From Asterias amurensis (taxonomy: Eukaryota; Echinodermata; Asteroidea; Forcipulatida; Asteriidae): a stretch of DNA of 64,000 nt. Under the pieces are notes generated by a model. That model was not told the DNA's origin, made no database searches, and saw only the letters and a program-made list of their open reading frames with translations. The DNA is taken from contig NC_092655.1 in NCBI RefSeq assembly GCF_032118995.1, forward strand, positions 12,224,406-12,288,405, given 5' to 3'. Positions 1 through 64,000 of this stretch are shown in pieces. The translations under genes were made by a program, and so were the position numbers. Positions within the stretch are counted from its first letter, which is position 1. Each line of letters opens with the position of its first letter.

Positions 1-53
1 GTAGCCAGGGATCACACCCAAATTACGATACAACCTGGGAAGCGGCAGCCAGG
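1..53 (-). repeat. SINE tail fragment
   Basis: This piece matches 49211-49267 almost base for base. There it belongs to a longer tRNA-derived SINE. Only the tail part is inside this window. Confidence 0.5.
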
Positions 54-280
54 ACTTTTTTTTCAGATATCGATATAAACCACAAGGGGCTCAACAACTC
101 TCAAGTGGTCTTTATACCAAAAGTATGTTTTGTATTGTCACTAATTTGTTGACGATTGCAAAAGGAACTGTAATACCTGAAGCAAGGTTCAGGCATGGGA
201 ATGGAACCTGGGTCTCAACATGATGTGAAAAGTAGTCAGTGAACCACTTCGCTTACTATAAAGGCAAAGTTTCTACGTAC

Positions 281-710
281 GTTTGAGTTCATACAGACTG
301 CGATCAGCCTCTCCAAAACCGTCCCAGTCCAAATCATCTTGAGCCTGTAACGATAAAAAAAAAATGAACAAATGGTTTTAGACATTTTGGGGCTACCGTG
401 AGCTAGCGATTTAAAAAGAAAAGACTCATTCCTGTCATGCACAGCTATGCAAATTTACATGGGAAAGGGCACATAAGGAGCCTTAGCCGAGATTGGGAAC
501 AGTTGGGAATATATACCCCTGCACCCCCCGGGTGACACCCATGTAAATGTGTCAAAGGGGCAAAATGGCAATTGCCCCGTTCCTACGCTCTGAGTGAAGT
601 ATCACGCCATGGACAGGTCAGAGTAGAGATACATAAATAAATGTTTGTCTTACCACTGCTCCCTTGGTTGTCAAGAGGCTGAACAGTAACACAAGGGTGA
701 AGACCTCCAT
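281..710 (-). CDS. F-type lectin gene C, first two exons (gene runs off left edge)
   Basis: Exon 1 is 710-654: an ATG followed by a 19-residue hydrophobic signal peptide (MEVFTLVLLFSLLTTKGAV), ending at a GTAAGA donor in phase 0. Exon 2 is 344-281. It follows a CAG acceptor and encodes an acidic linker beginning AQDDLDWDGFGEAD, ending in phase 1 at a GTACGT donor. Both exons match exons 1-2 of genes A (49983, 49581) and B (29845, 28472) almost exactly, and the flanking non-coding DNA also aligns. The FTP domain exons would lie at negative coordinates and are not visible. By analogy this is the start of a secreted multi-domain F-type lectin. The copy looks undamaged as far as it can be seen. 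Confidence 0.8.
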
Positions 711-790
711 TGTACATTAATTTCTTCTCATCCGTTCCTCTCTTCTCACTGATGCAGACACCAATTGATTTAAAGTTCTCTCTCAGTTGC

Positions 791-805
791 TTTTTATTAT
801 AAAAA
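791..805 (-). promoter_or_regulatory. TATA-like box of lectin gene C
   Basis: On the minus strand the sequence reads TTTTTATAATAAAAA, 81-95 bp upstream of the ATG at 710. The same string sits at the same distance in genes A (50064-50078) and B (29926-29940). Conservation may simply reflect recent duplication. Confidence 0.45.
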
Positions 806-945
806 CCCTGGCCAAAAAATATTGATTAACTTAAATTAAAGGTAAACGACGCATGCTTTCAAGGTCTTTTCATTTGACACATTAAAACAAACCCCATCTG
901 TTTTGTCAAACTGGACAGCTCTTAAAATAACGCACTAAGCGCACT

Positions 946-1384
946 TTAAAGCACTCGACACGGCTGGTAATTTGCCAAGTTCAGTTTGCTCACTTTGTGT
1001 ATCCAAACATCCGCATTACGTAACATAATGTGTGAAAATGGGTACTCAATTGGTCATCGAAGTTGCAAGAGAATAATGAAAGAAAAAGAAAATCACTCTT
1101 GGTAACTTACAAATGTCTGAGAAATTATGAAAAGACTTCCGCTTTAATATTGAGTAAGAAATTACCTCTTTCTCAAAATCTACTTTTCAATTTTTTTATA
1201 CTGTAACAGCTTTCCATTTTCTCGTTATACAGAGTAATTTTTTCTAATAGTTATTTTGATTAATAAGCAATGGTGTAATTATCATAATGTTATTTTGTTA
1301 ATTATATTATTTCTCAATTATTGATAGGGAACAGGTGTTATAAGAAATAGTGACGCCATGGATTGATATTTTATGGGTTCTGCG
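946..1384. repeat. Old TTAA-type MITE remnant upstream of gene C
   Basis: The left end resembles the AGGCAGTGGACACT MITE family (here AGCACTCGACACGGCTGG after TTAA). Degenerate internal MITE sequence follows. It aligns with 50224 onward (gene A) and 30081-30305 (gene B), each about 240 bp upstream of the ATG, so the insertion predates the gene duplication. Homology with gene A ends near 1384. Confidence 0.55.
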
Positions 1385-1838
1385 TTTTGATCATTATGCC
1401 TAAACACGGTTGAATAACATTATAAATGCAGTCAGTGTTTATAGGCGACCATTTTCCCCTCCGTTCCCGCCCTGTGGGAAAAAAACAATACAAAAGTTGC
1501 CCTACGTTAGGAGGAGTTTTGTGAAATCGAAAATGTCAAGCCGTGAACTTTGCTGAATTTCATTAAAAATGTTTTTAAATTAATATATTGATATGTCAAA
1601 GCATTGTCATTTTGACGCGCGCCGTCAACGGCAGAAGTGTTTTTAGTTTTTTCAAAACCTTGAGGTAGGGGGCTGATTTTTATTTTAAATTACGAAAAAT
1701 TCAGAAGTGTACACATATCAAAAGTACATTTTTATGGTGAACATACGCATCATAGACAAGTCAAAATAGCATCTCCGTTAAAACATTCCGCTCAAGTAGC
1801 TGTTTAAAGATGTTTCTTTGAGAATTAGGTATCCAATA
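1385..1838. other. Non-coding, nothing recognised
   Basis: AT-rich stretch with no recognisable coding exon and no clear repeat ends. Confidence 0.5.
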
Positions 1839-1839
1839 A

Positions 1840-2893
1840 TATAGACGATATGACCTATGTTTACATTCAAACCGTCCTCTGTTGACAAAACACATGTTTC
1901 GCCAGGCAAAGAGTAGCGTGCTTTCGAAAGACCACGGTAGGGACACAGGACGGTGAACAAATTCTAAGCGTGTTTTTTTTTTTTTCCCAGGGAAGATGAG
2001 GCTACTTAGCGTCAAGCACCTAAACAACAATAACAACGTACATGTGTACCTTATAACATTGAGCAAGCCTTGCTCTATGCTTATAAGTAGCTCCCCGTCC
2101 CCAAGACGGAGGACGCTACATGTTACATGGAGCTCGCATGGAGATGCAATACAATTACACACGTGTATAGTAGAGGGTACTCTCGACACGCTTGGTTGGT
2201 TGCACCATGGTTGCCACCGCGCCTACATGTACAACCCGTCCAAGTGGCCTTATCTTTCCTGGGGGAAAAAATAAGCTATAAGGGATTACTGATTGTTTAT
2301 AATAGAGATCAGTGTAGGAAGCAGGAAAATCGATCGACGCATGCGCCAAACTGAAGTAGACTCCGTCGTGTAGAGTTTCGGAACGCTAATTTGGTGAAAC
2401 AACGTCCGGTCTGTACGACAACGGAGTGATGTCGTTTGTACACGTTGTATGGTGGGGGAGCCTTGTGATAGACTCGATTCAAGCCCCGTTCTCGTGCGAG
2501 AGATCCTAAAAAATAATATCCGACTTCAAAATGTAGCTATTGTGGTCCCGAGAATGGCCAGGCACAGGGGGCTAGGTTGGGGGATGCCAACCTCGCAAAA
2601 GTTGTATAATTTTTAGGCGATGAGACTGTAAATAAAAGGAACCTCATGGGGACTGGGACTTGAATCAATTCTATATCACCATGCGGTCCACAACATACAG
2701 GACGGGAGCACTCAAGCGTGAGAATACAGATTACTGTGTTATGCTCTGTCCCGTCCTGTGTCCCTACCGTGGTCTTTCGAAAGCACGCTAGTTGCGTAGC
2801 CACAGTAAGATTGCGTACACTTTCTAGCTGGCTGCCAAAACACAAAGGTCATGTTATGGTTTTCGTGTGACGTCAGAGGTCACATCGTCTATA
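1840..2893. mobile_element. TIR element carrying a nested insertion
   Basis: The two ends are inverted copies of each other: tatagacgatatgacctatg on the left, and the complement of gtgacgtcagaggtcacatcgtctata on the right. A shorter relative at 33428-33643 has the same ends but lacks the internal 875 bp, so 1915-2789 is a later insertion. Confidence 0.65.
1915..2789. mobile_element. 875-bp non-autonomous element with perfect 39-bp TIRs
   Basis: Positions 1915-1953 and 2751-2789 are exact inverted complements, beginning AGCGTGCTTTCGAAAGACC. The interior has short open frames on both strands but nothing resembling a transposase. The flanks suggest at most a 3-bp TAG target duplication if the first bases are assigned to the target. 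The superfamily cannot be decided by eye. Confidence 0.7.
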
Positions 2894-2942
2894 GGTTGAT
2901 AAGATGCGGACTGTTGACATCAAATTTGCGTATATTATGAAT

Positions 2943-3449
2943 CAATCTAGCCTTGCTCAAGGCAGTCGCATTATTCACTCTGAAAGAAGACACCGCTGTA
3001 AACCCACCCGTATACACTGTGCTCACTGTGTGTATTCACACCGCACGACCCAACCGTATACACCATCACAGTGCTCAACGCACACCGTACGACTACTATG
3101 CGCAAGTCATCCGCACTCGTACTACTAGAGGCCGGTTCATACTCGCTGCGCATTCACTGCGTACGCACCGCGCGGACCCGTTTTTAAAGTCCGCAGTGCG
3201 TAAAAGGAAGCGCACTGCGTAATCGTCTTTCACAAATGCGTATGAATTTTTCACAATTGAACCTGGAAAGAAGGCTTCATAATGTTCAAAAGACTGCTGC
3301 AAGAATGATTCTAGCCTTGTTCAAGGCAGTCGAATTATTCACTCCGGAAAAAAACCCGCCCCTGTATGAAAACCCACCCTTATACTACACTGTGCGTAAA
3401 ATGTGTGTTAACCACATCGCACGACACGATGCCCCGTACACTATCCGCA
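2943..3449 (+). repeat. Two partial copies of the 9-bp-TSD TIR element family
   Basis: The motif TAGCCTTGCTCAAGGCAGTC begins at about 2949 and again, slightly changed, at about 3313. Both are followed by sequence like the left half of the element at 50297-50982. The second copy is cut at CCGCATG, where the retrotransposon LTR begins. Confidence 0.6.
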
Positions 3450-4004
3450 TGTTTGACCATGTTTTACTGTAACAGTTTTCAGCCGAAAAGTTTGTAATCA
3501 AAACAGCAGTTATCAGTGTTTTTCTTCAGAGATTATTGACACCTGGTGTTACTAGAGTCTTGCCAAAGAAGTGAGTACCTTTTCAGTTGTGACTTACGAT
3601 GATATAAGCCCTTATTAGAGCAGACATAATTTACTGGTTTTAATGTTGAAATTAAAGGGACATGCAACTTGTTTACATGCAGATTGAGTACATTAACGGA
3701 TAAGAAGTTTCCCAGCTTTTGCTAGGTTCAGACCAGATATGAGAAATTAGGGATTGTTTATTATTGATTGACATTACTCAGAACTAAGGAAAGATTAATA
3801 TGTATCCCAAGTATCTACTGGATTATTATGAGAAACTAAGGAGTTTTAAGAACCACTTTCTTACTGACAAGTTCATTTTTTATTAAGGATCACATGTATT
3901 AAGGATCTCTTTTCTGTATGTTTATTTACAGTTCGAATTACATTAAAATACGAATGCAAGATCTCTAGTCCGTGTCACAACTAAATGCCTTACTCTTTGA
4001 TGAG
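3450..4004 (+). repeat. Left LTR, 5'-truncated
   Basis: It matches 9478-10032 from TGTTTGACCATG to TTTGATGAG. The right copy extends further upstream to a plausible TGTTCC start at 9377 that the left copy lacks. The exact 3' boundary is uncertain by a few bases. Confidence 0.8.
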
Positions 4005-4068
4005 CCACAACATTCGAATTCTATTCTGCTAACCCGGGATCAGAAGGGAGTACTGCACCTGTATCAGA

Positions 4069-4861
4069 ATGACCGACTCAACAGTAAAAGAGTTAAAGGT
4101 CAAAAGAAGGAATGCCAAGGCGGCACTCACAAGACAGGGAAAAGCCCTACGCTTGATGATCGAAGGCAACAGGGCAACCGATGAAGTTTCAAGTCAGCTT
4201 GAAAAGTTTGAACTGGTGTATGACAGTCTAGTTCAAAAGCATGAGGCTTATACCGAGCAGATATTGGATGACGATGAATTTACTACCGAAGAGGAGTGGT
4301 TAGAAGAATGCCAACAAATGTTCATAGCTTTACAGTGTGAGGCAAAAGATCATCTTACTCCAACACCTACAGAGAAAGAGTCAAACCCGAAGGAAGAAGC
4401 CAGTGCCAGTGCAGAGAAAACGAGTTCCAGTGATGACCAGTACAGTTCAAGTACCGAGCAAATATCCAGTGCAGAGCAAACCAGTACAACTTCCAGTGCC
4501 AAGCAAATAACAGAATCCGATAGCCATATCAGTAAAAATGAAGCAAGTGATCAGAAAGAAGAGCAGAAGAAAGTGAATACAGCAGTCCATGATGTCGACA
4601 AATTCTGTGGGTTTAAAATGGAAAAGCCAAAGATGCCCAAGTACACAGGGGATGTCAGAGAATACGCCATCTTTAAAGATGACTTCAAACATATGGTTGA
4701 TAAGAGGTATGGTAAGAGGGATGCCATCACTCTGTTGCGTACATGCCTACAAGGAAAGCCGTTGGAGCTGATTAAGGGAATTGGGTCCGATACGATGCAG
4801 CCTGGGAGTATCTCGATACAATATATGGTGATCCACGATTCATTACTGACACCGTCACCCA
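4069..4861 (+). pseudogene. gag: Retrotransposon gag, N-terminal part
   Basis: Open from an ATG at 4069. The first ~110 residues are charged and helical in character. A Ser/Thr/Gln-rich linker follows (roughly residues 110-180). The start of the BEL-type gag domain comes next, with the motif KMEKPKMPKYTGDVREY. The frame runs into a stop at 4870, while the downstream gag sequence is in the frame of 4869-6272. A single-base shift near 4790 therefore separates them. The product would be a structural nucleocapsid-type protein, truncated here. Confidence 0.8.
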
Positions 4862-4868
4862 AGATATC

Positions 4869-6272
4869 ATGAAGTTCAAGCCACTCCGAGACGGGGAAGA
4901 TGCCAGATTCCGTGAGTTAGTTCATCTTGTGAGAAGGAGCTATAACACATTAAAGGAGGTGGGGCGCCGAAACGACATGGATAACAATCATATGCTAGCA
5001 GTCATTGAGCAGAAAATGAACGCTGACGACCGTAAGGTGGGGTCCAGACACTTGGAAAGGGATAAAGAAATGGCGACGCTACAAGGACTGCTAGACTGGA
5101 TGTCATCGGAAATGAAATCGAGGATGAGAGCAACGGCACCAGTACGATGTGTAAGTCAAAGTCCCCGATCAAGCATCAATCACATTCAGATTCAGCAGAA
5201 AGACCCGGCATCAATGCCTTTCCGTGACAAGTGCTGGGTTTGTCACACTTCCAGCCACTGGACAGACCAGTGTGACAAGTTCAAGGGAATGAGTCCAGCC
5301 AACCGATTTAAGATGGTTAAAGAGAACCATGTCTGCTTCAGCTGCCTCAAAAAGGCAGGAAAAGGCCACAACGTGTCTACCTGTTCGAGAAGACGACAAT
5401 GCACAGAGATGATGAACGGACTCCAATGTAAACACTATCACCATCAATTACTGCATTTTACTCCCCAGCAAGCCACCGGTTCAGTCAGTGTTGCAGTAAG
5501 TACAACCCGAGCAGAGGTATTGCTACCAGTCCTACAAGTGCAGATCATGGGAACCCAGATTACTCAACCAGCAAATATCCTTCTTGACTCCGGGGCACAG
5601 ATTATATTGATCAGAAAGTCCCTTGCCGAAAACTTGAAGCTCAAAGGAAAGGATGTAATTACTACCATCACCAAAGTGGGAGGAGAAGAAGAAGAGCTTC
5701 AAACAAAAGGCTATGAGGTCCGTCTTCGTCCGAAGTACAAAGGTCCAACTTACACTGTTACTGCCATTGGTATCCCCTGCATAAGCGACGATGTTGCTGA
5801 AGTTGACCTATCAGAAATGGCCAAACTGTTCAAACTACATCCAAGCAGTCTCCATCGAGGTAGCGGCCCAGTAGACCTACTCATTGGCATTGATCATGCA
5901 AGCATACATGCTGGTGAAACCCATGAAGCCCAGAATCTGATTGCCCGCCAATCACCACTTGGTTGGGTGATTTTTGGAACCGGCCCTGGGAACAAGACCA
6001 AGACAAGCCGAGTTCTCCATGTAAAGTTCTCAACACCAGTATATATGACAGATTTCTGGAAAACTGAAGCTATGGGAGTAGCCGTGAAGTCCTGCACATG
6101 TGAACCAGAAAAGCTCAGCCCAGCAGAACTAAAGGAAGCCAAAATAATAGAAGAATCCTGTACCCGAAATGGAAACCGATGGACCGTCCCTTATCCTTGG
6201 AAAAGGGATCCAAACCAGTTACCAGATAACAAGATCCAGATAGAGAAGAGGCTCTATTCAACAGAACGCTGA
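4869..6272 (+). pseudogene. gag-pro: Retrotransposon gag C-terminus and aspartic protease
   Basis: Two zinc knuckles are visible. The first is CX2CX4HX4C, starting at 5232 (CWVCHTSSHWTDQC). A second, variant knuckle is CX2CX7HX4C. A retropepsin-like active site DSG lies at 5586-5594 in ILLDSGAQIILIR, typical of the BEL/Pao peptidase family. The frame ends at an in-frame TGA (6270-6272), and reading continues in the same frame in the next segment. The polyprotein is therefore interrupted just before the reverse transcriptase. Confidence 0.85.
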
Positions 6273-8474
6273 CTTGCAAAAAACACAAGTCATGCAGAAG
6301 CCTATGATGCCCAGATGAAGGAAATGGTGGAAAAGAAGTTTGCCCGGAAGCTGTCTGAAGCTGAACTGAAGTCATACAAAGGTCCCGTACACTACATCTC
6401 TCATCATGGAGTTTTGAGGCCAGAAAGTAAAAGCACACCTCTCCGAATTGTCTTCAATTCTTCAGCAACCTACCACGGGCAATGTCTGAACGACTACTGG
6501 TACAAGGGGCCTGACCTTCTTAACAATTTATTTGGAGTCATCATGAAGTTCTGTGAAAATGAAGTGGCAGTCATTGCAGACATCTCAAAGATGTACCACC
6601 AAATTCTGATTCCAGAACGTGATCAGCATGTTCATCGCTTCTTGTGGAGAGACCTGAATACTGACCGTACACCTAATACTTACGTCAAGACAGTTCTGAC
6701 GTTCGGGGATAAGCCCGCTCCAGCCATGGCTCAGATCGCCCTGAAGAAAACAGATGAGGCTGCCGAGAAACAATTTCCAAATGCAGCACAAGTCTTAAAG
6801 GAGAACACCTACATGGACGACATATGCGATTCCGTCCACACTGTGAATGAGGCCAAGAAGCTGACAAGTGAGATAGATGAGGTGTTAGCTGAAGGGGGAT
6901 TCCGAGTAAAGGGCTGGCTATCTAATGAAGCTCTGGAAGAAAACAATACCAGTGACAAGGAAGAGGAGAGAATGAAGTTCCTGGACACCACAACTGATGA
7001 GAAAGTGCTGGGAACAGTATGGAACCGCAAAACTGACGAATTCCACTACAAGGTCAACTTGGACTTGGACAAGAATTTGTCCACCGATGATCGAGAACTG
7101 ATGCAGAGAAAGTTAACAAAGCGTCAAATTCTGAGCCAGATTGCACAAATCTTTGACCCGATTGGATTCGCTGCAGCCTTTCTCATCCGTACCAAGATTG
7201 GAATGCAACATCTATGGCAACAGGGTCTGGACTGGGACCAAGAAATACCCAAGGCAGATCATGACAGTTGGATTCAACTATTCGAAGAGATGAAAGAGTT
7301 GAATGAGATCAGTTTTGAAAGATGTCTTACTCCGTCGAATGGTGTTGGTGTGCCCTTGCTGTGTATCTTCTGCGATGCTTCAGAGGAAGCTTTCGGAGCC
7401 TGTGCCTACATCCGATGGCAGATTAATGATGGCACCTATGATGTCAGATTCATTGCAGCCAAGTCTAGAGTAGCACCCCTGAAGAGGCTCACCATCCCAC
7501 GATTGGAGTTGCAAGCAGCAGTTATGGGTACAAGGCTGTACCAGGCCATCAAGGAAGAAATGCGCCTACCAGTAGAGGAAGCAGTGTTTATGACTGACAG
7601 TATGATTGCCCTATCTTGGATTCGAAGCCAAGCCAGAGGATTCAAAACATTTGTATCCAACCGAGTAAGCGAGATTCAGAGCCAAACAGATCCCTCACAA
7701 TGGAGACATGTTCCAGGAGAGCTGAATGTAGCAGATGACGTCTCTCGTGAAATACCTGTGAAACAATTGACCCAGCGTTGGAAAAATGGTCCAGAATTCC
7801 GGTGCTTCCCAGAAGAAAGTTGGCCAAAAGATGCAGAGAGGGTAAACCAGATGGAGGTAGATAAGGAACGACACAAGACCCAAGCTGTATTCATCACCAC
7901 CGAAACTGAGGAAGCCGTTGACTGCAAGAAGTATTCTAGCTGGAGAAAGCTAATCAGGGTCACAGCCTACGTTCGTCGATTTGTCCAGAACATACGAGCC
8001 AAGATGCAGTCTTGTGTAAACAAGGAGTCTAAACAGGGTCCGCTCTCACCCCAAGAGCTGACAGATGCTGCCAACTACTGGATTACCAAGGCACAGAAAA
8101 ATCTGCACAAGCGCAGGGCCAACGGAGAGTTCAAGTCATTGAGTCCATTCACAGATGATGCAGAAATCTTAAGGGTTGGAGGCCGACTGCAGGAGTCTAC
8201 GATGTCTTACACTTCAAAGCACCCAGCACTGCTTCCCAATGATCATCACATTTCAATTCTGATTGTGCGTAGTGTTCACCAACAGGGCCACACTGGTGTT
8301 GCTACCACTGTTGCAAAAACAAGGCAAAGATACTGGATCCTGAAGGCACACAACCTAGCCAAGACGATCAAATTCCGCTGTGTGGTTTGCAGAGAGGCAG
8401 AGCATAAACTTGAGACACAGATCATGGCTGATTTACCGAAGCAACGCCTAGCGCCATACACACCACCATTCTAA
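6273..8474 (+). pseudogene. pol: Reverse transcriptase, RNase H and integrase zinc domain
   Basis: Same frame as the protease segment. The RT core includes the catalytic YMDD at 6810-6821 (NTYMDDICDS). The Pao-type RNase H follows, with CDASEEAFGA (Asp at 7374) and MTDSMIALSW (Asp at 7596). The integrase HHCC zinc domain is at about 8275-8390 (HQQGHTG and CVVC). An in-frame TAA at 8472-8474 stops the frame five codons before the first integrase catalytic Asp. These residues identify the enzyme types, but the reading frame is not continuous. Confidence 0.88.
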
Positions 8475-8940
8475 TTCACGTCATGCGATTACTTTGGACC
8501 CTACCAAGTGAAGATTGGACGTAACAAAACAGCCAAACACTATGGAGTGATCTTCACTTGCCTGAACACCAGAGCAGTGCACCTAGAGCTAGCGGTGGAC
8601 TATTCCACTATGGAATACATTCAAGTGCTCCGCAGATTCTTTTCTATTCGAGGCTATCCAGCTCAGATGATTAGTGATAACGGAACCCAACTGGTCGGAG
8701 CACAACGGGAACTCCAAAAGATGATTCAAGGTTGGAACATCGAAGAGCTGAAACAGTTCGGTGCAGAGAAAGGCATGGAATGGAAGTTCATCACACCAAG
8801 AGCACCACATCAAAATGGGTGTGCAGAGGCATTAGTCAAGAGCTGCAAGACTGCGCTGAAAAGGGCTGTTGGGGCTTTACACAGTTTTATTAGAAGTTGC
8901 GAACCTCGTAAACCAACGCCCGATTGGAAGGATCCCAAAT
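8475..8940 (+). pseudogene. pol: Integrase catalytic core
   Basis: In frame with the preceding segment. The DDE triad is visible: Asp at 8487 (CDYFGPY), Asp at 8676 (SDNGTQ) and Glu at 8826 (NGCAEALVK). The D-D and D-E spacings (63 and 50 codons) are ordinary for rve-type integrases. A frameshift near 8865-8885 moves the rest of the protein into another frame. Confidence 0.85.
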
Positions 8941-9357
8941 GACCCAGATGATGGCTCCTACCTGAGTCCGAATGATATACTACTTGGAAGAGCTTCGACT
9001 GATGTTCCTCAGGGGCCATTCCAGGAGACCAAAAATCCTAGACACCGTGTGGAGTTTGTTCAGAGGATTATCGACTCTTTCTGGAAGCGCTGGAGCCGAG
9101 ATGTTCTACCCTGCCTGGTACCACGCAAGAAATGGAGAGCTGAAAGGCGTAACGTACGAGTTGGTGATGTGGTAACTGTGTCAGATACCAATCCTGTCCG
9201 GGGCAAGTGGTGTGTCGGCAGGGTTCTTGAGGTCTTCCCTGGATTGGATGGCAAGGTGAGGAACGTGAAGGTGAAGACTGAGAGCGGAGAATACCAGAGG
9301 CCTATCACAAAGATAGCAGTGATCTACCCGGCAGAAGGTTATGATGATGAGGACTAG
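8869..9357 (+). pseudogene. pol: Integrase C-terminal region
   Basis: It reads LLEVANLVNQRPIGRIP and then FWKRWSRDVLPCLVPRKKW and an SH3-like tail with GDVVTV. This is the conserved C-terminal block of BEL/Pao integrases. It sits one frame away from the core and ends with a proper stop at 9355-9357. Confidence 0.82.
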
Positions 9358-9376
9358 TCGCTCATCGGGGCGAGGA

Positions 9377-10032
9377 TGTTCCACTGAGCCAGTGACCTGT
9401 GAGATGGTGACTGTAGGTTGAAGAGCGCCCTCAAGTGACTGTAGTTGTTTATTGTTTACATGTGGTTTTTTCAGCCATGTTTGACCATGTTTTACTGTAA
9501 CAGTTTTCAGCCGAAAAGTTTGTAATCAAAACAGCAGTTATCAGTGTTTTTCTTCAGAGATTATGGACACCTGGTGTTACTAGAGTCTTGCCAAAGAAGT
9601 GAGTACCTTTTCAGTTGTGACTTACGATGATATAAGCCCTTATTAGAGCAGACATAATTTACTGGTTTTCATGTTGAAATTAAAGGGACATGCAACTTGT
9701 TTACATGCAGATTGATTACATTAACGGATAAGAAGTTTCCCAGCTTTTGCTAGGTTCAGACCAGATATGAGAAATTAGGGATTGTTTATTATTGATTGAC
9801 ATTACTCAGAACTAAGGAAAGATTAATATGTATCCCAAGTATCTACTGGATTATTATGAGAAACTAAGGAGTTTTAAGAACCACTTTCTTACTGACAAGT
9901 GCATTTTTTATTAAGGATCACATGTATTAAGGATCTCTTTTCTGTATGTTTATTTACAGTTCGAATTACATTAAAATACGAATGCAAGATCTCTAGTCCG
10001 TGTCACAACTAAATGCCTTACTCCTTGATGAG
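9377..10032 (+). repeat. Right LTR with preceding purine-rich tract
   Basis: The tract GGGGCGAGGA (9367-9376) directly before TGTTCC is a plausible polypurine primer site, so I place the LTR start at 9377. The segment 9478-10032 repeats 3450-4004. The end is uncertain by about 3 bases (TGATGAG or TGATGAGACA). Confidence 0.7.
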
Positions 10033-10070
10033 ACAGTACCTGAATATGTATGAAGTATTATATACCTCAC

Positions 10071-10885
10071 ATATAGAATCTTCTAATCTGATTGGTTAAA
10101 AAGGGAGTCATGGAAATAGCTATGCCCGCTTTTTCTTTCAAGATGACGTCATATTGACTATGCCCGGGGCATAGTCAATCGACTATGCCCGCCCTGGAAA
10201 TAATATATCAGTCTCAACACACTGTATTACTACATGTAGGTCGCGCAAGTGTTTGATGCGTTGTGTACGTTCGTCGTGTCGTCACGGCGCGAACTACTAG
10301 AACTATAGCTGTGACCTTTTTTTCGCAGACGACCTTTCAACGTAGTTTGTGTGGGAAATTTGGTTGTTTGTGTTCATGTCAAACTCGCAACGTAAAATGG
10401 CTGAGGCAAGATTTCATCTCGTTGACAACCACATGAAATCAACCACACGTAAAAAAAAAAAAATGTTTCTGTTGACGGTGACTGATGTTGGATTTAAACT
10501 GTTATCCCAGTTATATTTGTATATTTTTTACCCGTGTTGGATTTTAACTGTTACCAACAGTGTTGGTATCTTCATGCGAAATGAAAGACATGATTTGGTA
10601 AGTTATTTACTATTACTTAGTTACACTTTTTTGTATACACTTCAAAATCAAGGCCCAGTTCATGACATCTTTTAACCAATCAGATTAGAAGAATCTATAT
10701 TGTTTGGTATATAAAAGTAATATTTACTGCTTATTATTCGGGGGACAGTTGAAATTATAGGCCCTCGGTGATGTCAAAACCATGGCTATGCCCTCAGCTT
10801 CGCTTCGGGCATAGTCATTGTTTTGACATCACCTTGGGCCTATAATTTTAACTGTGCCCCTCATAGCAGTCAATATTTCCATATA
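10071..10885. repeat. Composite palindromic DNA element
   Basis: Inverted ends (ATATAGAATCTTCTAATCTG) lie at 10071 and 10700. A second hairpin at 10740-10860 (GGCCC...TTCGCTTCGGG...GGGCC) is followed by TCATAGCAGTCAATATTTCC. The same order occurs at 32710-33077, so this is one repeat family. It contains no coding signal. Confidence 0.6.
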
Positions 10886-10898
10886 GTAAAACAAATAA

Positions 10899-11058
10899 TA
10901 TAACATGGTTTCTTTCGTGTGACTAGTCGATTATTAGCTCCCCTCGGTATTGGAAGTTGACAAACTAGTTCCCTCGGCTTCGCCTCTGGAACTAGTTTGC
11001 CAACTTCACATACCTCGGGGAGCTAATATCGACTAGTCACCCTAAAACCATGTTATAT
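10899..11058. repeat. Palindromic MITE (ACTAGT/AGCTCCCC family)
   Basis: The arms TATAACATGG...GACTAGTCGA...AGCTCCCC are complementary around 10979. One arm's sequence reappears at 46000 as the seed of a satellite array. Confidence 0.7.
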
Positions 11059-11064
11059 TTGTAT

Positions 11065-11389
11065 ATTATAACACACCTCTTGCTTGTTCTGTATTCTGGT
11101 TGGCTGAAACACGGTCACGTGGGATGAACTAATATAGGCTAGTGGTCGCGCGCGCGTGTTTTGCGGGAACTAGTACCCGAGCGGGCACTAGTCTTTGAAA
11201 ATAGTGCCCGGTTACAGCGCCCTCTCTTGACATGAACCGTGAGCTGCAATTCGGTAACTAGTGTACGTCTATTCCCCCCTCGGGCCTGTGAGTGACCAGA
11301 AGAGGGGCCTATTTCCCTCGGCCTTCGGCCTCGGGTCCCTCTTCTGATCACTCAAAGTCCCTCGGGGGAATAGACGTACACTCGTTACC
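11065..11389. repeat. Palindromic element pair
   Basis: The segment 11253-11389 is a hairpin with GGTAACTAGTGTACGTCTAT ends and a CCTCGGCCTTCGG loop. A copy is at 37344-37488. The flanking 11067-11200 recurs inverted at about 38095-38225, suggesting both belong to a larger family. Confidence 0.6.
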
Positions 11390-11439
11390 TCATGCTAGTC
11401 AATATGTGTTTAATAATAATAGTGGCTTCTTATTTAGCG

Positions 11440-11770
11440 CTCAGGTCCGTCACGCAATGACGCTCATGGCGCTTCAACATCATTACCCCCTGGTCACTGG
11501 GCCTTAAATCGTTCCTTAAACCATCTCAGCTCCCTGTGGAGTATACAGCCTGTGGCGCCAAATATGTAGCGCAATCAAGGCTAATCAATCTCAGGAACCA
11601 TCTCTGCCCTCACAGGTACCCATTTACCCCTGGGTGGAGAGACGCAATAATAGTGAAGTGTCTTGCTCAAGGACACAAGTGTCACGACCGGGATTCGAAC
11701 CCACACTCTGCTGAACAGAATCACCAGAGCTTGAATTCGGTGCATTTACCCGCTCAGCCACGACACCCCA
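11440..11770 (-). repeat. tRNA-derived SINE
   Basis: On the minus strand the head has an A-box-like GTGGCTGAGCGGG (11749-11761) and a B box GGTTCGAATCC (11691-11701), with a long variable region between them. This is tRNA-Leu-like. A tRNA-unrelated body follows down to about 11440. It looks like a SINE rather than a tRNA gene because the anticodon stem is not clean and the body continues. Confidence 0.75.
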
Positions 11771-11870
11771 TATCGAAGCGCCACCCTCCCGTCATGAGTT
11801 ACAGAAATGAGTCACAACAAAGCTAAATTTTAATACGAAAAACAAATAATTACCCTAAAAAAGTTGCGCT

Positions 11871-12235
11871 TTAAAGACAATGGACACTATTGGTAATTGT
11901 CAAAGACCAGTCTTCTCATATGGTGTATCTCAACATATGCATATAATTACAAACCTGTGAAAATTTGAGCTCGATTGGTCGTCGGAGTTGCGAGATAACT
12001 ATGAAAGAAAAAACACCCTTGTCACACGAAGTTGTGTGCTTTCAGATGCTTGATTTCGAGACCTCAAGTTCTAAACTTGAGGTCTCGAAATCAAATTCGT
12101 GGAAAATTACTTCTTTCTCGAAAACTACGTCACTTCAGAGGGAGCCGTTTCTTACAATGTTTTATACTATCAACCTCTCCCCATTACTTGTACCAAGTGA
12201 GGTTTTATGCTGATAATGTGTCCACTGCCTTTTAA
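11871..12235. mobile_element. TTAA MITE, copy 1 (parent of the hybrid)
   Basis: It begins TTAAAGACAATGGACACTATTGG and ends GTGTCCACTGCCTTTTAA. The internal palindrome is GATTTCGAGACCTCAAG and its complement. The right arm lacks the usual AATTACCAATA segment. Confidence 0.85.
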
Positions 12236-15200
12236 ATGTAATACCTTTCCTGTTTTAAACTTCAGTAAAAAAAGAAAAACATTATGGTAAATTGCAAAAA
12301 TGTCAGTTTACCCCTTTACACATAAACAATTCATTATTTTGTCGCAAGCTGAAGATAGTTCAAACCACCACATCTCTTGAGAAACACAAACTTTCACGAC
12401 CAATTAGGAGTCCATTTGTATTTTCCCCAGCTGCCCACGTGACAATGTGCTCTCTAGGGGCTGTTCTAGTTTTTGGAAATTGTATTGACACATTTTGCAG
12501 AAACAATAATGTTTGATACGTCATTAATTGATTGATTGATACAAACAGTGCGAAGATCTAGCGTGGTTCATTTGAACATCCGTTTCCCACGCCTATGCTT
12601 ACCGTGCAAAAGAAACCAAATTCCGCATCATTTTAACGGACACCTCAATCGATTACACGGGAGACTTCCAAGGTAGCGACTATAACAATGTAACAACAGC
12701 TTGTTACACCCAGTCTAGTCTAGCAACACCGAACCCGATTGTTATTTTCAAGTACAAGAAAATAATGTTCGACCAGGAGTGACCCCGGACGCGCTGGAAG
12801 TCGTATACAGTCTGTCAGCAGCCCATGCGGTAATAAGCTGATTAATAATATAATAATAATAATAACGAAGTTTTATACAGCGCACGTATCTACCAAACAA
12901 GGTACTCAATGCGCTGAGTATATACAAACTTTCAGAAAGATAGGTCATTGCAGTGATGAATTTTGAGACCCAATTAGTTAGCACCTTATAAGGGTTTACA
13001 AGGTGCTACTGCGCATAGAGCAGCCACAGCCAGGAACACCGGGGCGAACACCTTCTCTTTTTTGATAAGTGCACTGGGTTCTTTTACATGCGTTACACAA
13101 CACATGGGACCAACGGCTTTACGTCCCATCCGAATTGTTTTATCTGCAGCATTTTGTGTGGTTTTCATGCGTGACCTCGGTTTGAATATACAATTAGTCC
13201 AAAGGGCTTCTGGAACTCGGTAATTTTCGGCCTTTTCTGAAAAGTCTCAACCAAAATAATGTACCAGTAAATTGAAACGAAGAGCATGTCTGTCGTGTGG
13301 AAAAAAAATTAAAAGGAGAAAATTGTACGTAAAAAATGGGAAAGGAAATTAAAAGACCTGCGGCTAGACTGTATACAGTCGTCCGGAACAAATGTATAGC
13401 GTCTTGGTTTTAGACGTCGATCTTATGAGTATAACCTAATGCAAATTATATGCTAATTTATGCAATTAAAAGAAAGGTTGCTTAACGCCCCTTTGAAAGC
13501 ATTCTTATTCTTCGTTCAGCTATTGAGACTTTGGGTTTTTGTTTGCATAAATATCGCTCCCACATTGTTGACTACAAACTTTGTTTGTTTGTGTGTTTGT
13601 TTGTTCTGTTGTCTTTTTTGTTTTAGAGTATGTACACAATAAATCCCATAGTAATTACCCCACTGATATGTGAGAAGTGGAACAAGTCGATTAACCGGAT
13701 ATATCAAATAGTAGCCGTGATCTTTGCTATTATTCAATCGGGTCATCAAGGGGCGGGCAAATGGGAGAAGGTGTGAACAACAGCCTTTGTAGTGTTTGGT
13801 GTTTTGGCGTTAGGTTGTTAGTGTGGGAATGCTTTATTTCATTGAAAGCGTTCGAGTTGATGACGTTGTTTTTGTTTTTTGTTTTTTTTATTTTATTTTA
13901 TGGAGCATTCCAGGCGCCATATTCCAGGCGCCATAGAACCAGTTTTCCTTTACACATCACCAGTGTCCAGTGTACTAAATGGCAAAATGAAGTGTCACGA
14001 CAAAAACTACACATCCGAGTTTCAAGTTCTTTTCAATTATAGAGACTATGAGAATTGCATAATCATTAGCATTAGTTTACCAAGATCCTGGTGTTTTGGT
14101 GTTAGGTTGTTAGTGTGGGAATGCTTTATTTCATTGTAAGTGTTCGGGTTGATGACGTTGTTTTTTGTTGATTTATTTTATGGAGCACTCCAGGCGCCAT
14201 GGAACCAGTTTTCCTTTACACATCACCGCCTCCAAAACTATTCAGTCATTACTCATCAAACGTTTTACAAGTTGAAATGGTTCCCACGACTCCGAAATAA
14301 CGAAAATTGCGTATAACAATTAATTGACGAAGGGGAAAATCAGCAACGTTTAAAACGGTGCAGGGCCAGACGAAAATTTGAGCTCAATCGGTCATCGAAC
14401 TTGCGAGATAATAAAAAAAGGAAAAAACACCCTTGTCACACGAAGTTGTGTGCGTTTAGATGGTTGATTTCGAGACCTCAAGTTCTAAATCTGAGGTCTT
14501 GAAATCAAATTCGTGGAAAATTACTTCTTTCTCGAAAACTACGTCACTTCAGAGGGAGCCGTTTCTTACAATGTTTTATACTATCAACCTCTCCCCATTA
14601 CTTGTACCAAGTGAGGTTTTATGCTGATAATGTGTCCACTGCCTTTTAAATGTAATACCTTTCCTGTTTTAAACTTCAGTAAAAAAAGAAAAACATTATG
14701 GTAAGTTGCAAAAATGTCAGTTTACCCCTTTACACATAAACAATTCATTATTTTGTCGCAAGCTGAAGATAGTTCAAACCACCACATCTCTTGAGAAACA
14801 CAAACTTTCACGACCAATTAGGAGTCCATTTGTATTTTCCCCAGCTGCCCACGTGACAATGTGCTCTCTAGGGGCTGTTCTAGTTTTTGGAAATTGTATT
14901 GACACATTTTGCAGAAACAATAATGTTTGATACGTCATTAATTGATTGATTGATACAAACAGTGCGAAGATCTAGCGTGGTTCATTTGAACATCCGTTTC
15001 CCACGCCTATGCTTACCGTGCAAAAGAAACCAAATTTCGCATCATTTTAACGGACACCTCAATCGATTACACGGGAGACTTCCAAGGTAGCGACTATAAC
15101 AATGTAACAACAGCTTGTTACACCCAGTCTAGTCTAGCAACACCGAACCCGATTGTTATTTTCAAGTACAAGAAAATAATGTTCGACCAGGAGTGACCCC

Positions 15201-16917
15201 GGACGCGCTGGAAGTCGTATACAGTCTGTCAGCAGCCCATGCGGTAATAAGCTGATTAATAATATAATAATAATAATAACGAAGTTTTATACAGCGCACG
15301 TATCTACCAAACAAGGTACTCAATGCGCTGAGTATATACAAACTTTCAGAAAGATAGGTCATTGCAGTGATGAATTTTGAGACCCAATTAGTTAGCACCT
15401 TATAAGGGTTTACAAGGTGCTACTGCGCATAGAGCAGCCACAGCCAGGAACACCGGGGCGAACACCTTCTCTTTTTTGATAAGTGCACTGGGTTCTTTTA
15501 CATGCGTTACACAACACATGGGACCAACGGCTTTACGTCCCATCCGAATTGTTTTATCTGCAGCATTTTGTGTGGTTTTCATGCGTGACCTCGGTTTGAA
15601 TATACAATTAGTCCAAAGGGCTTCTGGAACTCGGTAATTTTCGGCCTTTTCTGAAAAGTCTCAACCAAAATAATGTACCAGTAAATTGAAACGAAGAGCA
15701 TGTCTGTCGTGTGGAAAAAAAATTAAAAGGAGAAAATTATACGTAAAAAATGGGAAAGGAAATTAAAAGACCTGCGGCTAGACTGTATACAGTCGTCCGG
15801 AACAAATGTATAGCGTCTTGGTTTTAGACGTCGATCTTATGAGTATAACCTAATGCAAATTATATGCTAATTTATGCAATTAAAAGAAAGGTTGCTTAAC
15901 GCCCCTTTGAAAGCATTCTTTTTCTTCGTTCAGCTATTGAGACTTTGGGTTTTTGTTTGCATAAATATCGCTCCCACATTGTTGACTACAAACTTTGTTT
16001 GTTTGTGTGTTTGTTTGTTCTGTTGTCTTTTTTGTTTTAGAGTATGTACACAATAAATCCCATAGTAATTACCCCACTGATATGTGAGAAGTGGAACAAA
16101 TCGATTAACCGGATATATCAAATAGTAGCCGTGATCTTTGCTATTATTCAATCGGGTCATCAAGGGGCGGGCAAATGGGAGAAGGTGTGAACAACAGCCT
16201 TTGTAGTGTTTGGTGTTTTGGCGTTAGGTTGTTAGTGTGGGAATGCTTTATTTCATTGTAAGCGTTCGAGTTGATGACGTTGTTTTTGTTTTTTGTTTTT
16301 TTTTATTTTATTTTATGGAGCATTCCAGGCGCCATATTCCAGGCGCCATAGAACCAGTTTTCCTTTACACATCACCAGTGTCCAGTGTACTAAATGGCAA
16401 AATGAAGTGTCACGACAAAAACTACACATCCGAGTTTCAAGTTCTTTTCAATTATAGAGACTATGAGAATTGCATAATCATTAGCATTAGTTTACCAAGA
16501 TCCTGGTGTTTTGGTGTTAGGTTGTTAGTGTGGGAATGCTTTATTTCATTGTAAGTGTTCGGGTTGATGACGTTGTTTTTTGTTGATTTATTTTATGGAG
16601 CACTCCAGGCGCCATGGAACCAGTTTTCCTTTACACATCACCGCCTCCAAAACTATTCAGTCATTACTCATCAAACGTTTTACAAGTTGAAATGGTTCCC
16701 ACGACTCCGAAATAACGAAAATTGCGTATAACAATTAATTGACGAAGGGGAAAATCAGCAACGTTTAAAACGGTGCAGGGCCAGACGAAAATTTGAGCTC
16801 AATCGGTCATCGAACTTGCGAGATAATAAAAAAAGGAAAAAACACCCTTGTCACACGAAGTTGTGTGCGTTTAGATGGTTGATTTCGAGACCTCAAGTTC
16901 TAAATCTGAGGTCTTGA
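12090..16917. repeat. 2414-bp tandem segmental duplication
   Basis: Unit 1 (about 12090-14503) and unit 2 (about 14504-16917) are nearly identical with a constant 2414-bp offset; for example the sequences at 12292 and 14706, and at 13460 and 15874, match. Each unit begins and ends inside a copy of the TTAA MITE. No convincing coding exon is present in either unit. Short open frames are copied with the unit and look incidental. Confidence 0.92.
14373..14648. mobile_element. Hybrid TTAA MITE at the duplication junction
   Basis: Left of about 14500 the sequence matches the MITE at 16787-17083, including GAGGTCTTGAAATC. Right of 14514 it matches the MITE at 11871-12235, including TTCGTGG and the shortened right arm. 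Confidence 0.88.
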
Positions 16918-17083
16918 AATCAAATTCGCGGAAAATTAGTTCTTTCTCGAAAACTATGGCACTTCAGAGGGAGCCGTTTGTCACAATGTTTTATACCATC
17001 AACCTCTTCCCATTACTCGTCACCAAGAAAGGTTTTATAGCAATAAATATTTTTAATAATTACCAATAGTGTACACTGCCTTT
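16787..17083. mobile_element. TTAA MITE, copy 3 (other parent of the hybrid)
   Basis: The left end is truncated: host sequence CAGGGCCAGACG joins directly to GAAAATTTGAGCTC. The right end is AATTACCAATAGTGTACACTGCC. The related locus at 31500-31545 lacks this element. Confidence 0.8.
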
Positions 17084-18035
17084 GAACAAACAGCACGGAC
17101 AAATCAAGTTGGTATACATCAGTTTAAAAATACTCACATCGTTGGAATGTGACTCCGATGTCAACCACACAGTCACAAGGAGTGGGGTGGTGGGTAGCCT
17201 TCCGCCCGGGACATCAATTAAAAAAGTTACTGGTAACAACTGCGAAAACGTAAGACAAGAGCACCAAGCCAGCGACCGGGCCAAAGTGTCGTCCTTTCAC
17301 TGGCAGATGAGCGCCGTCAACTCCCGTGTTGCAGCCGGTCAGCGTCCCATCCCGGGCTCCGAGTCGAAGGAGACCGTAACACTGGCATACATTTAATAGT
17401 GTAAAAAAAACGTGGCCATTTTATAAAGGTATTCAGCCAGCCGATAACAATGCAGTAGAAAGGAACAACTACACTAGGAATGTTCAGCTTGCTACTTATT
17501 TATGAGGCTGAAGATTTCCACTAAACTGTGACCTTCTTAAACAGTTTCTGTTTTTATTTGCCCCCATTTCTGCTTTGTGTATAGCAGCGCCCTGATAATC
17601 TTTTTGGTAGATTTGTTCTCTTGATAAAGCTCCGTAAATGTGATTAATGTCATTATAACAGCCGGTGTAATTTTGGTTTGGGGGAAGGGCACACCCCTCA
17701 TTATACCCCACCCCATTCCTGATCATTGATAGTTCCAAACAGAACAAAACTTTCCAGTGGCCAATTCACAATACCAAACAAACTGTTTGTATGATATTTG
17801 GTTTCCTTGTAGTTTATCATTCATTAAGCATTCCAAAACACTAACAAAGCCCTCATAAAAAAAAATGAGAACTACTTTTTACAATTTCTTTTAAAAGAGC
17901 TGGAATGATGCTGATATCATGAGCTCTGTATGTTCGCATGGCCTTTGGGGTGCCCTGCATGGTTTGGTGTGTTAATAGACCCTTACACTGGCCGCCATCT
18001 TTGATGTCAAACAGAGAATACGCCCTGCGAAGGAC
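17084..18035. repeat. Segmental duplication, shared with 31.54-31.95 kb and 60.74-61.83 kb
   Basis: The segment 17084-17400 matches 31540-31950 (GGACAAATCAAGTTGGTATACATC). The segment 17308-18035 matches 60742-61830. At 17821-17832 the sequence CATTCATTAAGCATTCC is the uninterrupted form of a site that carries an insertion in the 61-kb copy. No gene is recognised. Confidence 0.85.
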
Positions 18036-18165
18036 TCTCTCAACCAGATTTTTTGGGGGGCCTGTGACGTCATATGTATATATTGCCTGCACGCAAAATA
18101 ATATTTGACATGTTTTTTTACCAGGTCTAAATAGTCACTACAGACACTGGACACTATTGGTAATA

Positions 18166-18925
18166 TAGTCTGGTTCCCAGACCCAAAAATCTCCGACTAG
18201 GCTCTGTCGAATTTAGGGTCCGGTATCACCCAAAATCACGTGACCAAAAAGGAGGAATTCCTCCTTTTTCGAAGTTATCCGAAATGTTTCGAACGTGTTG
18301 TCGTCAACATTCGGACAGTATCGTTGATGTTCGGTATGGAATCATAATGTCAGTCCTGTCGGCCGTAGATCCAGGAGTTTTTTTTATCATCATCTTCCTA
18401 TACTGTGCAGAAACCTCCTGTGGAGTATACTCGCACATATGCCAGCTATTGTTATTTAAAGCCAATGCAGGCGTTGTGCCTAAATAAAGCGTTTGCAAAG
18501 CAATGCGACAAGTTCAAAACATTTAAACCTGGGAAATCGCTCCGGGGTCTGGTAAGTTTTTGTCCTTTTTCTTCAAAAATATAATTTTCAAAGGTGTTTT
18601 GACTTGACTGTTCATTAGAGACATTGATTGAGAATTAAGTTTCATGATTTTTGAAAGTGGTAAAAATGGGGCAAATCTGGTGACTAGCTCTCGAAATTAT
18701 ACGTGTTGAACATTGCCGATCAAAATAATCTCGTAACCCTCCGGCCTGGCGGCCGTCGGGAGCAGGGTTCCGTTATATATCGCAACTAGGTGCAGACATG
18801 GTTTCCCTGGAGATGACCCCGACCCTGACAAGTTGCGTCATGCTCTATTTTTAACCGTGGGTGATACCTGACCTAAGATTTTTAACAAGAGACGTCAAGG
18901 AATCTTTGGTCAGGGGACCAGAGTA
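18166..18925. mobile_element. 760-bp TIR element with 9-bp target duplication
   Basis: The ends TAGTCTGGTTCCCAGACC and the complement of GGTCAGGGGACCAGAGTA are inverted. It is flanked by TTGGTAATA at 18157-18165 and again at 18926-18934. No transposase is visible inside. Confidence 0.75.
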
Positions 18926-18934
18926 TTGGTAATA

Positions 18935-19121
18935 GACCAATCCATTTGGCTCCGCCCACGACGCTCGTGTGAGCAAGAACACGTGAGCCTCTCCAATGCC
19001 TTTCTGCACAACTTTGCCGCGCGCCAAGCATACGCGCACTAATGTCGGACCTCATTTTGTCGGACCTTCGTTGCGTTGTGATTGGTCAATACGCAAAGGG
19101 GCGGAGCTTAATGGATCGGTC
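18935..19121. mobile_element. 187-bp palindromic MITE
   Basis: The inverted ends are GACCAATCCATTTGGCTCCG and the complement of CGGAGCTTAATGGATCGGTC. TA lies on both sides, so a TA target duplication is likely. Confidence 0.65.
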
Positions 19122-19480
19122 TATTGTCAAAGACAAGTCTCATCACTTGGTGTATCTCAACATATGCATGAAATAACAAACCATTGAAAATTTGAGCTCA
19201 GTTGGTCGTCGAAGTTGCGAAATAATATTGAAATAAAAACACCCTTGTCACATGAAGGTGTGTGCTTTCAGTAGCTTGATTTCGAGACCTCAAAATCTGA
19301 TTCTGAGGTCTCGAAATCAAAATCGTGGAAAATTACTTCTTTCTCGAAAACTACATCACTTCAGAGGGAGCCGTTTCTCACAATGTTTAATACTATCAAC
19401 CCCCATTACTCGTTACCAAGCAAGGTTTTATGCTAATAATTATTTTGAGTAATTACCAATAGTGTCCACTGCCTTTAAAC

Positions 19481-20406
19481 TGGCGGCGTGAACCTCTATA
19501 AATGATGCAGAAATCCCGAATGAAGTACAAGATACCTCCATGGTAAGAGGTACGAAGGAGGTGCGAAGTTTCTTATAAAGAACGAACGATGAGTCTTGTA
19601 AGAAGGTAAGAAGTGTCCAGTGTACTAAAAGGCAAAATGAAGTGTCATGACAAAAACTACACATCCGAGTTTCAAGTTCTTCTCAATTATAGAGTCTATG
19701 AGTATTGCATAATCATTAGCATTTGTTTACCTAGATCCTATGCTGACCTTGCATTTCCAGTTAAAAAAAAGAGGGACCATTATCTTAAGAACTACACGTC
19801 CCTTGTTGCAATCATTGCTTCATCGATGCACCACGCGAACGAGAAAACTTGGGCATGTACGCGTGCATTATGATGTGAAGTTTGACATTTCTGAAAATCA
19901 TGTCGTTGGGTAAATAATTATAAAAAATTAAAAAAGGCACTGGACATCACTATTGTTAATTATTTAAAATAACATAGGAATAGACTGCATCTACTGGAAT
20001 GGAATACTTCAATTCAATTCAATTCAATTCAATTCAATTAATCTTTATTTGATCCCAAAAATGAATCTCATATTGAACCAACTATAATATAAAGCCACAG
20101 GCTAATACTGCTAACTAGCTATACCAAAATACTTAGACGGTCTACTTGTGGGGCACATAGCGGAAATATTAGGAAATTTAACATTTCATCGGCAAACACT
20201 TCTAAGCAGACTTTCTTTATTCCAACCTCGAGCTTACTTTATAAACTAGCTATGCCAATATCTAAGTTGTAATTTAGTTGTAATAGTGTTGTCATATTGT
20301 TGTATTGTTCTTTGATTTGTTATGGTATGAGTGGGGTCTCTACTCGACAAGCTGATGCTTCTTGGAGACCTCCATCTTCACACAAAATCCTATTGTACTT
20401 ATGTTT
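19481..20406. other. Non-coding, repeat fragments only
   Basis: The segment 19611-19740 repeats 13960-14090. A run of ATTCA units lies at 20010-20038 in front of LINE-3'-end-like DNA. No gene is seen, and no F-type lectin C-terminal exon was found here. Confidence 0.5.
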
Positions 20407-20521
20407 TCTTTTTAAAGACACTGGGCACTATTGGTATTTGTCAAAGAACAGTGTTCTCACTTTGTGTATCTCAACATATATGCATAAAATAACAAACCTG
20501 TGCAAATTTGAGCTCAATCGG
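20407..20521 (+). repeat. TTAA MITE fragment at the gene B breakpoint
   Basis: It begins AAAGACACTGGGCACTATTGG and stops at GAGCTCAATCGG. The next base starts sequence homologous to gene A intron 10 (CAACCCATTATTTCAATAAAG). Confidence 0.75.
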
Positions 20522-20562
20522 CAACCCATTATTTCAATAAAGCAGTTGTGTTGAGTACTTAC

Positions 20563-20882
20563 TGCAACAATCCCCACGATTGAGAAGGACAACTTTACTG
20601 ATGCAGCGTTTATCTTGAAGGTCAACCATCCACCATGGATTATCCTCTTCCTCTGTTAAGTACACAAAATAACACAGAACATTAAAACCAGTGTAAGCAA
20701 ATTACATCAGTACATGCTATCCTCATCAAAGTGGTTCAGATTTGTTGACTTACTTGTGTGTGTACAGATGTGTTCTGGTGACAGCTTAGTGTCCTCGTTT
20801 CCATCTGCAGCTGTGACCGGTGAGTACTTATTGCCCAGGAGAGAACTTTGCTTCGTTGGCTTACCAATTAGAGATACATCGC
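20563..20882 (-). CDS. Gene B FTP domain 3, missing its last exon
   Basis: Exon 9 (20882-20754) reads VSLIGKPTKQSS...CTHT. Exon 10 (20652-20563) reads NPWWMVDLQDKRCISKVVL and ends LLNRGDCC, the intact first half of the fucose-binding signature. The following RL(T)NAVVRAG exon present in gene A at 35214 is not found downstream. Confidence 0.8.
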
Positions 20883-23800
20883 CTGTTTAAAAATCAAAAG
20901 GTAATTATTTCAAGTTTAGGGTAATGTTTAGTGTATTGTGACTTTGATGTCCGAATTGCTTGGCATTTAATCTCCACTAAGTTTCAGCTTATCAAGTAGA
21001 TGTGATGACAGTAAAGCTGGTTTGATATTGGACATTTACATAGATTTGTTCAGTGTCCAATATCGATGTACCAGATAGACATTCACTGTACAAACCTACT
21101 TGAATGTAAAATGTCCAATGTCAAATATCGAAAAAGCAACATTGATATTCTCCTGTACAAACCTTAATGAATGTCAAATGTCCAATATTAAACCCACTTT
21201 ACTTTTATGTAGGATGACGATTGATTATCGTTGTTTGCTTGTGTTTAACCCTTTACCGATCCAATGTGTTAGAGCATTACATACGAAGTGTGAACAAAAG
21301 AGGTCCACACAAGGCAGTGCTTTGAAACACTATGTGGACTTAAACACGTCCAAAAATAGTTTTTTACAGTGTTGAAGAATATGATTTTTTCTTTCAGTGT
21401 ACAGAATAAAGGGATGTCCACAGAGTGTATGTAACATAGAGCTGTATATGTTTACAGTGAACATTGACAGGCATATATAAGTATACTAACGTTCGTCACT
21501 TTCACACGGGTCAACATCAAGTTCGTAGATCTCTACTTCACGTAAATGCAACCATTCTTTCCTGCCTGGTATGTTAACACTGACGTAACGCGCCTTCAAC
21601 GGTCGTTGACAGTAGACGGCTAGATCTCCACCTGGAATCTTGGCTTGGTCAGCGGTGATCGCTGATCCACATTGAGCATTTTTATGTATGTTTTTATTTG
21701 TTCCTGCTCTTACGACGGCATCTGCTAATCGTTTGCCTAATGAAATAAATGTGAAGTACAGAATAAAAATCTCATCCCACGCACACACAAACACCCACAA
21801 GCGCCCAAATTATTATGGATTAGGTTTGTGGGGTCTTGCTACTGTTCTTTTATTCCCCTTTCTAAATAATTCCCTTGTGGGGTCCATGTTGAACAAATAA
21901 TTCCCTTGTGGGGTCCAGGTTGACCAAAAAGTTCCCTTGTGGGTTCCATATTGAACAAAGAATTCACCTGTGGGGTCCAGGTTGAACAAAGAATTCCCTT
22001 GTGGGGTCCAGGTCGAACAAAGAATTCCCTTATGGGTTCCATGTTTAACAAAGGATTCTCTTGTGGGCTTCAGGTTGAACAAAGAATTCCCTTGTGGGTT
22101 CGAGGTTGAACAAATGATTCCCTTGTGGGTTCCATGTTGAACAAAGAATTCCCTTGTTGGGTCGAGGTAGAACAAATAGTTCCCTTTTGGGTTCCATGTT
22201 TAACAAAGAGTTCCCTTGTGGGGTACAGGTTGAACGAAGAATTCCCTTGAGGGGTCCTCCATTGTTCTATAATGTAAAACACAAGACCGAAAAGCTTGAT
22301 TTCACCTTTTGAAGAGCATTCACAAAGTTACAATACTGATAATTGCATTGAGATTTATTTATTTATTATTTATTTGAATAAAAGACTTTACTGAAATTGT
22401 TTCCTCCTCATTCTGCCATATCTTTAACAACACTGGGTAATATAGGTTTTTCCCCGAAGCAGCCTATCTCACTTTTATGCATCTTGTTCATTGCATAATT
22501 CAGTTTTATTTCGTCATTCAATCTCATTTAAGGCATACAGCATGCAGTGTGTATGTACGAAAAAATGTAGTTGAAACGTGATTATTGATGTGGATTGACG
22601 TAGGTTAATGGCAGATCTCTGTGAGTGACCAAAAGAGGGACATTTGTCTAAAAAGAGACGTCACACGTCGAGGCTCGTGAAGTACACCCGACATCTGTTG
22701 TTAACCTACATCAATCCACGTCCATAATCACCTTCCAGTTACATGTTTTGTAAACACTGCATGCCTTAAAATGTGATTGATGTGAAAAAATTAACTGAAT
22801 ATGCAATGAAGAAGAATGCATGCAAAAGAAGTAGGCTGCCTCTTGCTATAAATGACGGGGAAGTCCTATACTTACTACTTGAGGCACGGTTGAACAAAAC
22901 CACTTTACTGATGCAGTGTGTGTCTAGAAGATCTACTCTCCACCAAGGATCAAAATCTTGACCTGCAAAAAAAAAATATTTTAATAATGAATGAACAATT
23001 ATTAATCCCCTAACCCCAAAAAGTTTGAAAATCACTCACTGCCCGCCTGAATATTTTGTGACGTCACTGATCCGAGGTCTGTCTCCACTACCCTGATTCG
23101 TGGCGGGTCAACAAATACTTACCTCAGCAGCTGTTCGGACATTTTCAAAAGCAAACCTTAAAGAGTTAGTATTCGCTGGCAGCTACAAGGTTTCCCAGAA
23201 TTGTTTGCTCATTGAGTTTTATCGGAGACAATAGTTGCTGATAAAAGTATCGATCAACAAGTCCAGGATTGAATGTTTGTAAACGCAATACAAACTTACA
23301 GTCAATGTGAATGAGTGTTAAAGGCAGTGGACAATCAATAATTTTTAGCATACAAACCTAGGCCCATACTATGTAACGAATAATGGTGGGCTGTTGATAG
23401 TATAAAACATTGTGAGAAACGGCTCCCTCTGAAATCACTTAGTTTTCGAGAAGGAAGTATTTTTCCCTTGACTTCGAGACGTCAGATTTAGAATTGGAAA
23501 TTGTCATGATAGTTCAAAAACTGGTATCGAAACAGGATTTTGGAGCAACACATTTCTTTTACCGTGATCTCTTACAGGAAAAACATACTCTAGATGTTTT
23601 ACGAATCAATATAACTTTTCTAGACTAACATTTCAAAAATTGGATAACTCCAGTTATTTGTTGCAATATGTTTCAGTTTCAAGGGATAAACCAATCTCTC
23701 CTTCCTGTTGCTTGGTTTGAGCAGCAAAGGGTAAAAACACCTATCCCTTCCACTTTTTGGCTGAGTTTTAGCACCAGATTCATACTTTGTTCTCCCAGAA

Positions 23801-26800
23801 TTATAGTAAAGAAAACAACATAGCTTTTTGTAAAAACTAAAAAAAATGAACCTGTTCTTGAATCTAAGTGCTTATAGTGGGATTGATGGGCAACGTAGGA
23901 GGTTGCTTACCGTCCAGCAGAATGACTTACCGGTGTGACTGAAACCTTCATATACAAACTTGTTAATAAAACCATCGGCGGCCCTCTCCGCTGAATATTT
24001 GGCAGCATCGTATTCTGAGCTTTGTTCGGTCGGCAAACTCAGAGTGGAGAGCCTCCCTGTGTAAGAAGTAAATTTGGGTTAGAGGTAAATTGGGGTCTGA
24101 GGTAACAGAGGTTACTTTTTGGTTAAGAAGTAAATTTGGGTTTAGAGGAAAAGTTTGGTTTGGAGGTAAATTTGGGTATAGAGGTAAATTTGGGTTTATT
24201 AGGTAAAGTTGGGTCACAGGTATTAGTAAAGAGACAACTGTGGGTTTAGAGGTAAATTGGGTTTAGAGGTACGTTGGTGGTTTCGAGGTAAGTATGAGTT
24301 TAGAGGTAAATTTTTGTTTAAAGTAAACTTAGGTTAAGAAGTAAATTTTAGTTAAGAGGTAAATTTGTCATTAACTTTAAGAATGATTACCAATGGTATG
24401 CCTTCCCTTTAGAGTAACTTTAGTGGAGAAAAAAGTTCTGATTAATACTCCCTGACGTACTTTCTTGTTGATGGCAACGTTGAATAGGATACTCTTGAAG
24501 CATAACTTCTCGCAGATGTAGGAATTCCTTGTTTGGTAAAACAACGTTGACCTCACTTGCCAACAACGGCGGGTTACAGTAAACATCAATGACACCCCCA
24601 GGCTTCTCGGCTTGTCTGGCTGTCACTGGTACCCCGCACCGTCCATTCGCATTGTAGAATCGACTGACCCCAGCTCGGACAACAGCATTCGCTAAACGTG
24701 TACCTGTTCAAAAACAAAATGTACAACTTTCAGTCGTTTCGACCAATTAGTGTTCAGTATGTCACTGCCTAACAAGCAGTGGAGAAAGGGTTTTGTAGGT
24801 TAGGGGATAAAGTGGATCTGGATAAACCTGATTTAGTCGTGATTTAGTTCCCTTTCATACGTCACTTTCTTCGAAATGCTCTTTTATTGCATTAAAGGCA
24901 CTGCGACACTATTGATAATTTCTCAAAATAATTGTTAGCATCAAAGCTTATTGGTAACAAGCAATAGAGAGCTGTTAAAAGTATAAAACATTTCGAGAAA
25001 CATTTCCCTCTGAAGAAACGTAGTTTTCGAGAAAGAAGTAATTTTTCCTCAAAAAAAAAAAATCGAATTCGATTTCGAGAATAAGATTTTAAGGTCCCGA
25101 AATCAAGCATCTGAAAGCACAAAGCTTCGTGTGACAAAGGTGTTACAAAGGTGTTTTTCTTCCGTTATTCTCTCGCAACTTTAACGACCATTTGAGTTCA
25201 ACTTCCACAGTTCAAATTTCCACAGGTTTGTTACTTTGTACACGTTGCGGTACACCAAGTGAGAAGACTGGTCTTTCACAATAACCAACGGTGTCCAGTG
25301 TGAATAAATGAATAAATGAATAATACAAAGTTTTCACGAGTTTGGGTAAGTTTCTACACCTTTTTTTCACAAGGGGAGATTGGTTATGCGCTATTGTACG
25401 CATGCGTGAACATCACCCTAGGGACGTCCATCATATGAAAAGATGGTGGCACACACACAGATAATAACATGTCTTATTTTCAGGCGAACAGTCGATATTA
25501 GCTCTTATCTTCAAGTACGTGCTTATAATACCCCTTACCAATATTCTGCCCTTTCATTGGTTTAGAGCGCGTCACATGATATGTCTTAGTTTTACTAGAC
25601 GACGGCCGTGTTGATAGTGCATCGGTTTGCCATGCGCTTATAGTCCGAAGACTATCACACGGCGTGCAGTACCAAGACGTCCGTTGCGTGTACGAGGATG
25701 ATAAATTAATATAATTGTAATCATTTCGGATTACATGACACTACATGCAGTACAGTAAAAGTTTTCGCAATCTGTTTTCGCGTCGTCCGTGGATTGTAGC
25801 ATTCAGGTCTGTAACTTAATAGTACAGTATTTAGAATTAATGTTTGGGGTGTTGTAAAACAAATATTGGCTGCTTTTACTCGTGCAATGGTTAAAATTAC
25901 AACACCCCTTCCTTTGATTCTATCTGTTGATTGGCCGAGAGCGTGTCACATGGTGCTGTGTATTTTTTACTCTTGTACATGTTCACCGACCAAAGTAACT
26001 ACTCAATGGACTATTCAACGATAGCCTAGCAACCGATGTACTAGTGCATGGATACCCTGGTACCCAGACTACATTATTCAACAATCCATTATTTATTTCC
26101 ATACAAACATAAACAACTATAAACAATATGATTTTACAAAACTGAAACTGTATGACACATTAAAGCAAAACCTTGTAGGCTGGGATGCCTTGTACAAAAT
26201 ATAGACATACTTCAGTGATAAGTTGATCTTAAGAATTAAAACCCAAATTCAATACTTACAGCAGAGTTCTTTACGATTGAACAGGGTGACCCTTCCGATA
26301 CAATGTTCCTCTTTGAGTTGGACAGTCCAGAACGGACGCTCATCATCCTCTGTTTTTAAAAGAAGCAAAACATCGAGATTAGCTTAGAAAGAAACAGCAA
26401 CAATGCTTTCGCAAGTCGTTTTCAGCCAGAGGAACAACACGTAAAACTCAGTTAACCAGAACTGAAACACTAATGTTACTTATCTCGCGATAAAAGTGAT
26501 GCTATTTAGCCCATCACTGCTTTAATTTAAAAAAATACTATCGTGAAGTCATTTGACGGTTTGTCAAGTGTGCATGGTTGGCAATAAATACATATTCATA
26601 AATACCTCAGACAATTTCGCTATTCCTATTGGTGGAGAGCGCGTCGCGTGGGCTGTTTAAACGGTGGGTAATGACCAGCTGGAGCTGTTTATAACCGGTT
26701 GTTTTCGGATACGTTTACATGAATACCACCCCAACTCATTTAGAGATTGTTATTACATGGTGTTACCGCAAACTCTTCTATATCTTATTTCCACCATGCA

Positions 26801-29800
26801 AAGTTTCAAATCCTACTTATGAAGACTACTACTTGCCCGAATGCATATCCGAAAACTGTCCCAGTCAAAAAAATATACAACACCCGTACAGAGCTCAAGG
26901 ACGTCGGAAACGGAGATAAGTTTGACAGAGCTTCGTTCTTTAAGACGCATTTTAACCAAAAAGGCATTTATGAATGGAAAGAAAATAGTATATAGTGACT
27001 CGTTCTTAAACTGCCGTTTAAGACTTTGTAGGGTCGTGGCCTTGCGAGAAAGGCCCGAGCATATCGCACGGCAGCGACCCTGCCGGTTGTCAGGCCCCGA
27101 TAACGAGAACGAAAACGAGAACGATAAAAGTGCACGCCCTTGATTGGTTGAATTGCTCCACGCAGAATACACACACGCTCATTCAACCAATCGAGGGCGT
27201 GCATTTTTATCGTTCTCGTTTTCGTACTCGTTATCAGGGCCTGTGTGACTGGGCCTTAAAAACTCGTCGCTACCCTTTTATTCCCTTATTAAATAAACAC
27301 AATCAAATCCTTATCCATTTCAAACAAATAACTGTTCATAAGCTCATACTCACTTGTGTGGAAGAATCCATTCTCTATGTCTCCGTCCACACCTTTTGAT
27401 GATCGGGTGTTTTTGCTATAGGTCGAACTCTGTTCCGTGTTGAATCCGATGATGGATAATGCTGTAAGAAAACAGAAAAACATTTCAAGGGATTGTTAAC
27501 GTTTGGTTAATGGAACCCACTGTTTGTTTCAATCCTGTGTAGCCGTATACCACACAACTAAAACCTGTGAACATTTCATTTAGTTTGTAATTTTTTTGAG
27601 ATATCGCCGAAACCCTAGAGAGGTTTATTGCACGACCCAGGTGAATACCACCACAATCTGATCAACGCTGACCTTTTGAAATGAAGTTTTCACATGTTAG
27701 TTTTTATTGTATACTATAATATGTATACTAACCCTGGACGAAATCGAAATCGATATATCGTCAGGTAAATATCGCCGATATGACGATGTATCGTGAAGAT
27801 TTTTGAAATATGAAAGTGCCCTTCAGAAGGGGACAACAATGGCTCTCAATCGCACGCTAGAAACAGTTTAACCGCAAGGATGAAGACAAACAAAATACAT
27901 CATGACTGTTGAATGTAAAAAAATAAAAATAAAAATAAGCCTGACGCCTTTCTCATATTCAAACCTGTGGGGTAACACAAATTACCCTTTCTCTAAAACT
28001 AATTAAAAAGTGTCGTTCATCATACTGTTTTTGATATCAACAACACTCAAGTGGTCTTTATACCAAAAGTATGTTCTGTATTGTCACTAATTTGTTGACG
28101 ATTGCAAAAGGAACTTTTAAGGCCCGGTCACACAGGCCCCGATAACGAGAACGAAAACGAGAACGATAAAAATGCACGCTCGCGATTGGTTGAACTGATC
28201 CACGCAGAATACACACACGCTCATTCAACCAATCGAGGGCGTGCATTTTTATCGTTCTCGTTTTCGTTCTCGTTATCGGGGCCTGTGTGACCGGGCCTTA
28301 ATAACTGAAGCAAGGTTCAGGCATGGGAATGGAACCTGGGTCTCAACATGATGTGAAAAGCAGGGAGTGAACCACTTCGCTAACTATAATCCCAAAGTTT
28401 CTACGTACGTTTGAGTTCATACAGACTCCCATCTGCCTCTCCAAAACCGTCCCAGTCCAAGCCATCTTGAGCCTTTAACGAGAAAAAAATGAACAAAAAC
28501 TGGTTTTAGACATTTTGGGGCTACCGTGAGCTAGTGATTTAAAAAGAAAAGATCCATTCCTGTCATGCACAGCTATGAAAAAGCAAAACAAATATTAACA
28601 AACTTGAGAACATTTACATAACAATCGGTCGACAAATTTGTTAAGCCAAGGTGGCCATTGAAGAACATGACGAAATTGTTCCATACCTAGGCATTGGCTC
28701 CAGTGTCATAGGGGATTGGGTCCCCTGTGTTTGTGTCACAACACGACATGACTGTATAAAAGGCAGTGGACACTATTGGTAATTACTCAAAATAATTATT
28801 AGCATAAAACCTTTCTTGGTGACAAGTAATGCGGAGCGGCTGATGGTATAAAACATTGTGAGAAACGGCTCCCTCTGAAGTGCCATAGTTTTTGAGAAAG
28901 AAGTAATTTTCCACGAATTTGATTTCGAAACCTCAGATTTAGAACTTGAGGTCTCGAAATCAACCATTTAAACGCACACAACTTCGTGTGACAAGGGTGT
29001 TTTTTTTCTTTCATTATTATCTTGCAACTTCGATGACCGATTGAGATACACCAACTGTCCACTGCCTTTAAACATAGAAAGTCAACAGAGGACGGTGAGA
29101 TGATTTGCTTACGATTTGTTGGATGGGAGACAAAATAACCTATGTGACAACGGCAGAGTCTCAGCTTGGTTCGAAAAAGGCCCAAAGTAGATTTTGTAAA
29201 CGTCCTTTTGCCTATGGAGGCGACAGGGCCACGAACCGAGGTTTGGACAAGGCCTATATACAGGGAGCGGGGAGCACGAGCCGAGTTTCGTAAAAGGCCG
29301 AAAGGGAGCATCGCGAGCCGAGGATGGGAAAGGGCACTAAAGGAGCCTGAGCCGAGGTTTGGAACAGTTGGGGGATATATAACCCTGCACCCACACCCCC
29401 CCCCCCGGGTGACGCCCATGTAAACGTGTACTGGAACATCTCAAGCGGGAAAGATTCTATGTCAAAGGGGCAAAATGGCAATTGCCCCGTCTGTGCGGCA
29501 CCTTAATGTAGCCCGAGCCCTAAAAATGTAGCCTGACCTAAATGTAGCCCCCAAACATGTACCTAAATGTAGCCCGGACCTAAATGTAGCCCCAATATGT
29601 ACCCAAATGTAGCCCGGACCTTAATGTAGCCCCAACGGGCTACATTTAGGTACATGTTTGGGGCTGCATTTAGGTCAGGCTACAATTAGGGCTTGGGCTA
29701 CATTGTGGTGCCGCACACCCGTCCCCCCGCTCTGTGAAGTATCACGCCATGGACAGGTGAGAGATACAGAAACAAATGTTTGTCTTACCACTGCTCCCTT

Positions 29801-29845
29801 GGTTGTCAAGACGCTGAACAGTAACACAAGGATGAAGACCTCCAT
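20563..29845 (-). CDS. F-type lectin gene B, 3'-truncated paralogue
   Basis: Ten exons were read: 29845-29789, 28472-28409, 27461-27354, 26349-26260, 24703-24461, 24056-23931, 22962-22876, 21736-21491, 20882-20754 and 20652-20563. All lie between AG acceptors and GT donors and keep one frame for 1240 nt. They encode a signal peptide, an acidic linker, two full FTP domains and two-thirds of a third. The eleventh exon, which in gene A closes domain 3 and carries the stop, is absent. Reading through the last donor would end at a TGA at 20536-20534 after about nine extra residues. Domain signatures are altered (see sub-entries). A secreted carbohydrate-binding role is the family expectation, but this copy may be non-functional or changed in specificity. 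Confidence 0.8.
21491..24056 (-). CDS. Gene B FTP domain 2, sugar-site motif eroded
   Basis: Exon 6 (24056-23931) reads LPTEQSSEYDAAKYSAERAA. Exon 7 (22962-22876) reads DPWWRVDLLDTHCISKVVL. Exon 8 (21736-21491) contains RLADAVVRAG, QCGSAIT and ARYVSVNIPGRKE. Exon 7 is 87 nt, against 90 nt in gene A. The Arg-X-Asp-Cys-Cys of gene A (FNRWDCC) becomes FNRASS, so the acidic residue and both vicinal cysteines are gone and one residue is deleted. Exon 8 uses GTTAGT as donor instead of GTAAGT. Confidence 0.85.
21866..22262. repeat. 31-bp minisatellite in gene B intron 7
   Basis: About 13 imperfect units of AATTCCCTTGTGGGGTCCAG plus GTTGAACAAAG. The open frame this creates on the minus strand is a by-product of the repeats. 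Confidence 0.9.
22560..22735. repeat. Imperfect palindrome in gene B intron 7
   Basis: GTGATTATTGATGTGGATTG pairs with the complement of CAATCCACGTCCATAATCAC near 22707-22733. A related half is at 39405-39487 in gene A, so it predates the gene duplication. Confidence 0.55.
23319..23500 (-). repeat. TTAA MITE fragment in gene B intron 6
   Basis: Inverted relative to the main copies: TTAAAGGCAGTGGACA, then GAGAAACGGCTCCCTCTGAA. It is cut off after the start of the internal palindrome. Confidence 0.7.
24063..24372. repeat. ~17-bp minisatellite, gene B intron 5
   Basis: Repeats of GAGGTAAATTTGGGTTTA with variants. The same repeat occupies the equivalent gene A intron at 41390-41590 and 43255-43500. 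Confidence 0.85.
24461..27461 (-). CDS. Gene B FTP domain 1
   Basis: Exon 3 (27461-27354) reads LSIIGFNTEQSS and ends FFHT. Exon 4 (26349-26260) reads FWTVQLKEEHCIGRVTLFN. Exon 5 (24703-24461) reads RLANAVVRAGVSRFY, RCGVPV and the EVNVVLPNKEFLHLREV strand, and ends at a GTACGT donor. Where gene A has Arg-Lys-Asp-Cys-Cys-Gly-Ala-Arg, this copy reads Arg-Lys-Glu-Leu-Cys-Cys-Thr-Arg. The length is kept, but the Asp is replaced by Glu and the cysteine pair has moved by one position. Confidence 0.85.
24893..25300 (-). mobile_element. TTAA MITE in gene B intron 4, inverted
   Basis: Starts ATTAAAGGCACTGCGACACTATTG and ends CCAACGGTGTCCAGTG. The internal palindrome is degenerate and interrupted by a poly-A run. 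Confidence 0.75.
25470..26100. other. Gene B intron 4, possible palindromic repeat
   Basis: Blocks such as ACACCCCTTCCTTTGATTCT and GCGTGTCACATGG echo AATACCCCTTACCAATATTC and GCGCGTCACATGA at 25530-25580. Possible repeat arms; no exon is seen. Confidence 0.35.
27090..27258. repeat. Palindromic MITE (ATAACGAGAACG family), gene B intron 3
   Basis: GGCCCCGATAACGAGAACG on the left pairs with the complement of CGTACTCGTTATCAGGGCC on the right, around a short central loop. Confidence 0.75.
28121..28297. mobile_element. Palindromic MITE with TTAA flanks, gene B intron 2
   Basis: Almost a perfect hairpin starting GGCCCGGTCACACAGGCCCC. It is bounded by TTAA at 28117-28120 and 28298-28301. The matching place in gene A (about 49406) lacks it. 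Confidence 0.85.
28409..29845 (-). CDS. Gene B signal peptide and linker exons
   Basis: Exon 1 (29845-29789) encodes MEVFILVLLFSVLTTKGAV with a hydrophobic core typical of a secretory signal. Exon 2 (28472-28409) encodes AQDGLDWDGFGEADGSLYEL. Exon phases (0, then 1) match genes A and C. Confidence 0.85.
28758..29071 (-). mobile_element. TTAA MITE in gene B intron 1, inverted
   Basis: Begins AAGGCAGTGGACACTATTGG and ends CTGTCCACTGCCTTTAAAC, with the internal GATTTCGAAACCTCAGAT palindrome. Confidence 0.85.
29492..29717. mobile_element. 226-bp palindromic insertion in gene B intron 1
   Basis: The ends TGTGCGGCACC and GGTGCCGCACA are inverted. CCCGTC is present on both sides (29486-29491, 29718-29723). 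Gene A at about 49848-49862 has the uninterrupted site (GCCCCGTCCCCCCGC). The interior is repeats of AATGTAGCCC and its complement. Confidence 0.85.
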
Positions 29846-29925
29846 TGTACATTAATTTATTCTCATCTGTTCCTCTCTTCTCACTAATGAAGACGCCAAT
29901 TGATGCTAAGTTCTCTCTCAGTTGC

Positions 29926-29940
29926 TTTTTATTATAAAAA
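29926..29940 (-). promoter_or_regulatory. TATA-like box of lectin gene B
   Basis: Minus-strand TTTTTATAATAAAAA, 81-95 bp upstream of the ATG at 29845, identical in position to genes A and C. Confidence 0.45.
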
Positions 29941-30080
29941 CCCTGGCTAAAAAATATTGATTAACTTAAAGGTAAAGGACGCATGTGTTCAAGGTCCTTT
30001 CATTTGACACATTTAAACAAAACCCATCTGTTTTGTCAAACTTGACAGCGCTTGAAATTCACGTACTAAGCGTTCTTTAA

Positions 30081-30305
30081 AGGCACTGGACATGGCTGGT
30101 AATTGTCAAAGTCAAGTATGCTCACTTTGTGTATCCAAACATCCGCATTACATAACATAATGTGTGAAAATTGGTACTCAATTGGTCGTCGAAGCTGCAA
30201 GAGAATAGTGAAAGGAAGATAGAAAAACACTCTTGGCAGCTTGCAAATGTCTGAGAAATTATGAAAAGACTTCCGCTCTTATATTACCAGTAGTGTCCAC
30301 TGCCT
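30081..30305. repeat. Internally deleted TTAA MITE upstream of gene B
   Basis: TTAA at 30077-30080 and 30306-30309 enclose AGGCACTGGACATGGCTGG and CCAGTAGTGTCCACTGCCT. It is orthologous to the remnants at 946 and 50224. The right end survives only here. Confidence 0.7.
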
Positions 30306-30309
30306 TTAA

Positions 30310-31960
30310 CGGACTCCTCAATCGAATACAAGCAAAACTTCCAAGGTAGCGACTATAAAAATGTATAAAAATACAGGTTACACCCAGTCTAGTCTATAAG
30401 ACTGAACCCGATTATTATGTTCAAGTACAAGAAAATAATGTTCGATTAGGAGTGACCGGACGCGCTGGAAGTCGTGTACAGTCTATCAGTCCATGCGTTA
30501 ATAAGCATAATTGCCGGGTTTTATCTGCAGCATTTTGTGTGGTTTTTCATGCGTGGCCTGGGTTTGAATATATAATTAGTCCAAAGGGCTTCTGGAATTC
30601 GGTCATTTTCGGCCTTTTCTGAAAAGTCTCAACCAAAATAATGCATCAGTAAAATAAAACGAAGAGCATATATGTCGTTATGTATGAGCAAAAAATTAAA
30701 AAAGAGAAAATTGTACGTAAAAATGGGAAAGGAAATTTAAATACCTGCGGATTGACTGTATACAGTCGTCCGGAAAACTGTATAACGTCTTGGTTTTAGA
30801 CGTCGATCTTTTTATTAATGAGCCGAACCTAATGCAAATTATATGCTAATTTATGCAATTAAAAGAAAGGTTGCTTATTTCCCCTTTGAAAGCATTCTTA
30901 TTCTTCGTTCAGCTATTGAGACTTTGGGGTTTTTCATTTGCATAAATATCGCTCCCACATTGTTAACTACAAACTTTGTTTGTTTGTGTGCTTGTTTGTT
31001 CTGTTGTTGTTGTTTTAGAGTATGTACACAATAAACCCCATAGTTATTACCCCACTAATATGTGAGAAGTGGAACAAATCGATTATAACCGGATACATCA
31101 AATAGTGGCCGTGATCTTTGCTATTTTTCAATCGGGTCATCAAGGTGCGGCCAATGAGAGAAGGTGTGAACAACAGCCTTTGTAGTGTTTGTAGGTTTCA
31201 AGTGTAAATGGGTTAATGGTCAATGGGTTATGGATGTGTTTTGGTGTTAGTGTGGGAATGCTTTATTTCATTATAAAGTGTTCACGTTGATGACGTTGTT
31301 TTTTTTGCTGATTTATTTTATGGAGCATTCCAGGCGCCATGGAACCAGTTTTCCTTTACACATCACCGCCTCGAAAACTATTCAGTCATTACTCATCAAA
31401 CGTTTTACAAGTTGAAATGGTTCCCACGACTCCGAAATAACGAAAATTGCGTATAACAATTAATTGACGAAGGGGAAAATCAGCAACATTCAAAACGGTG
31501 CAGGGCCAGACGTTGTATATTATCCATATGACAAACAAATTAAACAAGAAGCACGGGCAAATCAAGTTGGTATACATCAGTTTAAAAATACTCACATCGC
31601 GGGAATGTGACTCCGATGTCAACCACACAGTCACAAGGAGTGGGGTAGTGGGTAGCCTTCACCCCGGGACATCATGTCAGACCATGCCCCAAAACCAGGG
31701 TGCCATTTTTTCGCGGTTGTACCAAATTACTGTTTCGGTCATTGGCCAGTGATTTACCATCGAAACAGTTACTGGTAACGACTGCGAAAACGCGCCCTAG
31801 ACTACAGCACAGTACCAAGCCAGCGACCAGGCCAAAGTGTCGTCCTTTCACTGGCACAGATGAGCGCCGTCAATTCCCGTGGTGTAGCCAGTCAGCGTCC
31901 CATCCCGGGCTCTGAGTCGAAGACCGTAGCGCTGGCAAATGCATACCGGCAATAGTGTAA
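30310..31960. repeat. Third copy of the 12-17 kb duplicated segment
   Basis: Matches about 12635-14371 and 17084-17400 with moderate divergence, for example CTTCCAAGGTAGCGACTATAA and GGAGCATTCCAGGCGCCATGG. It lacks the MITE found at 16787. No gene is recognised. Confidence 0.85.
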
Positions 31961-32707
31961 AATCAAGCATGGCCACTTTATAAAAGAACTAAGGTATTCA
32001 TGTAAGCCGTGCACCTATGCAATGAGATACAGTCTAATAAATCACCAAGTACACAATTTATGTCTGTTTAACAATAACAATGTATTCTTGTTTATTTCAC
32101 AAACAACAAGTTTAAAACAAGTAAGTTTACTATATAAAAAAAAAGGATACGATCGTCGTATCAGGCCTTAATCAGAGATCTCTGTTTTGTTCAGTTTGTG
32201 CACACGCGATCCACGGTTACCGGTATAGTTGGTGTACACTGTTCCTCCCTAGGTAGTAGTAGTTCCAGTCCCTCTCCTGATGCACTGACGATCCCCTTCC
32301 CGATGAAGAGTTCCAACAAGGATCAGTGGTGAATACTCAAGTTCCAAGGGACATCCATCCAGTAGGGCAGGCACACACACACCACAGTTATCCCCCAGTT
32401 TACCTGAGACAACTGAGAGCCAACGATTACTGTATATGAAAACCGATATTCTGGTAGGGTTTATGTATTAACTTTCTATTAATGGTTCATCAAAAACACA
32501 CTGTATACAACGAAAAGATAACTTTGTTTACAGTTTACACGGAGATGAATTTATCGGTACATGCAACAACATGGCTGCCTGTCACATGGCCCTAACTATA
32601 TTTGGCCGAATGAGGGCGCTATATTGATTTGGAGCAGGGGCTACACATGTTTATAATTAAATTAATACGATTATATGATTCTGTGTGAGGCTCATGCAAA
32701 ATCACAT
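31961..32707. other. Non-coding, nothing recognised
   Basis: No exon or clear repeat end. A block at 32240-32400 is of more balanced composition, but its frames are closed. Confidence 0.4.
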
Positions 32708-32709
32708 TA

Positions 32710-33077
32710 GGATATAGAATCATCTAATCTGATTGGTTAAAAATGGAGTCATGGAAATATGACGTCATAGTGACTATGCCCGGGGCGCGATAGTCAATTG
32801 ACTATGCCCGCTCTGAAAATAACGCAAAATTATGTATATTGTACGACTATACGTTCCGTGTCACGGCGCGACCTTTCTTCGCAGACGACCTTTCACCGTA
32901 TAGTCAGAGTGTTGATTGTAAGATTCTTCAATCGGTACATAAATAAAGTTATAGGCCCTCTGTGATGTCAAAACCATGGCTATGCCCTCACCTTCGCTTC
33001 GGGCATAGTCATGGTTTTGACATCACCTTGGGCCTATAATTTTAACTGTGCCCCTCATAGCAGTCAATATTTCCATA
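32710..33077. repeat. Composite palindromic element, second copy
   Basis: ATATAGAATCATCTAATCTG, then the GGCCC...CTTCGCTTCGGGC hairpin (32946-33055), then TCATAGCAGTCAATATTTCC, in the same order as 10071-10885. The internal part is shorter. Confidence 0.65.
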
Positions 33078-33084
33078 CTGGTAC

Positions 33085-33330
33085 ACCATATGAGAGGCTA
33101 CTGCATACAGCATTGGCTTCTGTAATTTTATATTTGGTTCCTTCGGTGCCTTTTAGGCTATACTGGTATACTATAATATGAGGCTATACTGCATACAACA
33201 TTGGCTAATGTGATATTGTAATGGTATACCATGTGAGGCTACTGCATAAAGCATTGGCTACTGTGATATCGCAGAGGGTTCCTGTGATAGACTATACTGG
33301 TATACACCTATGAGGCTGCTTATAAAACAC
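33085..33330. repeat. Degenerate ~75-bp tandem repeat
   Basis: Three to four copies of ACTGGTATACC...GAGGCTACTGCATACAGCATTGGCT with length variation. Confidence 0.6.
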
Positions 33331-33427
33331 CAAATAAATTTTACTGTGACACCACATGCTTTGCTACAACTAACTTTAATAATGTTATGCAACTGGCTAT
33401 TGTACCTGGGTACAACTATTTGAAATA

Positions 33428-33643
33428 ATAATAGACGATGTGACCTATGTTTACATTCAAACCGCCCTCTGTTGAAAAAAACACTGTATACGTCATGTTT
33501 CGCCGGGCAAAAAGACAGTTAGTCATGGTAAGATTGCATACACTTTCTAGCTGGCTGCCAAAACACAAAGGTTTTGCCCGGCGGTATGCGCGTGAATCAT
33601 GTTATGGTTTTCGTGTGACGTCAGAGGTCACATCGTCTATACT
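33428..33643. mobile_element. TIR element, empty-site relative of 1840-2893
   Basis: Same terminal sequences as 1840-2893 (GACGATGTGACCTATG and complement), without the inner 875-bp insertion. Confidence 0.65.
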
Positions 33644-33687
33644 ATAGGAAGTTGCCGCATGCTGTATCGGGTAATATTTGTTTCCTT

Positions 33688-33834
33688 TATAAGGCCGTGT
33701 CCGAAATGGTGGCTACGGATGCGGCTACGACCGTTGTCAGGGGTGTTGCTAAGGGTGTCCTATACTTCAATGCATGATGACGCGGCGATCCGGCCGTAGC
33801 CGTGGCCGTAGCCACCAGTTCGGATCCGGCCTAA
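33688..33834. repeat. Palindromic MITE
   Basis: AAGGCCGTGTCCGAAATGGT pairs with the complement of ACCAGTTCGGATCCGGCCT. Internal GTGGCTACGG/CCGTAGCCAC arms are present. Confidence 0.65.
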
Positions 33835-34400
33835 CGTTACTGTTACAATATTCTACAAAAGGGAGATACCGCATCTACTGAGAAAAATGGATAGTATTAT
33901 ATCAGACCATTGGCAGGAATACCGTATTATGATATCGACGAACTGTATTAGGATACTTGGTTACCACTGAATCTCAATTTTAATGCGAAGCCATTGGCTA
34001 CGTGACGATCTACTATAGTGGCCACATATTGGGGGAATTGAATTTTTGATGAAACAAGCACGGAGTTCCGCACACAGTCGGGGTATGTATATTGAGAACG
34101 ACATTCTCCTAAAGAGACATTGCAGATTTGACCTAAGGTAATCTAGGTAAAACTCTAACCATCAATGGTAACAGTTTTTATCCTTTTGAAAATGCTTCTT
34201 ATATTTCATCCATCTTTTTTTCTTGTTCTTTTTAAGGACATAATTATTTTCCACCTCACATCTGCTGCTGTACTGTACGGTGTAACTAAAACGTTAAAGG
34301 TACACTGAATGTTATTTGAGCACACGAAGCTACTGCCTGATTTGTGTTACAGTTCAGGTCAATGGAACAATGCGGTAATCCTGGTATTATTTTGAGCAAT
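33835..34400. other. Intergenic, nothing recognised
   Basis: Lies beyond the 3' end of gene A. No exon or clear repeat is seen. Confidence 0.4.
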
Positions 34401-34404
34401 GTTG

Positions 34405-34535
34405 AAGACACTAGACACCATTGGTAATTGTCAAAGACCATGTCTTCTCACTTGCTGTATCTCAACATATGCACAAAATAACAAACCTGTGAACATTTGA
34501 GCTCATTTTGAGCAGTGTCCACTGCCTTTAAACTA
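34405..34535 (+). repeat. Shortened TTAA MITE downstream of gene A
   Basis: GACACTAGACACCATTGGTAATTG at the left and GTGTCCACTGCCTTTAA at the right. The internal palindrome is missing. Confidence 0.7.
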
Positions 34536-34846
34536 CTTTTTTGGATGATGTTTTTTTCTAAGACAGGTTTCCGACGCACCATAATGAATACTACGATAAC
34601 TATATAAGAATTTCAGTATTATAATTGGATATCTGTATCTATCCACTGTACGTGCAATGGATTAAACAACGCACACTGCTACAGATACCTAACCTGTTTT
34701 GTATTGCGCTACTTGGATATAGTGAATTAAAACATAAAATTTCAGAACCTCGAATCAAAAACCTTGTTTAGGTTGTGCTAAAACACGAGACAATTCAAAC
34801 GCTATAAGTAATGGTTCTTTTGTCAGGTGTTAGCTTAGAGTGAAGC

Positions 34847-35873
34847 TTAGGGACCCATGTCATCTGGGACATCCTCTAGAATCTTGACCTCACCACCAAG
34901 AACCTTCTTTTGCTCCTGGTCTTCGACAGGTTCTTTTGGTTCGGGTGCCTTTATGACTAACGGTTCAGGTTCTCGACACCCGTCTTCTCCGATGAACTCC
35001 TTTACTGTCACCTCACACAGCTGTAGAAACGAATGCTTATCAGAGGGGATGTCGACGCTAATGTAACGCGCCACCAACGGTGGGTCACATACCAACTCAA
35101 TTGTGCCTCCGCGTGGAGTTGCCATGGCAGGACTGACTACATCTCCGCACTGGGGATTGCTTTGAATGTTGCGACTGGTACCCGCGCGAACAACAGCATT
35201 CGTCAAACGCTCACCTAGTGATAGAGATGAACAAAATAACAGAGAATTTGTTTTCATTAATGAAACAAAAGTAACCCATTATTTCAATAAAGCAGTTGTG
35301 TTGAGTACTTACTACAACAATCCCCACGATTGAGAAGGACAACTTTACTGATGCAATGTTCATCTTCAAGGTCTACTATCCACCATGGATCATCCTCTTC
35401 CTCTGTTTAGTACACAAAATAACAACAAAACATTAAAACCAGAGTTAACAAATTACATCAGTACATGCTATTGTTATGGGACTATGATCGCCAGTAGCCG
35501 TTAGCCTGGTCTGGGAGGTTGGAGTCTCCGTCTTTAATTTACCTAAGTTTATTAAGTTAAGTTATTAAATAAAGCTATTGTGTTCTCTAATAAGAAGTCT
35601 CACAAGCCTGTTTTATTTGAAGTTTGTGTACTAGTATCCCGGTAGGCTGACAAAGCCATAATACTATTCTAACCTCATCTAGGTATTTTGCACAACTAAC
35701 ATGACATGTTGTATCCACAAAGAAGTTACGATTTGTCGACTTACTTGTGTGTGTACAGATAAATTCTGGTGACAGGTTAGTGTCCAGGTTTCCGTCTGCA
35801 GCTTTATCTGGCGAGTACCTATAGTCATAGTAAGAACTTTGCTCCGTCGGCTTACCGATTATAGACAAATCGC
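34847..35873 (-). CDS. Gene A FTP domain 3 and acidic C-terminal tail
   Basis: Exon 9 (35873-35745) reads LSIIGKPTEQSS...DKAADGNLDTN. Exon 10 (35402-35313) reads DPWWIVDLEDEHCISKVVL and LLNRGDCC. Exon 11 (35214-34847) reads RLTNAVVRAGTSRN, QCGDVV, ARYISVDIPSDKH and LQLCEVTVKEF. About 48 residues follow, rich in Glu, Pro and Lys and ending DVPDDMGP. The RGDCCSER motif is intact, and the exon phases (1-1) are consistent across all joins. Confidence 0.9.
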
Positions 35874-38800
35874 CTGTTCAGAAACCAAAAAATATATTTA
35901 GTGTTTTGTGACTTTGTTGTCCGAATTGCTTTGCATTCAAACTCAACTAAGTTTAACAGCTTACCAAGTAGATGTGATAACGGTCCCACTACAGCGATAA
36001 CGAGAACGATAACGATCACGACGCAAAGAGAACGCGTTCTATTGGTTGAATTGCTTCACGCAGAATACGCACACGCCCATTCAACAAATAGAATGCGTTC
36101 TCTTGGCGTCGTTATCGTTATCGTTCTCGTTATCGCTGCAGTGGGACTGGGCCTTAAAGCTACTTTGAAATTGGGCATTTTGACATTCACATAGGTTTGT
36201 GCAGTGTCCACAATCGATGTACAATTAATGGGTACAAACCTACTTGAATGTGCTATTTCCAATATCGATATAGCAACGTTGACAAACCTACTTGAATGTG
36301 CTATGTCCAATATCGATATAGCAACGTTGACAAACCTACTTGAATGTGCTATTTCCAACATCGATATAGCAACGTTGACAAACCTACTTAAATGTGCTAT
36401 GTCCAATATCGATATAGCAACGTTGACAAACCTACTTGAATGTGCTATGTCCAATATCGATATAGCAACGTTGACAAACCTACTTGAATGTGCTAAATAA
36501 ATTATTTAATTCCAATATCGATATAGCAACGTTGACAAACCTACTTGAATGTGCTATGTCCAATATCGATATAGCAACGTTGATTTTCGCTGTACAAATC
36601 TCAGTGAATCACTGAGATTTGTACAGCGAATTGTGAATGTTGCTATATCGATGTTTGTCATTTGACATTCAAGTAGGTTTGTTGGACGTATCAAACATCA
36701 AACTTACTTTGCTGCCATGGTGTGATGGTTGATTATTGTTATTTGTGTTTACCCTCTACGATTTTTTTTATATTTTTTTTATGCAAGTCGCCTCACACAC
36801 AAGGCCTGAAGGCCACTTCAAGGTGTGGGCTACAATTGTTTTTTCCAGAGGCCATTGCCACCTACTCCTAGGGCTGAAACAGGGTTACCCCTTTTACAGT
36901 CCATACGAATGTAGGCTTGGGTATCATCAATTCGAAGCCTGGCCGGTAGCAAGTGTCACGTAGTTTTTTATGTAGCAAGTGTCACGACACGACCGAGATC
37001 CGAACCCACACCCTGCTGATGATCATCATGTATATTATTGTGACCCTCTCAAAAAATTAAATCATCGGATAAGGATAGAGGCTACGGCAGTTTGGTTTAT
37101 TGACACTCGGTGCACAGTTACCATTTTATTCCTGTAACAGACGAATAAATATGTGTTGCCAGGTTTTCACTGGAAATCAGTATGAGGGTTGTGGAAGCGC
37201 GCGAAATTGAAATGCATCTCAAGAGAGGGCGCTCCTCATGAATAATTAAATGTTACATAATTTAAAAAAATGCAATAAAAATAATAGTTGGGGTACAATT
37301 CCTATGACCGTCACATTATTATACAGATATTGACTGGTAATGAGGTAACTACTGTACGTCTATTCCCCCGAGGGACTTTGAGTGACCAGAAGAGCGACAT
37401 TATTTCCCGAGGCCGAAGGCAAAAGGGAAGTAGGCCCCTCTTCTGGTCACTCACAGGCCCGAGGGGGAATAGACGTACACTAGTTACCGAATTAAGCCAG
37501 TCAATTATGTGTTTTATAACACAGCTCGTTCTTAAATAAGGGAATCAATGTGTGGTGAAGAGGTTTCAACTAGTGGTTTACTCCCAAAGAGGCCTGGTTC
37601 TTGATAATTTTACGGGGACGAAGTCGAGGTAAATTATCAAGAACCAGGCCTCGGCAGGTTTAAACCACTAAGTGAAAACTAGTTCATAAAATTAATACAC
37701 TTTCGGTAAAGAAACATCAACACTTTGGGTCAAAAAGTAAAATAAATGCAAACATTACAATTGTTCAATGATTTCTTTCAACACACCACCCCTCCAGCTA
37801 TGAAATGGTAAAGCCCTCCGCCGCCCTCGGGTAAACAACTCCTTATAAGGGAATGCTGTGCGCGTCGCGCGTATCGCGTAGTGTGGCACAACTGTCGCGG
37901 CCGTTGCTCTCGACCAATAGGGATGAAGAAACTGTCTTATAATCACAGGTGCAAGGTCGCGTGTCACGCCCATGTTTCAAGGTATTAATGAATGTGAAAT
38001 AAGAACAGAAATCTTGAAAAGAAAGGAAGTTTTGTTGTTGCTGTTCAATGTTCAAGTCAAGAGAGGGCGCTGTAACGGAGGCTTTTTTCAAAGACAATTA
38101 AGTGCCCGCTCAGGAACTAGTTCCCGCAAAACACGTGCGCGCAATCACTAGATATAAGTTCATCCCACGTGACCGTGTTTCAGCCAACCAGATTACAGAA
38201 CAAGCAAGGGGTGTCTTATAAAACTGACTATACTTACGTTCGTCACTTTCACACTGGTTGACGTCAAGTTCGTAGATCTCTACTTCACGTAGTTGCAAAT
38301 ATTCTTTTCTGCCTGGTATGTTAACACTGACGTAACGCGCCGATAACGGTGGTCCACAGTAAACGGCCAGAACTCCGCCTCTAATCTTGGCTTGTTCAGC
38401 GGTGATTGCTGATCCGCATCGGGTATTTGTATGTATGCATTTGCTTGTTCCTGCTCTCACAACAGCATTCGATAAACGGTCGCCTAATGAAATAAATGGA
38501 AAAAATACAATATCAAAATCTTACTTTGGTCACACGCACACATTCAATGTTTTGCATCCTTGTGGAAACAGTATTTAGAATTCCCCTATGAGTCCAAAGG
38601 AAGATCTTGGGCATTAAGTGGAGTGACTTCGTCCGCAACGAGGAGGTCAGAGATCGATCACAACAAACTCCAGTGTCCAATACAATCTGTGGGCGGCTCA
38701 TGAACTGGCTGGGCCATGTTTCGCGGCTCCCCCCTTCGAGACTCGCCAATCAAGTCCTGTGGTGGAACCCGCCGGGAAGGAGGAGGAGAGGCCGACCTAA

Positions 38801-41800
38801 AATGAACTGGCACCAGACCATCCAGCGGGACCTTCATAGGGTCAATAGAGGCTGGAGCGACGTCAGGTCACTGACTGCCGACCGATCTGCCTGGAGAGCG
38901 TTGACTGCCTCATGCGTCGGACGACGCAGGAGCCCCTAAGTCTAAGTATGAGTCCCTGTTTTGGGGTTTTGTTTTTCTCTGCCTCCAGAAGGTAGTGATT
39001 ATAAAATAATTTGTTGTGCAGTCGCTGTGAGGACATTGCCTTGCTCTCTGTACATGCTCTTAAAGATACTGGACATTATTGGTAATTGTCAAAGACCAGT
39101 CTTCTCACTTTGTGTATCTCAACATAATATGCATACAAATAACAAACCTGTGAAAATTTAAAATCAATTGGTCGTCGTCGAGGTTGCGAGATAATAAAAG
39201 AATTTTATTTCGAGACCTCAGACTTAGAACTTGAGGTCTCGAAATCAAGCATCTGAACGCACAGAACTTCGTGTGACAAGGGTGTTTTTCTCTTTCATTA
39301 TTATCTCGCAACTTCGACGACCAATTGACTGGTTTTTGACAATTACCAATAATGTCCAGTGTCTTGGGGGATAGCATGCTCTATTGGTCTCATTGCTAAC
39401 CTGGACATCTGACGTCACACGTCAAGGCTGGTGAATTAGGCAGGAGATCTGCCTTTAGCTTACTTCAATCAAAGTCCATAATCACCTTTCACCTAAATTC
39501 ATTTAACATTCACACTGCATGCGGCTTGCCGAAATAAACTGAGTAGCAATTTACAAGAATGCATGATTGTGAATTAGGCTTCTATCTGTCATAACTGACA
39601 TGGAAACCCTATACTTACTGCAGCAATCCCAACGGTTGAACAAAACCACTTTACTGATGCAGTGCGTGTCTACCAGATCTACTCTCCACCATGGATCAAA
39701 GTCATGACCTGCAAATGAAATATTGATATTTTGAACGGAAAACTGAGGGAATACTTTCCACTAAAACCCTACTCTATAAAAGTTTGAAAATCACACACTG
39801 CCCGTCTTAATCTTTTGTGACGTCACTTAGTTATCCGAGGTCTGTCTCCACTACCCTGATTCGTAAAGAGGTTCAATTCAATCCAATGAACATTTATTTT
39901 CATGTAGACAATAACAATTTAAACATATACACTAGAAAACAAATATCGATGAATATAATAATGAAGTACTGATTTGAAGATAATAACTACAAAAATTAAC
40001 GTAATAGTCAACATGCAGGGAAAAAGTTTAAGCATAATGCTTTTGTATATTATTTCCCTGAGACAGACAAGGACTTGGACGACAAGGAGAAAAAACAAAA
40101 GCAACCAAAAACAGAACAAATAAACAAAAAACAAACAATTACACAGACCAGACTAGTCAATAAAAAATAATTATCGTCACGACAGTCTTTGTACAATTAG
40201 TGTATACACTACAGTTCAAATACATAATTTATATTCGTTATGTTTAAGCTTTAAAGGAACACGTTGCCTTGGATCGGTCGAGTTGGTCTTTGAAAAGCGT
40301 TTATAACCGTTTGTTATAAAATGCATATGGATAGAAAGATGTTTAAAAAGTAGAATACAATGATCCACACACATTTGCCTCGAAATTGCGTTTTGCTTTG
40401 AGAGCTAACACGGTCGGCCATTTATGGGAGTAAAAAAATTGACTCCCATAAATGGCCGACCGTGTTTGTCGGCGAGGTAAAAAGAAAACCACGTAATTTC
40501 GAGTGATACTTCTGTGGATCACTATATTCTACTTTTAAAATATCTTTCTAATCATATGCATTCTATAACAAACGGTTACATACGCTTTTCAAAGACCAAC
40601 TCGACCGATCCAAGGCAACGTGTTCCTTTAAGAGATAAACAAATCTTTCACAAACTCTTTTTCGCTAGGTTTGAGCATAGAGCAAGTTGAGCATCAAAGG
40701 AGAAACAAATCTATCCTTTCCACTTTTATTTTACCAAGAAAAACAGTATAATTTTAACATTTTGAAAACAACCTTTAGACAAGTTTCTATACATTACGAC
40801 AAAAGAGTGAACAATCATGGCTAACTTGTTTCAGACACTGGACACAGTTGGTAAATGTTGTGCTTGGTGCATCTCAACATATAAACAAAATAATGAACCT
40901 GTGAAAATGTTTCGAAGTTGCGAGAAACTTTTGAAGTTGTATGCTTTCAGATGTTGATTTCGGGAGCTCAAAGTCTAATTCTGAGGTTTTGAAATCAAAT
41001 TCGAATATTCTGGCGGAAAATTACTTTTTTCTCGAAAACTACGTTACTTCAGAGGGTGCCGTTTCTCACAATGTTTTATACTATCAACCTCTCTTCATGA
41101 CTCGTTACCAAGAAAGTTGTAATGCTAACAATTATTTTGAGTAATTACCAATAGTGTCCAGTGTCTTTAAAAAATGAACCTGTTATTGTCTCTAAGTGGC
41201 AGTGGGTATATGATGAGGCACCCTAATATAGGTTGCTTACGGTCCAGCAGAATGACTTACCGGTGTGACTGAAACCTGGACTTACAAACTTGCCAATAAA
41301 ACCATCGGCGGCCCTCTTCGCTGGGTACTTGGTATCATCGTATCCGGAGCTTTGTTCGGTCGGGGAATTCAGAATGGAGATTCTCCCTGGGTTAGAGGTA
41401 AATTTGAGAACGAGGTAAATTTGTGTTAGAAGTAAATTTGGGTTTGGGTGTAAATTCCGGTTCCGATGTTAATTTGAGAAATAGGTCAATTTGGGTAAAG
41501 AGGTAATAGTTTGGGGTTTGAGGTTAATTTGGGTTTGGGGTAAATAATGTTGAGGGGGTAAATTTGGGTTTGGAGGTAAATTTGGGTTTAAAGCCATTGG
41601 ACACTTTCGGTAAACAGTATTGCCCAAGGCCCACACTTCGTGTATCACAATTTATATATAACTAGACAGCGAAGCTGCCATTACGAGCTGCCGGTCGCCA
41701 GATAGAACCAATGACTGACAGAAAAACCAACCATGTGATCAACTGATGGTCACAGGGGTGGAGACATTGACAAGTATGAAGTTAAGACCATTTAAGGTTT

Positions 41801-44800
41801 TCATCTTTTCATATTATCTACATGTAAGTAGCAATATTTGATTGAAGTTTTAAATCTGTACATCATCGCAATAAAGAGTGATGACAATTTAAAGGGACAC
41901 GTTGCCTTGTGCTGAAAATAGAGACACCTACTGAACAGCATCTCTGCCACACTTACAACAAGACCTAAAACCCTCTTTGTGTCAAACAGAGAAAAAAATC
42001 TGTACAATTGGAATTGAATTAGACCCCACCACAATTGTTCAATAGTGTCACACATCAGTACACCAGAAAATCCACACATGCATTGGTTCAATTCAGTGCA
42101 CACTCACACATTCATTGAACTAGTCAGTGGTACATGTACATGTATACACGTACAAGTACAAGAAATGTATTCAGATGTTTAATTTCCAGAAGAATAGTTT
42201 CAATTCAGTACATCAGTGCAATAAGAAGTTATGATCATTTAAGGTTTTCATTGTTTCAGCTCATTCAACTGGAATCATTGATGCACTCTTTGAATTTTAT
42301 CTTTTCATATGTATCTATACGACAGAAGCAATGTATTAAATTTCAAGTCAGTACATCGTTGCAATAAGAAGTTATGACCATTTAAGGTTTTCATTGTTTC
42401 AGCTCATTCAACTGGAATCATTGATGCACTCTTTGAATTTTATCTTTTCATATGTATCTATACGACAGAAGCAATGTTTTACTTAAGTTTCAAGTCAGTA
42501 CATCGTTGCAATCAGGAGTTATGATCATTTTATGTTTTTCATTGTTTCAGCTCATTCAACTGGAACCAGTGACAGAGAGATGGATTTTTGTTTAAACAAA
42601 TTATTTCAAAACTTTAAGATTTAAGTTTGAGTTTGTTTCTTTAAAATCCAGATGTCAATGTTTGACTTTGAGCATGAAAAAAAACGTTAAAATTTTTTGT
42701 ATTCCAAAAACTTTAACATTTTCTTATTCCAAAAACTTCACCATTATTGGAAAACATAGCTAAAAACTACAAAAAATTACTGACAAGTATATATAACAAT
42801 CTCACTTGGGCTTGTACATACCAAAAACAATTCAATTCAAAGACTGAAACTTAAACCATAAACTTTAACATTTCCACTTAGTGCGGACGGCCGGACGGAC
42901 GGACAGACGGACGGACGGTATTACATAGGCTCACATACTGCTACAGCAGCTCGCCAAAAATAATGACAAACCTGCGAAAATTCAGGCTCAATCAGTCATC
43001 GGAGTCGGGAGAAAATAACGGGAAAACCCACTCTTGTTTCCGCACGTTTCGCCGTGTAATGACATGTGTTTAAAATATATCCGTAAATCTCGATGTCGAG
43101 AATTGATATTGTTTTATCTCTTTCTCAAAAAGTAAAGCATTTCATGGAATAATATTTCAAGAGAAGTCTTTCACCATTCCCTTCTGTAAACCCTGTAAAT
43201 TATTTGTAAATCTGTGAACTTTTCTTTCTGTTCCGAAAGTGTCCAATGGCTTTAATAGGTTCATTTGAGTTTAGAGCATAGAGCTATATAATAAGACCTA
43301 AATTAGCTTTATGGTTTCGAGGTAAATTTGAGTTAGAGGTAAATTTGGGAAGGAGGTAAATTTGAGGTTTAGAGGTAAATTGGGTTGAGATGTAAATTTT
43401 GGTTTTGGTGTAAATTTGGGTTTTTAGGTACATTCGGGTTTAAGAAATATTGAGTTTAGATGTTAATTTCGGTTTAGGGGTAAATTTGGTATGAGAGGTT
43501 AATATACGCATCTTATTGTTTTGCTTTTTCTTCACTAAACATATTCTAATTACATCCCAATTTATTGTTTTACTATGCTTGTAGACACACACTCAAATTA
43601 ATCTGAATCCTGTTAGAGCGTGCATTATCTGGTTTTCCTTTTGTTCTCATAAATTCACATTAATTAAAAAATTATGGATGTTTTATGTTTGACGTAATTC
43701 TGATTATTCAACTCTCTGTGATCAATGGGTGAAATTGATTCCTGTTATGAATGTTATTTCCAGTAGTGTTACATCTAACTACAAAAGGATGAAGGTTAAT
43801 GCATAACGCCTCTTTTGTATTCGTGAACTTTAAATTATGGATTACATACAATGAAAGACAAACTCTTTGGAACCAAATGGGATTGAACGTTAAACCAAAA
43901 TGTGTTTTGTTGGCGACACCTGTAAGATGCCTTTGTGTACAAACTAATTAGCTCTTCAGTTAAAGGCAGTGGACACTATTGGTAATTGTCAACGACTAGC
44001 CTTCACAGTTGGTGTATCTCAACATATGCATAAAATAAATAACTTGTGAAAATTTGAGCTCAATCGGTCATCAAAGTTGCGAGATAATAATGAAAGAAGA
44101 AAACACCCTAATCACACTAAGTTGTGCGCGTTTAGATGGTTGATTTCGAGACCTCAAGTTCTAAATCTGAGGTCTCGAAATCAAATTCGTTAAAAATGGC
44201 TTCTTTCTCGAAAACTATGGCACTTCAGAGGGAGCCGTTTCTCACAATGTTTTATACCACCAACCTCTCCCCATTACTCGTCAACAAGAAAGGTTTTATG
44301 CTAATAATTATTGTGAGTAACTACCAATAGTGTCCACTGCCTTTAATAGAAAATGATTCACGATAGTTGATGCATAGGCCTACTTTAATTATCGGGATTA
44401 ACTTTTTTATACATGTAGTGTAGCATAATCGCTAACTTAATTAGATTTCAGTAATAATGGTGTAAGCGATAGACACATGACAAGATCAAAGGATTTGAAC
44501 CTGCAATTTCTAGGCTGATCAATTCCTTCAAAAAAATACACATCTGCAGCGCACAGATTCAAAATGTCGTGTCATAAGAATCTTTTTTTTTTCACAACCA
44601 GATTTCTTCGAAGTAAAATGTTTCTCAAAATGCTGTATACTATCAAACGCTGATGTAGGCTTCATAAAAAACAAAGATTAGTAGTGTCATTAGTTTAAAA
44701 GAGTGATTATCAAACGTATACTTTTTTACTACTAAAGTATTTTACGATTTAGTGGGGAAATAATTTCTGATAATACTCCCTGACGTACTTTCTATTTGGT

Positions 44801-47800
44801 GGCATCGTTGAATAGGATATTCCTCAACCTTAACTTCATGAAGATGTAGGTATTCCCTGTTTGGTAGAACAACGTTGACCTCACTCGCCAACAACGGCGG
44901 GTCACAGTAAACATCAATGACGTCCCCATTGTTAAAGTGGGATTCCACTGGTGACCCGCATCGTTGATTCAGATTGTAGAATGGACTGACCCCAGCTCGG
45001 ACAACGGCGTTCGCTAAACGTGCACCTGTTGCACAAAAAAACAAGTGTTCAACTTTCAGTCGTTTTGATTAATTAGTGTTCAATATGTCATTGCCTAAAT
45101 GGAAAGGGGTATTTAGGCACAAGAGATGAAGCACCTCTGGGGTGGATTTCACAAAGGTAGTCCTAACTTAGGACTAGTCCTAGGCAATGCTAAGAGATAG
45201 GACTGGTCCTAAGTTAGGACGTAACTCATCCTAACTTAGGACTGGTCCTATCTATTAGCATTGCCTAGGACTAGTCCTAAGTTAGGACTACCTTTGTGAA
45301 ATCCATTTTGGGGTAATTTCTGGATACTGGATGAATCTCCACACAAATTATGAATGGTCGTGATTTTTTTAACTTCCACATGGTCCCATGTCACCTTTCA
45401 GCGAGATAGTATTTCTTTGCCATTAGTTGAATATTACAATGTTTTCACGAGTTTTGAAGAGTTTGTACACACTTGTTAATCACATGGTTGGATTAGCTGG
45501 CGATATTGCGCGCATGCGTGAACGATGCCTTAGGCCGTATGAAAATGGTGGCGCATGTGGAGCTTAAAGGGTTTGGATACTTGTTACAAAACACAAAACA
45601 CCATGTCCACAAATTTACGTTAAACTCTACCGTTTGAAGATTATTATAGTAGAAAGCGTACCTAAAACTATTGGTTGCTGAGAAATGAGTAATACAATGT
45701 CATGAAAATACGTTTTTACATGCTAAAAAATTGTTTGTCTCATGATCACTGAGACGAAAATTATTTTCATGATATTGTTTTACTCATTTCTAAAAAACAA
45801 TAGCACTTCAGCAAGTAATATTTTCAGGGAAGCTTTCTACTATCATCAAACTGTCTTCAAACTGTATAAGTTTAGTGTAAATCTGTAGACATTGTGTTTT
45901 TTTCAACAAAAAGTACATAGATCCTTTAATGAAGCTGAAACAGAGATATCGTAAACTGTTTGAGATAAAATCATACAAACAATACATGGTTATTTCGGGT
46001 GACCAGTTGATGTTAGCTCCCCTTCGTATTTTGGAAGGTTGCAAACTTGTATCAGAAGTTTAGAAACTAGTAATAGAAGGTTAGAAACTAGTATAGGCCT
46101 ATTGGAAGTTTACCCTACTGGCAAGTGAGAAACTAGTATTGGAAGTTGAAAAACTAGTGTTGACAGACCAGTAATGGAAGTTGAAAAACTAGTACTGGAA
46201 GTTGACAATCTAGTGTTTGAAGTTGGCGGTCTAGTATTTGAAGTTAATAAACTAGTGTTGGAAGTTGACAAATTAGTATTGGAAGTTGGCAGTCTAGTAT
46301 TGGAAGTCATTAAACTAGTGTTGGAAGTTGAGAAACTAATATTTCAAGTTGACGAACTAGTATTGGAAGTGACAGACTTGTATTGGAAGTTGACCCTATA
46401 CTGGAAAGTGAGTAACTAGTATTGGAAGTTGAGGAACTAGTATTTCAAGTTGACGAACTAGTATTGGAAGTGACAGATTTTTATTGGAAGTTGACCCTAC
46501 TGGAAAGTGAGTAACTAGTATTGGAAGTTGAGAAACTAGTATTGGAAGTGGACAAACTAGTGTTGGAAGTTGGCGGTCTAGTATTTGAAGCTAATAAACT
46601 AGTGTTGGAATTTGAGAAACTAGTATTTCAAGTTGACGAACTAGTATTGGAAGTGACAGACATGTATTGGAAGTTGACCCTATACTGGAAAGTGAGAAAC
46701 TAGTATTGGAAGTTGAGGAACTTGTATTTCAAGTTGACGAACTAGTATTGGAACTTGGCGGTCTAGTATTTGAAGCTAATAAACTAGTGTTGGAATTTGA
46801 GAAACTAGTATACAAGTTGACGAACTAGTATTGGAAGTGACAGACATGTATTGGAAGTTGACCCTACTGGAAAGTGAGAAACTAGTATATTGGAAGTTGA
46901 GGAACTAGTATTGGAAGTTGACAAATAAATCAAAACAACACTGCAACAAAATATATTGCGGACTCCATTCGTTGGGAAACGGGGCTATATAGTTTTACCG
47001 ATGACATTTTAGCAAAATTTTTTGCGTAGAAATCTTCAAACTTACGCCATATGATATCTTAACACATAAAGGGTCCAAATTGTTTTAGCGACTTCGTTCG
47101 TCGAGTTGGTCTTTAAATACTTACCGCAACAGTCTTTACGATTGAAAAGGGTGACCTTTCCAATACAGTGTTCCTCCTTGAGTTGAACTGTCCAGAACGA
47201 ATGCTCATCATTCTCTATTTTAGAAACAGGCAAAACACACTTGGGAATTTAAAGAAATTAAGAAAAATAATCGTTAAGATCACAGATTACAGCTTGCACG
47301 TTCTCATGATGATGATAGCAGAAAACATCCCCTAAAAAATGTTTGTCTGAAAAGTCATTTGATGAGAAATGAATAATCTATTTCCGTGTTTGGAGTTTAT
47401 CGCACAGTGAGCATTCGAGATTTACCATGATAACTGTGTGTTTAAAAAGCCTTCCAAGGCGTTTTCATGCAGTATAATTTCTGAAGATTCTGAAGATGAA
47501 AGATAGATACAACAAAATCTCTAGAACTATAACGATAAGTTAAATTAAAAAAACTACACACGAAGTCGTCAGACGGTTGGGCAAGTAATTGGCAATAGAA
47601 GAAAATATTAAACAGACGCATTATCAATATCACTCAAAAACTGTATATTTGTTTGCTCATTTCTCAGGGGCTGCAGCGCCTCAGTGAGTGGTATTTAGGG
47701 GGAGGCTTTCTACTGTCATTGTCTTCGGGCCTAGAAGGTTTGGTTTGGAAATGTGGACATTTTGAAAAAGTACCCAAATCCTTCAAGGGCCTTAGTTTTA

Positions 47801-49983
47801 TTGTTTTATGTTATAATAGTTCTTGTTTATATCGTTTGTGTAAATTGCTTTTTATTTACCAGTGTTTAATGTACAGTATATAAATGTTTACCTTTTTACG
47901 AGCTATAGGTCTGGGAGGGCACATTTACTTTTGATGTGAGGTGTTTTGTTTTTTGTATTGTTCTTACTTTTGCCCTTCCCTGGACGGCCTGTACTTGTTT
48001 TATTATTTTGTCCGAAGAATTAAAATAAAATAAAATAAATAAAATATGTATACATGATTACAATTGGTTCATACTCACTTGTATGGAAGAAGCCATAATC
48101 TACGTTTCCGTCTACACCTTTTGAGGATGGATATAGGTTGCTATCATAGTCAGAACTTTGTTCCGTATGGAATCCGATGATGGACAATGCTGTCAAACAA
48201 AACCAAATTCATTTCAAGGGATTGCATAACATTTGGTATTTGGGACCATACGCTTGTTTCAATCGTATGCAGATAACATACCATCAAACTATAGTATCTG
48301 AATGTTTTATTTAAAGGAAACAAAATCTACAGAATTTTGAACAAAATCCAAAGAATGTTCGTATTTCTGTAAGCTTTCTCAACATTTTATGTTTTGTGAT
48401 TTGTTTACACCTTTTGGGCCTGCATGACCAAAACATGTGAGTTCTAGAAATGGTTCCTTTCGTTACTCCCGGCTTCGACTTTTGTGATTTGTTTACACCC
48501 TTTCCATTCATTTGTTTGTGGTGGTGATATAACTGCTGAAGCTTGTGTAGACTTTGTGAGGGATGTACATTTACGCATGAACAAAAAGTTAATAAATATG
48601 AACAACAATAAGGGAATAACATGTGATGATCAGGGCCAAATTTCGTTGTATGTACATCTACATTATTAAAGGATTAAAACAATCGAACGGTTCAACTTTG
48701 AAAGACTTTATCAGTCTTGATAATAACACTTGCAGTTTTAAAGACAAAGTATACCTTTTCCTAAACGTCCCCCCCCCCAAAAAAAAAAAAAAAAAAAAAA
48801 AAATGTGTTTGGTTTGAAACATCTTTGGATCATAGAAAGTGTATTTTGTTATAGATTTCATGCCAATAAGCCTGACGCCTTTCTCAGATTAAAACCTGTG
48901 GGGGTAACAAAGATACCCCTTTCTCTAAAACTAGTTAAAAGGGTCGTTCCTCATACTGTTTTTAATATCAATATAGACCTTAAGGGGGTGCGACTTTTTG
49001 TTTCAGATATCAATATAAACCACAAGGGAAACTGACTGGGTAAATTTTGAAATGATTTTTTGGGTTGAACAAAGAATTGACTAGAGTGGGATTCAAACCA
49101 ACGACCTCCGGATTAACGTGCCGGCGCTATCTAGCCCTATTTTGGCGGAGTCTCTGTTTTGTCAATATCTTTGTTCGGGGTAACAGTCAGAAGCCTTACA
49201 ACCGTTAACTGCCGTGTAGCCAGGGATCACACCCAAATTACGATACAACCTGGGAAGCGGCAGCCAGGGGATCACCTTAAGGGGGTGCGACTTTTTGTTT
49301 CAGATATCAATATAAACCACAAGGGGTTCAACAACTCTCAAGTGCTCTTTATACCAAAAGTATGTTTTGTATTGTCACTAATTTGTTGACGATTGCAAAA
49401 GGAACTGTAATACCTGAAGCAAGGTTCAGGCATGGGAATGGAACCTGGGTCTCAACATGATGTGAAAAGCAGGGAGTGAACCACTTCGCTAACTATAATC
49501 CCAAAGTTTCTACGTACGTTTGAGTTTATACAGACTGTAATCAGCCTCTCCAAAACCGTCCCAGTCCAAATCATCTTGAGCCTGTAACGAGAAACAAAAT
49601 GAACAAAAACTGGTTTTAGACATTTTGGGGCTACCGTGAGCTAGTGATTTAAAAAGAAGAGACTCATTCTTTTCATGCACAGCTATGAAAAAGCAAAACA
49701 AATATTAACAAACTTGAGAACATTTACATGGGAAAGGGCGCAGGAGGATTCTTAGCCGAGATTTGGAACAGTTGGGGATATATACCCCTGCACCCCCCCC
49801 CCCGGTGACGCCCATGTAAATGTGTCAAAGGGGCATAATGGCAATTGCCCCGTCCCCCCGCTCTGAGTGAAGTATCACGCCATGGACAAGTCAGAGTAGA
49901 GATACAGAAATAAATGTTTGTCTTACCACTGCTCCCTTGGTTGTCAAGAGGCTGAACAGTAACACAAGGATGAAGACCTCCAT
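34847..49983 (-). CDS. F-type lectin gene A, complete, three FTP domains
   Basis: Eleven exons: 49983-49927, 49581-49518, 48189-48079, 47214-47125, 45025-44789, 41386-41261, 39708-39619, 38483-38238, 35873-35745, 35402-35313 and 35214-34847. All have AG acceptors and GT donors. Lengths total 1608 nt, giving 535 residues and a stop. Residues 1-19 are a signal peptide and 20-40 an acidic linker. FTP domains lie at about 41-186, 187-340 and 341-487, followed by an acidic Pro/Glu-rich tail. Each domain has the conserved tryptophan strand and Arg-X-Asp-Cys-Cys-X-X-Arg, with a His 27 residues before the first Arg. That is the fucose-binding signature of eel-type fucolectins. The expected role is a secreted, calcium-dependent fucose-binding lectin, probably in innate immunity. 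Ligand and expression are inference. A membrane anchor is not seen. Confidence 0.9.
35981..36153. repeat. Palindromic MITE in gene A intron 8
   Basis: GGTCCCACTACAGCGATAACG pairs with CGTTATCGCTGCAGTGGGAC. Related to the 28121 family. Absent from the matching gene B intron near 20995. Confidence 0.8.
36200..36590. repeat. 48-bp tandem array in gene A intron 8
   Basis: About seven units of CAAACCTACTTGAATGTGCT followed by ATGTCCAATATCGATATAGC and AACGTTGA. The gene B intron (21020-21190) has only diverged, unexpanded relatives. An inverted piece follows at 36600-36680. The open frame through it follows from the unit being a multiple of three. Confidence 0.9.
36785..37020 (-). repeat. SINE-like fragment
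   Basis: The end at 36975-37015 contains a degenerate B box (complement of GATCCGAACC) preceded by GTGTCACGAC, as in the SINE at 11440. The body (GGCCTGAAGGCCACTTC...) resembles a SINE body, but the A box is not found. Confidence 0.45.
37270..38225. repeat. Cluster of palindromic elements in gene A intron 8
   Basis: Hairpins lie at 37344-37488 (GGTAACT...GTACGTCTATTCCCCC) and 37560-37684 (AACTAGTGGTTTA...GAACCAGGCC). The block 38095-38225 is an inverted copy of 11067-11200. No exon is seen. Confidence 0.65.
38238..41386 (-). CDS. Gene A FTP domain 2
   Basis: Exon 6 (41386-41261) reads SILNSPTEQSS...KRAADGFIGKF. Exon 7 (39708-39619) reads DPWWRVDLVDTHCISKVVL with FNRWDCC. Exon 8 (38483-38238) reads RLSNAVVRAGTSK, RCGSAIT, ARYVSVNIPGRKE and LQLREVEIYELDV. 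The sugar-site motif RWDCCSDR is intact, with His 27 residues before the first Arg. Introns on both sides are phase 1, so the three-exon block is symmetrical. Confidence 0.9.
38590..38942 (+). pseudogene. Non-LTR retrotransposon 3' fragment in gene A intron 7
   Basis: About 110 residues in the sense strand include LMNWLGHVSRLPPSRLANQV, GRRRRGRPKMNW and SAWRAL. This is the conserved end of many LINE reverse-transcriptase proteins. The 5' part is missing, as usual for truncated insertions. It lies antisense to the lectin gene. Confidence 0.8.
39064..39364. mobile_element. TTAA MITE in gene A intron 7
   Basis: AAAGATACTGGACATTATTGG at the left and ACCAATAATGTCCAGTGTCTT at the right, with a shortened centre containing the GAGACCTCA palindrome. 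Confidence 0.75.
39870..40245. other. Gene A intron 6, possible LINE 3' end
   Basis: TTCAATTCAATCCAATGAAC followed by ATTTATTTTCATGTAGAC resembles LINE tails in other animals. No coding remnant is seen. Confidence 0.3.
40255..40627. mobile_element. Palindromic MITE (AGGAACACGTTGCC family) with TTAA flanks
   Basis: The left arm AGGAACACGTTGCCTTGGAT and its complement at the right lie between TTAA at 40251-40254 and 40628-40631. A central hairpin is at 40409-40465. Confidence 0.85.
40832..41170. mobile_element. TTAA MITE in gene A intron 6
   Basis: CAGACACTGGACACAGTTGG at the left; ACCAATAGTGTCCAGTGTCTTTAA at the right. Confidence 0.8.
41661..42955. mobile_element. 1.3-kb insertion of unknown type inside a MITE
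   Basis: The MITE sequence stops after ATTTATATATAAC and continues at AAAAATAATGACAAACCTG. The insert begins TAGACAGCGAAGCTGCC and ends near GCTACAGCAGCTCGCC, preceded by a GGAC run (42886-42918). No TIR or transposase is evident. Contains the tandem block below. Confidence 0.55.
42206..42575. repeat. ~145-bp tandem repeat inside the insertion
   Basis: Two and a half units starting CAGTACATCAGTGCAATAAG at 42206, 42349 and 42495. Confidence 0.8.
43505..43955. other. Gene A intron 5, nothing recognised
   Basis: AT-rich DNA without exon-like frames. Confidence 0.4.
43963..44345. mobile_element. TTAA MITE in gene A intron 5
   Basis: Full-length: TTAAAGGCAGTGGACACTATTGG to CCAATAGTGTCCACTGCCTTTAA, with the central GAGACCTCAAG palindrome intact. 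Confidence 0.88.
44789..48189 (-). CDS. Gene A FTP domain 1
   Basis: Exon 3 (48189-48079) reads LSIIGFHTEQSS...SSKGVDGNVDY, ending FFHT at a GTGAGT donor. Exon 4 (47214-47125) reads FWTVQLKEEHCIGKVTLFN with RKDCC. Exon 5 (45025-44789) reads RLANAVVRAGVSPF, RCGSPV and EVNVVLPNREYLHLHEV, ending at GTACGT. RKDCCGAR is intact. The usual ARYVSV strand is ASEVNV here, as in gene B domain 1, so this difference is ancestral to the two genes. Confidence 0.9.
45141..45305. repeat. Palindromic MITE (GTCCTAACTTAGGAC family), gene A intron 4
   Basis: GGATTTCACAAAGGTAGTCC and its complement GGACTACCTTTGTGAAATCC flank nested GTCCTAAGTTAGGAC hairpins. Confidence 0.8.
45310..45990. other. Gene A intron 4, partial inverted repeat
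   Basis: The segment around 45665-45720 (ATTGGTTGCTGAGAAATGAG) is loosely complementary to 45775-45805. No exon is seen. Confidence 0.35.
46000..46925. repeat. 21-bp satellite in gene A intron 4, derived from a palindromic MITE arm
   Basis: About 40 units of AACTAGTATTGGAAGTTGAC with variants. The left edge (46000-46045) reads GTGACCAGTTGATGTTAGCT then CCCCTTCGTATTTTGGAAG, closely matching one arm of the MITE at 10899-11058. The seven-residue protein repeat in the open frame is a consequence of the 21-bp period. Confidence 0.88.
47230..48050. other. Gene A intron 3, nothing recognised
   Basis: No repeat ends and no exon-like frame with splice sites. AT-rich with an AAATAAAATAAA run near 48020. 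Confidence 0.4.
48300..49055. other. Gene A intron 2, low-complexity DNA
   Basis: Contains a C-run followed by a long A-run at 48770-48804. A sequence with GATATCAATATAAACCACAA near 49005-49024 recurs at 49300-49320. Confidence 0.4.
49060..49275 (-). repeat. tRNA-derived SINE in gene A intron 2
   Basis: The minus strand has GGTTTGAATCC as B box (49091-49101) and a body through GTAACAGTCAGAAGCCTTAC and CCAGGGATCACACCC. The A-box region is partly deleted. Confidence 0.6.
49518..49983 (-). CDS. Gene A signal peptide and linker exons
   Basis: Exon 1 (49983-49927) encodes MEVFILVLLFSLLTTKGAV. Exon 2 (49581-49518) encodes AQDDLDWDGFGEADYSLYKL. The ATG is the only one in frame at the start of the hydrophobic segment and is conserved with genes B and C. 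Exon 1 ends in phase 0 at GTAAGA, exon 2 in phase 1 at GTACGT. Confidence 0.88.
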
Positions 49984-50063
49984 TGTACATTAATTTATTC
50001 TCATCTGTTCCTCTCTTCTCACTGATGCAGACACCAATTGATGCTAAGTTCTCTCTCAGTTGC

Positions 50064-50078
50064 TTTTTATTATAAAAA
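50064..50078 (-). promoter_or_regulatory. TATA-like box of lectin gene A
   Basis: Minus-strand TTTTTATAATAAAAA, 81-95 bp upstream of the ATG at 49983. Same string and spacing as genes B and C. Confidence 0.45.
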
Positions 50079-50223
50079 CCCCGGCTAAAAAATATTCATT
50101 AACTAAAATTAAAGGTAAAGGACGCATGCTTTCAAGGTCCTTTCATTTGACACATTAAAACGAACCCCCATATGTTTTGTCAGACGTGACAGCTCTTAAA
50201 ATAACGTACTAAGCGCACTTTAA

Positions 50224-51385
50224 AGCACTGGACACGGCTGGCAATTTGCCAAGTTCAGTTTGCTCACTTTGTGTATCCAAACATCCGCATTACATATAGC
50301 CTTGCTCAAGGCAGTCGAATTGTTCACTCCAAAAAAAGACCGCCGTTGTATAAAACCCACCCGTATTCACTCTGCGTAACATCGCACGACACGGTGCCCC
50401 CGTACACTATCCGCATGCGGAGGCCGTCAGGCCGACAGCCTTGTAGGGTCTGTTTTGAAGCCACTGACCTCATTACTATAATAAGCGAAGAGTTCCCACG
50501 GTCAGCTCATTACCATAATGCCCGCAAAAGACGAGACATGTCTACATCATCACACACCACCACCACGGACGCTCAGCGAGCATGATAGGCGTGCGTGATT
50601 GGACGTCAAAATGAATAATTCATTTGCCTCACATCCTGTGTTGTCTGATAGGTCTGACGAACGATATACATATTCATGAGCTGCATACTAGCATATCCGA
50701 GAGACCCCCCCCCCCCCCAATTTTTTCCACTAGTGGAATTTTTTCAATACAACACATTAAACCCGGAAGATACAGACCCGACAAGGCTGTCGGCCTGACG
50801 GCCTCCGCATGCGGTTAGTGGTACGAGTGCGATGACTTGTGTGAACAGTATTCGTACGATCTGACAGTGTGTATACGGGTGGGTCATGCGGTGTGATCGC
50901 ACGCACCACGAACAGGGTATACGGGTGGGTTTACAGCGGCGTCTTTTCGGAGCGAATAATGCGACTGCCTTGAGCAAGGCTACATTACATAACATAATGT
51001 GTGAAAATTGGTACTCAATTGGTCATCGAAGTTGCAAGAAAAAAATGAAAGAAAGAAAGAAAAACACTCTTGGTAGCTTACAAATGTCTGAGAAATTATG
51101 AAAAGATTTCCGCTCTAATATTTGAGTAAGAAATTACCTCTTTCTCAAAAATAATATACTTTTCAATGTTTGTATACTGTAACAGCTTTCCATTTTCTCG
51201 TTATACAGAGTAATTTTTAATATATTAATTTTTTAATAGTTATTTTGATTAATAAGCAATGGTGTAATTATCATTATGTTATTCTGTCAATTATGTTATT
51301 TCTCAATTATTGATAGGGAACAGGTGTTATAAGAAATAGTGACGCCACGGATGGATATTTTATGGGTTCTGCGTTTTGATCGGGT
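50224..51385. repeat. Old MITE remnant upstream of gene A, split by an insertion
   Basis: Matches 950-1384 upstream of gene C, once the 686-bp element at 50297-50982 is removed. Homology to gene C ends near 51380 (GCGTTTTGATC). Confidence 0.7.
50297..50982. mobile_element. 686-bp TIR element with 9-bp target duplication
   Basis: The inverted ends start TAGCCTTGCTCAAGGCAGTC. CATTACATA occurs at 50288-50296 and 50983-50991. Genes C (about 1012-1030) and B (about 30140-30160) keep the empty site. A second inverted pair inside (GCATGCGGAGGCCGTCAGGC near 50413 and its complement near 50798) extends the TIRs. No transposase frame is seen. Confidence 0.88.
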
Positions 51386-51543
51386 TTCTCAGCCCGTTTA
51401 CATTTAAAGTACATATGTTTAAGCTACACATGATAAATATAACAAAAATGCCAAAGTTGTGTGTGCCTGTGAATGAGTAAAGAAACCAGTTCATTATTCA
51501 ATGTTCAATGTTCATAGGGTTTCCTTCTCCGTGATTTCTTTCG

Positions 51544-51944
51544 TCATTGGCTTCTGAACTCCAGTTCCGGCGAAGGCTCTGGTTCTGGTGTCTGGGGTAT
51601 TTGTGCGTCGTGGAATGACGACTCCGACTCATCCGTGGTGAGGTGGCGTTTTGTTGATGTACTTACCACGGACATTTGTGATCCGTCGGAGTCGTCGCCG
51701 TCGTCGCCGTCGTCTGAAGGGTGGTCTGTTGATGTAGGCAGGCTTGAGTCACTTAGGTTGGGTTCTTGGTTGGGTGTAGTGTGTTCTAGTTTCGGTGGGG
51801 GTTTAGGTTTTGGCTGTAGTGTAGGTTTCGGTGGGAGTGAAGGTTTCTTTTGTTGTTCCTTTGATTTTGGCGTCAGTTTTTGTCCAGGGACGGTCGAGGG
51901 TCGTTGTCCGGGGGTTGCTGTGGATGGTGGTGCTGCGGTGGGTG
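51544..51944 (-). CDS. Pro/Ser-rich open frame of unknown identity (fragment)
   Basis: About 130 residues open to a stop at 51544-51546. A Pro/Lys/Gln-rich part is followed by a DDGDDGDDSDGS acidic patch and TKRHLTTDESESS. Composition resembles C-terminal tails of retrotransposon gag-like proteins, but no domain can be named. Upstream it runs into the (CAAA)n tail of the LINE fragment, so no start can be assigned. It could be a transposon remnant or a broken gene tail. Confidence 0.3.
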
Positions 51945-52000
51945 GTTTGTTTGTTTGTTTGTTTGTTTGTTTGTTTGTTTGTTTGTTTTTTGTTTTGTTT
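51945..52000. repeat. (TTTG)n microsatellite, LINE tail
   Basis: GTTT units in series on the plus strand. On the minus strand they form a (CAAA)n run at the 3' end of the LINE remnant. Confidence 0.85.
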
Positions 52001-52002
52001 TT

Positions 52003-52725
52003 CCATTTGTACAACAAAAAATACAACAATGATGATTTCAAGTATATAAATACTGTTATAAATTTAAATTAAGTACAAATGGGGGTTGCAGCCAGAGGAG
52101 GTAAGACCCTCCTGTAGTGGAGCACCCGAACTGCTATAAAAAATAAAAAATAAAATGCTGCACTGGTTTCACAAATGACAAGTGTAATATGAAAGTAAAT
52201 TATAGTAACCCTAAAATAAAATAAAGCACATCTTTGAAGAACAATAGTGTAAAGCAAAATATAGGTATTAGGCCTAAAAGATATAAACTTGTACACATAT
52301 TTAAATATAAATATATATTTTTCTTTCAATGTCCTGCTCTAATGACATGTGTGACAATTCAAATTAGTACATAGAAAATCTTTATACTTAATTAAATAAA
52401 AGTCTTTCAGTTGTTTAATCAAGCGCTTTTTTGGAACATTAATAAAACATTCCCTAAGTTCATTAGGAAAAGAATTGTAAATTTTTGGAAGGGTAAAGCG
52501 ATAATTGGATGAAGCAACGTCAACTCTACAAATACAAAAGGCGTGAAGTAGACTGTCTTGTCTTGTGGAGAAAGCATGAAAATCTCGATTCAATGAAAAG
52601 AAAATGGGATTGCTTAGATTTTCTGGAAGTGAATTATTCCGATAATCAAAATAATGAGTAGCTATTTGCACATTATAAATATCTTCCAATTTGAGAATAT
52701 TGTGTTTAGCCCATGCAAGTTATTT
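52003..52725 (-). pseudogene. Non-LTR retrotransposon 3' end
   Basis: The frame 52689-52339 encodes about 116 residues with DFHAFSTRQDSLLHAF, YRFTLPKIYNSFPNEL and KRLIKQLKDFYL. This is the typical C-terminal block of jockey/CR1-type LINE reverse transcriptases (TR...H...P..WN.LP...). The UTR runs to the (CAAA)n tail at 52000. It is 5'-truncated. Confidence 0.75.
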
Positions 52726-52730
52726 AAGCT

Positions 52731-52880
52731 GGGGTGGATTTCACAAAGAGTTAAGACTAGTCTTATCTCGAGTTAGGAATAGTTAATCGTCCTAACTTAG
52801 GACAAGTCATACGTTTCTTATATCTCCAAGGACTATGTTCTAAGTTAGGAGTAGGCCTAACTCTCTGTGAAATCGACCCC
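52731..52880. repeat. Palindromic MITE (GTCCTAACTTAGGAC family)
   Basis: GGGGTGGATTTCACAAAGAG pairs loosely with CTCTGTGAAATCGACCCC. Contains CCTAACTTAGGAC hairpins. Confidence 0.75.
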
Positions 52881-53214
52881 TGATGGTACCGGCATTTTGA
52901 GAAACCGAATACTATTAATAAAACAAAATTATAAAACGTATACCTCCTTTATTATTTTACTGGTTTTTACATAGCATTTTTAATTTGATTGATTCATTGC
53001 TGCTGTTTTTTTTTTATTTTTTATGTTTTTAGTTTATCATGGACAGCTACACTTTATTGTAATGAACTTTTTTATTGCAAAGTAATTTCATTGAAATTTA
53101 ATATATTTGATATACTTTTTGCATTTTTATTTTATGAATAAAAACTTACGAGTTAAAATGCTGGTTGAATTTTCGTCTGATAATGAAAGTTTTACTTTCT
53201 GTCATCTGTCTACT

Positions 53215-53480
53215 GGTTTGTTGGCGGCACACCATTTTGGCAAAATGGTAGAAAACCTCTATTGGGCCAACACTGGTTTTGTAGCTGCACCATAGACAAT
53301 CTTTTCTGGGCCAATGCTTTTTTTTTGCGCCACGCCATTTTGACAAAATGGTATAGAAAACTTTTTCTGGGCCAATACTGGTTTCGAAGTGGCACACCAT
53401 TTTGGCAAATAATGGTATAAAACAACTTTTTTTGTGCCAATACTGATTTGGTAACGGCCACCATTGGGCCGGCATTGAAC
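53215..53480. repeat. ~60-bp minisatellite
   Basis: Four to five units of CACCATTTTGGCAAAATGGT then TATAGAAAAC...GGGCCAATACTGGTTT. Several minus-strand frames are open at once through it, which argues against coding. Confidence 0.8.
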
Positions 53481-53689
53481 CGACATTGGTCATAATATGC
53501 AATTTTCAAGGCAGGGTGTCAAAGCCGTGGCACAGGATGTCTTGGGATTGTCAAAACAATTAAAAAATGACAAAGTAATGTAATTTGTTGAGATTTTTTT
53601 TGCTATAAAATACCCCAGAAATTGTAGATATTAATAAATCTTGATTGCAATAATGTAATAATTTGGAATAACTGATTGCCCAATGTATT

Positions 53690-54720
53690 TATGTTATCTG
53701 GGTATAAAACGGTACTCTTCTAAAAATGTTTGGCAAGTCAGTCAACCCGCTGGTGAGTGTAATTTATTCCTCCATGGTGGTGTGAACTAGGAAACCAATT
53801 GTGGGACATAGATAACCCTTCCACACCCTCTCCTACCCATTTGTTATTATTATTATTATCTTTTTAGAAAAAGCTGATTAATTTGATGTTTGTTGCGTTC
53901 CCCCTTACATAGTTATAAAATGGTACTCTTCTTAAAATGTTTCGCAAGTCAGTCAACCCGCTGCGTGTAATTTATTCCTCCATGGTGGTGTGAACTAGAT
54001 AATAACTTACAATTAATATCCACAATCTACACAATCATAGGTTTTGAAGTAGGCCTGCACCGACCGGACGCAAAATTCGGATATCCCAAAATTCCATCAC
54101 CGGTTGCAAAAGTTGACCGATTGCAAAAAGCCACCACCGATCCCTAAAGTTAACCAATTGCAAAAAGCCATCACCGATCCCTAAAGTTGACCAATTGCAA
54201 AAAGCCATCACCGATCCCTAAAGTTGACCGATTGTAAAAAGCCATCACCGATCACTAAAGTTGACCGATTGCAAAAAGCCATCACCGATCCCTAAAGTTG
54301 ACCGATTGCAAAAAGCCACCACCGATCACTAAAGTTGACCGATTGCAAAAAGCTACCACCGATCCCTAAAGTTGACCGATTGCAAAAAGCCATCACCGAC
54401 CCCTATAGTTGACCGATTGCAAAAAGCCATCACCGATCACTAAAGTTGACCACTGATTGCAAAAAGCCATCACCGGTCGTGAATATGCATGACCGATCGC
54501 TAATACCATCACCGATCATGAATATGCATGGCCGATCGCTAAAATGGACCACCGATCGTGTTTTATCACCGATTGCTAAAGTTGATCACCGATCGCATAG
54601 GACCACCACCGATGACAAATTTGATCACCGGTTGCAAAAGACCATCACCGATGATTAAATGCCTCTTTGGCGTTCCATACTCATCCGCAAGCCTTATTCA
54701 AATAAACTTTAATAGTAGGG
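53690..54720. repeat. Duplicated block with 37-bp satellite, copy 1
   Basis: A flank (GTTGCGTTCCCCCTTACATAG, CTCCATGGTGGTGTGAACTAG) is followed by ~12 units of ACCGATCCCTAAAGTTGACC GATTGCAAAAAGCCATC at 54060-54480. A different CCGATCG-rich part follows to about 54660. Copy 2 is at 60118-60738. Confidence 0.85.
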
Positions 54721-54724
54721 ACAG

Positions 54725-55570
54725 TGCTTATCTTGCCAAGTCTGTTTGGGACAACAAATATGGGCGGAGCCTGGAAACAATGGGGAAACGCCCCCTTTTA
54801 GCCCTGTAATCTTTGAATGTCACAAAATGTCAAAAAGAAATGTCAAACAACAACATAGCCTTGTTGAGTACCAGCTTGTTTTTGATGCCAACCTTGCAGG
54901 GAAAGCCAATTTTTCTCTTTTTTGATGAGTTTACGAAATTTAAATAAAGAAATATGATTTTCATTGTATCTCATTACGACTCAAGTACTTTTACATCTTA
55001 CTGATGGCGTCATGGTGGAATAATTCACAGTTTATTATTAATTACCTTTTTGACTTCTCGCTACAAAGTTGGAGAGGTGAATTTGGAGAGGAGCGTTAAC
55101 ACAACGGTTCGTACTGCCAAAACCCGCTTTTTTTTAATGGGAAAAGTTATTTCCATGAACATTAAATTGAATAGTTATGATTGAAGGTCACAGGCCTTGA
55201 ACATGATTGAGATTTGCATATAGATTGCAAATTAATGTTTACTCTCTCTTGACATATCAAGTCGAGGTCTGCCAGTAACTTCTTGTCAAGAAAACTTTGA
55301 GTTATGGGGGCACTGAGTGAATTAATTCGGACACGCTGTTTATGGAAATTATTACACAAAAACAATATAGTCTTCTTGTGGATGATAAAAAATAATTATG
55401 GATTGTAAGTTATATCATCTGTGAGCTTATCAATTCCTTTCCGTATTGTTTCAGCAGAAAGTATGAACATTGCTTATTATATAAGAATATAATCAAAGGA
55501 AGCAGCACCAATTTTGTCAAAACAAGTTCAAATATGTTTTGTACACAATAACTATAAATAAAATAGTTAG
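54725..55570. other. Non-coding, nothing recognised
   Basis: No gene, splice-supported exon or repeat end was recognised here. Confidence 0.4.
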
Positions 55571-55577
55571 TAGAGAA

Positions 55578-55860
55578 CCATGTGTAAAATCTCTTATGAG
55601 GGTGTGTTCGCGGCTCTGAAAAGAGCCGGTTTCGAACAGTATACTCTGCTCGTCTTGGAGAATGCTGGACTATGGCACACACATCCAGCCAGCAACCAAT
55701 TCACAGCTTCCCGCCCCATCCCTCAAGCCATAAGCTCAATCACCACCAGTAGTGCAGCATTCTCCTGAAGACGAGCACAGTATACTGTCCGAAACGTCAA
55801 GACCACAACGGCTCTTTTCAGATCGAGCCAACACTCCCTAAAAAGAGATTTTACACATGG
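55578..55860. repeat. Palindromic element with CCATGTGTAAAATCTCTT ends
   Basis: CCATGTGTAAAATCTCTT at 55578-55595 is the exact complement of 55843-55860. Inner arms contain AAAAGAGCCG and GACGAGCA...CAGTATACTG. No coding signal. Confidence 0.75.
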
Positions 55861-56087
55861 TTGTACCCGCAAGTCTAATAATGGTGTGCGGGTATAGTTC
55901 ATTGAAAAGTTTACTCATTGCCAGGAATCGGATATTATTTCGCGACCATAAGCCGTACAAATAATTTTGCATTTTACATGTGTTGTGCATTATCAATGTC
56001 ATAATGCGAAAATGTTTTTATGGTTTTAGTTAGGAAGTAGCACCATCTGGCAAAATTAGTTCCGATATGTGTTTTACACAAACAATG

Positions 56088-56341
56088 GGTGCGTTCGATA
56101 ATAGCTTCCCTGTGTCGAACCCGCGGGCTCATTCGGGTGAGCTCCTGACAAGAGCTAATCGAACGATCACTCACCCTCTCGTGGTGACGTCGTGCACCGC
56201 GGGTCAGCCCCAAGTGACCCGTTCCATAAGCAGGGCACTTGGTTTGGGGCTGACCCGGGTGAGCCCCTGGAATGACGTCAAAGCTATTCGAACGCACCGG
56301 GGCATATCGGGGTCGACCCGGAGAAGCTAATCGAACGCACC
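56088..56341. mobile_element. 254-bp MITE with GGTGCGTTCGA ends
   Basis: GGTGCGTTCGATAATAGCTT and the complement of AGCTAATCGAACGCACC form TIRs. CAATG is present on both sides (56083-56087, 56342-56346). Confidence 0.75.
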
Positions 56342-56463
56342 CAATGTTGTCAAAAATTGGGCCATGGAACCTAAACGCAACTTTTAATCATTTTCGGGTT
56401 TTTTACGTAAAGCATATAAACCGCACGCACAATAATGAACTGTACGTGAACTCATTTCGTGTT

Positions 56464-56795
56464 AAATGCACTGGACGTGTGTAGTAACTGTCAAAGACCA
56501 GTATTCATAATGCACAAAATAACAAATCTGTGAAAAGTTTGACTCAATTAGTCATCGAAAGTTGCAAGAAAATAATGAAATGAAAAACACCCTTGTTGCA
56601 CAATGTGTGTACTTTCAGATGCCTAGAAGTCTTTCAATATTTGAGTGAGAATTTACCTCTTTCTCAAAAAACTACGTTACTACAAAGGGAGCCGTTCTTC
56701 ACAATGTTTTAAACTATCAACAGCTCTCCACTGCTCGTTACCAAGTAAGTTTTTTCTAACAATTATTGTGACTAATATACCAATAGTGTAGCCTA
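56464..56795. repeat. Diverged TTAA MITE
   Basis: TTAAATGCACTGGACGTGTG, then GTCAAAGACCAGTATTCATAATGC, TTTCTCAAAAAACTACGTTAC and ACCAATAGTGTAGCC. The central palindrome is lost. Confidence 0.65.
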
Positions 56796-57770
56796 AAGTC
56801 AAGGCTGTTACAAGTAAAACCCAATTACTGTCTGGAGTCTTATGTATTAAACCGATTGACGCCCGGTTCTATCGAGGTGACGCGGGTATACTTCAACTAA
56901 GGACAACAAGTTTGTATCTAATTAGATACAACAAAATTAATTAGCAAAGATGATTGATTTGACACTGTGGACATTATTTTAACATCGTATACACCCACTA
57001 CGGCACTTATCTGTTGAATAATGCGTGTATACCAAAACTACAGATGATCAAAAACAATAAAGGATAGTCATTGGTTTTCCTCAAAACTTCAGTTCGTTCA
57101 TCAGCCCTGCACTTATATCTATTGACGTTTCTTGAGGGTTTTCACAATTGTGTTTATTCATTTTGTTTAGTTATTTCTTTACAATTAACACTGATCCGTT
57201 TACAGAGGAAAATGTTACATTTAAAAATATATATATGTAAAGATATATGACCATTCGAAACACTAATTCAACATTGATTGTTCTTAGTAAAGATGGTATG
57301 AAAGTCCATACATACATGGGAATATGAGGTTGGAATGGTTGGGTTGAGTTCCTAGTGAAGAAAGATTAACACGGGTCTGTCATCTAGATTTCTTCAAAAA
57401 AATGTATAATACCAAATACTTAGAAATGCACGCACACAAAATATAAGTGTTTGTACCCCCCTTTATATATTGTGGCGTTGACCGTGGGTTGCGTTGTACA
57501 CAGTTTAATGACACAAGAACGTACAATTAACTGCCTTTTCTGTCCGTTTCTATGGAGGTTTATTCACACACAAGTCATAAAATTACACGAAGCAGAAACC
57601 TAAGCTCTGGCGAGCAGATATACCGATCGGTCTGCTTGAGTTGCCAGCGGTGCTCCGATGGGGACGCGTGCTGGCGCCCCCTACCGGTCGATCGGTACCG
57701 CCGCTACAATATAAATGCAAATAAAACACATAGGACATCACATCGCCCATTAATGCATTCATTATAAGGG
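56796..57770. other. Non-coding, nothing recognised
   Basis: AT-rich, no exon-like frame. A short GC-richer block with GGTCGATCGGTACCG lies near 57680-57710. Confidence 0.4.
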
Positions 57771-57775
57771 CTTAA

Positions 57776-58154
57776 AGACAGTGGACACTATTGGTAATTG
57801 TCAAAGACCAGTCTTCTCACTTGGTGTATCTCAACATATGCATAAAATAACCAACCTGTGAAAATTTGAGCTCAAATGGTCGTCGAAGTTGCAAGATATG
57901 AATGAAGTAAACAAACACCCTTGTCGCACGAAGTTGTGTGCTTTTACATGATTGATTTCGAGACCTCAAATTTTAAACTTGAGGTCTCGAAATCAAATTC
58001 GTTGAAAATTACTTCTTTCTCAAAAACTACGTCACTTCAGAGGGAGCCGTTTCTCACAATGTTTTATACTATAAACCTCTCCCCATTACTCTTTACCAAG
58101 AAAGGTTTTATGCAAATTATTATTTTGAGTAATTACCAATAGTGTCCACTGCCT
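57776..58154. mobile_element. Full-length TTAA MITE
   Basis: TTAA at 57772-57775 and 58155-58158 flank AGACAGTGGACACTATTGG...CCAATAGTGTCCACTGCCT. The central GATTTCGAGACCTCAAA palindrome is intact. A good family reference. Confidence 0.9.
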
Positions 58155-58420
58155 TTAAGTCAATATTCTAAATGAATTTTAAAATTCGAAAATAAACATT
58201 GATGAGTTGAAAAGCAAACTGACTTCACAGTAGCTGAGCAACCCTGATTTTGAATGTATGGTTTTTTTTCATTCTTTTGTTCAAAATTCCACTGGTTCAC
58301 ATTCCCGTCAGTTGACAGCACACAACATCAACAGTCAAGATTTGCATTAGGTATTTGTAATTCTGTTATGGGAAGGGGCCTACATTATATACACTTTCAA
58401 CAGCTAAACAGTTGGTAACC

Positions 58421-58515
58421 CACCCCCCCCCCCCCCAAAAAAAAAAAGAAAAAAAAAAAAAAAAAGAAAAAAAAAGAAAGAAAGAAAAAAGGGGAAAAAA
58501 GAAAAAGAAAGAAAG
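58421..58515. repeat. Poly-C / poly-A / GAAA low complexity
   Basis: A 15-base C run followed by about 80 bases of A with scattered G. Confidence 0.9.
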
Positions 58516-60115
58516 TTCATAACCCGACGTTTCGACCCTTGCAGAATCTTTCTTTTTTAGCCTCCGTCAGGCCAATAATATTTATCTTCCAATTAAACCA
58601 TATGTCCTTTTGGTTGGTATAGCAGTTCGCAAAAGCTAAGTCTAGTGTCTAGATATAAAGTTGTGATATTTTGTCTGTAAGGTTACTTAAAAAAAGTTGA
58701 AATTTATCCCCAGCAAAATAGAGACATGTTTTTGTCTGAAATGCTTTAAAAAAACAAATTGTTAAAGAAAGTTGCATTTGAATCCAGTGAAATCAATATT
58801 TAATTTTTCGAATCACTCGACCACCAGAGTACCATCACGAAATGCAAATCGGTCACCGATATCACTCGGCTGTCGACCAATCAAAACAGTCTTTTCTATA
58901 ACCCACGTCATTTTAAACTAAACTTTGATCAGCTAGTAAACAGAACGTTTGTTTAATATGCTGAATTCAACGAGCACAAATTGAAACAGACCACTCAAAA
59001 ACCGTTTTTGATCGAAAAAACATAATTTTTATGTGCATCATATGAATGTGTTTTTTTTTAGGACAAGCACAGATATAGTAAAACCGGGTCGCACTCAACA
59101 CGTTTTATAAAAGGCTAGGTAAAGTATTACACAAATATTTCCTTTTAAACGGAGAGGCATGTATTAATTGAATCCAAAGTGAAAAACGTACTGTATAAAG
59201 TTCTTAATTTAGGGGGGGGGGGGCGCAAGGCGAAACAGGTGTTATAAAGTACTAAAGCGGAAATAATACAGGAGCGAGAAATTCTCAACCAAATCCAGTG
59301 TCAGGGGGGTGGAGGTGTTTGGAAAAGGAAAACATGTTATCGGTGTGGTATCTGACTGTTTGAGTCATTGATAACATAATCATTAAAAAAAAAAAACGTT
59401 AAAACCTAATTCAATAGCATTGACAATTCGAGAAAATCGCTAAAGCTCTGACCTGACGTGGTATGACACTCTCATGGGGGACCGTACTTCACTGAATAAT
59501 CATTCACTTGACCAGTTTATCTCATAGTTTATCTCCCAATCATGGAGGAATGTCCCGATCAACACCCATCTCTGGACGTCCCCAGCAGGAGTCTTCCTGT
59601 GTCCATGTACTGTACTGTAGTATAGGTATCTTTAACCACCTGGTTGCATGCATATCATTATAAAATTGTTAAACCGTACCACGTTTTAATAAGAACTAAG
59701 CTATAGTGCAGTGGCTATGGGAAACAATAAATTCACAATAACCAAAGGCGTGGGGACAACTTGAGTGACTGGTCTCACTTCATTGATCATCTGTATGTCT
59801 TTATCTTCTAGAATTTGGAAATCTCCAGTTCAAATACTCATACAAAAACTAGTGATTTCCTTTTCCAAACTCAATCTGTAAATCTACCGTATCTTAAGTT
59901 TCAACTTCTCCTCTGAACAAAGCTAACTTCTCCTTTGAACAAAGGGGCAAAATTTCATTCCCTGAACTATATGCACACAAAGACACACCAACCATGGCCA
60001 AACAAAAGCGAATATGTGAGAAATCTGAGTAGGGTCACTTGTCAAACAAAATGAGAGTATTTTGTCATAATTTCATAGAGCAATCATGAAATTCAGAAAA
60101 ATTATCGGTACAGAC
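58516..60115. other. Non-coding, nothing recognised
   Basis: No gene, TIR or tandem repeat recognised. A G-run (59213-59223) and an A-run (59386-59397) are the only simple features. Confidence 0.4.
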
Positions 60116-60117
60116 CC

Positions 60118-60738
60118 TAACCCCACCCTCTCCTACCGATTTGTTATTATTATTATTTCTTTCACAAAGAGCTAATTAATTTGATGTTTGTTGCGTTCCC
60201 CCTTACATAGTTATAAAATGGTACTCTTCTAAAAATGTTTGGCAAGTCATTCAACCCGCTGGTGAGTGTAATATTCCTCCATGGTGGTGTGAACTAGAAA
60301 ATAACAACAATTAATAATATCCACAATCTACACAATCATAGGTTTTGAACGCACAATTCGGATATCCCCAAATTCCACCACCGATCACTAAAGTTGACCG
60401 ATTGCAAAAAGCCAGCACCGATCCCTAAAGTTGACCGATTGCAAAAAGCCATCACCGATCACTTAAGTTGACCGATTGCAAAAAGCCACCACCGATCATT
60501 AAAGTTGACCACCGATTGCAAAAAGCCATCACCGGTCGTGAATATGCATGACCGATCGCTAATACCATCACCGATCATAAATATGCATGACCGATCGCTA
60601 AAATGGACCACCGATCGTGTTTTATCACCGATTGCTAAAGTTGATCACCGATCGCATAGGACCACCACCGATGACAAATTTGATCACCGGTTGCAAACGA
60701 CCATCACCGATGATTAAATGCCTCTTTGGCGTTCCATA
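60118..60738. repeat. Duplicated block with 37-bp satellite, copy 2
   Basis: Same order as 53815-54676: CACCCTCTCCTACC, GTTGCGTTCCCCCTTACATAG, then the ACCGATC satellite (about four units) and the CCGATCG part, ending GGCGTTCCATA. It has fewer satellite units than copy 1. Confidence 0.85.
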
Positions 60739-60741
60739 GAT

Positions 60742-61830
60742 GAGTGCCGTCAACTCCCGTGTTGCAGCCGGTCAGCGTCCCATCCCGGGCTCTGAGTCGA
60801 ATGAGACCGTAACGCTGGCATACATTCAAATGCATACCGGCAATAGTGTAAAATAAACGTGGCCACTTTATAAAGGTATTCGGCCAGCCGATAAACAATG
60901 CAGTAGAAAGGAACAACTACACTAGGAATGTTCAGCTTGGTACTTATTTATGAGGCTGAAGATTTCCACTAAACTGTGACCTTCTTAAACAGTTTCTGTT
61001 GTTATTTGCCCCCATTTCTGCTCTGTGTATAGCAGCCCTGATAATCTTTTTGGTAGATTTGTTCTCTTGATATTAAGCTCCGGAAATGTGATTAATGTCA
61101 TTATAACAGCCGGTGTAATTTTGGTTTGGGGGAAGGGAACACCCCTCATCATACCCCACCCCTTTCCTGATCATCGATAGTTCCAATCAGAACAAAACTT
61201 TCCAGTTGCCGATTCATAATACCATAATGATAGTTTGGTTTCCTTGTACTTTATCATTCATTAAAGCCACTATACACTTTCAGACAGAAAAAAAAGTTCG
61301 CAGATTTACAAATAACTGACAGGGTTTACAAAAGGTAATGGTAAAAAAGTTCTCTTGAAATATTATTCCATGAAATGCTTTACTTTTTGAGAAAACAGTA
61401 AAACAATATCAATTCTCGATAGCGAGAATTACGGATTTATTTTAAACACATGTCATGACACGGCGAAACGCGCGGATACAAGGGTGGGTTTTCCCGTTAT
61501 TTTCTCCCGACTCCGATGACCGATTGAGCCTAAATTTTCACAGGTTTGTTATTTGATATAGAAGTTGTGATACACGAAGTGTGGGCCTTGGACAATACTG
61601 TTTACCGAAAGGGTCCAATGGCTTTAAGCATTCCAAAACACTAACAAAGCCCTCATAAATGAGAACTACTTTTTACAATTTCTTTTAAAAGAGCTGGAAT
61701 GATGCTGATATCATGAGCTCTGTATGTTCGCATGGCCTTTGGGGTGCCCTGCATTAATTGGTGTGTGAATAGACCTTTACACTGGCCGCCATCTTTGATG
61801 TCAAACAGGAGAGAATACGTCCTGCGAAAG
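60742..61830. repeat. Segmental duplication of 17308-18035
   Basis: GCCGTCAACTCCCGTGTTGC through GGCCGCCATCTTTGATGTC align with the 17-kb copy. Interrupted by the TTAA element at 61265-61623. No gene is recognised. Confidence 0.88.
61265..61623. mobile_element. 359-bp TTAA element (AGCCATTGGAC family)
   Basis: TTAA at 61261-61264 and 61624-61627. The ends AGCCACTATACACTTTC and GGGTCCAATGGCT are inverted repeats. The empty site is 17825-17828. It contains a GAATTACGGATTTATTTTAA half also seen in the 41592-43254 copy. Confidence 0.92.
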
Positions 61831-61929
61831 ACTTACTTTGTGAGCGCCAAATATCTGCGCAGCTGTATTTTAAGCAAAGAATGCTTAGTAACCTCGGCCA
61901 AATTTCATAGCAGAACATAGACCTGCCTT

Positions 61930-62102
61930 TGATTTCACGAAACTCTTCCTAAATTAAACTTATAAGGATTAATCTTAGGACCGAGGATGAGTTAATATCC
62001 GTTTCCAAAGCAGTAAGGACGCATGGAACCCATCCTAATTTGTGAAAAAATACTCGTCCTACAAACTCGAGTTAGGATTTATCCTAGCGTTTCGTGAAAT
62101 CT
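61930..62102. repeat. Palindromic MITE, diverged (TCCTAA family)
   Basis: TTTGATTTCACGAAACTCTTCC pairs loosely with CTAGCGTTTCGTGAAATC. Contains degenerate TTAGGAT repeats. Confidence 0.6.
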
Positions 62103-62179
62103 GCTGCTGGCTTTAATTCTCATTTTTGATTGCAAACCATGCTAAGCTGTAAAATGCTTTGAAACGAAAATGACCTAAA

Positions 62180-62925
62180 GGCGCACCAGTAAGCACAAAT
62201 CGGCCGTTAAGCAGCGTAATAAATTTGGGCTATGGGGTCGCATGCTAACCCGTGAAATATACGCTTGACGTAAAGCTCGGAATTCCCTGCTTCCATAAGC
62301 GCCGAAAGCAGGACCCGAATTCATAAAAGATGTAAGCAGCCGCTATGTGCTTACGGCGCTTCCCTTTGCAATTTTTTTTCTTCATTAAGCTATTTACCGT
62401 AAGCAAGGGTAAATACTAACCCGCGGTAAGCACACGAGTGACGTAATAACGCAAATCCTTGCTGAACGTGCATGTGCGCCTATTATCTGATCAATTGAGA
62501 TTATTACGCAAAGTGTCTGCCACAGTAAGCACACAAAATATTTGCTTACGGGTAACAGCTTTATGAAATTGGGCCCAGGTGTCGCATGCAATTGGGCCTC
62601 CCGGACGCTGCTGCATAATGCAATTGTGTCCGCCCGGACACATTTTGCATATGCAGTTGTGTCCGCCCCCGTGCAAAACCGTCCTTGCAGTAAATTAAAC
62701 GCCCTGGGTCGACAGAACACGTTCGCCATTTTTTCGACAAGCTAAGTGCATGTCACGAATGACATGGGAAATAAAATCATAAAATACGTGAATATTCATC
62801 CTGCAAAGGTTCAGTGCATGCAAGCTCGCTTATAACGCGCGCACATACATGTGCAGTCATGTACATGTCCGCCGGACGGTTTTTGCAAAGCCCCGGACAC
62901 GATTGCATATGCAAAAGTGTCCAGG
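62180..62925. repeat. Two adjacent inverted-repeat elements
   Basis: The segment 62180-62576 has GTAAGCAC/GTGCTTAC motifs repeatedly inverted, ending GAAATTGGGCCC. The segment 62577-62925 has GTGTCCGCCCGGACAC and GCATATGCA palindromes. The GGACGGTTTTTGCAAAGC near 62874 inversely echoes TGCAAAACCGTCC near 62673. Confidence 0.5.
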
Positions 62926-63060
62926 GGTCGATTTCACAAAGAGTTAGGACTAGTCCTATTTTAGGGCTAATCCATAGGAGATATGAAAAACGTATGGCTA
63001 GTCCTAAGTTAGGACGAGTAACTCGTCCTAACTCGAGATAAGACTAGTCTTAAGAGTCAG
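62926..63060. repeat. Palindromic MITE (GTCCTAACTTAGGAC family)
   Basis: GGTCGATTTCACAAAGAGTTAGG at the left; the right arm is AGATAAGACTAGTCTTAAGAG, without the usual TTTGTGAAATC end. Confidence 0.65.
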
Positions 63061-63085
63061 TTCAGGTAAATAGTTGACATACTTG

Positions 63086-64000
63086 CTCACGGTCAAAAAA
63101 TGAATTTTTTTTATACTTTGTTGGTTGAAGGGCCTTGGGGTGCAAGTAAATAAAATTGCATTTTCAATTCTATATATAGCCCGTTGCCATGGTTACGGCT
63201 CATTTTGTTTTTTGGCCATTTTAGGCCGATTTTGGGGTCTGAAAAACTGGTTTTTAGCTCATATTTACAACTCCACCCAACCAAAATGCAACATTATTTC
63301 AAAAAACCTTTTATATCACTACAAAGTATCATCCTTGGGCTTCCTTGAGATAAAAAATTATTGCTTTAAATATCACCCTTGTGTTATTTTTGCATTATGC
63401 ATTACAGTATGTTTTTAGAACTTGCAAAATCAGCATTTTTACCCTATTTTTGGACCCCAAAATGTCAACTTGCCAGGGGTCTCAGAAAATTTCCCTTTCG
63501 GCTGTGATTAGGGCCAACAGTGGTCTTTCCATATCTGGTGTCAAAAACTTGGGCAATTGTATCCTGTTGTGACAGTACTGCCTCAAAACTAGACTTTTTT
63601 CCCCAAAACATGAAAAATGCCTTTTTAAGGGTCTTTTCACATAATATCGAAATACGTGTCCACGGTAAAAAAAAAGAAGAATATTTTTCATTTTTTTGTG
63701 GATAGAAGGATGGTAAGGACTTGGGGTCGAAATAAACAACATTTACATTTCAAATCATAATATAACACGTTGCCATGGTAACAGTTCATGTGTGTTTAGG
63801 CCACTTTAGGCTGATCTTGGGGAATGAAAAACTGTTTTTTTTAGTTAATATTTACAACTCCACCCCACCAAAAAACAAAATTATTTCATAAAACCTTTTA
63901 CATCACTACAAATTATCATCTTTGGCTTTACTTGAGACAAAAATATTGCTATAAATTTCCCCCTTGTGCTATTTTTAGAACATGCATTAGAGTATGTTTT
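63086..64000. repeat. Diverged ~580-bp tandem repeat, running off right edge
   Basis: Unit 1 and unit 2 align: CACGGTCAAAAAATG (63088) with CACGGTAAAAAAAAAG (63661), GTTGCCATGGTTACGG (63183) with GTTGCCATGGTAACAG (63770), and ACAACTCCACCCAACC with ACAACTCCACCCCACC. No coding exon is recognised. Confidence 0.75.

Follow-up and report, generated by a model that had tools for sequence, protein, structure and literature searches.

The reference for the fucose-binding motif of F-type lectins is the eel agglutinin AAA (1k12), a single-domain protein with the pattern H-X26-R-X-D-C-C-X-X-R. In the excerpts of PMC5712786 used here, His52, Arg79, and Arg86 are described as hydrogen bonding the sugar and the Cys pair as making van der Waals contact with it, while Asp81 and Arg79 also touch the subterminal sugar. 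The same excerpts print the His-to-Arg spacing as X24, which by hand count on the AAA sequence is X26, and state that most duplicate tandem lectins have one domain that lost the Cys pair. MsaFBP32 from striped bass (3cqo) is a tandem two-domain F-type lectin; both of its domains recognize fucose, a structure of the FBP32-fucose complex has been described, and its introns, placed differently from those described below, lie at the turn corresponding to AAA Glu123-Cys124 (PMC5712786, excerpts). Its C-domain sequence, NRDSFEKR, lacks the Cys pair and is one residue shorter than RGDCC-x-x-R. In the alignments obtained here, the bacterial streptococcal domains (2j1r, 2j22, and 3le0) likewise lack a Cys pair behind N-R, and they retain the Asp and a later Arg. 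The F-lectin repeats of oyster sperm bindin combine tandem F-type domains, a mid-domain intron, and divergence around the pocket; according to the excerpts of PMC5712786, positively selected sites surround the pocket, the triad is lost in some isoforms, and these single-copy genes diversified by recombination and splicing as well as by positive selection. At the sea star locus described here, tandem domains, a mid-domain intron, and divergence around the pocket are again found, but the divergence is between tandem gene copies.

RESULTS

A small family of F-type lectin genes. The window analyzed is a 64,000-nucleotide stretch of Asterias amurensis contig NC_092655.1. Models of genes A, B, and C were rebuilt requiring GT..AG introns (Table 1), and gene B proved to be a tandem paralogue that has diverged from the triple F-type lectin gene A. 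The proteins of both genes matched Pfam families PF22633 and PF00754, with PF22633 scores of 142.9 bits (A) and 110.7 bits (B) and three stretches per protein, and the solved structures closest to both are those of FBP32 and AAA. FBP32 ranked first among the PDB matches, with E 4.5e-37 for A, 5.1e-30 for B domain 2, and 6.6e-12 for B domain 1; the streptococcal domains are distant (E 1e-9 to 2.5e-4; against B domain 1, 0.0027 to 0.022). Judged by profile and nearest structures, both genes belong to the F-type lectin (fucolectin) family, as an earlier note on this DNA had recognized. Within this small family of animal lectin genes, gene B is a copy with two binding domains altered next to the sugar-contact residues and a third without its end, as is fairly usual after gene duplication. 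The locus is repeat rich, and a 98.7% identical tandem duplication lies nearby.

An Rfam scan returned nothing at gathering thresholds. Scanning bacterial and archaeal contigs with gene A domain 2 yielded 111 pattern matches, none of them a relative, and the eight-domain alignment run against viral contigs yielded 23, again without a relative; animal relatives are not to be expected in either set. Among the open-access literature matches listed, no title or abstract start was about these genes.

Table 1. Lectin genes, gene B exons, and neighboring features, by position in the window
Feature	Position	Strand	Basis or remark
Gene A	34848..49983	-	intact paralogue encoding 535 aa in 11 exons; all three F-type lectin domains complete, with an acidic tail
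Gene B	20563..29845	-	tandem paralogue of gene A
Gene C	281..710	-	third paralogue by homology; signal-peptide and linker exons only, remainder beyond window edge
B exon 1, signal peptide by eye (MEVFILVLLFSVLTTKGAV)	29789..29845	-	homologous to exons of A (49983-49927) and C (710-654)
B exon 2, acidic linker	28409..28472	-	acceptor TTAAAG/G; TTACAG/G in A and C
B d1a (domain 1 exon a), binding His (FFHT)	27354..27461	-	gene model
B d1b (domain 1 exon b), changed motif RKELC(C) at its end	26260..26349	-	gene model
B d1c (domain 1 exon c), second Arg (TRLANAVV)	24461..24703	-	gene model
B d2a (domain 2 exon a), binding His (FSHT)	23931..24056	-	gene model
B d2b (domain 2 exon b), end NRASS(S) in place of Asp and Cys pair, with one codon fewer than in A	22876..22962	-	
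B d2c (domain 2 exon c), second Arg (KRLADAVV), donor GTTAGT	21491..21736	-	gene model
B d3a (domain 3 exon a), ICTHT	20754..20882	-	gene model
B d3b (domain 3 exon b), RGDCC intact; last recognizable exon	20563..20652	-	gene model
Tract sharing 93% identity, through introns as well, with 35273-35471 of gene A	20523..20720	-	candidate recent gene-conversion tract; ends at breakpoint
Left 110 bp of ~390-bp interspersed repeat	20412..20521	.	inverted-repeat ends by eye, MITE-like

The reading frame and splice sites of gene B are intact. The ten exons join into 1240 nt (413 codons plus one base) with zero stops, all nine introns are GT..AG, and in this respect gene B bears no mark of a pseudogene. 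The earlier note's interval, 20563..27461, covers d1a to d3b, and the 1240-nt frame starts upstream of it, at exon 1. Its description of this frame as open was accurate; the splice sites it called clean have the expected dinucleotides, but some are weaker than those of A. When scored with a small matrix built from these genes' own sites, the linker acceptor reached 6.2 bits, compared with 7.9 bits for the form in A and C, the d2c donor reached 5.4 bits (10.4 in A), and the d1b donor reached 7.0 bits (10.2 in A); the acceptors of d1a, d2a, and d2b score higher in B than in A.

Neutral decay was simulated under two indel settings (2000 runs per setting), scoring intact frame plus splice dinucleotides. 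At 0.05 substitutions per site the intact outcome was seen in 0.15% and 0% of runs, respectively, and at 0.10 and 0.18 in 0/2000 runs in each of the four settings. By extrapolation, about 0.023 neutral substitutions per site are tolerated at the 5% level, whereas half the dS between A and B is about 0.17. The intact frame and splice sites thus imply constraint through most of the history of gene B, and a long-dead pseudogene was rejected, since neutral simulations rarely or never leave such a gene.

The sugar-binding motif is rebuilt in domains 1 and 2. Gene A keeps R-x-D-C-C-x-x-R in 3/3 domains (RKDCCGAR, RWDCCSDR, and RGDCCSER), and all three contain the full motif H-X26-R-X-D-X4-R, gapless from His to Arg against AAA. 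In gene B, domain 1 reads RKELCCTR: the Asp is Glu, and the Cys pair lies one residue later than in A and AAA. It conforms to H-X26-R-X-(acid)-X4-R as H-X26-R-K-E-LCCT-R, and its Glu satisfies the wording "negatively charged residue" in the excerpts of PMC5712786, not the letter D of the formula. Domain 2 reads NRASSSKR where A has NRWDCCSDR; it has lost the Asp, both Cys residues, and one codon, and it departs from the fucose motif (R-ASSSK-R, with five residues between the Arg residues), keeping the triad alone. Unlike the other seven aligned domains, it has no acid for the salt bridge to Arg. It aligns without gaps to the FBP32 C-domain over NRASSSKR/NRDSFEKR and is alike in lacking the Cys pair and in length, but FBP32-C retains the Asp and has Phe in place of the disulfide, where domain 2 has Ala-Ser-Ser-Ser. 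Candidates for the cation motif, (small hydrophobic)2-D-G-x, were picked by eye only (GVDGN/GVDGD, AADGF, and AADGN).

The rebuilt models reproduce what the earlier note had read in gene A and in both of these B domains. It had named the Asp, the Cys pair, and the two Arg residues as belonging to the fucose site; His52, the third of the contact residues, is missing from its list, and it made the damage out to be greater than it is. The His-Arg-Arg triad is present in B domains 1 and 2, and its residues are among the 13 invariant columns of the eight-domain alignment, which includes B1 and B2 and leaves out B3. In the eel lectin, these are the residues that hold fucose.

The changes are located at the exon-b/exon-c junction because a phase-1 intron splits the motif, falling within the fucose-binding loop one base past the second Cys codon in gene A. 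In domain 1, ten bases beside the donor are altered with a net length change of zero; in domain 2, loss of a whole codon kept the frame. In d1b, 5/12 last columns differ, compared with 10/78 elsewhere (Fisher p 0.026), and in d2b 9/15 (three of them gap columns), compared with 6/75 (p 2e-5), in windows picked after the changes were seen; denser 12-column windows exist in d1a and d1c (10/12, versus at most 9 in d2b). It is conceivable, if quite improbable, that gene B reflects germline junctional diversification, in which a binding site assembled at a splice junction would have its loop residues swapped harmlessly by donor-side changes. Small changes at the donor would then spare frame and fold, domain 1 would have been rebuilt by length-cancelling changes and domain 2 by whole-codon replacement, and an exchange tract with A would have kept the domain 3 motif intact.

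Domain 3 ends at a structural breakpoint. Domain 3 of gene B has the His, Arg, Asp, Cys, and Cys, but its motif ends at RGDCC and the exon with the second Arg is missing, as had been noted before. A tblastn search with A d3c (cut-off E 1) found no d3c-like exon below 20563 in the window; besides itself, the query matched the four other c exons (E 3e-21 to 2e-12) and, at chance level, 7085-6984 (E 0.40) and 60882-60935 (E 0.55). A d3c and its stop codon are without counterpart in B, a loss of parts relative to the parent gene that is a mark of a pseudogene. Homology to A stops at 20523, where intron sequence abuts the 110-bp repeat piece, and the end was lost through a structural break at 20522/20523 rather than through point decay. 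Beyond it, the interspersed repeat was all that blastn (E up to 1e-4) matched between 17001-20522 and the sequence downstream of A (33000-34848). Read through, the last donor adds nine residues, SKYSTQLLY, before a stop. Splicing of d3b into gene C exons was also considered. Introns after the first are phase 1 and the gene C linker is phase 0, so that this linker is unsuited to d3b, whereas a domain exon would suit; the C domains lie outside the window.

Divergence between genes A and B. In all eight domain exons, B and A differ throughout, at 9-22% of aligned bases. Pairwise dN/dS, one of the checks proposed in the earlier note, is 0.42-0.56 depending on the method (all exons: 0.52-0.56 by LWL85, YN00, and ML versus 0.43 by NG86) and shows neither positive selection nor neutrality; a constrained A and a neutral B would also give a value near 0.5. 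Domain 3 (d3a and d3b) has a dN/dS of 0.45 (interval, 0.22-1.07). In loops CDR1, CDR2, and CDR4, with boundaries that we set around residues named in the excerpts of PMC5712786 and a single run, dN is 0.389 versus 0.115 in the rest (3.4 times; permutation p 0.0005), and dN/dS of the three together is 0.68. Single-loop values were 0.73 (CDR1), 1.51 (CDR2), and 0.22 (CDR4, the motif loop, with few sites), with 6.4, 2.0, and 5.0 synonymous changes, respectively, numbers too small to be usable. With loop and whole-gene values below 1, positive selection was not accepted as demonstrated. Of 90 replacements, 38 were polarized to B, 22 to A, and 30 to neither (B versus A, p 0.05); without six motif sites the split is 32 to 22 (p 0.22). 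With both copies carrying polarized replacements, A cannot simply be equated with the ancestral state. Domain 3 leans most strongly to B (11 versus 3; p 0.057), as expected of decay.

DISCUSSION

The reading that we prefer, with a probability of roughly 0.5, is that gene B encodes a secreted two-domain lectin of the fucose type with an altered preference for the sugars around fucose and a decaying domain 3. Domains 1 and 2 are complete in sequence and in frame, and the loop between their two Arg residues is rebuilt; only domain 3 is clearly lost, while domains 1 and 2 retain the triad. The product would be secreted and work through these two domains, whereas domain 3, cut by rearrangement and left with neither a second Arg nor the C-terminal half of its fold, would contribute nothing and be decaying. 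The last donor would be either partnerless, giving the nine-residue read-through, or spliced to an unrecognized exon. Counted against this reading are the lack of a known terminal exon, the three splice sites scoring below A, the loop dN/dS of 0.68 with 0.22 in CDR4, and the loss of the acid in B2.

Its main rival, a minority possibility, is that gene B was long functional and died recently when rearrangement at 20522/20523 removed its 3' end, with the motif and splice changes being early decay. The absence of d3c from the window, the breakpoint adjoining a repeat remnant, the lower scores of the linker acceptor and of the d1b and d2c donors, the B-ward lean of domain 3, and the slight excess of replacements on B, smaller without the motif sites, fit such a death, but 1240 nt and nine introns without a stop, frameshift, or broken GT/AG do not, and the motif changes preserve both frame and triad. 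How the end was lost is a separate matter, and the view that gene B was born truncated, by a duplication ending within the d3b-d3c intron so that domain 3 was never complete, is compatible with either account, its odds not being additive with theirs. We regard it as doubtful: the sequence past the breakpoint shares only the interspersed repeat with the downstream region of A, but frame and splice sites are preserved in d3a and d3b, whose dN/dS is 0.45, suggesting a former use for domain 3, and the 93% tract points to later exchange that masks the age of the end.

The earlier note had offered either early pseudogenization or a shift to a non-fucose role with selection keeping the frame open. 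That the frame was not neutral for long is upheld; a non-fucose role of domains 1 and 2 is not shown, given that both keep the triad, domain 1 keeps an acid, and domain 2 has the FBP32-C spacing, which makes a change in fine specificity an equally good account. It seems improbable that B was selected for a non-fucose role, with its motif rebuilt because ancestral binding was disfavored. Replacements dense at the motif in two domains, faster divergence of the recognition loops, and the precedent of oyster bindin would agree with such selection, but the triad is retained in B1 and B2, loop dN/dS does not exceed 1, and stretches in d1a and d1c diverge more. An assembly or allele artefact is very improbable; the repeat-rich locus, its 98.7% identical duplication, and the use of a single assembly would allow for one, yet the motif blocks are multi-base replacements within otherwise well-aligned exons, and all eight B domain exons differ from A throughout.

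Should gene B be dead, it would represent an ordinary case of a duplicate in decay. If it is expressed, intact A, B1 with its shifted Cys pair, and B2 without acid or Cys pair form a natural series with which to test what in the F-type motif governs fucose affinity and what governs fine specificity. The mid-motif intron also raises the question of whether the position of a splice junction helps animal lectins to diversify their recognition loops.

RESULTS

A lectin gene is present in the window as three tandem paralogues, all on the minus strand: the intact gene A, the diverged gene B and, at the window edge, gene C, which the earlier note leaves out. The gene A product opens with a signal peptide (assigned by eye) and an acidic linker, continues with three F-type lectin domains and ends in an acidic tail; each lectin domain is spread over three exons (named by domain number and a, b or c). 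PF22633 and PF00754 were found in the proteins of both A and B. The closest solved structures for A are FBP32 (3cqo, E 4.5e-37) and eel agglutinin (1k12, E 4e-20); FBP32 is also matched by the second lectin domain of gene B (B2) on its own (E 5e-30) and by the first (B1; E 7e-12). In every complete domain the binding His lies on exon a, the N-R and Cys-pair segment closes exon b, and the second Arg opens exon c, so that the phase 1 b-c intron interrupts the fucose motif, in gene A one base past the second Cys codon. The gene C peptide is 89.5% identical to that of gene B in the signal peptide and 90.5% in the linker.

Features of the window
Feature	Position	Strand	Remarks
Gene A	49983..34848	-	11 exons, 535 aa
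Gene B	29845..20563	-	first ten exons as in A; 1240 nt open frame
Gene C	710..281	-	signal-peptide and linker exons only, then window end; lectin domains outside window
Interspersed repeat, up to ~390 bp	43960..44346, 57772..58158, 19123..19478, others		inverted-repeat ends by eye, MITE-like
Minisatellite arrays	21864..22257, 46126..46925, 54087..54475, 60375..60534
BEL/Pao-type LTR retroelement	3448..~10000		between genes B and C
Tandem duplication	11959..17038		~2.4-kb unit, 98.7% identity over 2667 bases

The retroelement is probably a recent insertion; within the 525 bases compared (the query ended at 10000), its terminal repeats share 99.2% identity. Across four reading-frame pieces scanned, Peptidase_A17, reverse transcriptase and aspartyl protease scored above the Pfam cut-off and integrase below it, and one piece had no match. 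Much of the tandem duplication also resembles 30305..31512, immediately upstream of gene B. Elsewhere, 54316-54679 and 60375-60738 share 96.7% identity, and 17305-17827 matches 60738-61264 at 90%.

The earlier note had described the sugar-binding motif of gene B as altered in two domains and the third domain as cut, and rebuilt gene models and tblastn bear this out. Gene A carries RKDCCGAR, RWDCCSDR and RGDCCSER in domains 1 to 3; gene B carries RKELCCTR, R-ASSSKR and RGDCC with nothing after it. In domain 1, GACTGTTGCG in A corresponds to GAACTCTGCT in B, each followed by GTAAGT, with 5 of 10 exon bases changed at the motif end and no net change in length. In domain 2, TGGGATTGCTGCA corresponds to GCCTCAAGTA, again before GTAAGT, B being one codon shorter, and the altered block is preceded by 33 identical columns. 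The domain 3 motif differs by a single synonymous base in the second Cys codon (TGT/TGC). Differences are in excess at the motif ends relative to the remainder of the same exon (d1b, p 0.026; d2b, p 2e-5), in windows chosen post hoc, and d1a and d1c hold 12-column windows denser in differences than these.

All nine B introns retain GT and AG. Under a scoring matrix derived from the splice sites of these same genes, B scores below A at the linker acceptor and at the d1b and d2c donors, and above it at the d1a, d2a and d2b acceptors.

The A-like sequence of gene B extends to 20523, ending within the d3b-d3c intron (98 bp in A), and adjoins the first 110 bp of the interspersed repeat (20412-20521). 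Queried against the window by tblastn, d3c of gene A has no match below 20563 beyond one at chance level (E 0.40). Past the last donor the B frame reads SKYSTQLLY and then a stop, and AATAAA occurs on the minus strand at 20216 and 20044. The 3' end may have been removed later, or B may have been born without it.

The 5' parts of the three genes are 88-95% identical in longer matches, introns included, with shorter matching pieces ranging from 80% to 100%. The tract round d3b of gene B (20523..20720; 199 columns) is 93% identical to A, introns included; the 80-nt intron flanks in domains 1 and 2 show 49% to 80% identity. At a 25% divergence so close a match would not be expected (p 5e-11), which makes a recent exchange between the copies by gene conversion likely; such an exchange would explain a pristine motif within an incomplete domain.

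DISCUSSION

The main rival to a working lectin is that gene B died recently. Over all exons, NG86 dN/dS between A and B was 0.42 (bootstrap 0.30-0.57), with 0.43 (0.25-0.75) for domain 1, 0.37 (0.22-0.66) for domain 2 and 0.45 (0.22-1.07) for exons a and b of domain 3; Biopython gave, again over all exons, 0.43 (NG86), 0.52 (LWL85), 0.52 (YN00) and 0.56 (ML). Single exons, with wide intervals, spanned 0.12 (d2b) to 0.99 (d2a), and the signal-peptide exon, with zero synonymous changes, gave no defined ratio. Overall values thus run from 0.42 to 0.56, depending on method; a pairwise value near 0.5 fits two constrained copies and a constrained A beside a neutral B alike, and 16% of bootstrap replicates for domains 1 and 2 reached or exceeded 0.5. 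The intact B frame is the stronger evidence. Neutral simulations (2000 runs per setting) started from A, set indel-to-substitution ratios at 0.05 and 0.1, and took no account of gene conversion. At 0.05 substitutions per site the frame and splice dinucleotides survived whole in 0.15% and 0% of runs, and at 0.10 and 0.18 no run kept them; the extrapolated 5% limit, 0.023, is about one-seventh of the B half of dS.

Both copies have changed. Amino-acid differences number 90: 38 can be assigned to the B side, 22 to the A side and 30 to neither, and removing six motif sites leaves 32 versus 22 (p 0.22). A has itself diverged in the ESHFNN stretch of domain 1, where B looks like domain 2. In the recognition loops CDR1, CDR2 and CDR4 (the motif loop) jointly, dN is 0.389 versus 0.115 elsewhere (p 0.0005) and dN/dS 0.68 versus 0.33, a divergence that is relaxed or diversifying; positive selection is not proven.

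According to the review PMC5712786, His52, Arg79 and Arg86 grip the sugar, a salt bridge links the acid to the first Arg of the motif, and a van der Waals contact comes from the vicinal Cys pair. The same text states that most duplicate tandem lectins lack the Cys pair in one domain and that the C-domain of FBP32 (NRDSFEKR) recognises fucose with Phe replacing the disulfide. The H-R-R triad is among 13 invariant columns in an alignment of eight domains that includes B1 and B2. Because B1 (H-X26-R-X-E-X4-R) keeps the triad, an acid and adjacent cysteines, its motif changes do not imply lost binding. For B2 a loss is uncertain, since its loop is as long as that in the FBP32 C-domain but has no acid. 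The third domain has neither the second Arg nor its C-terminal half. The earlier proposal of pseudogenisation or a non-fucose role should be softened, because two of three B domains retain the triad and one resembles a fish lectin domain. Judged from sequence, gene B would be, at slightly better than even odds (about 0.52), a two-domain lectin of shifted specificity whose third domain is decaying.
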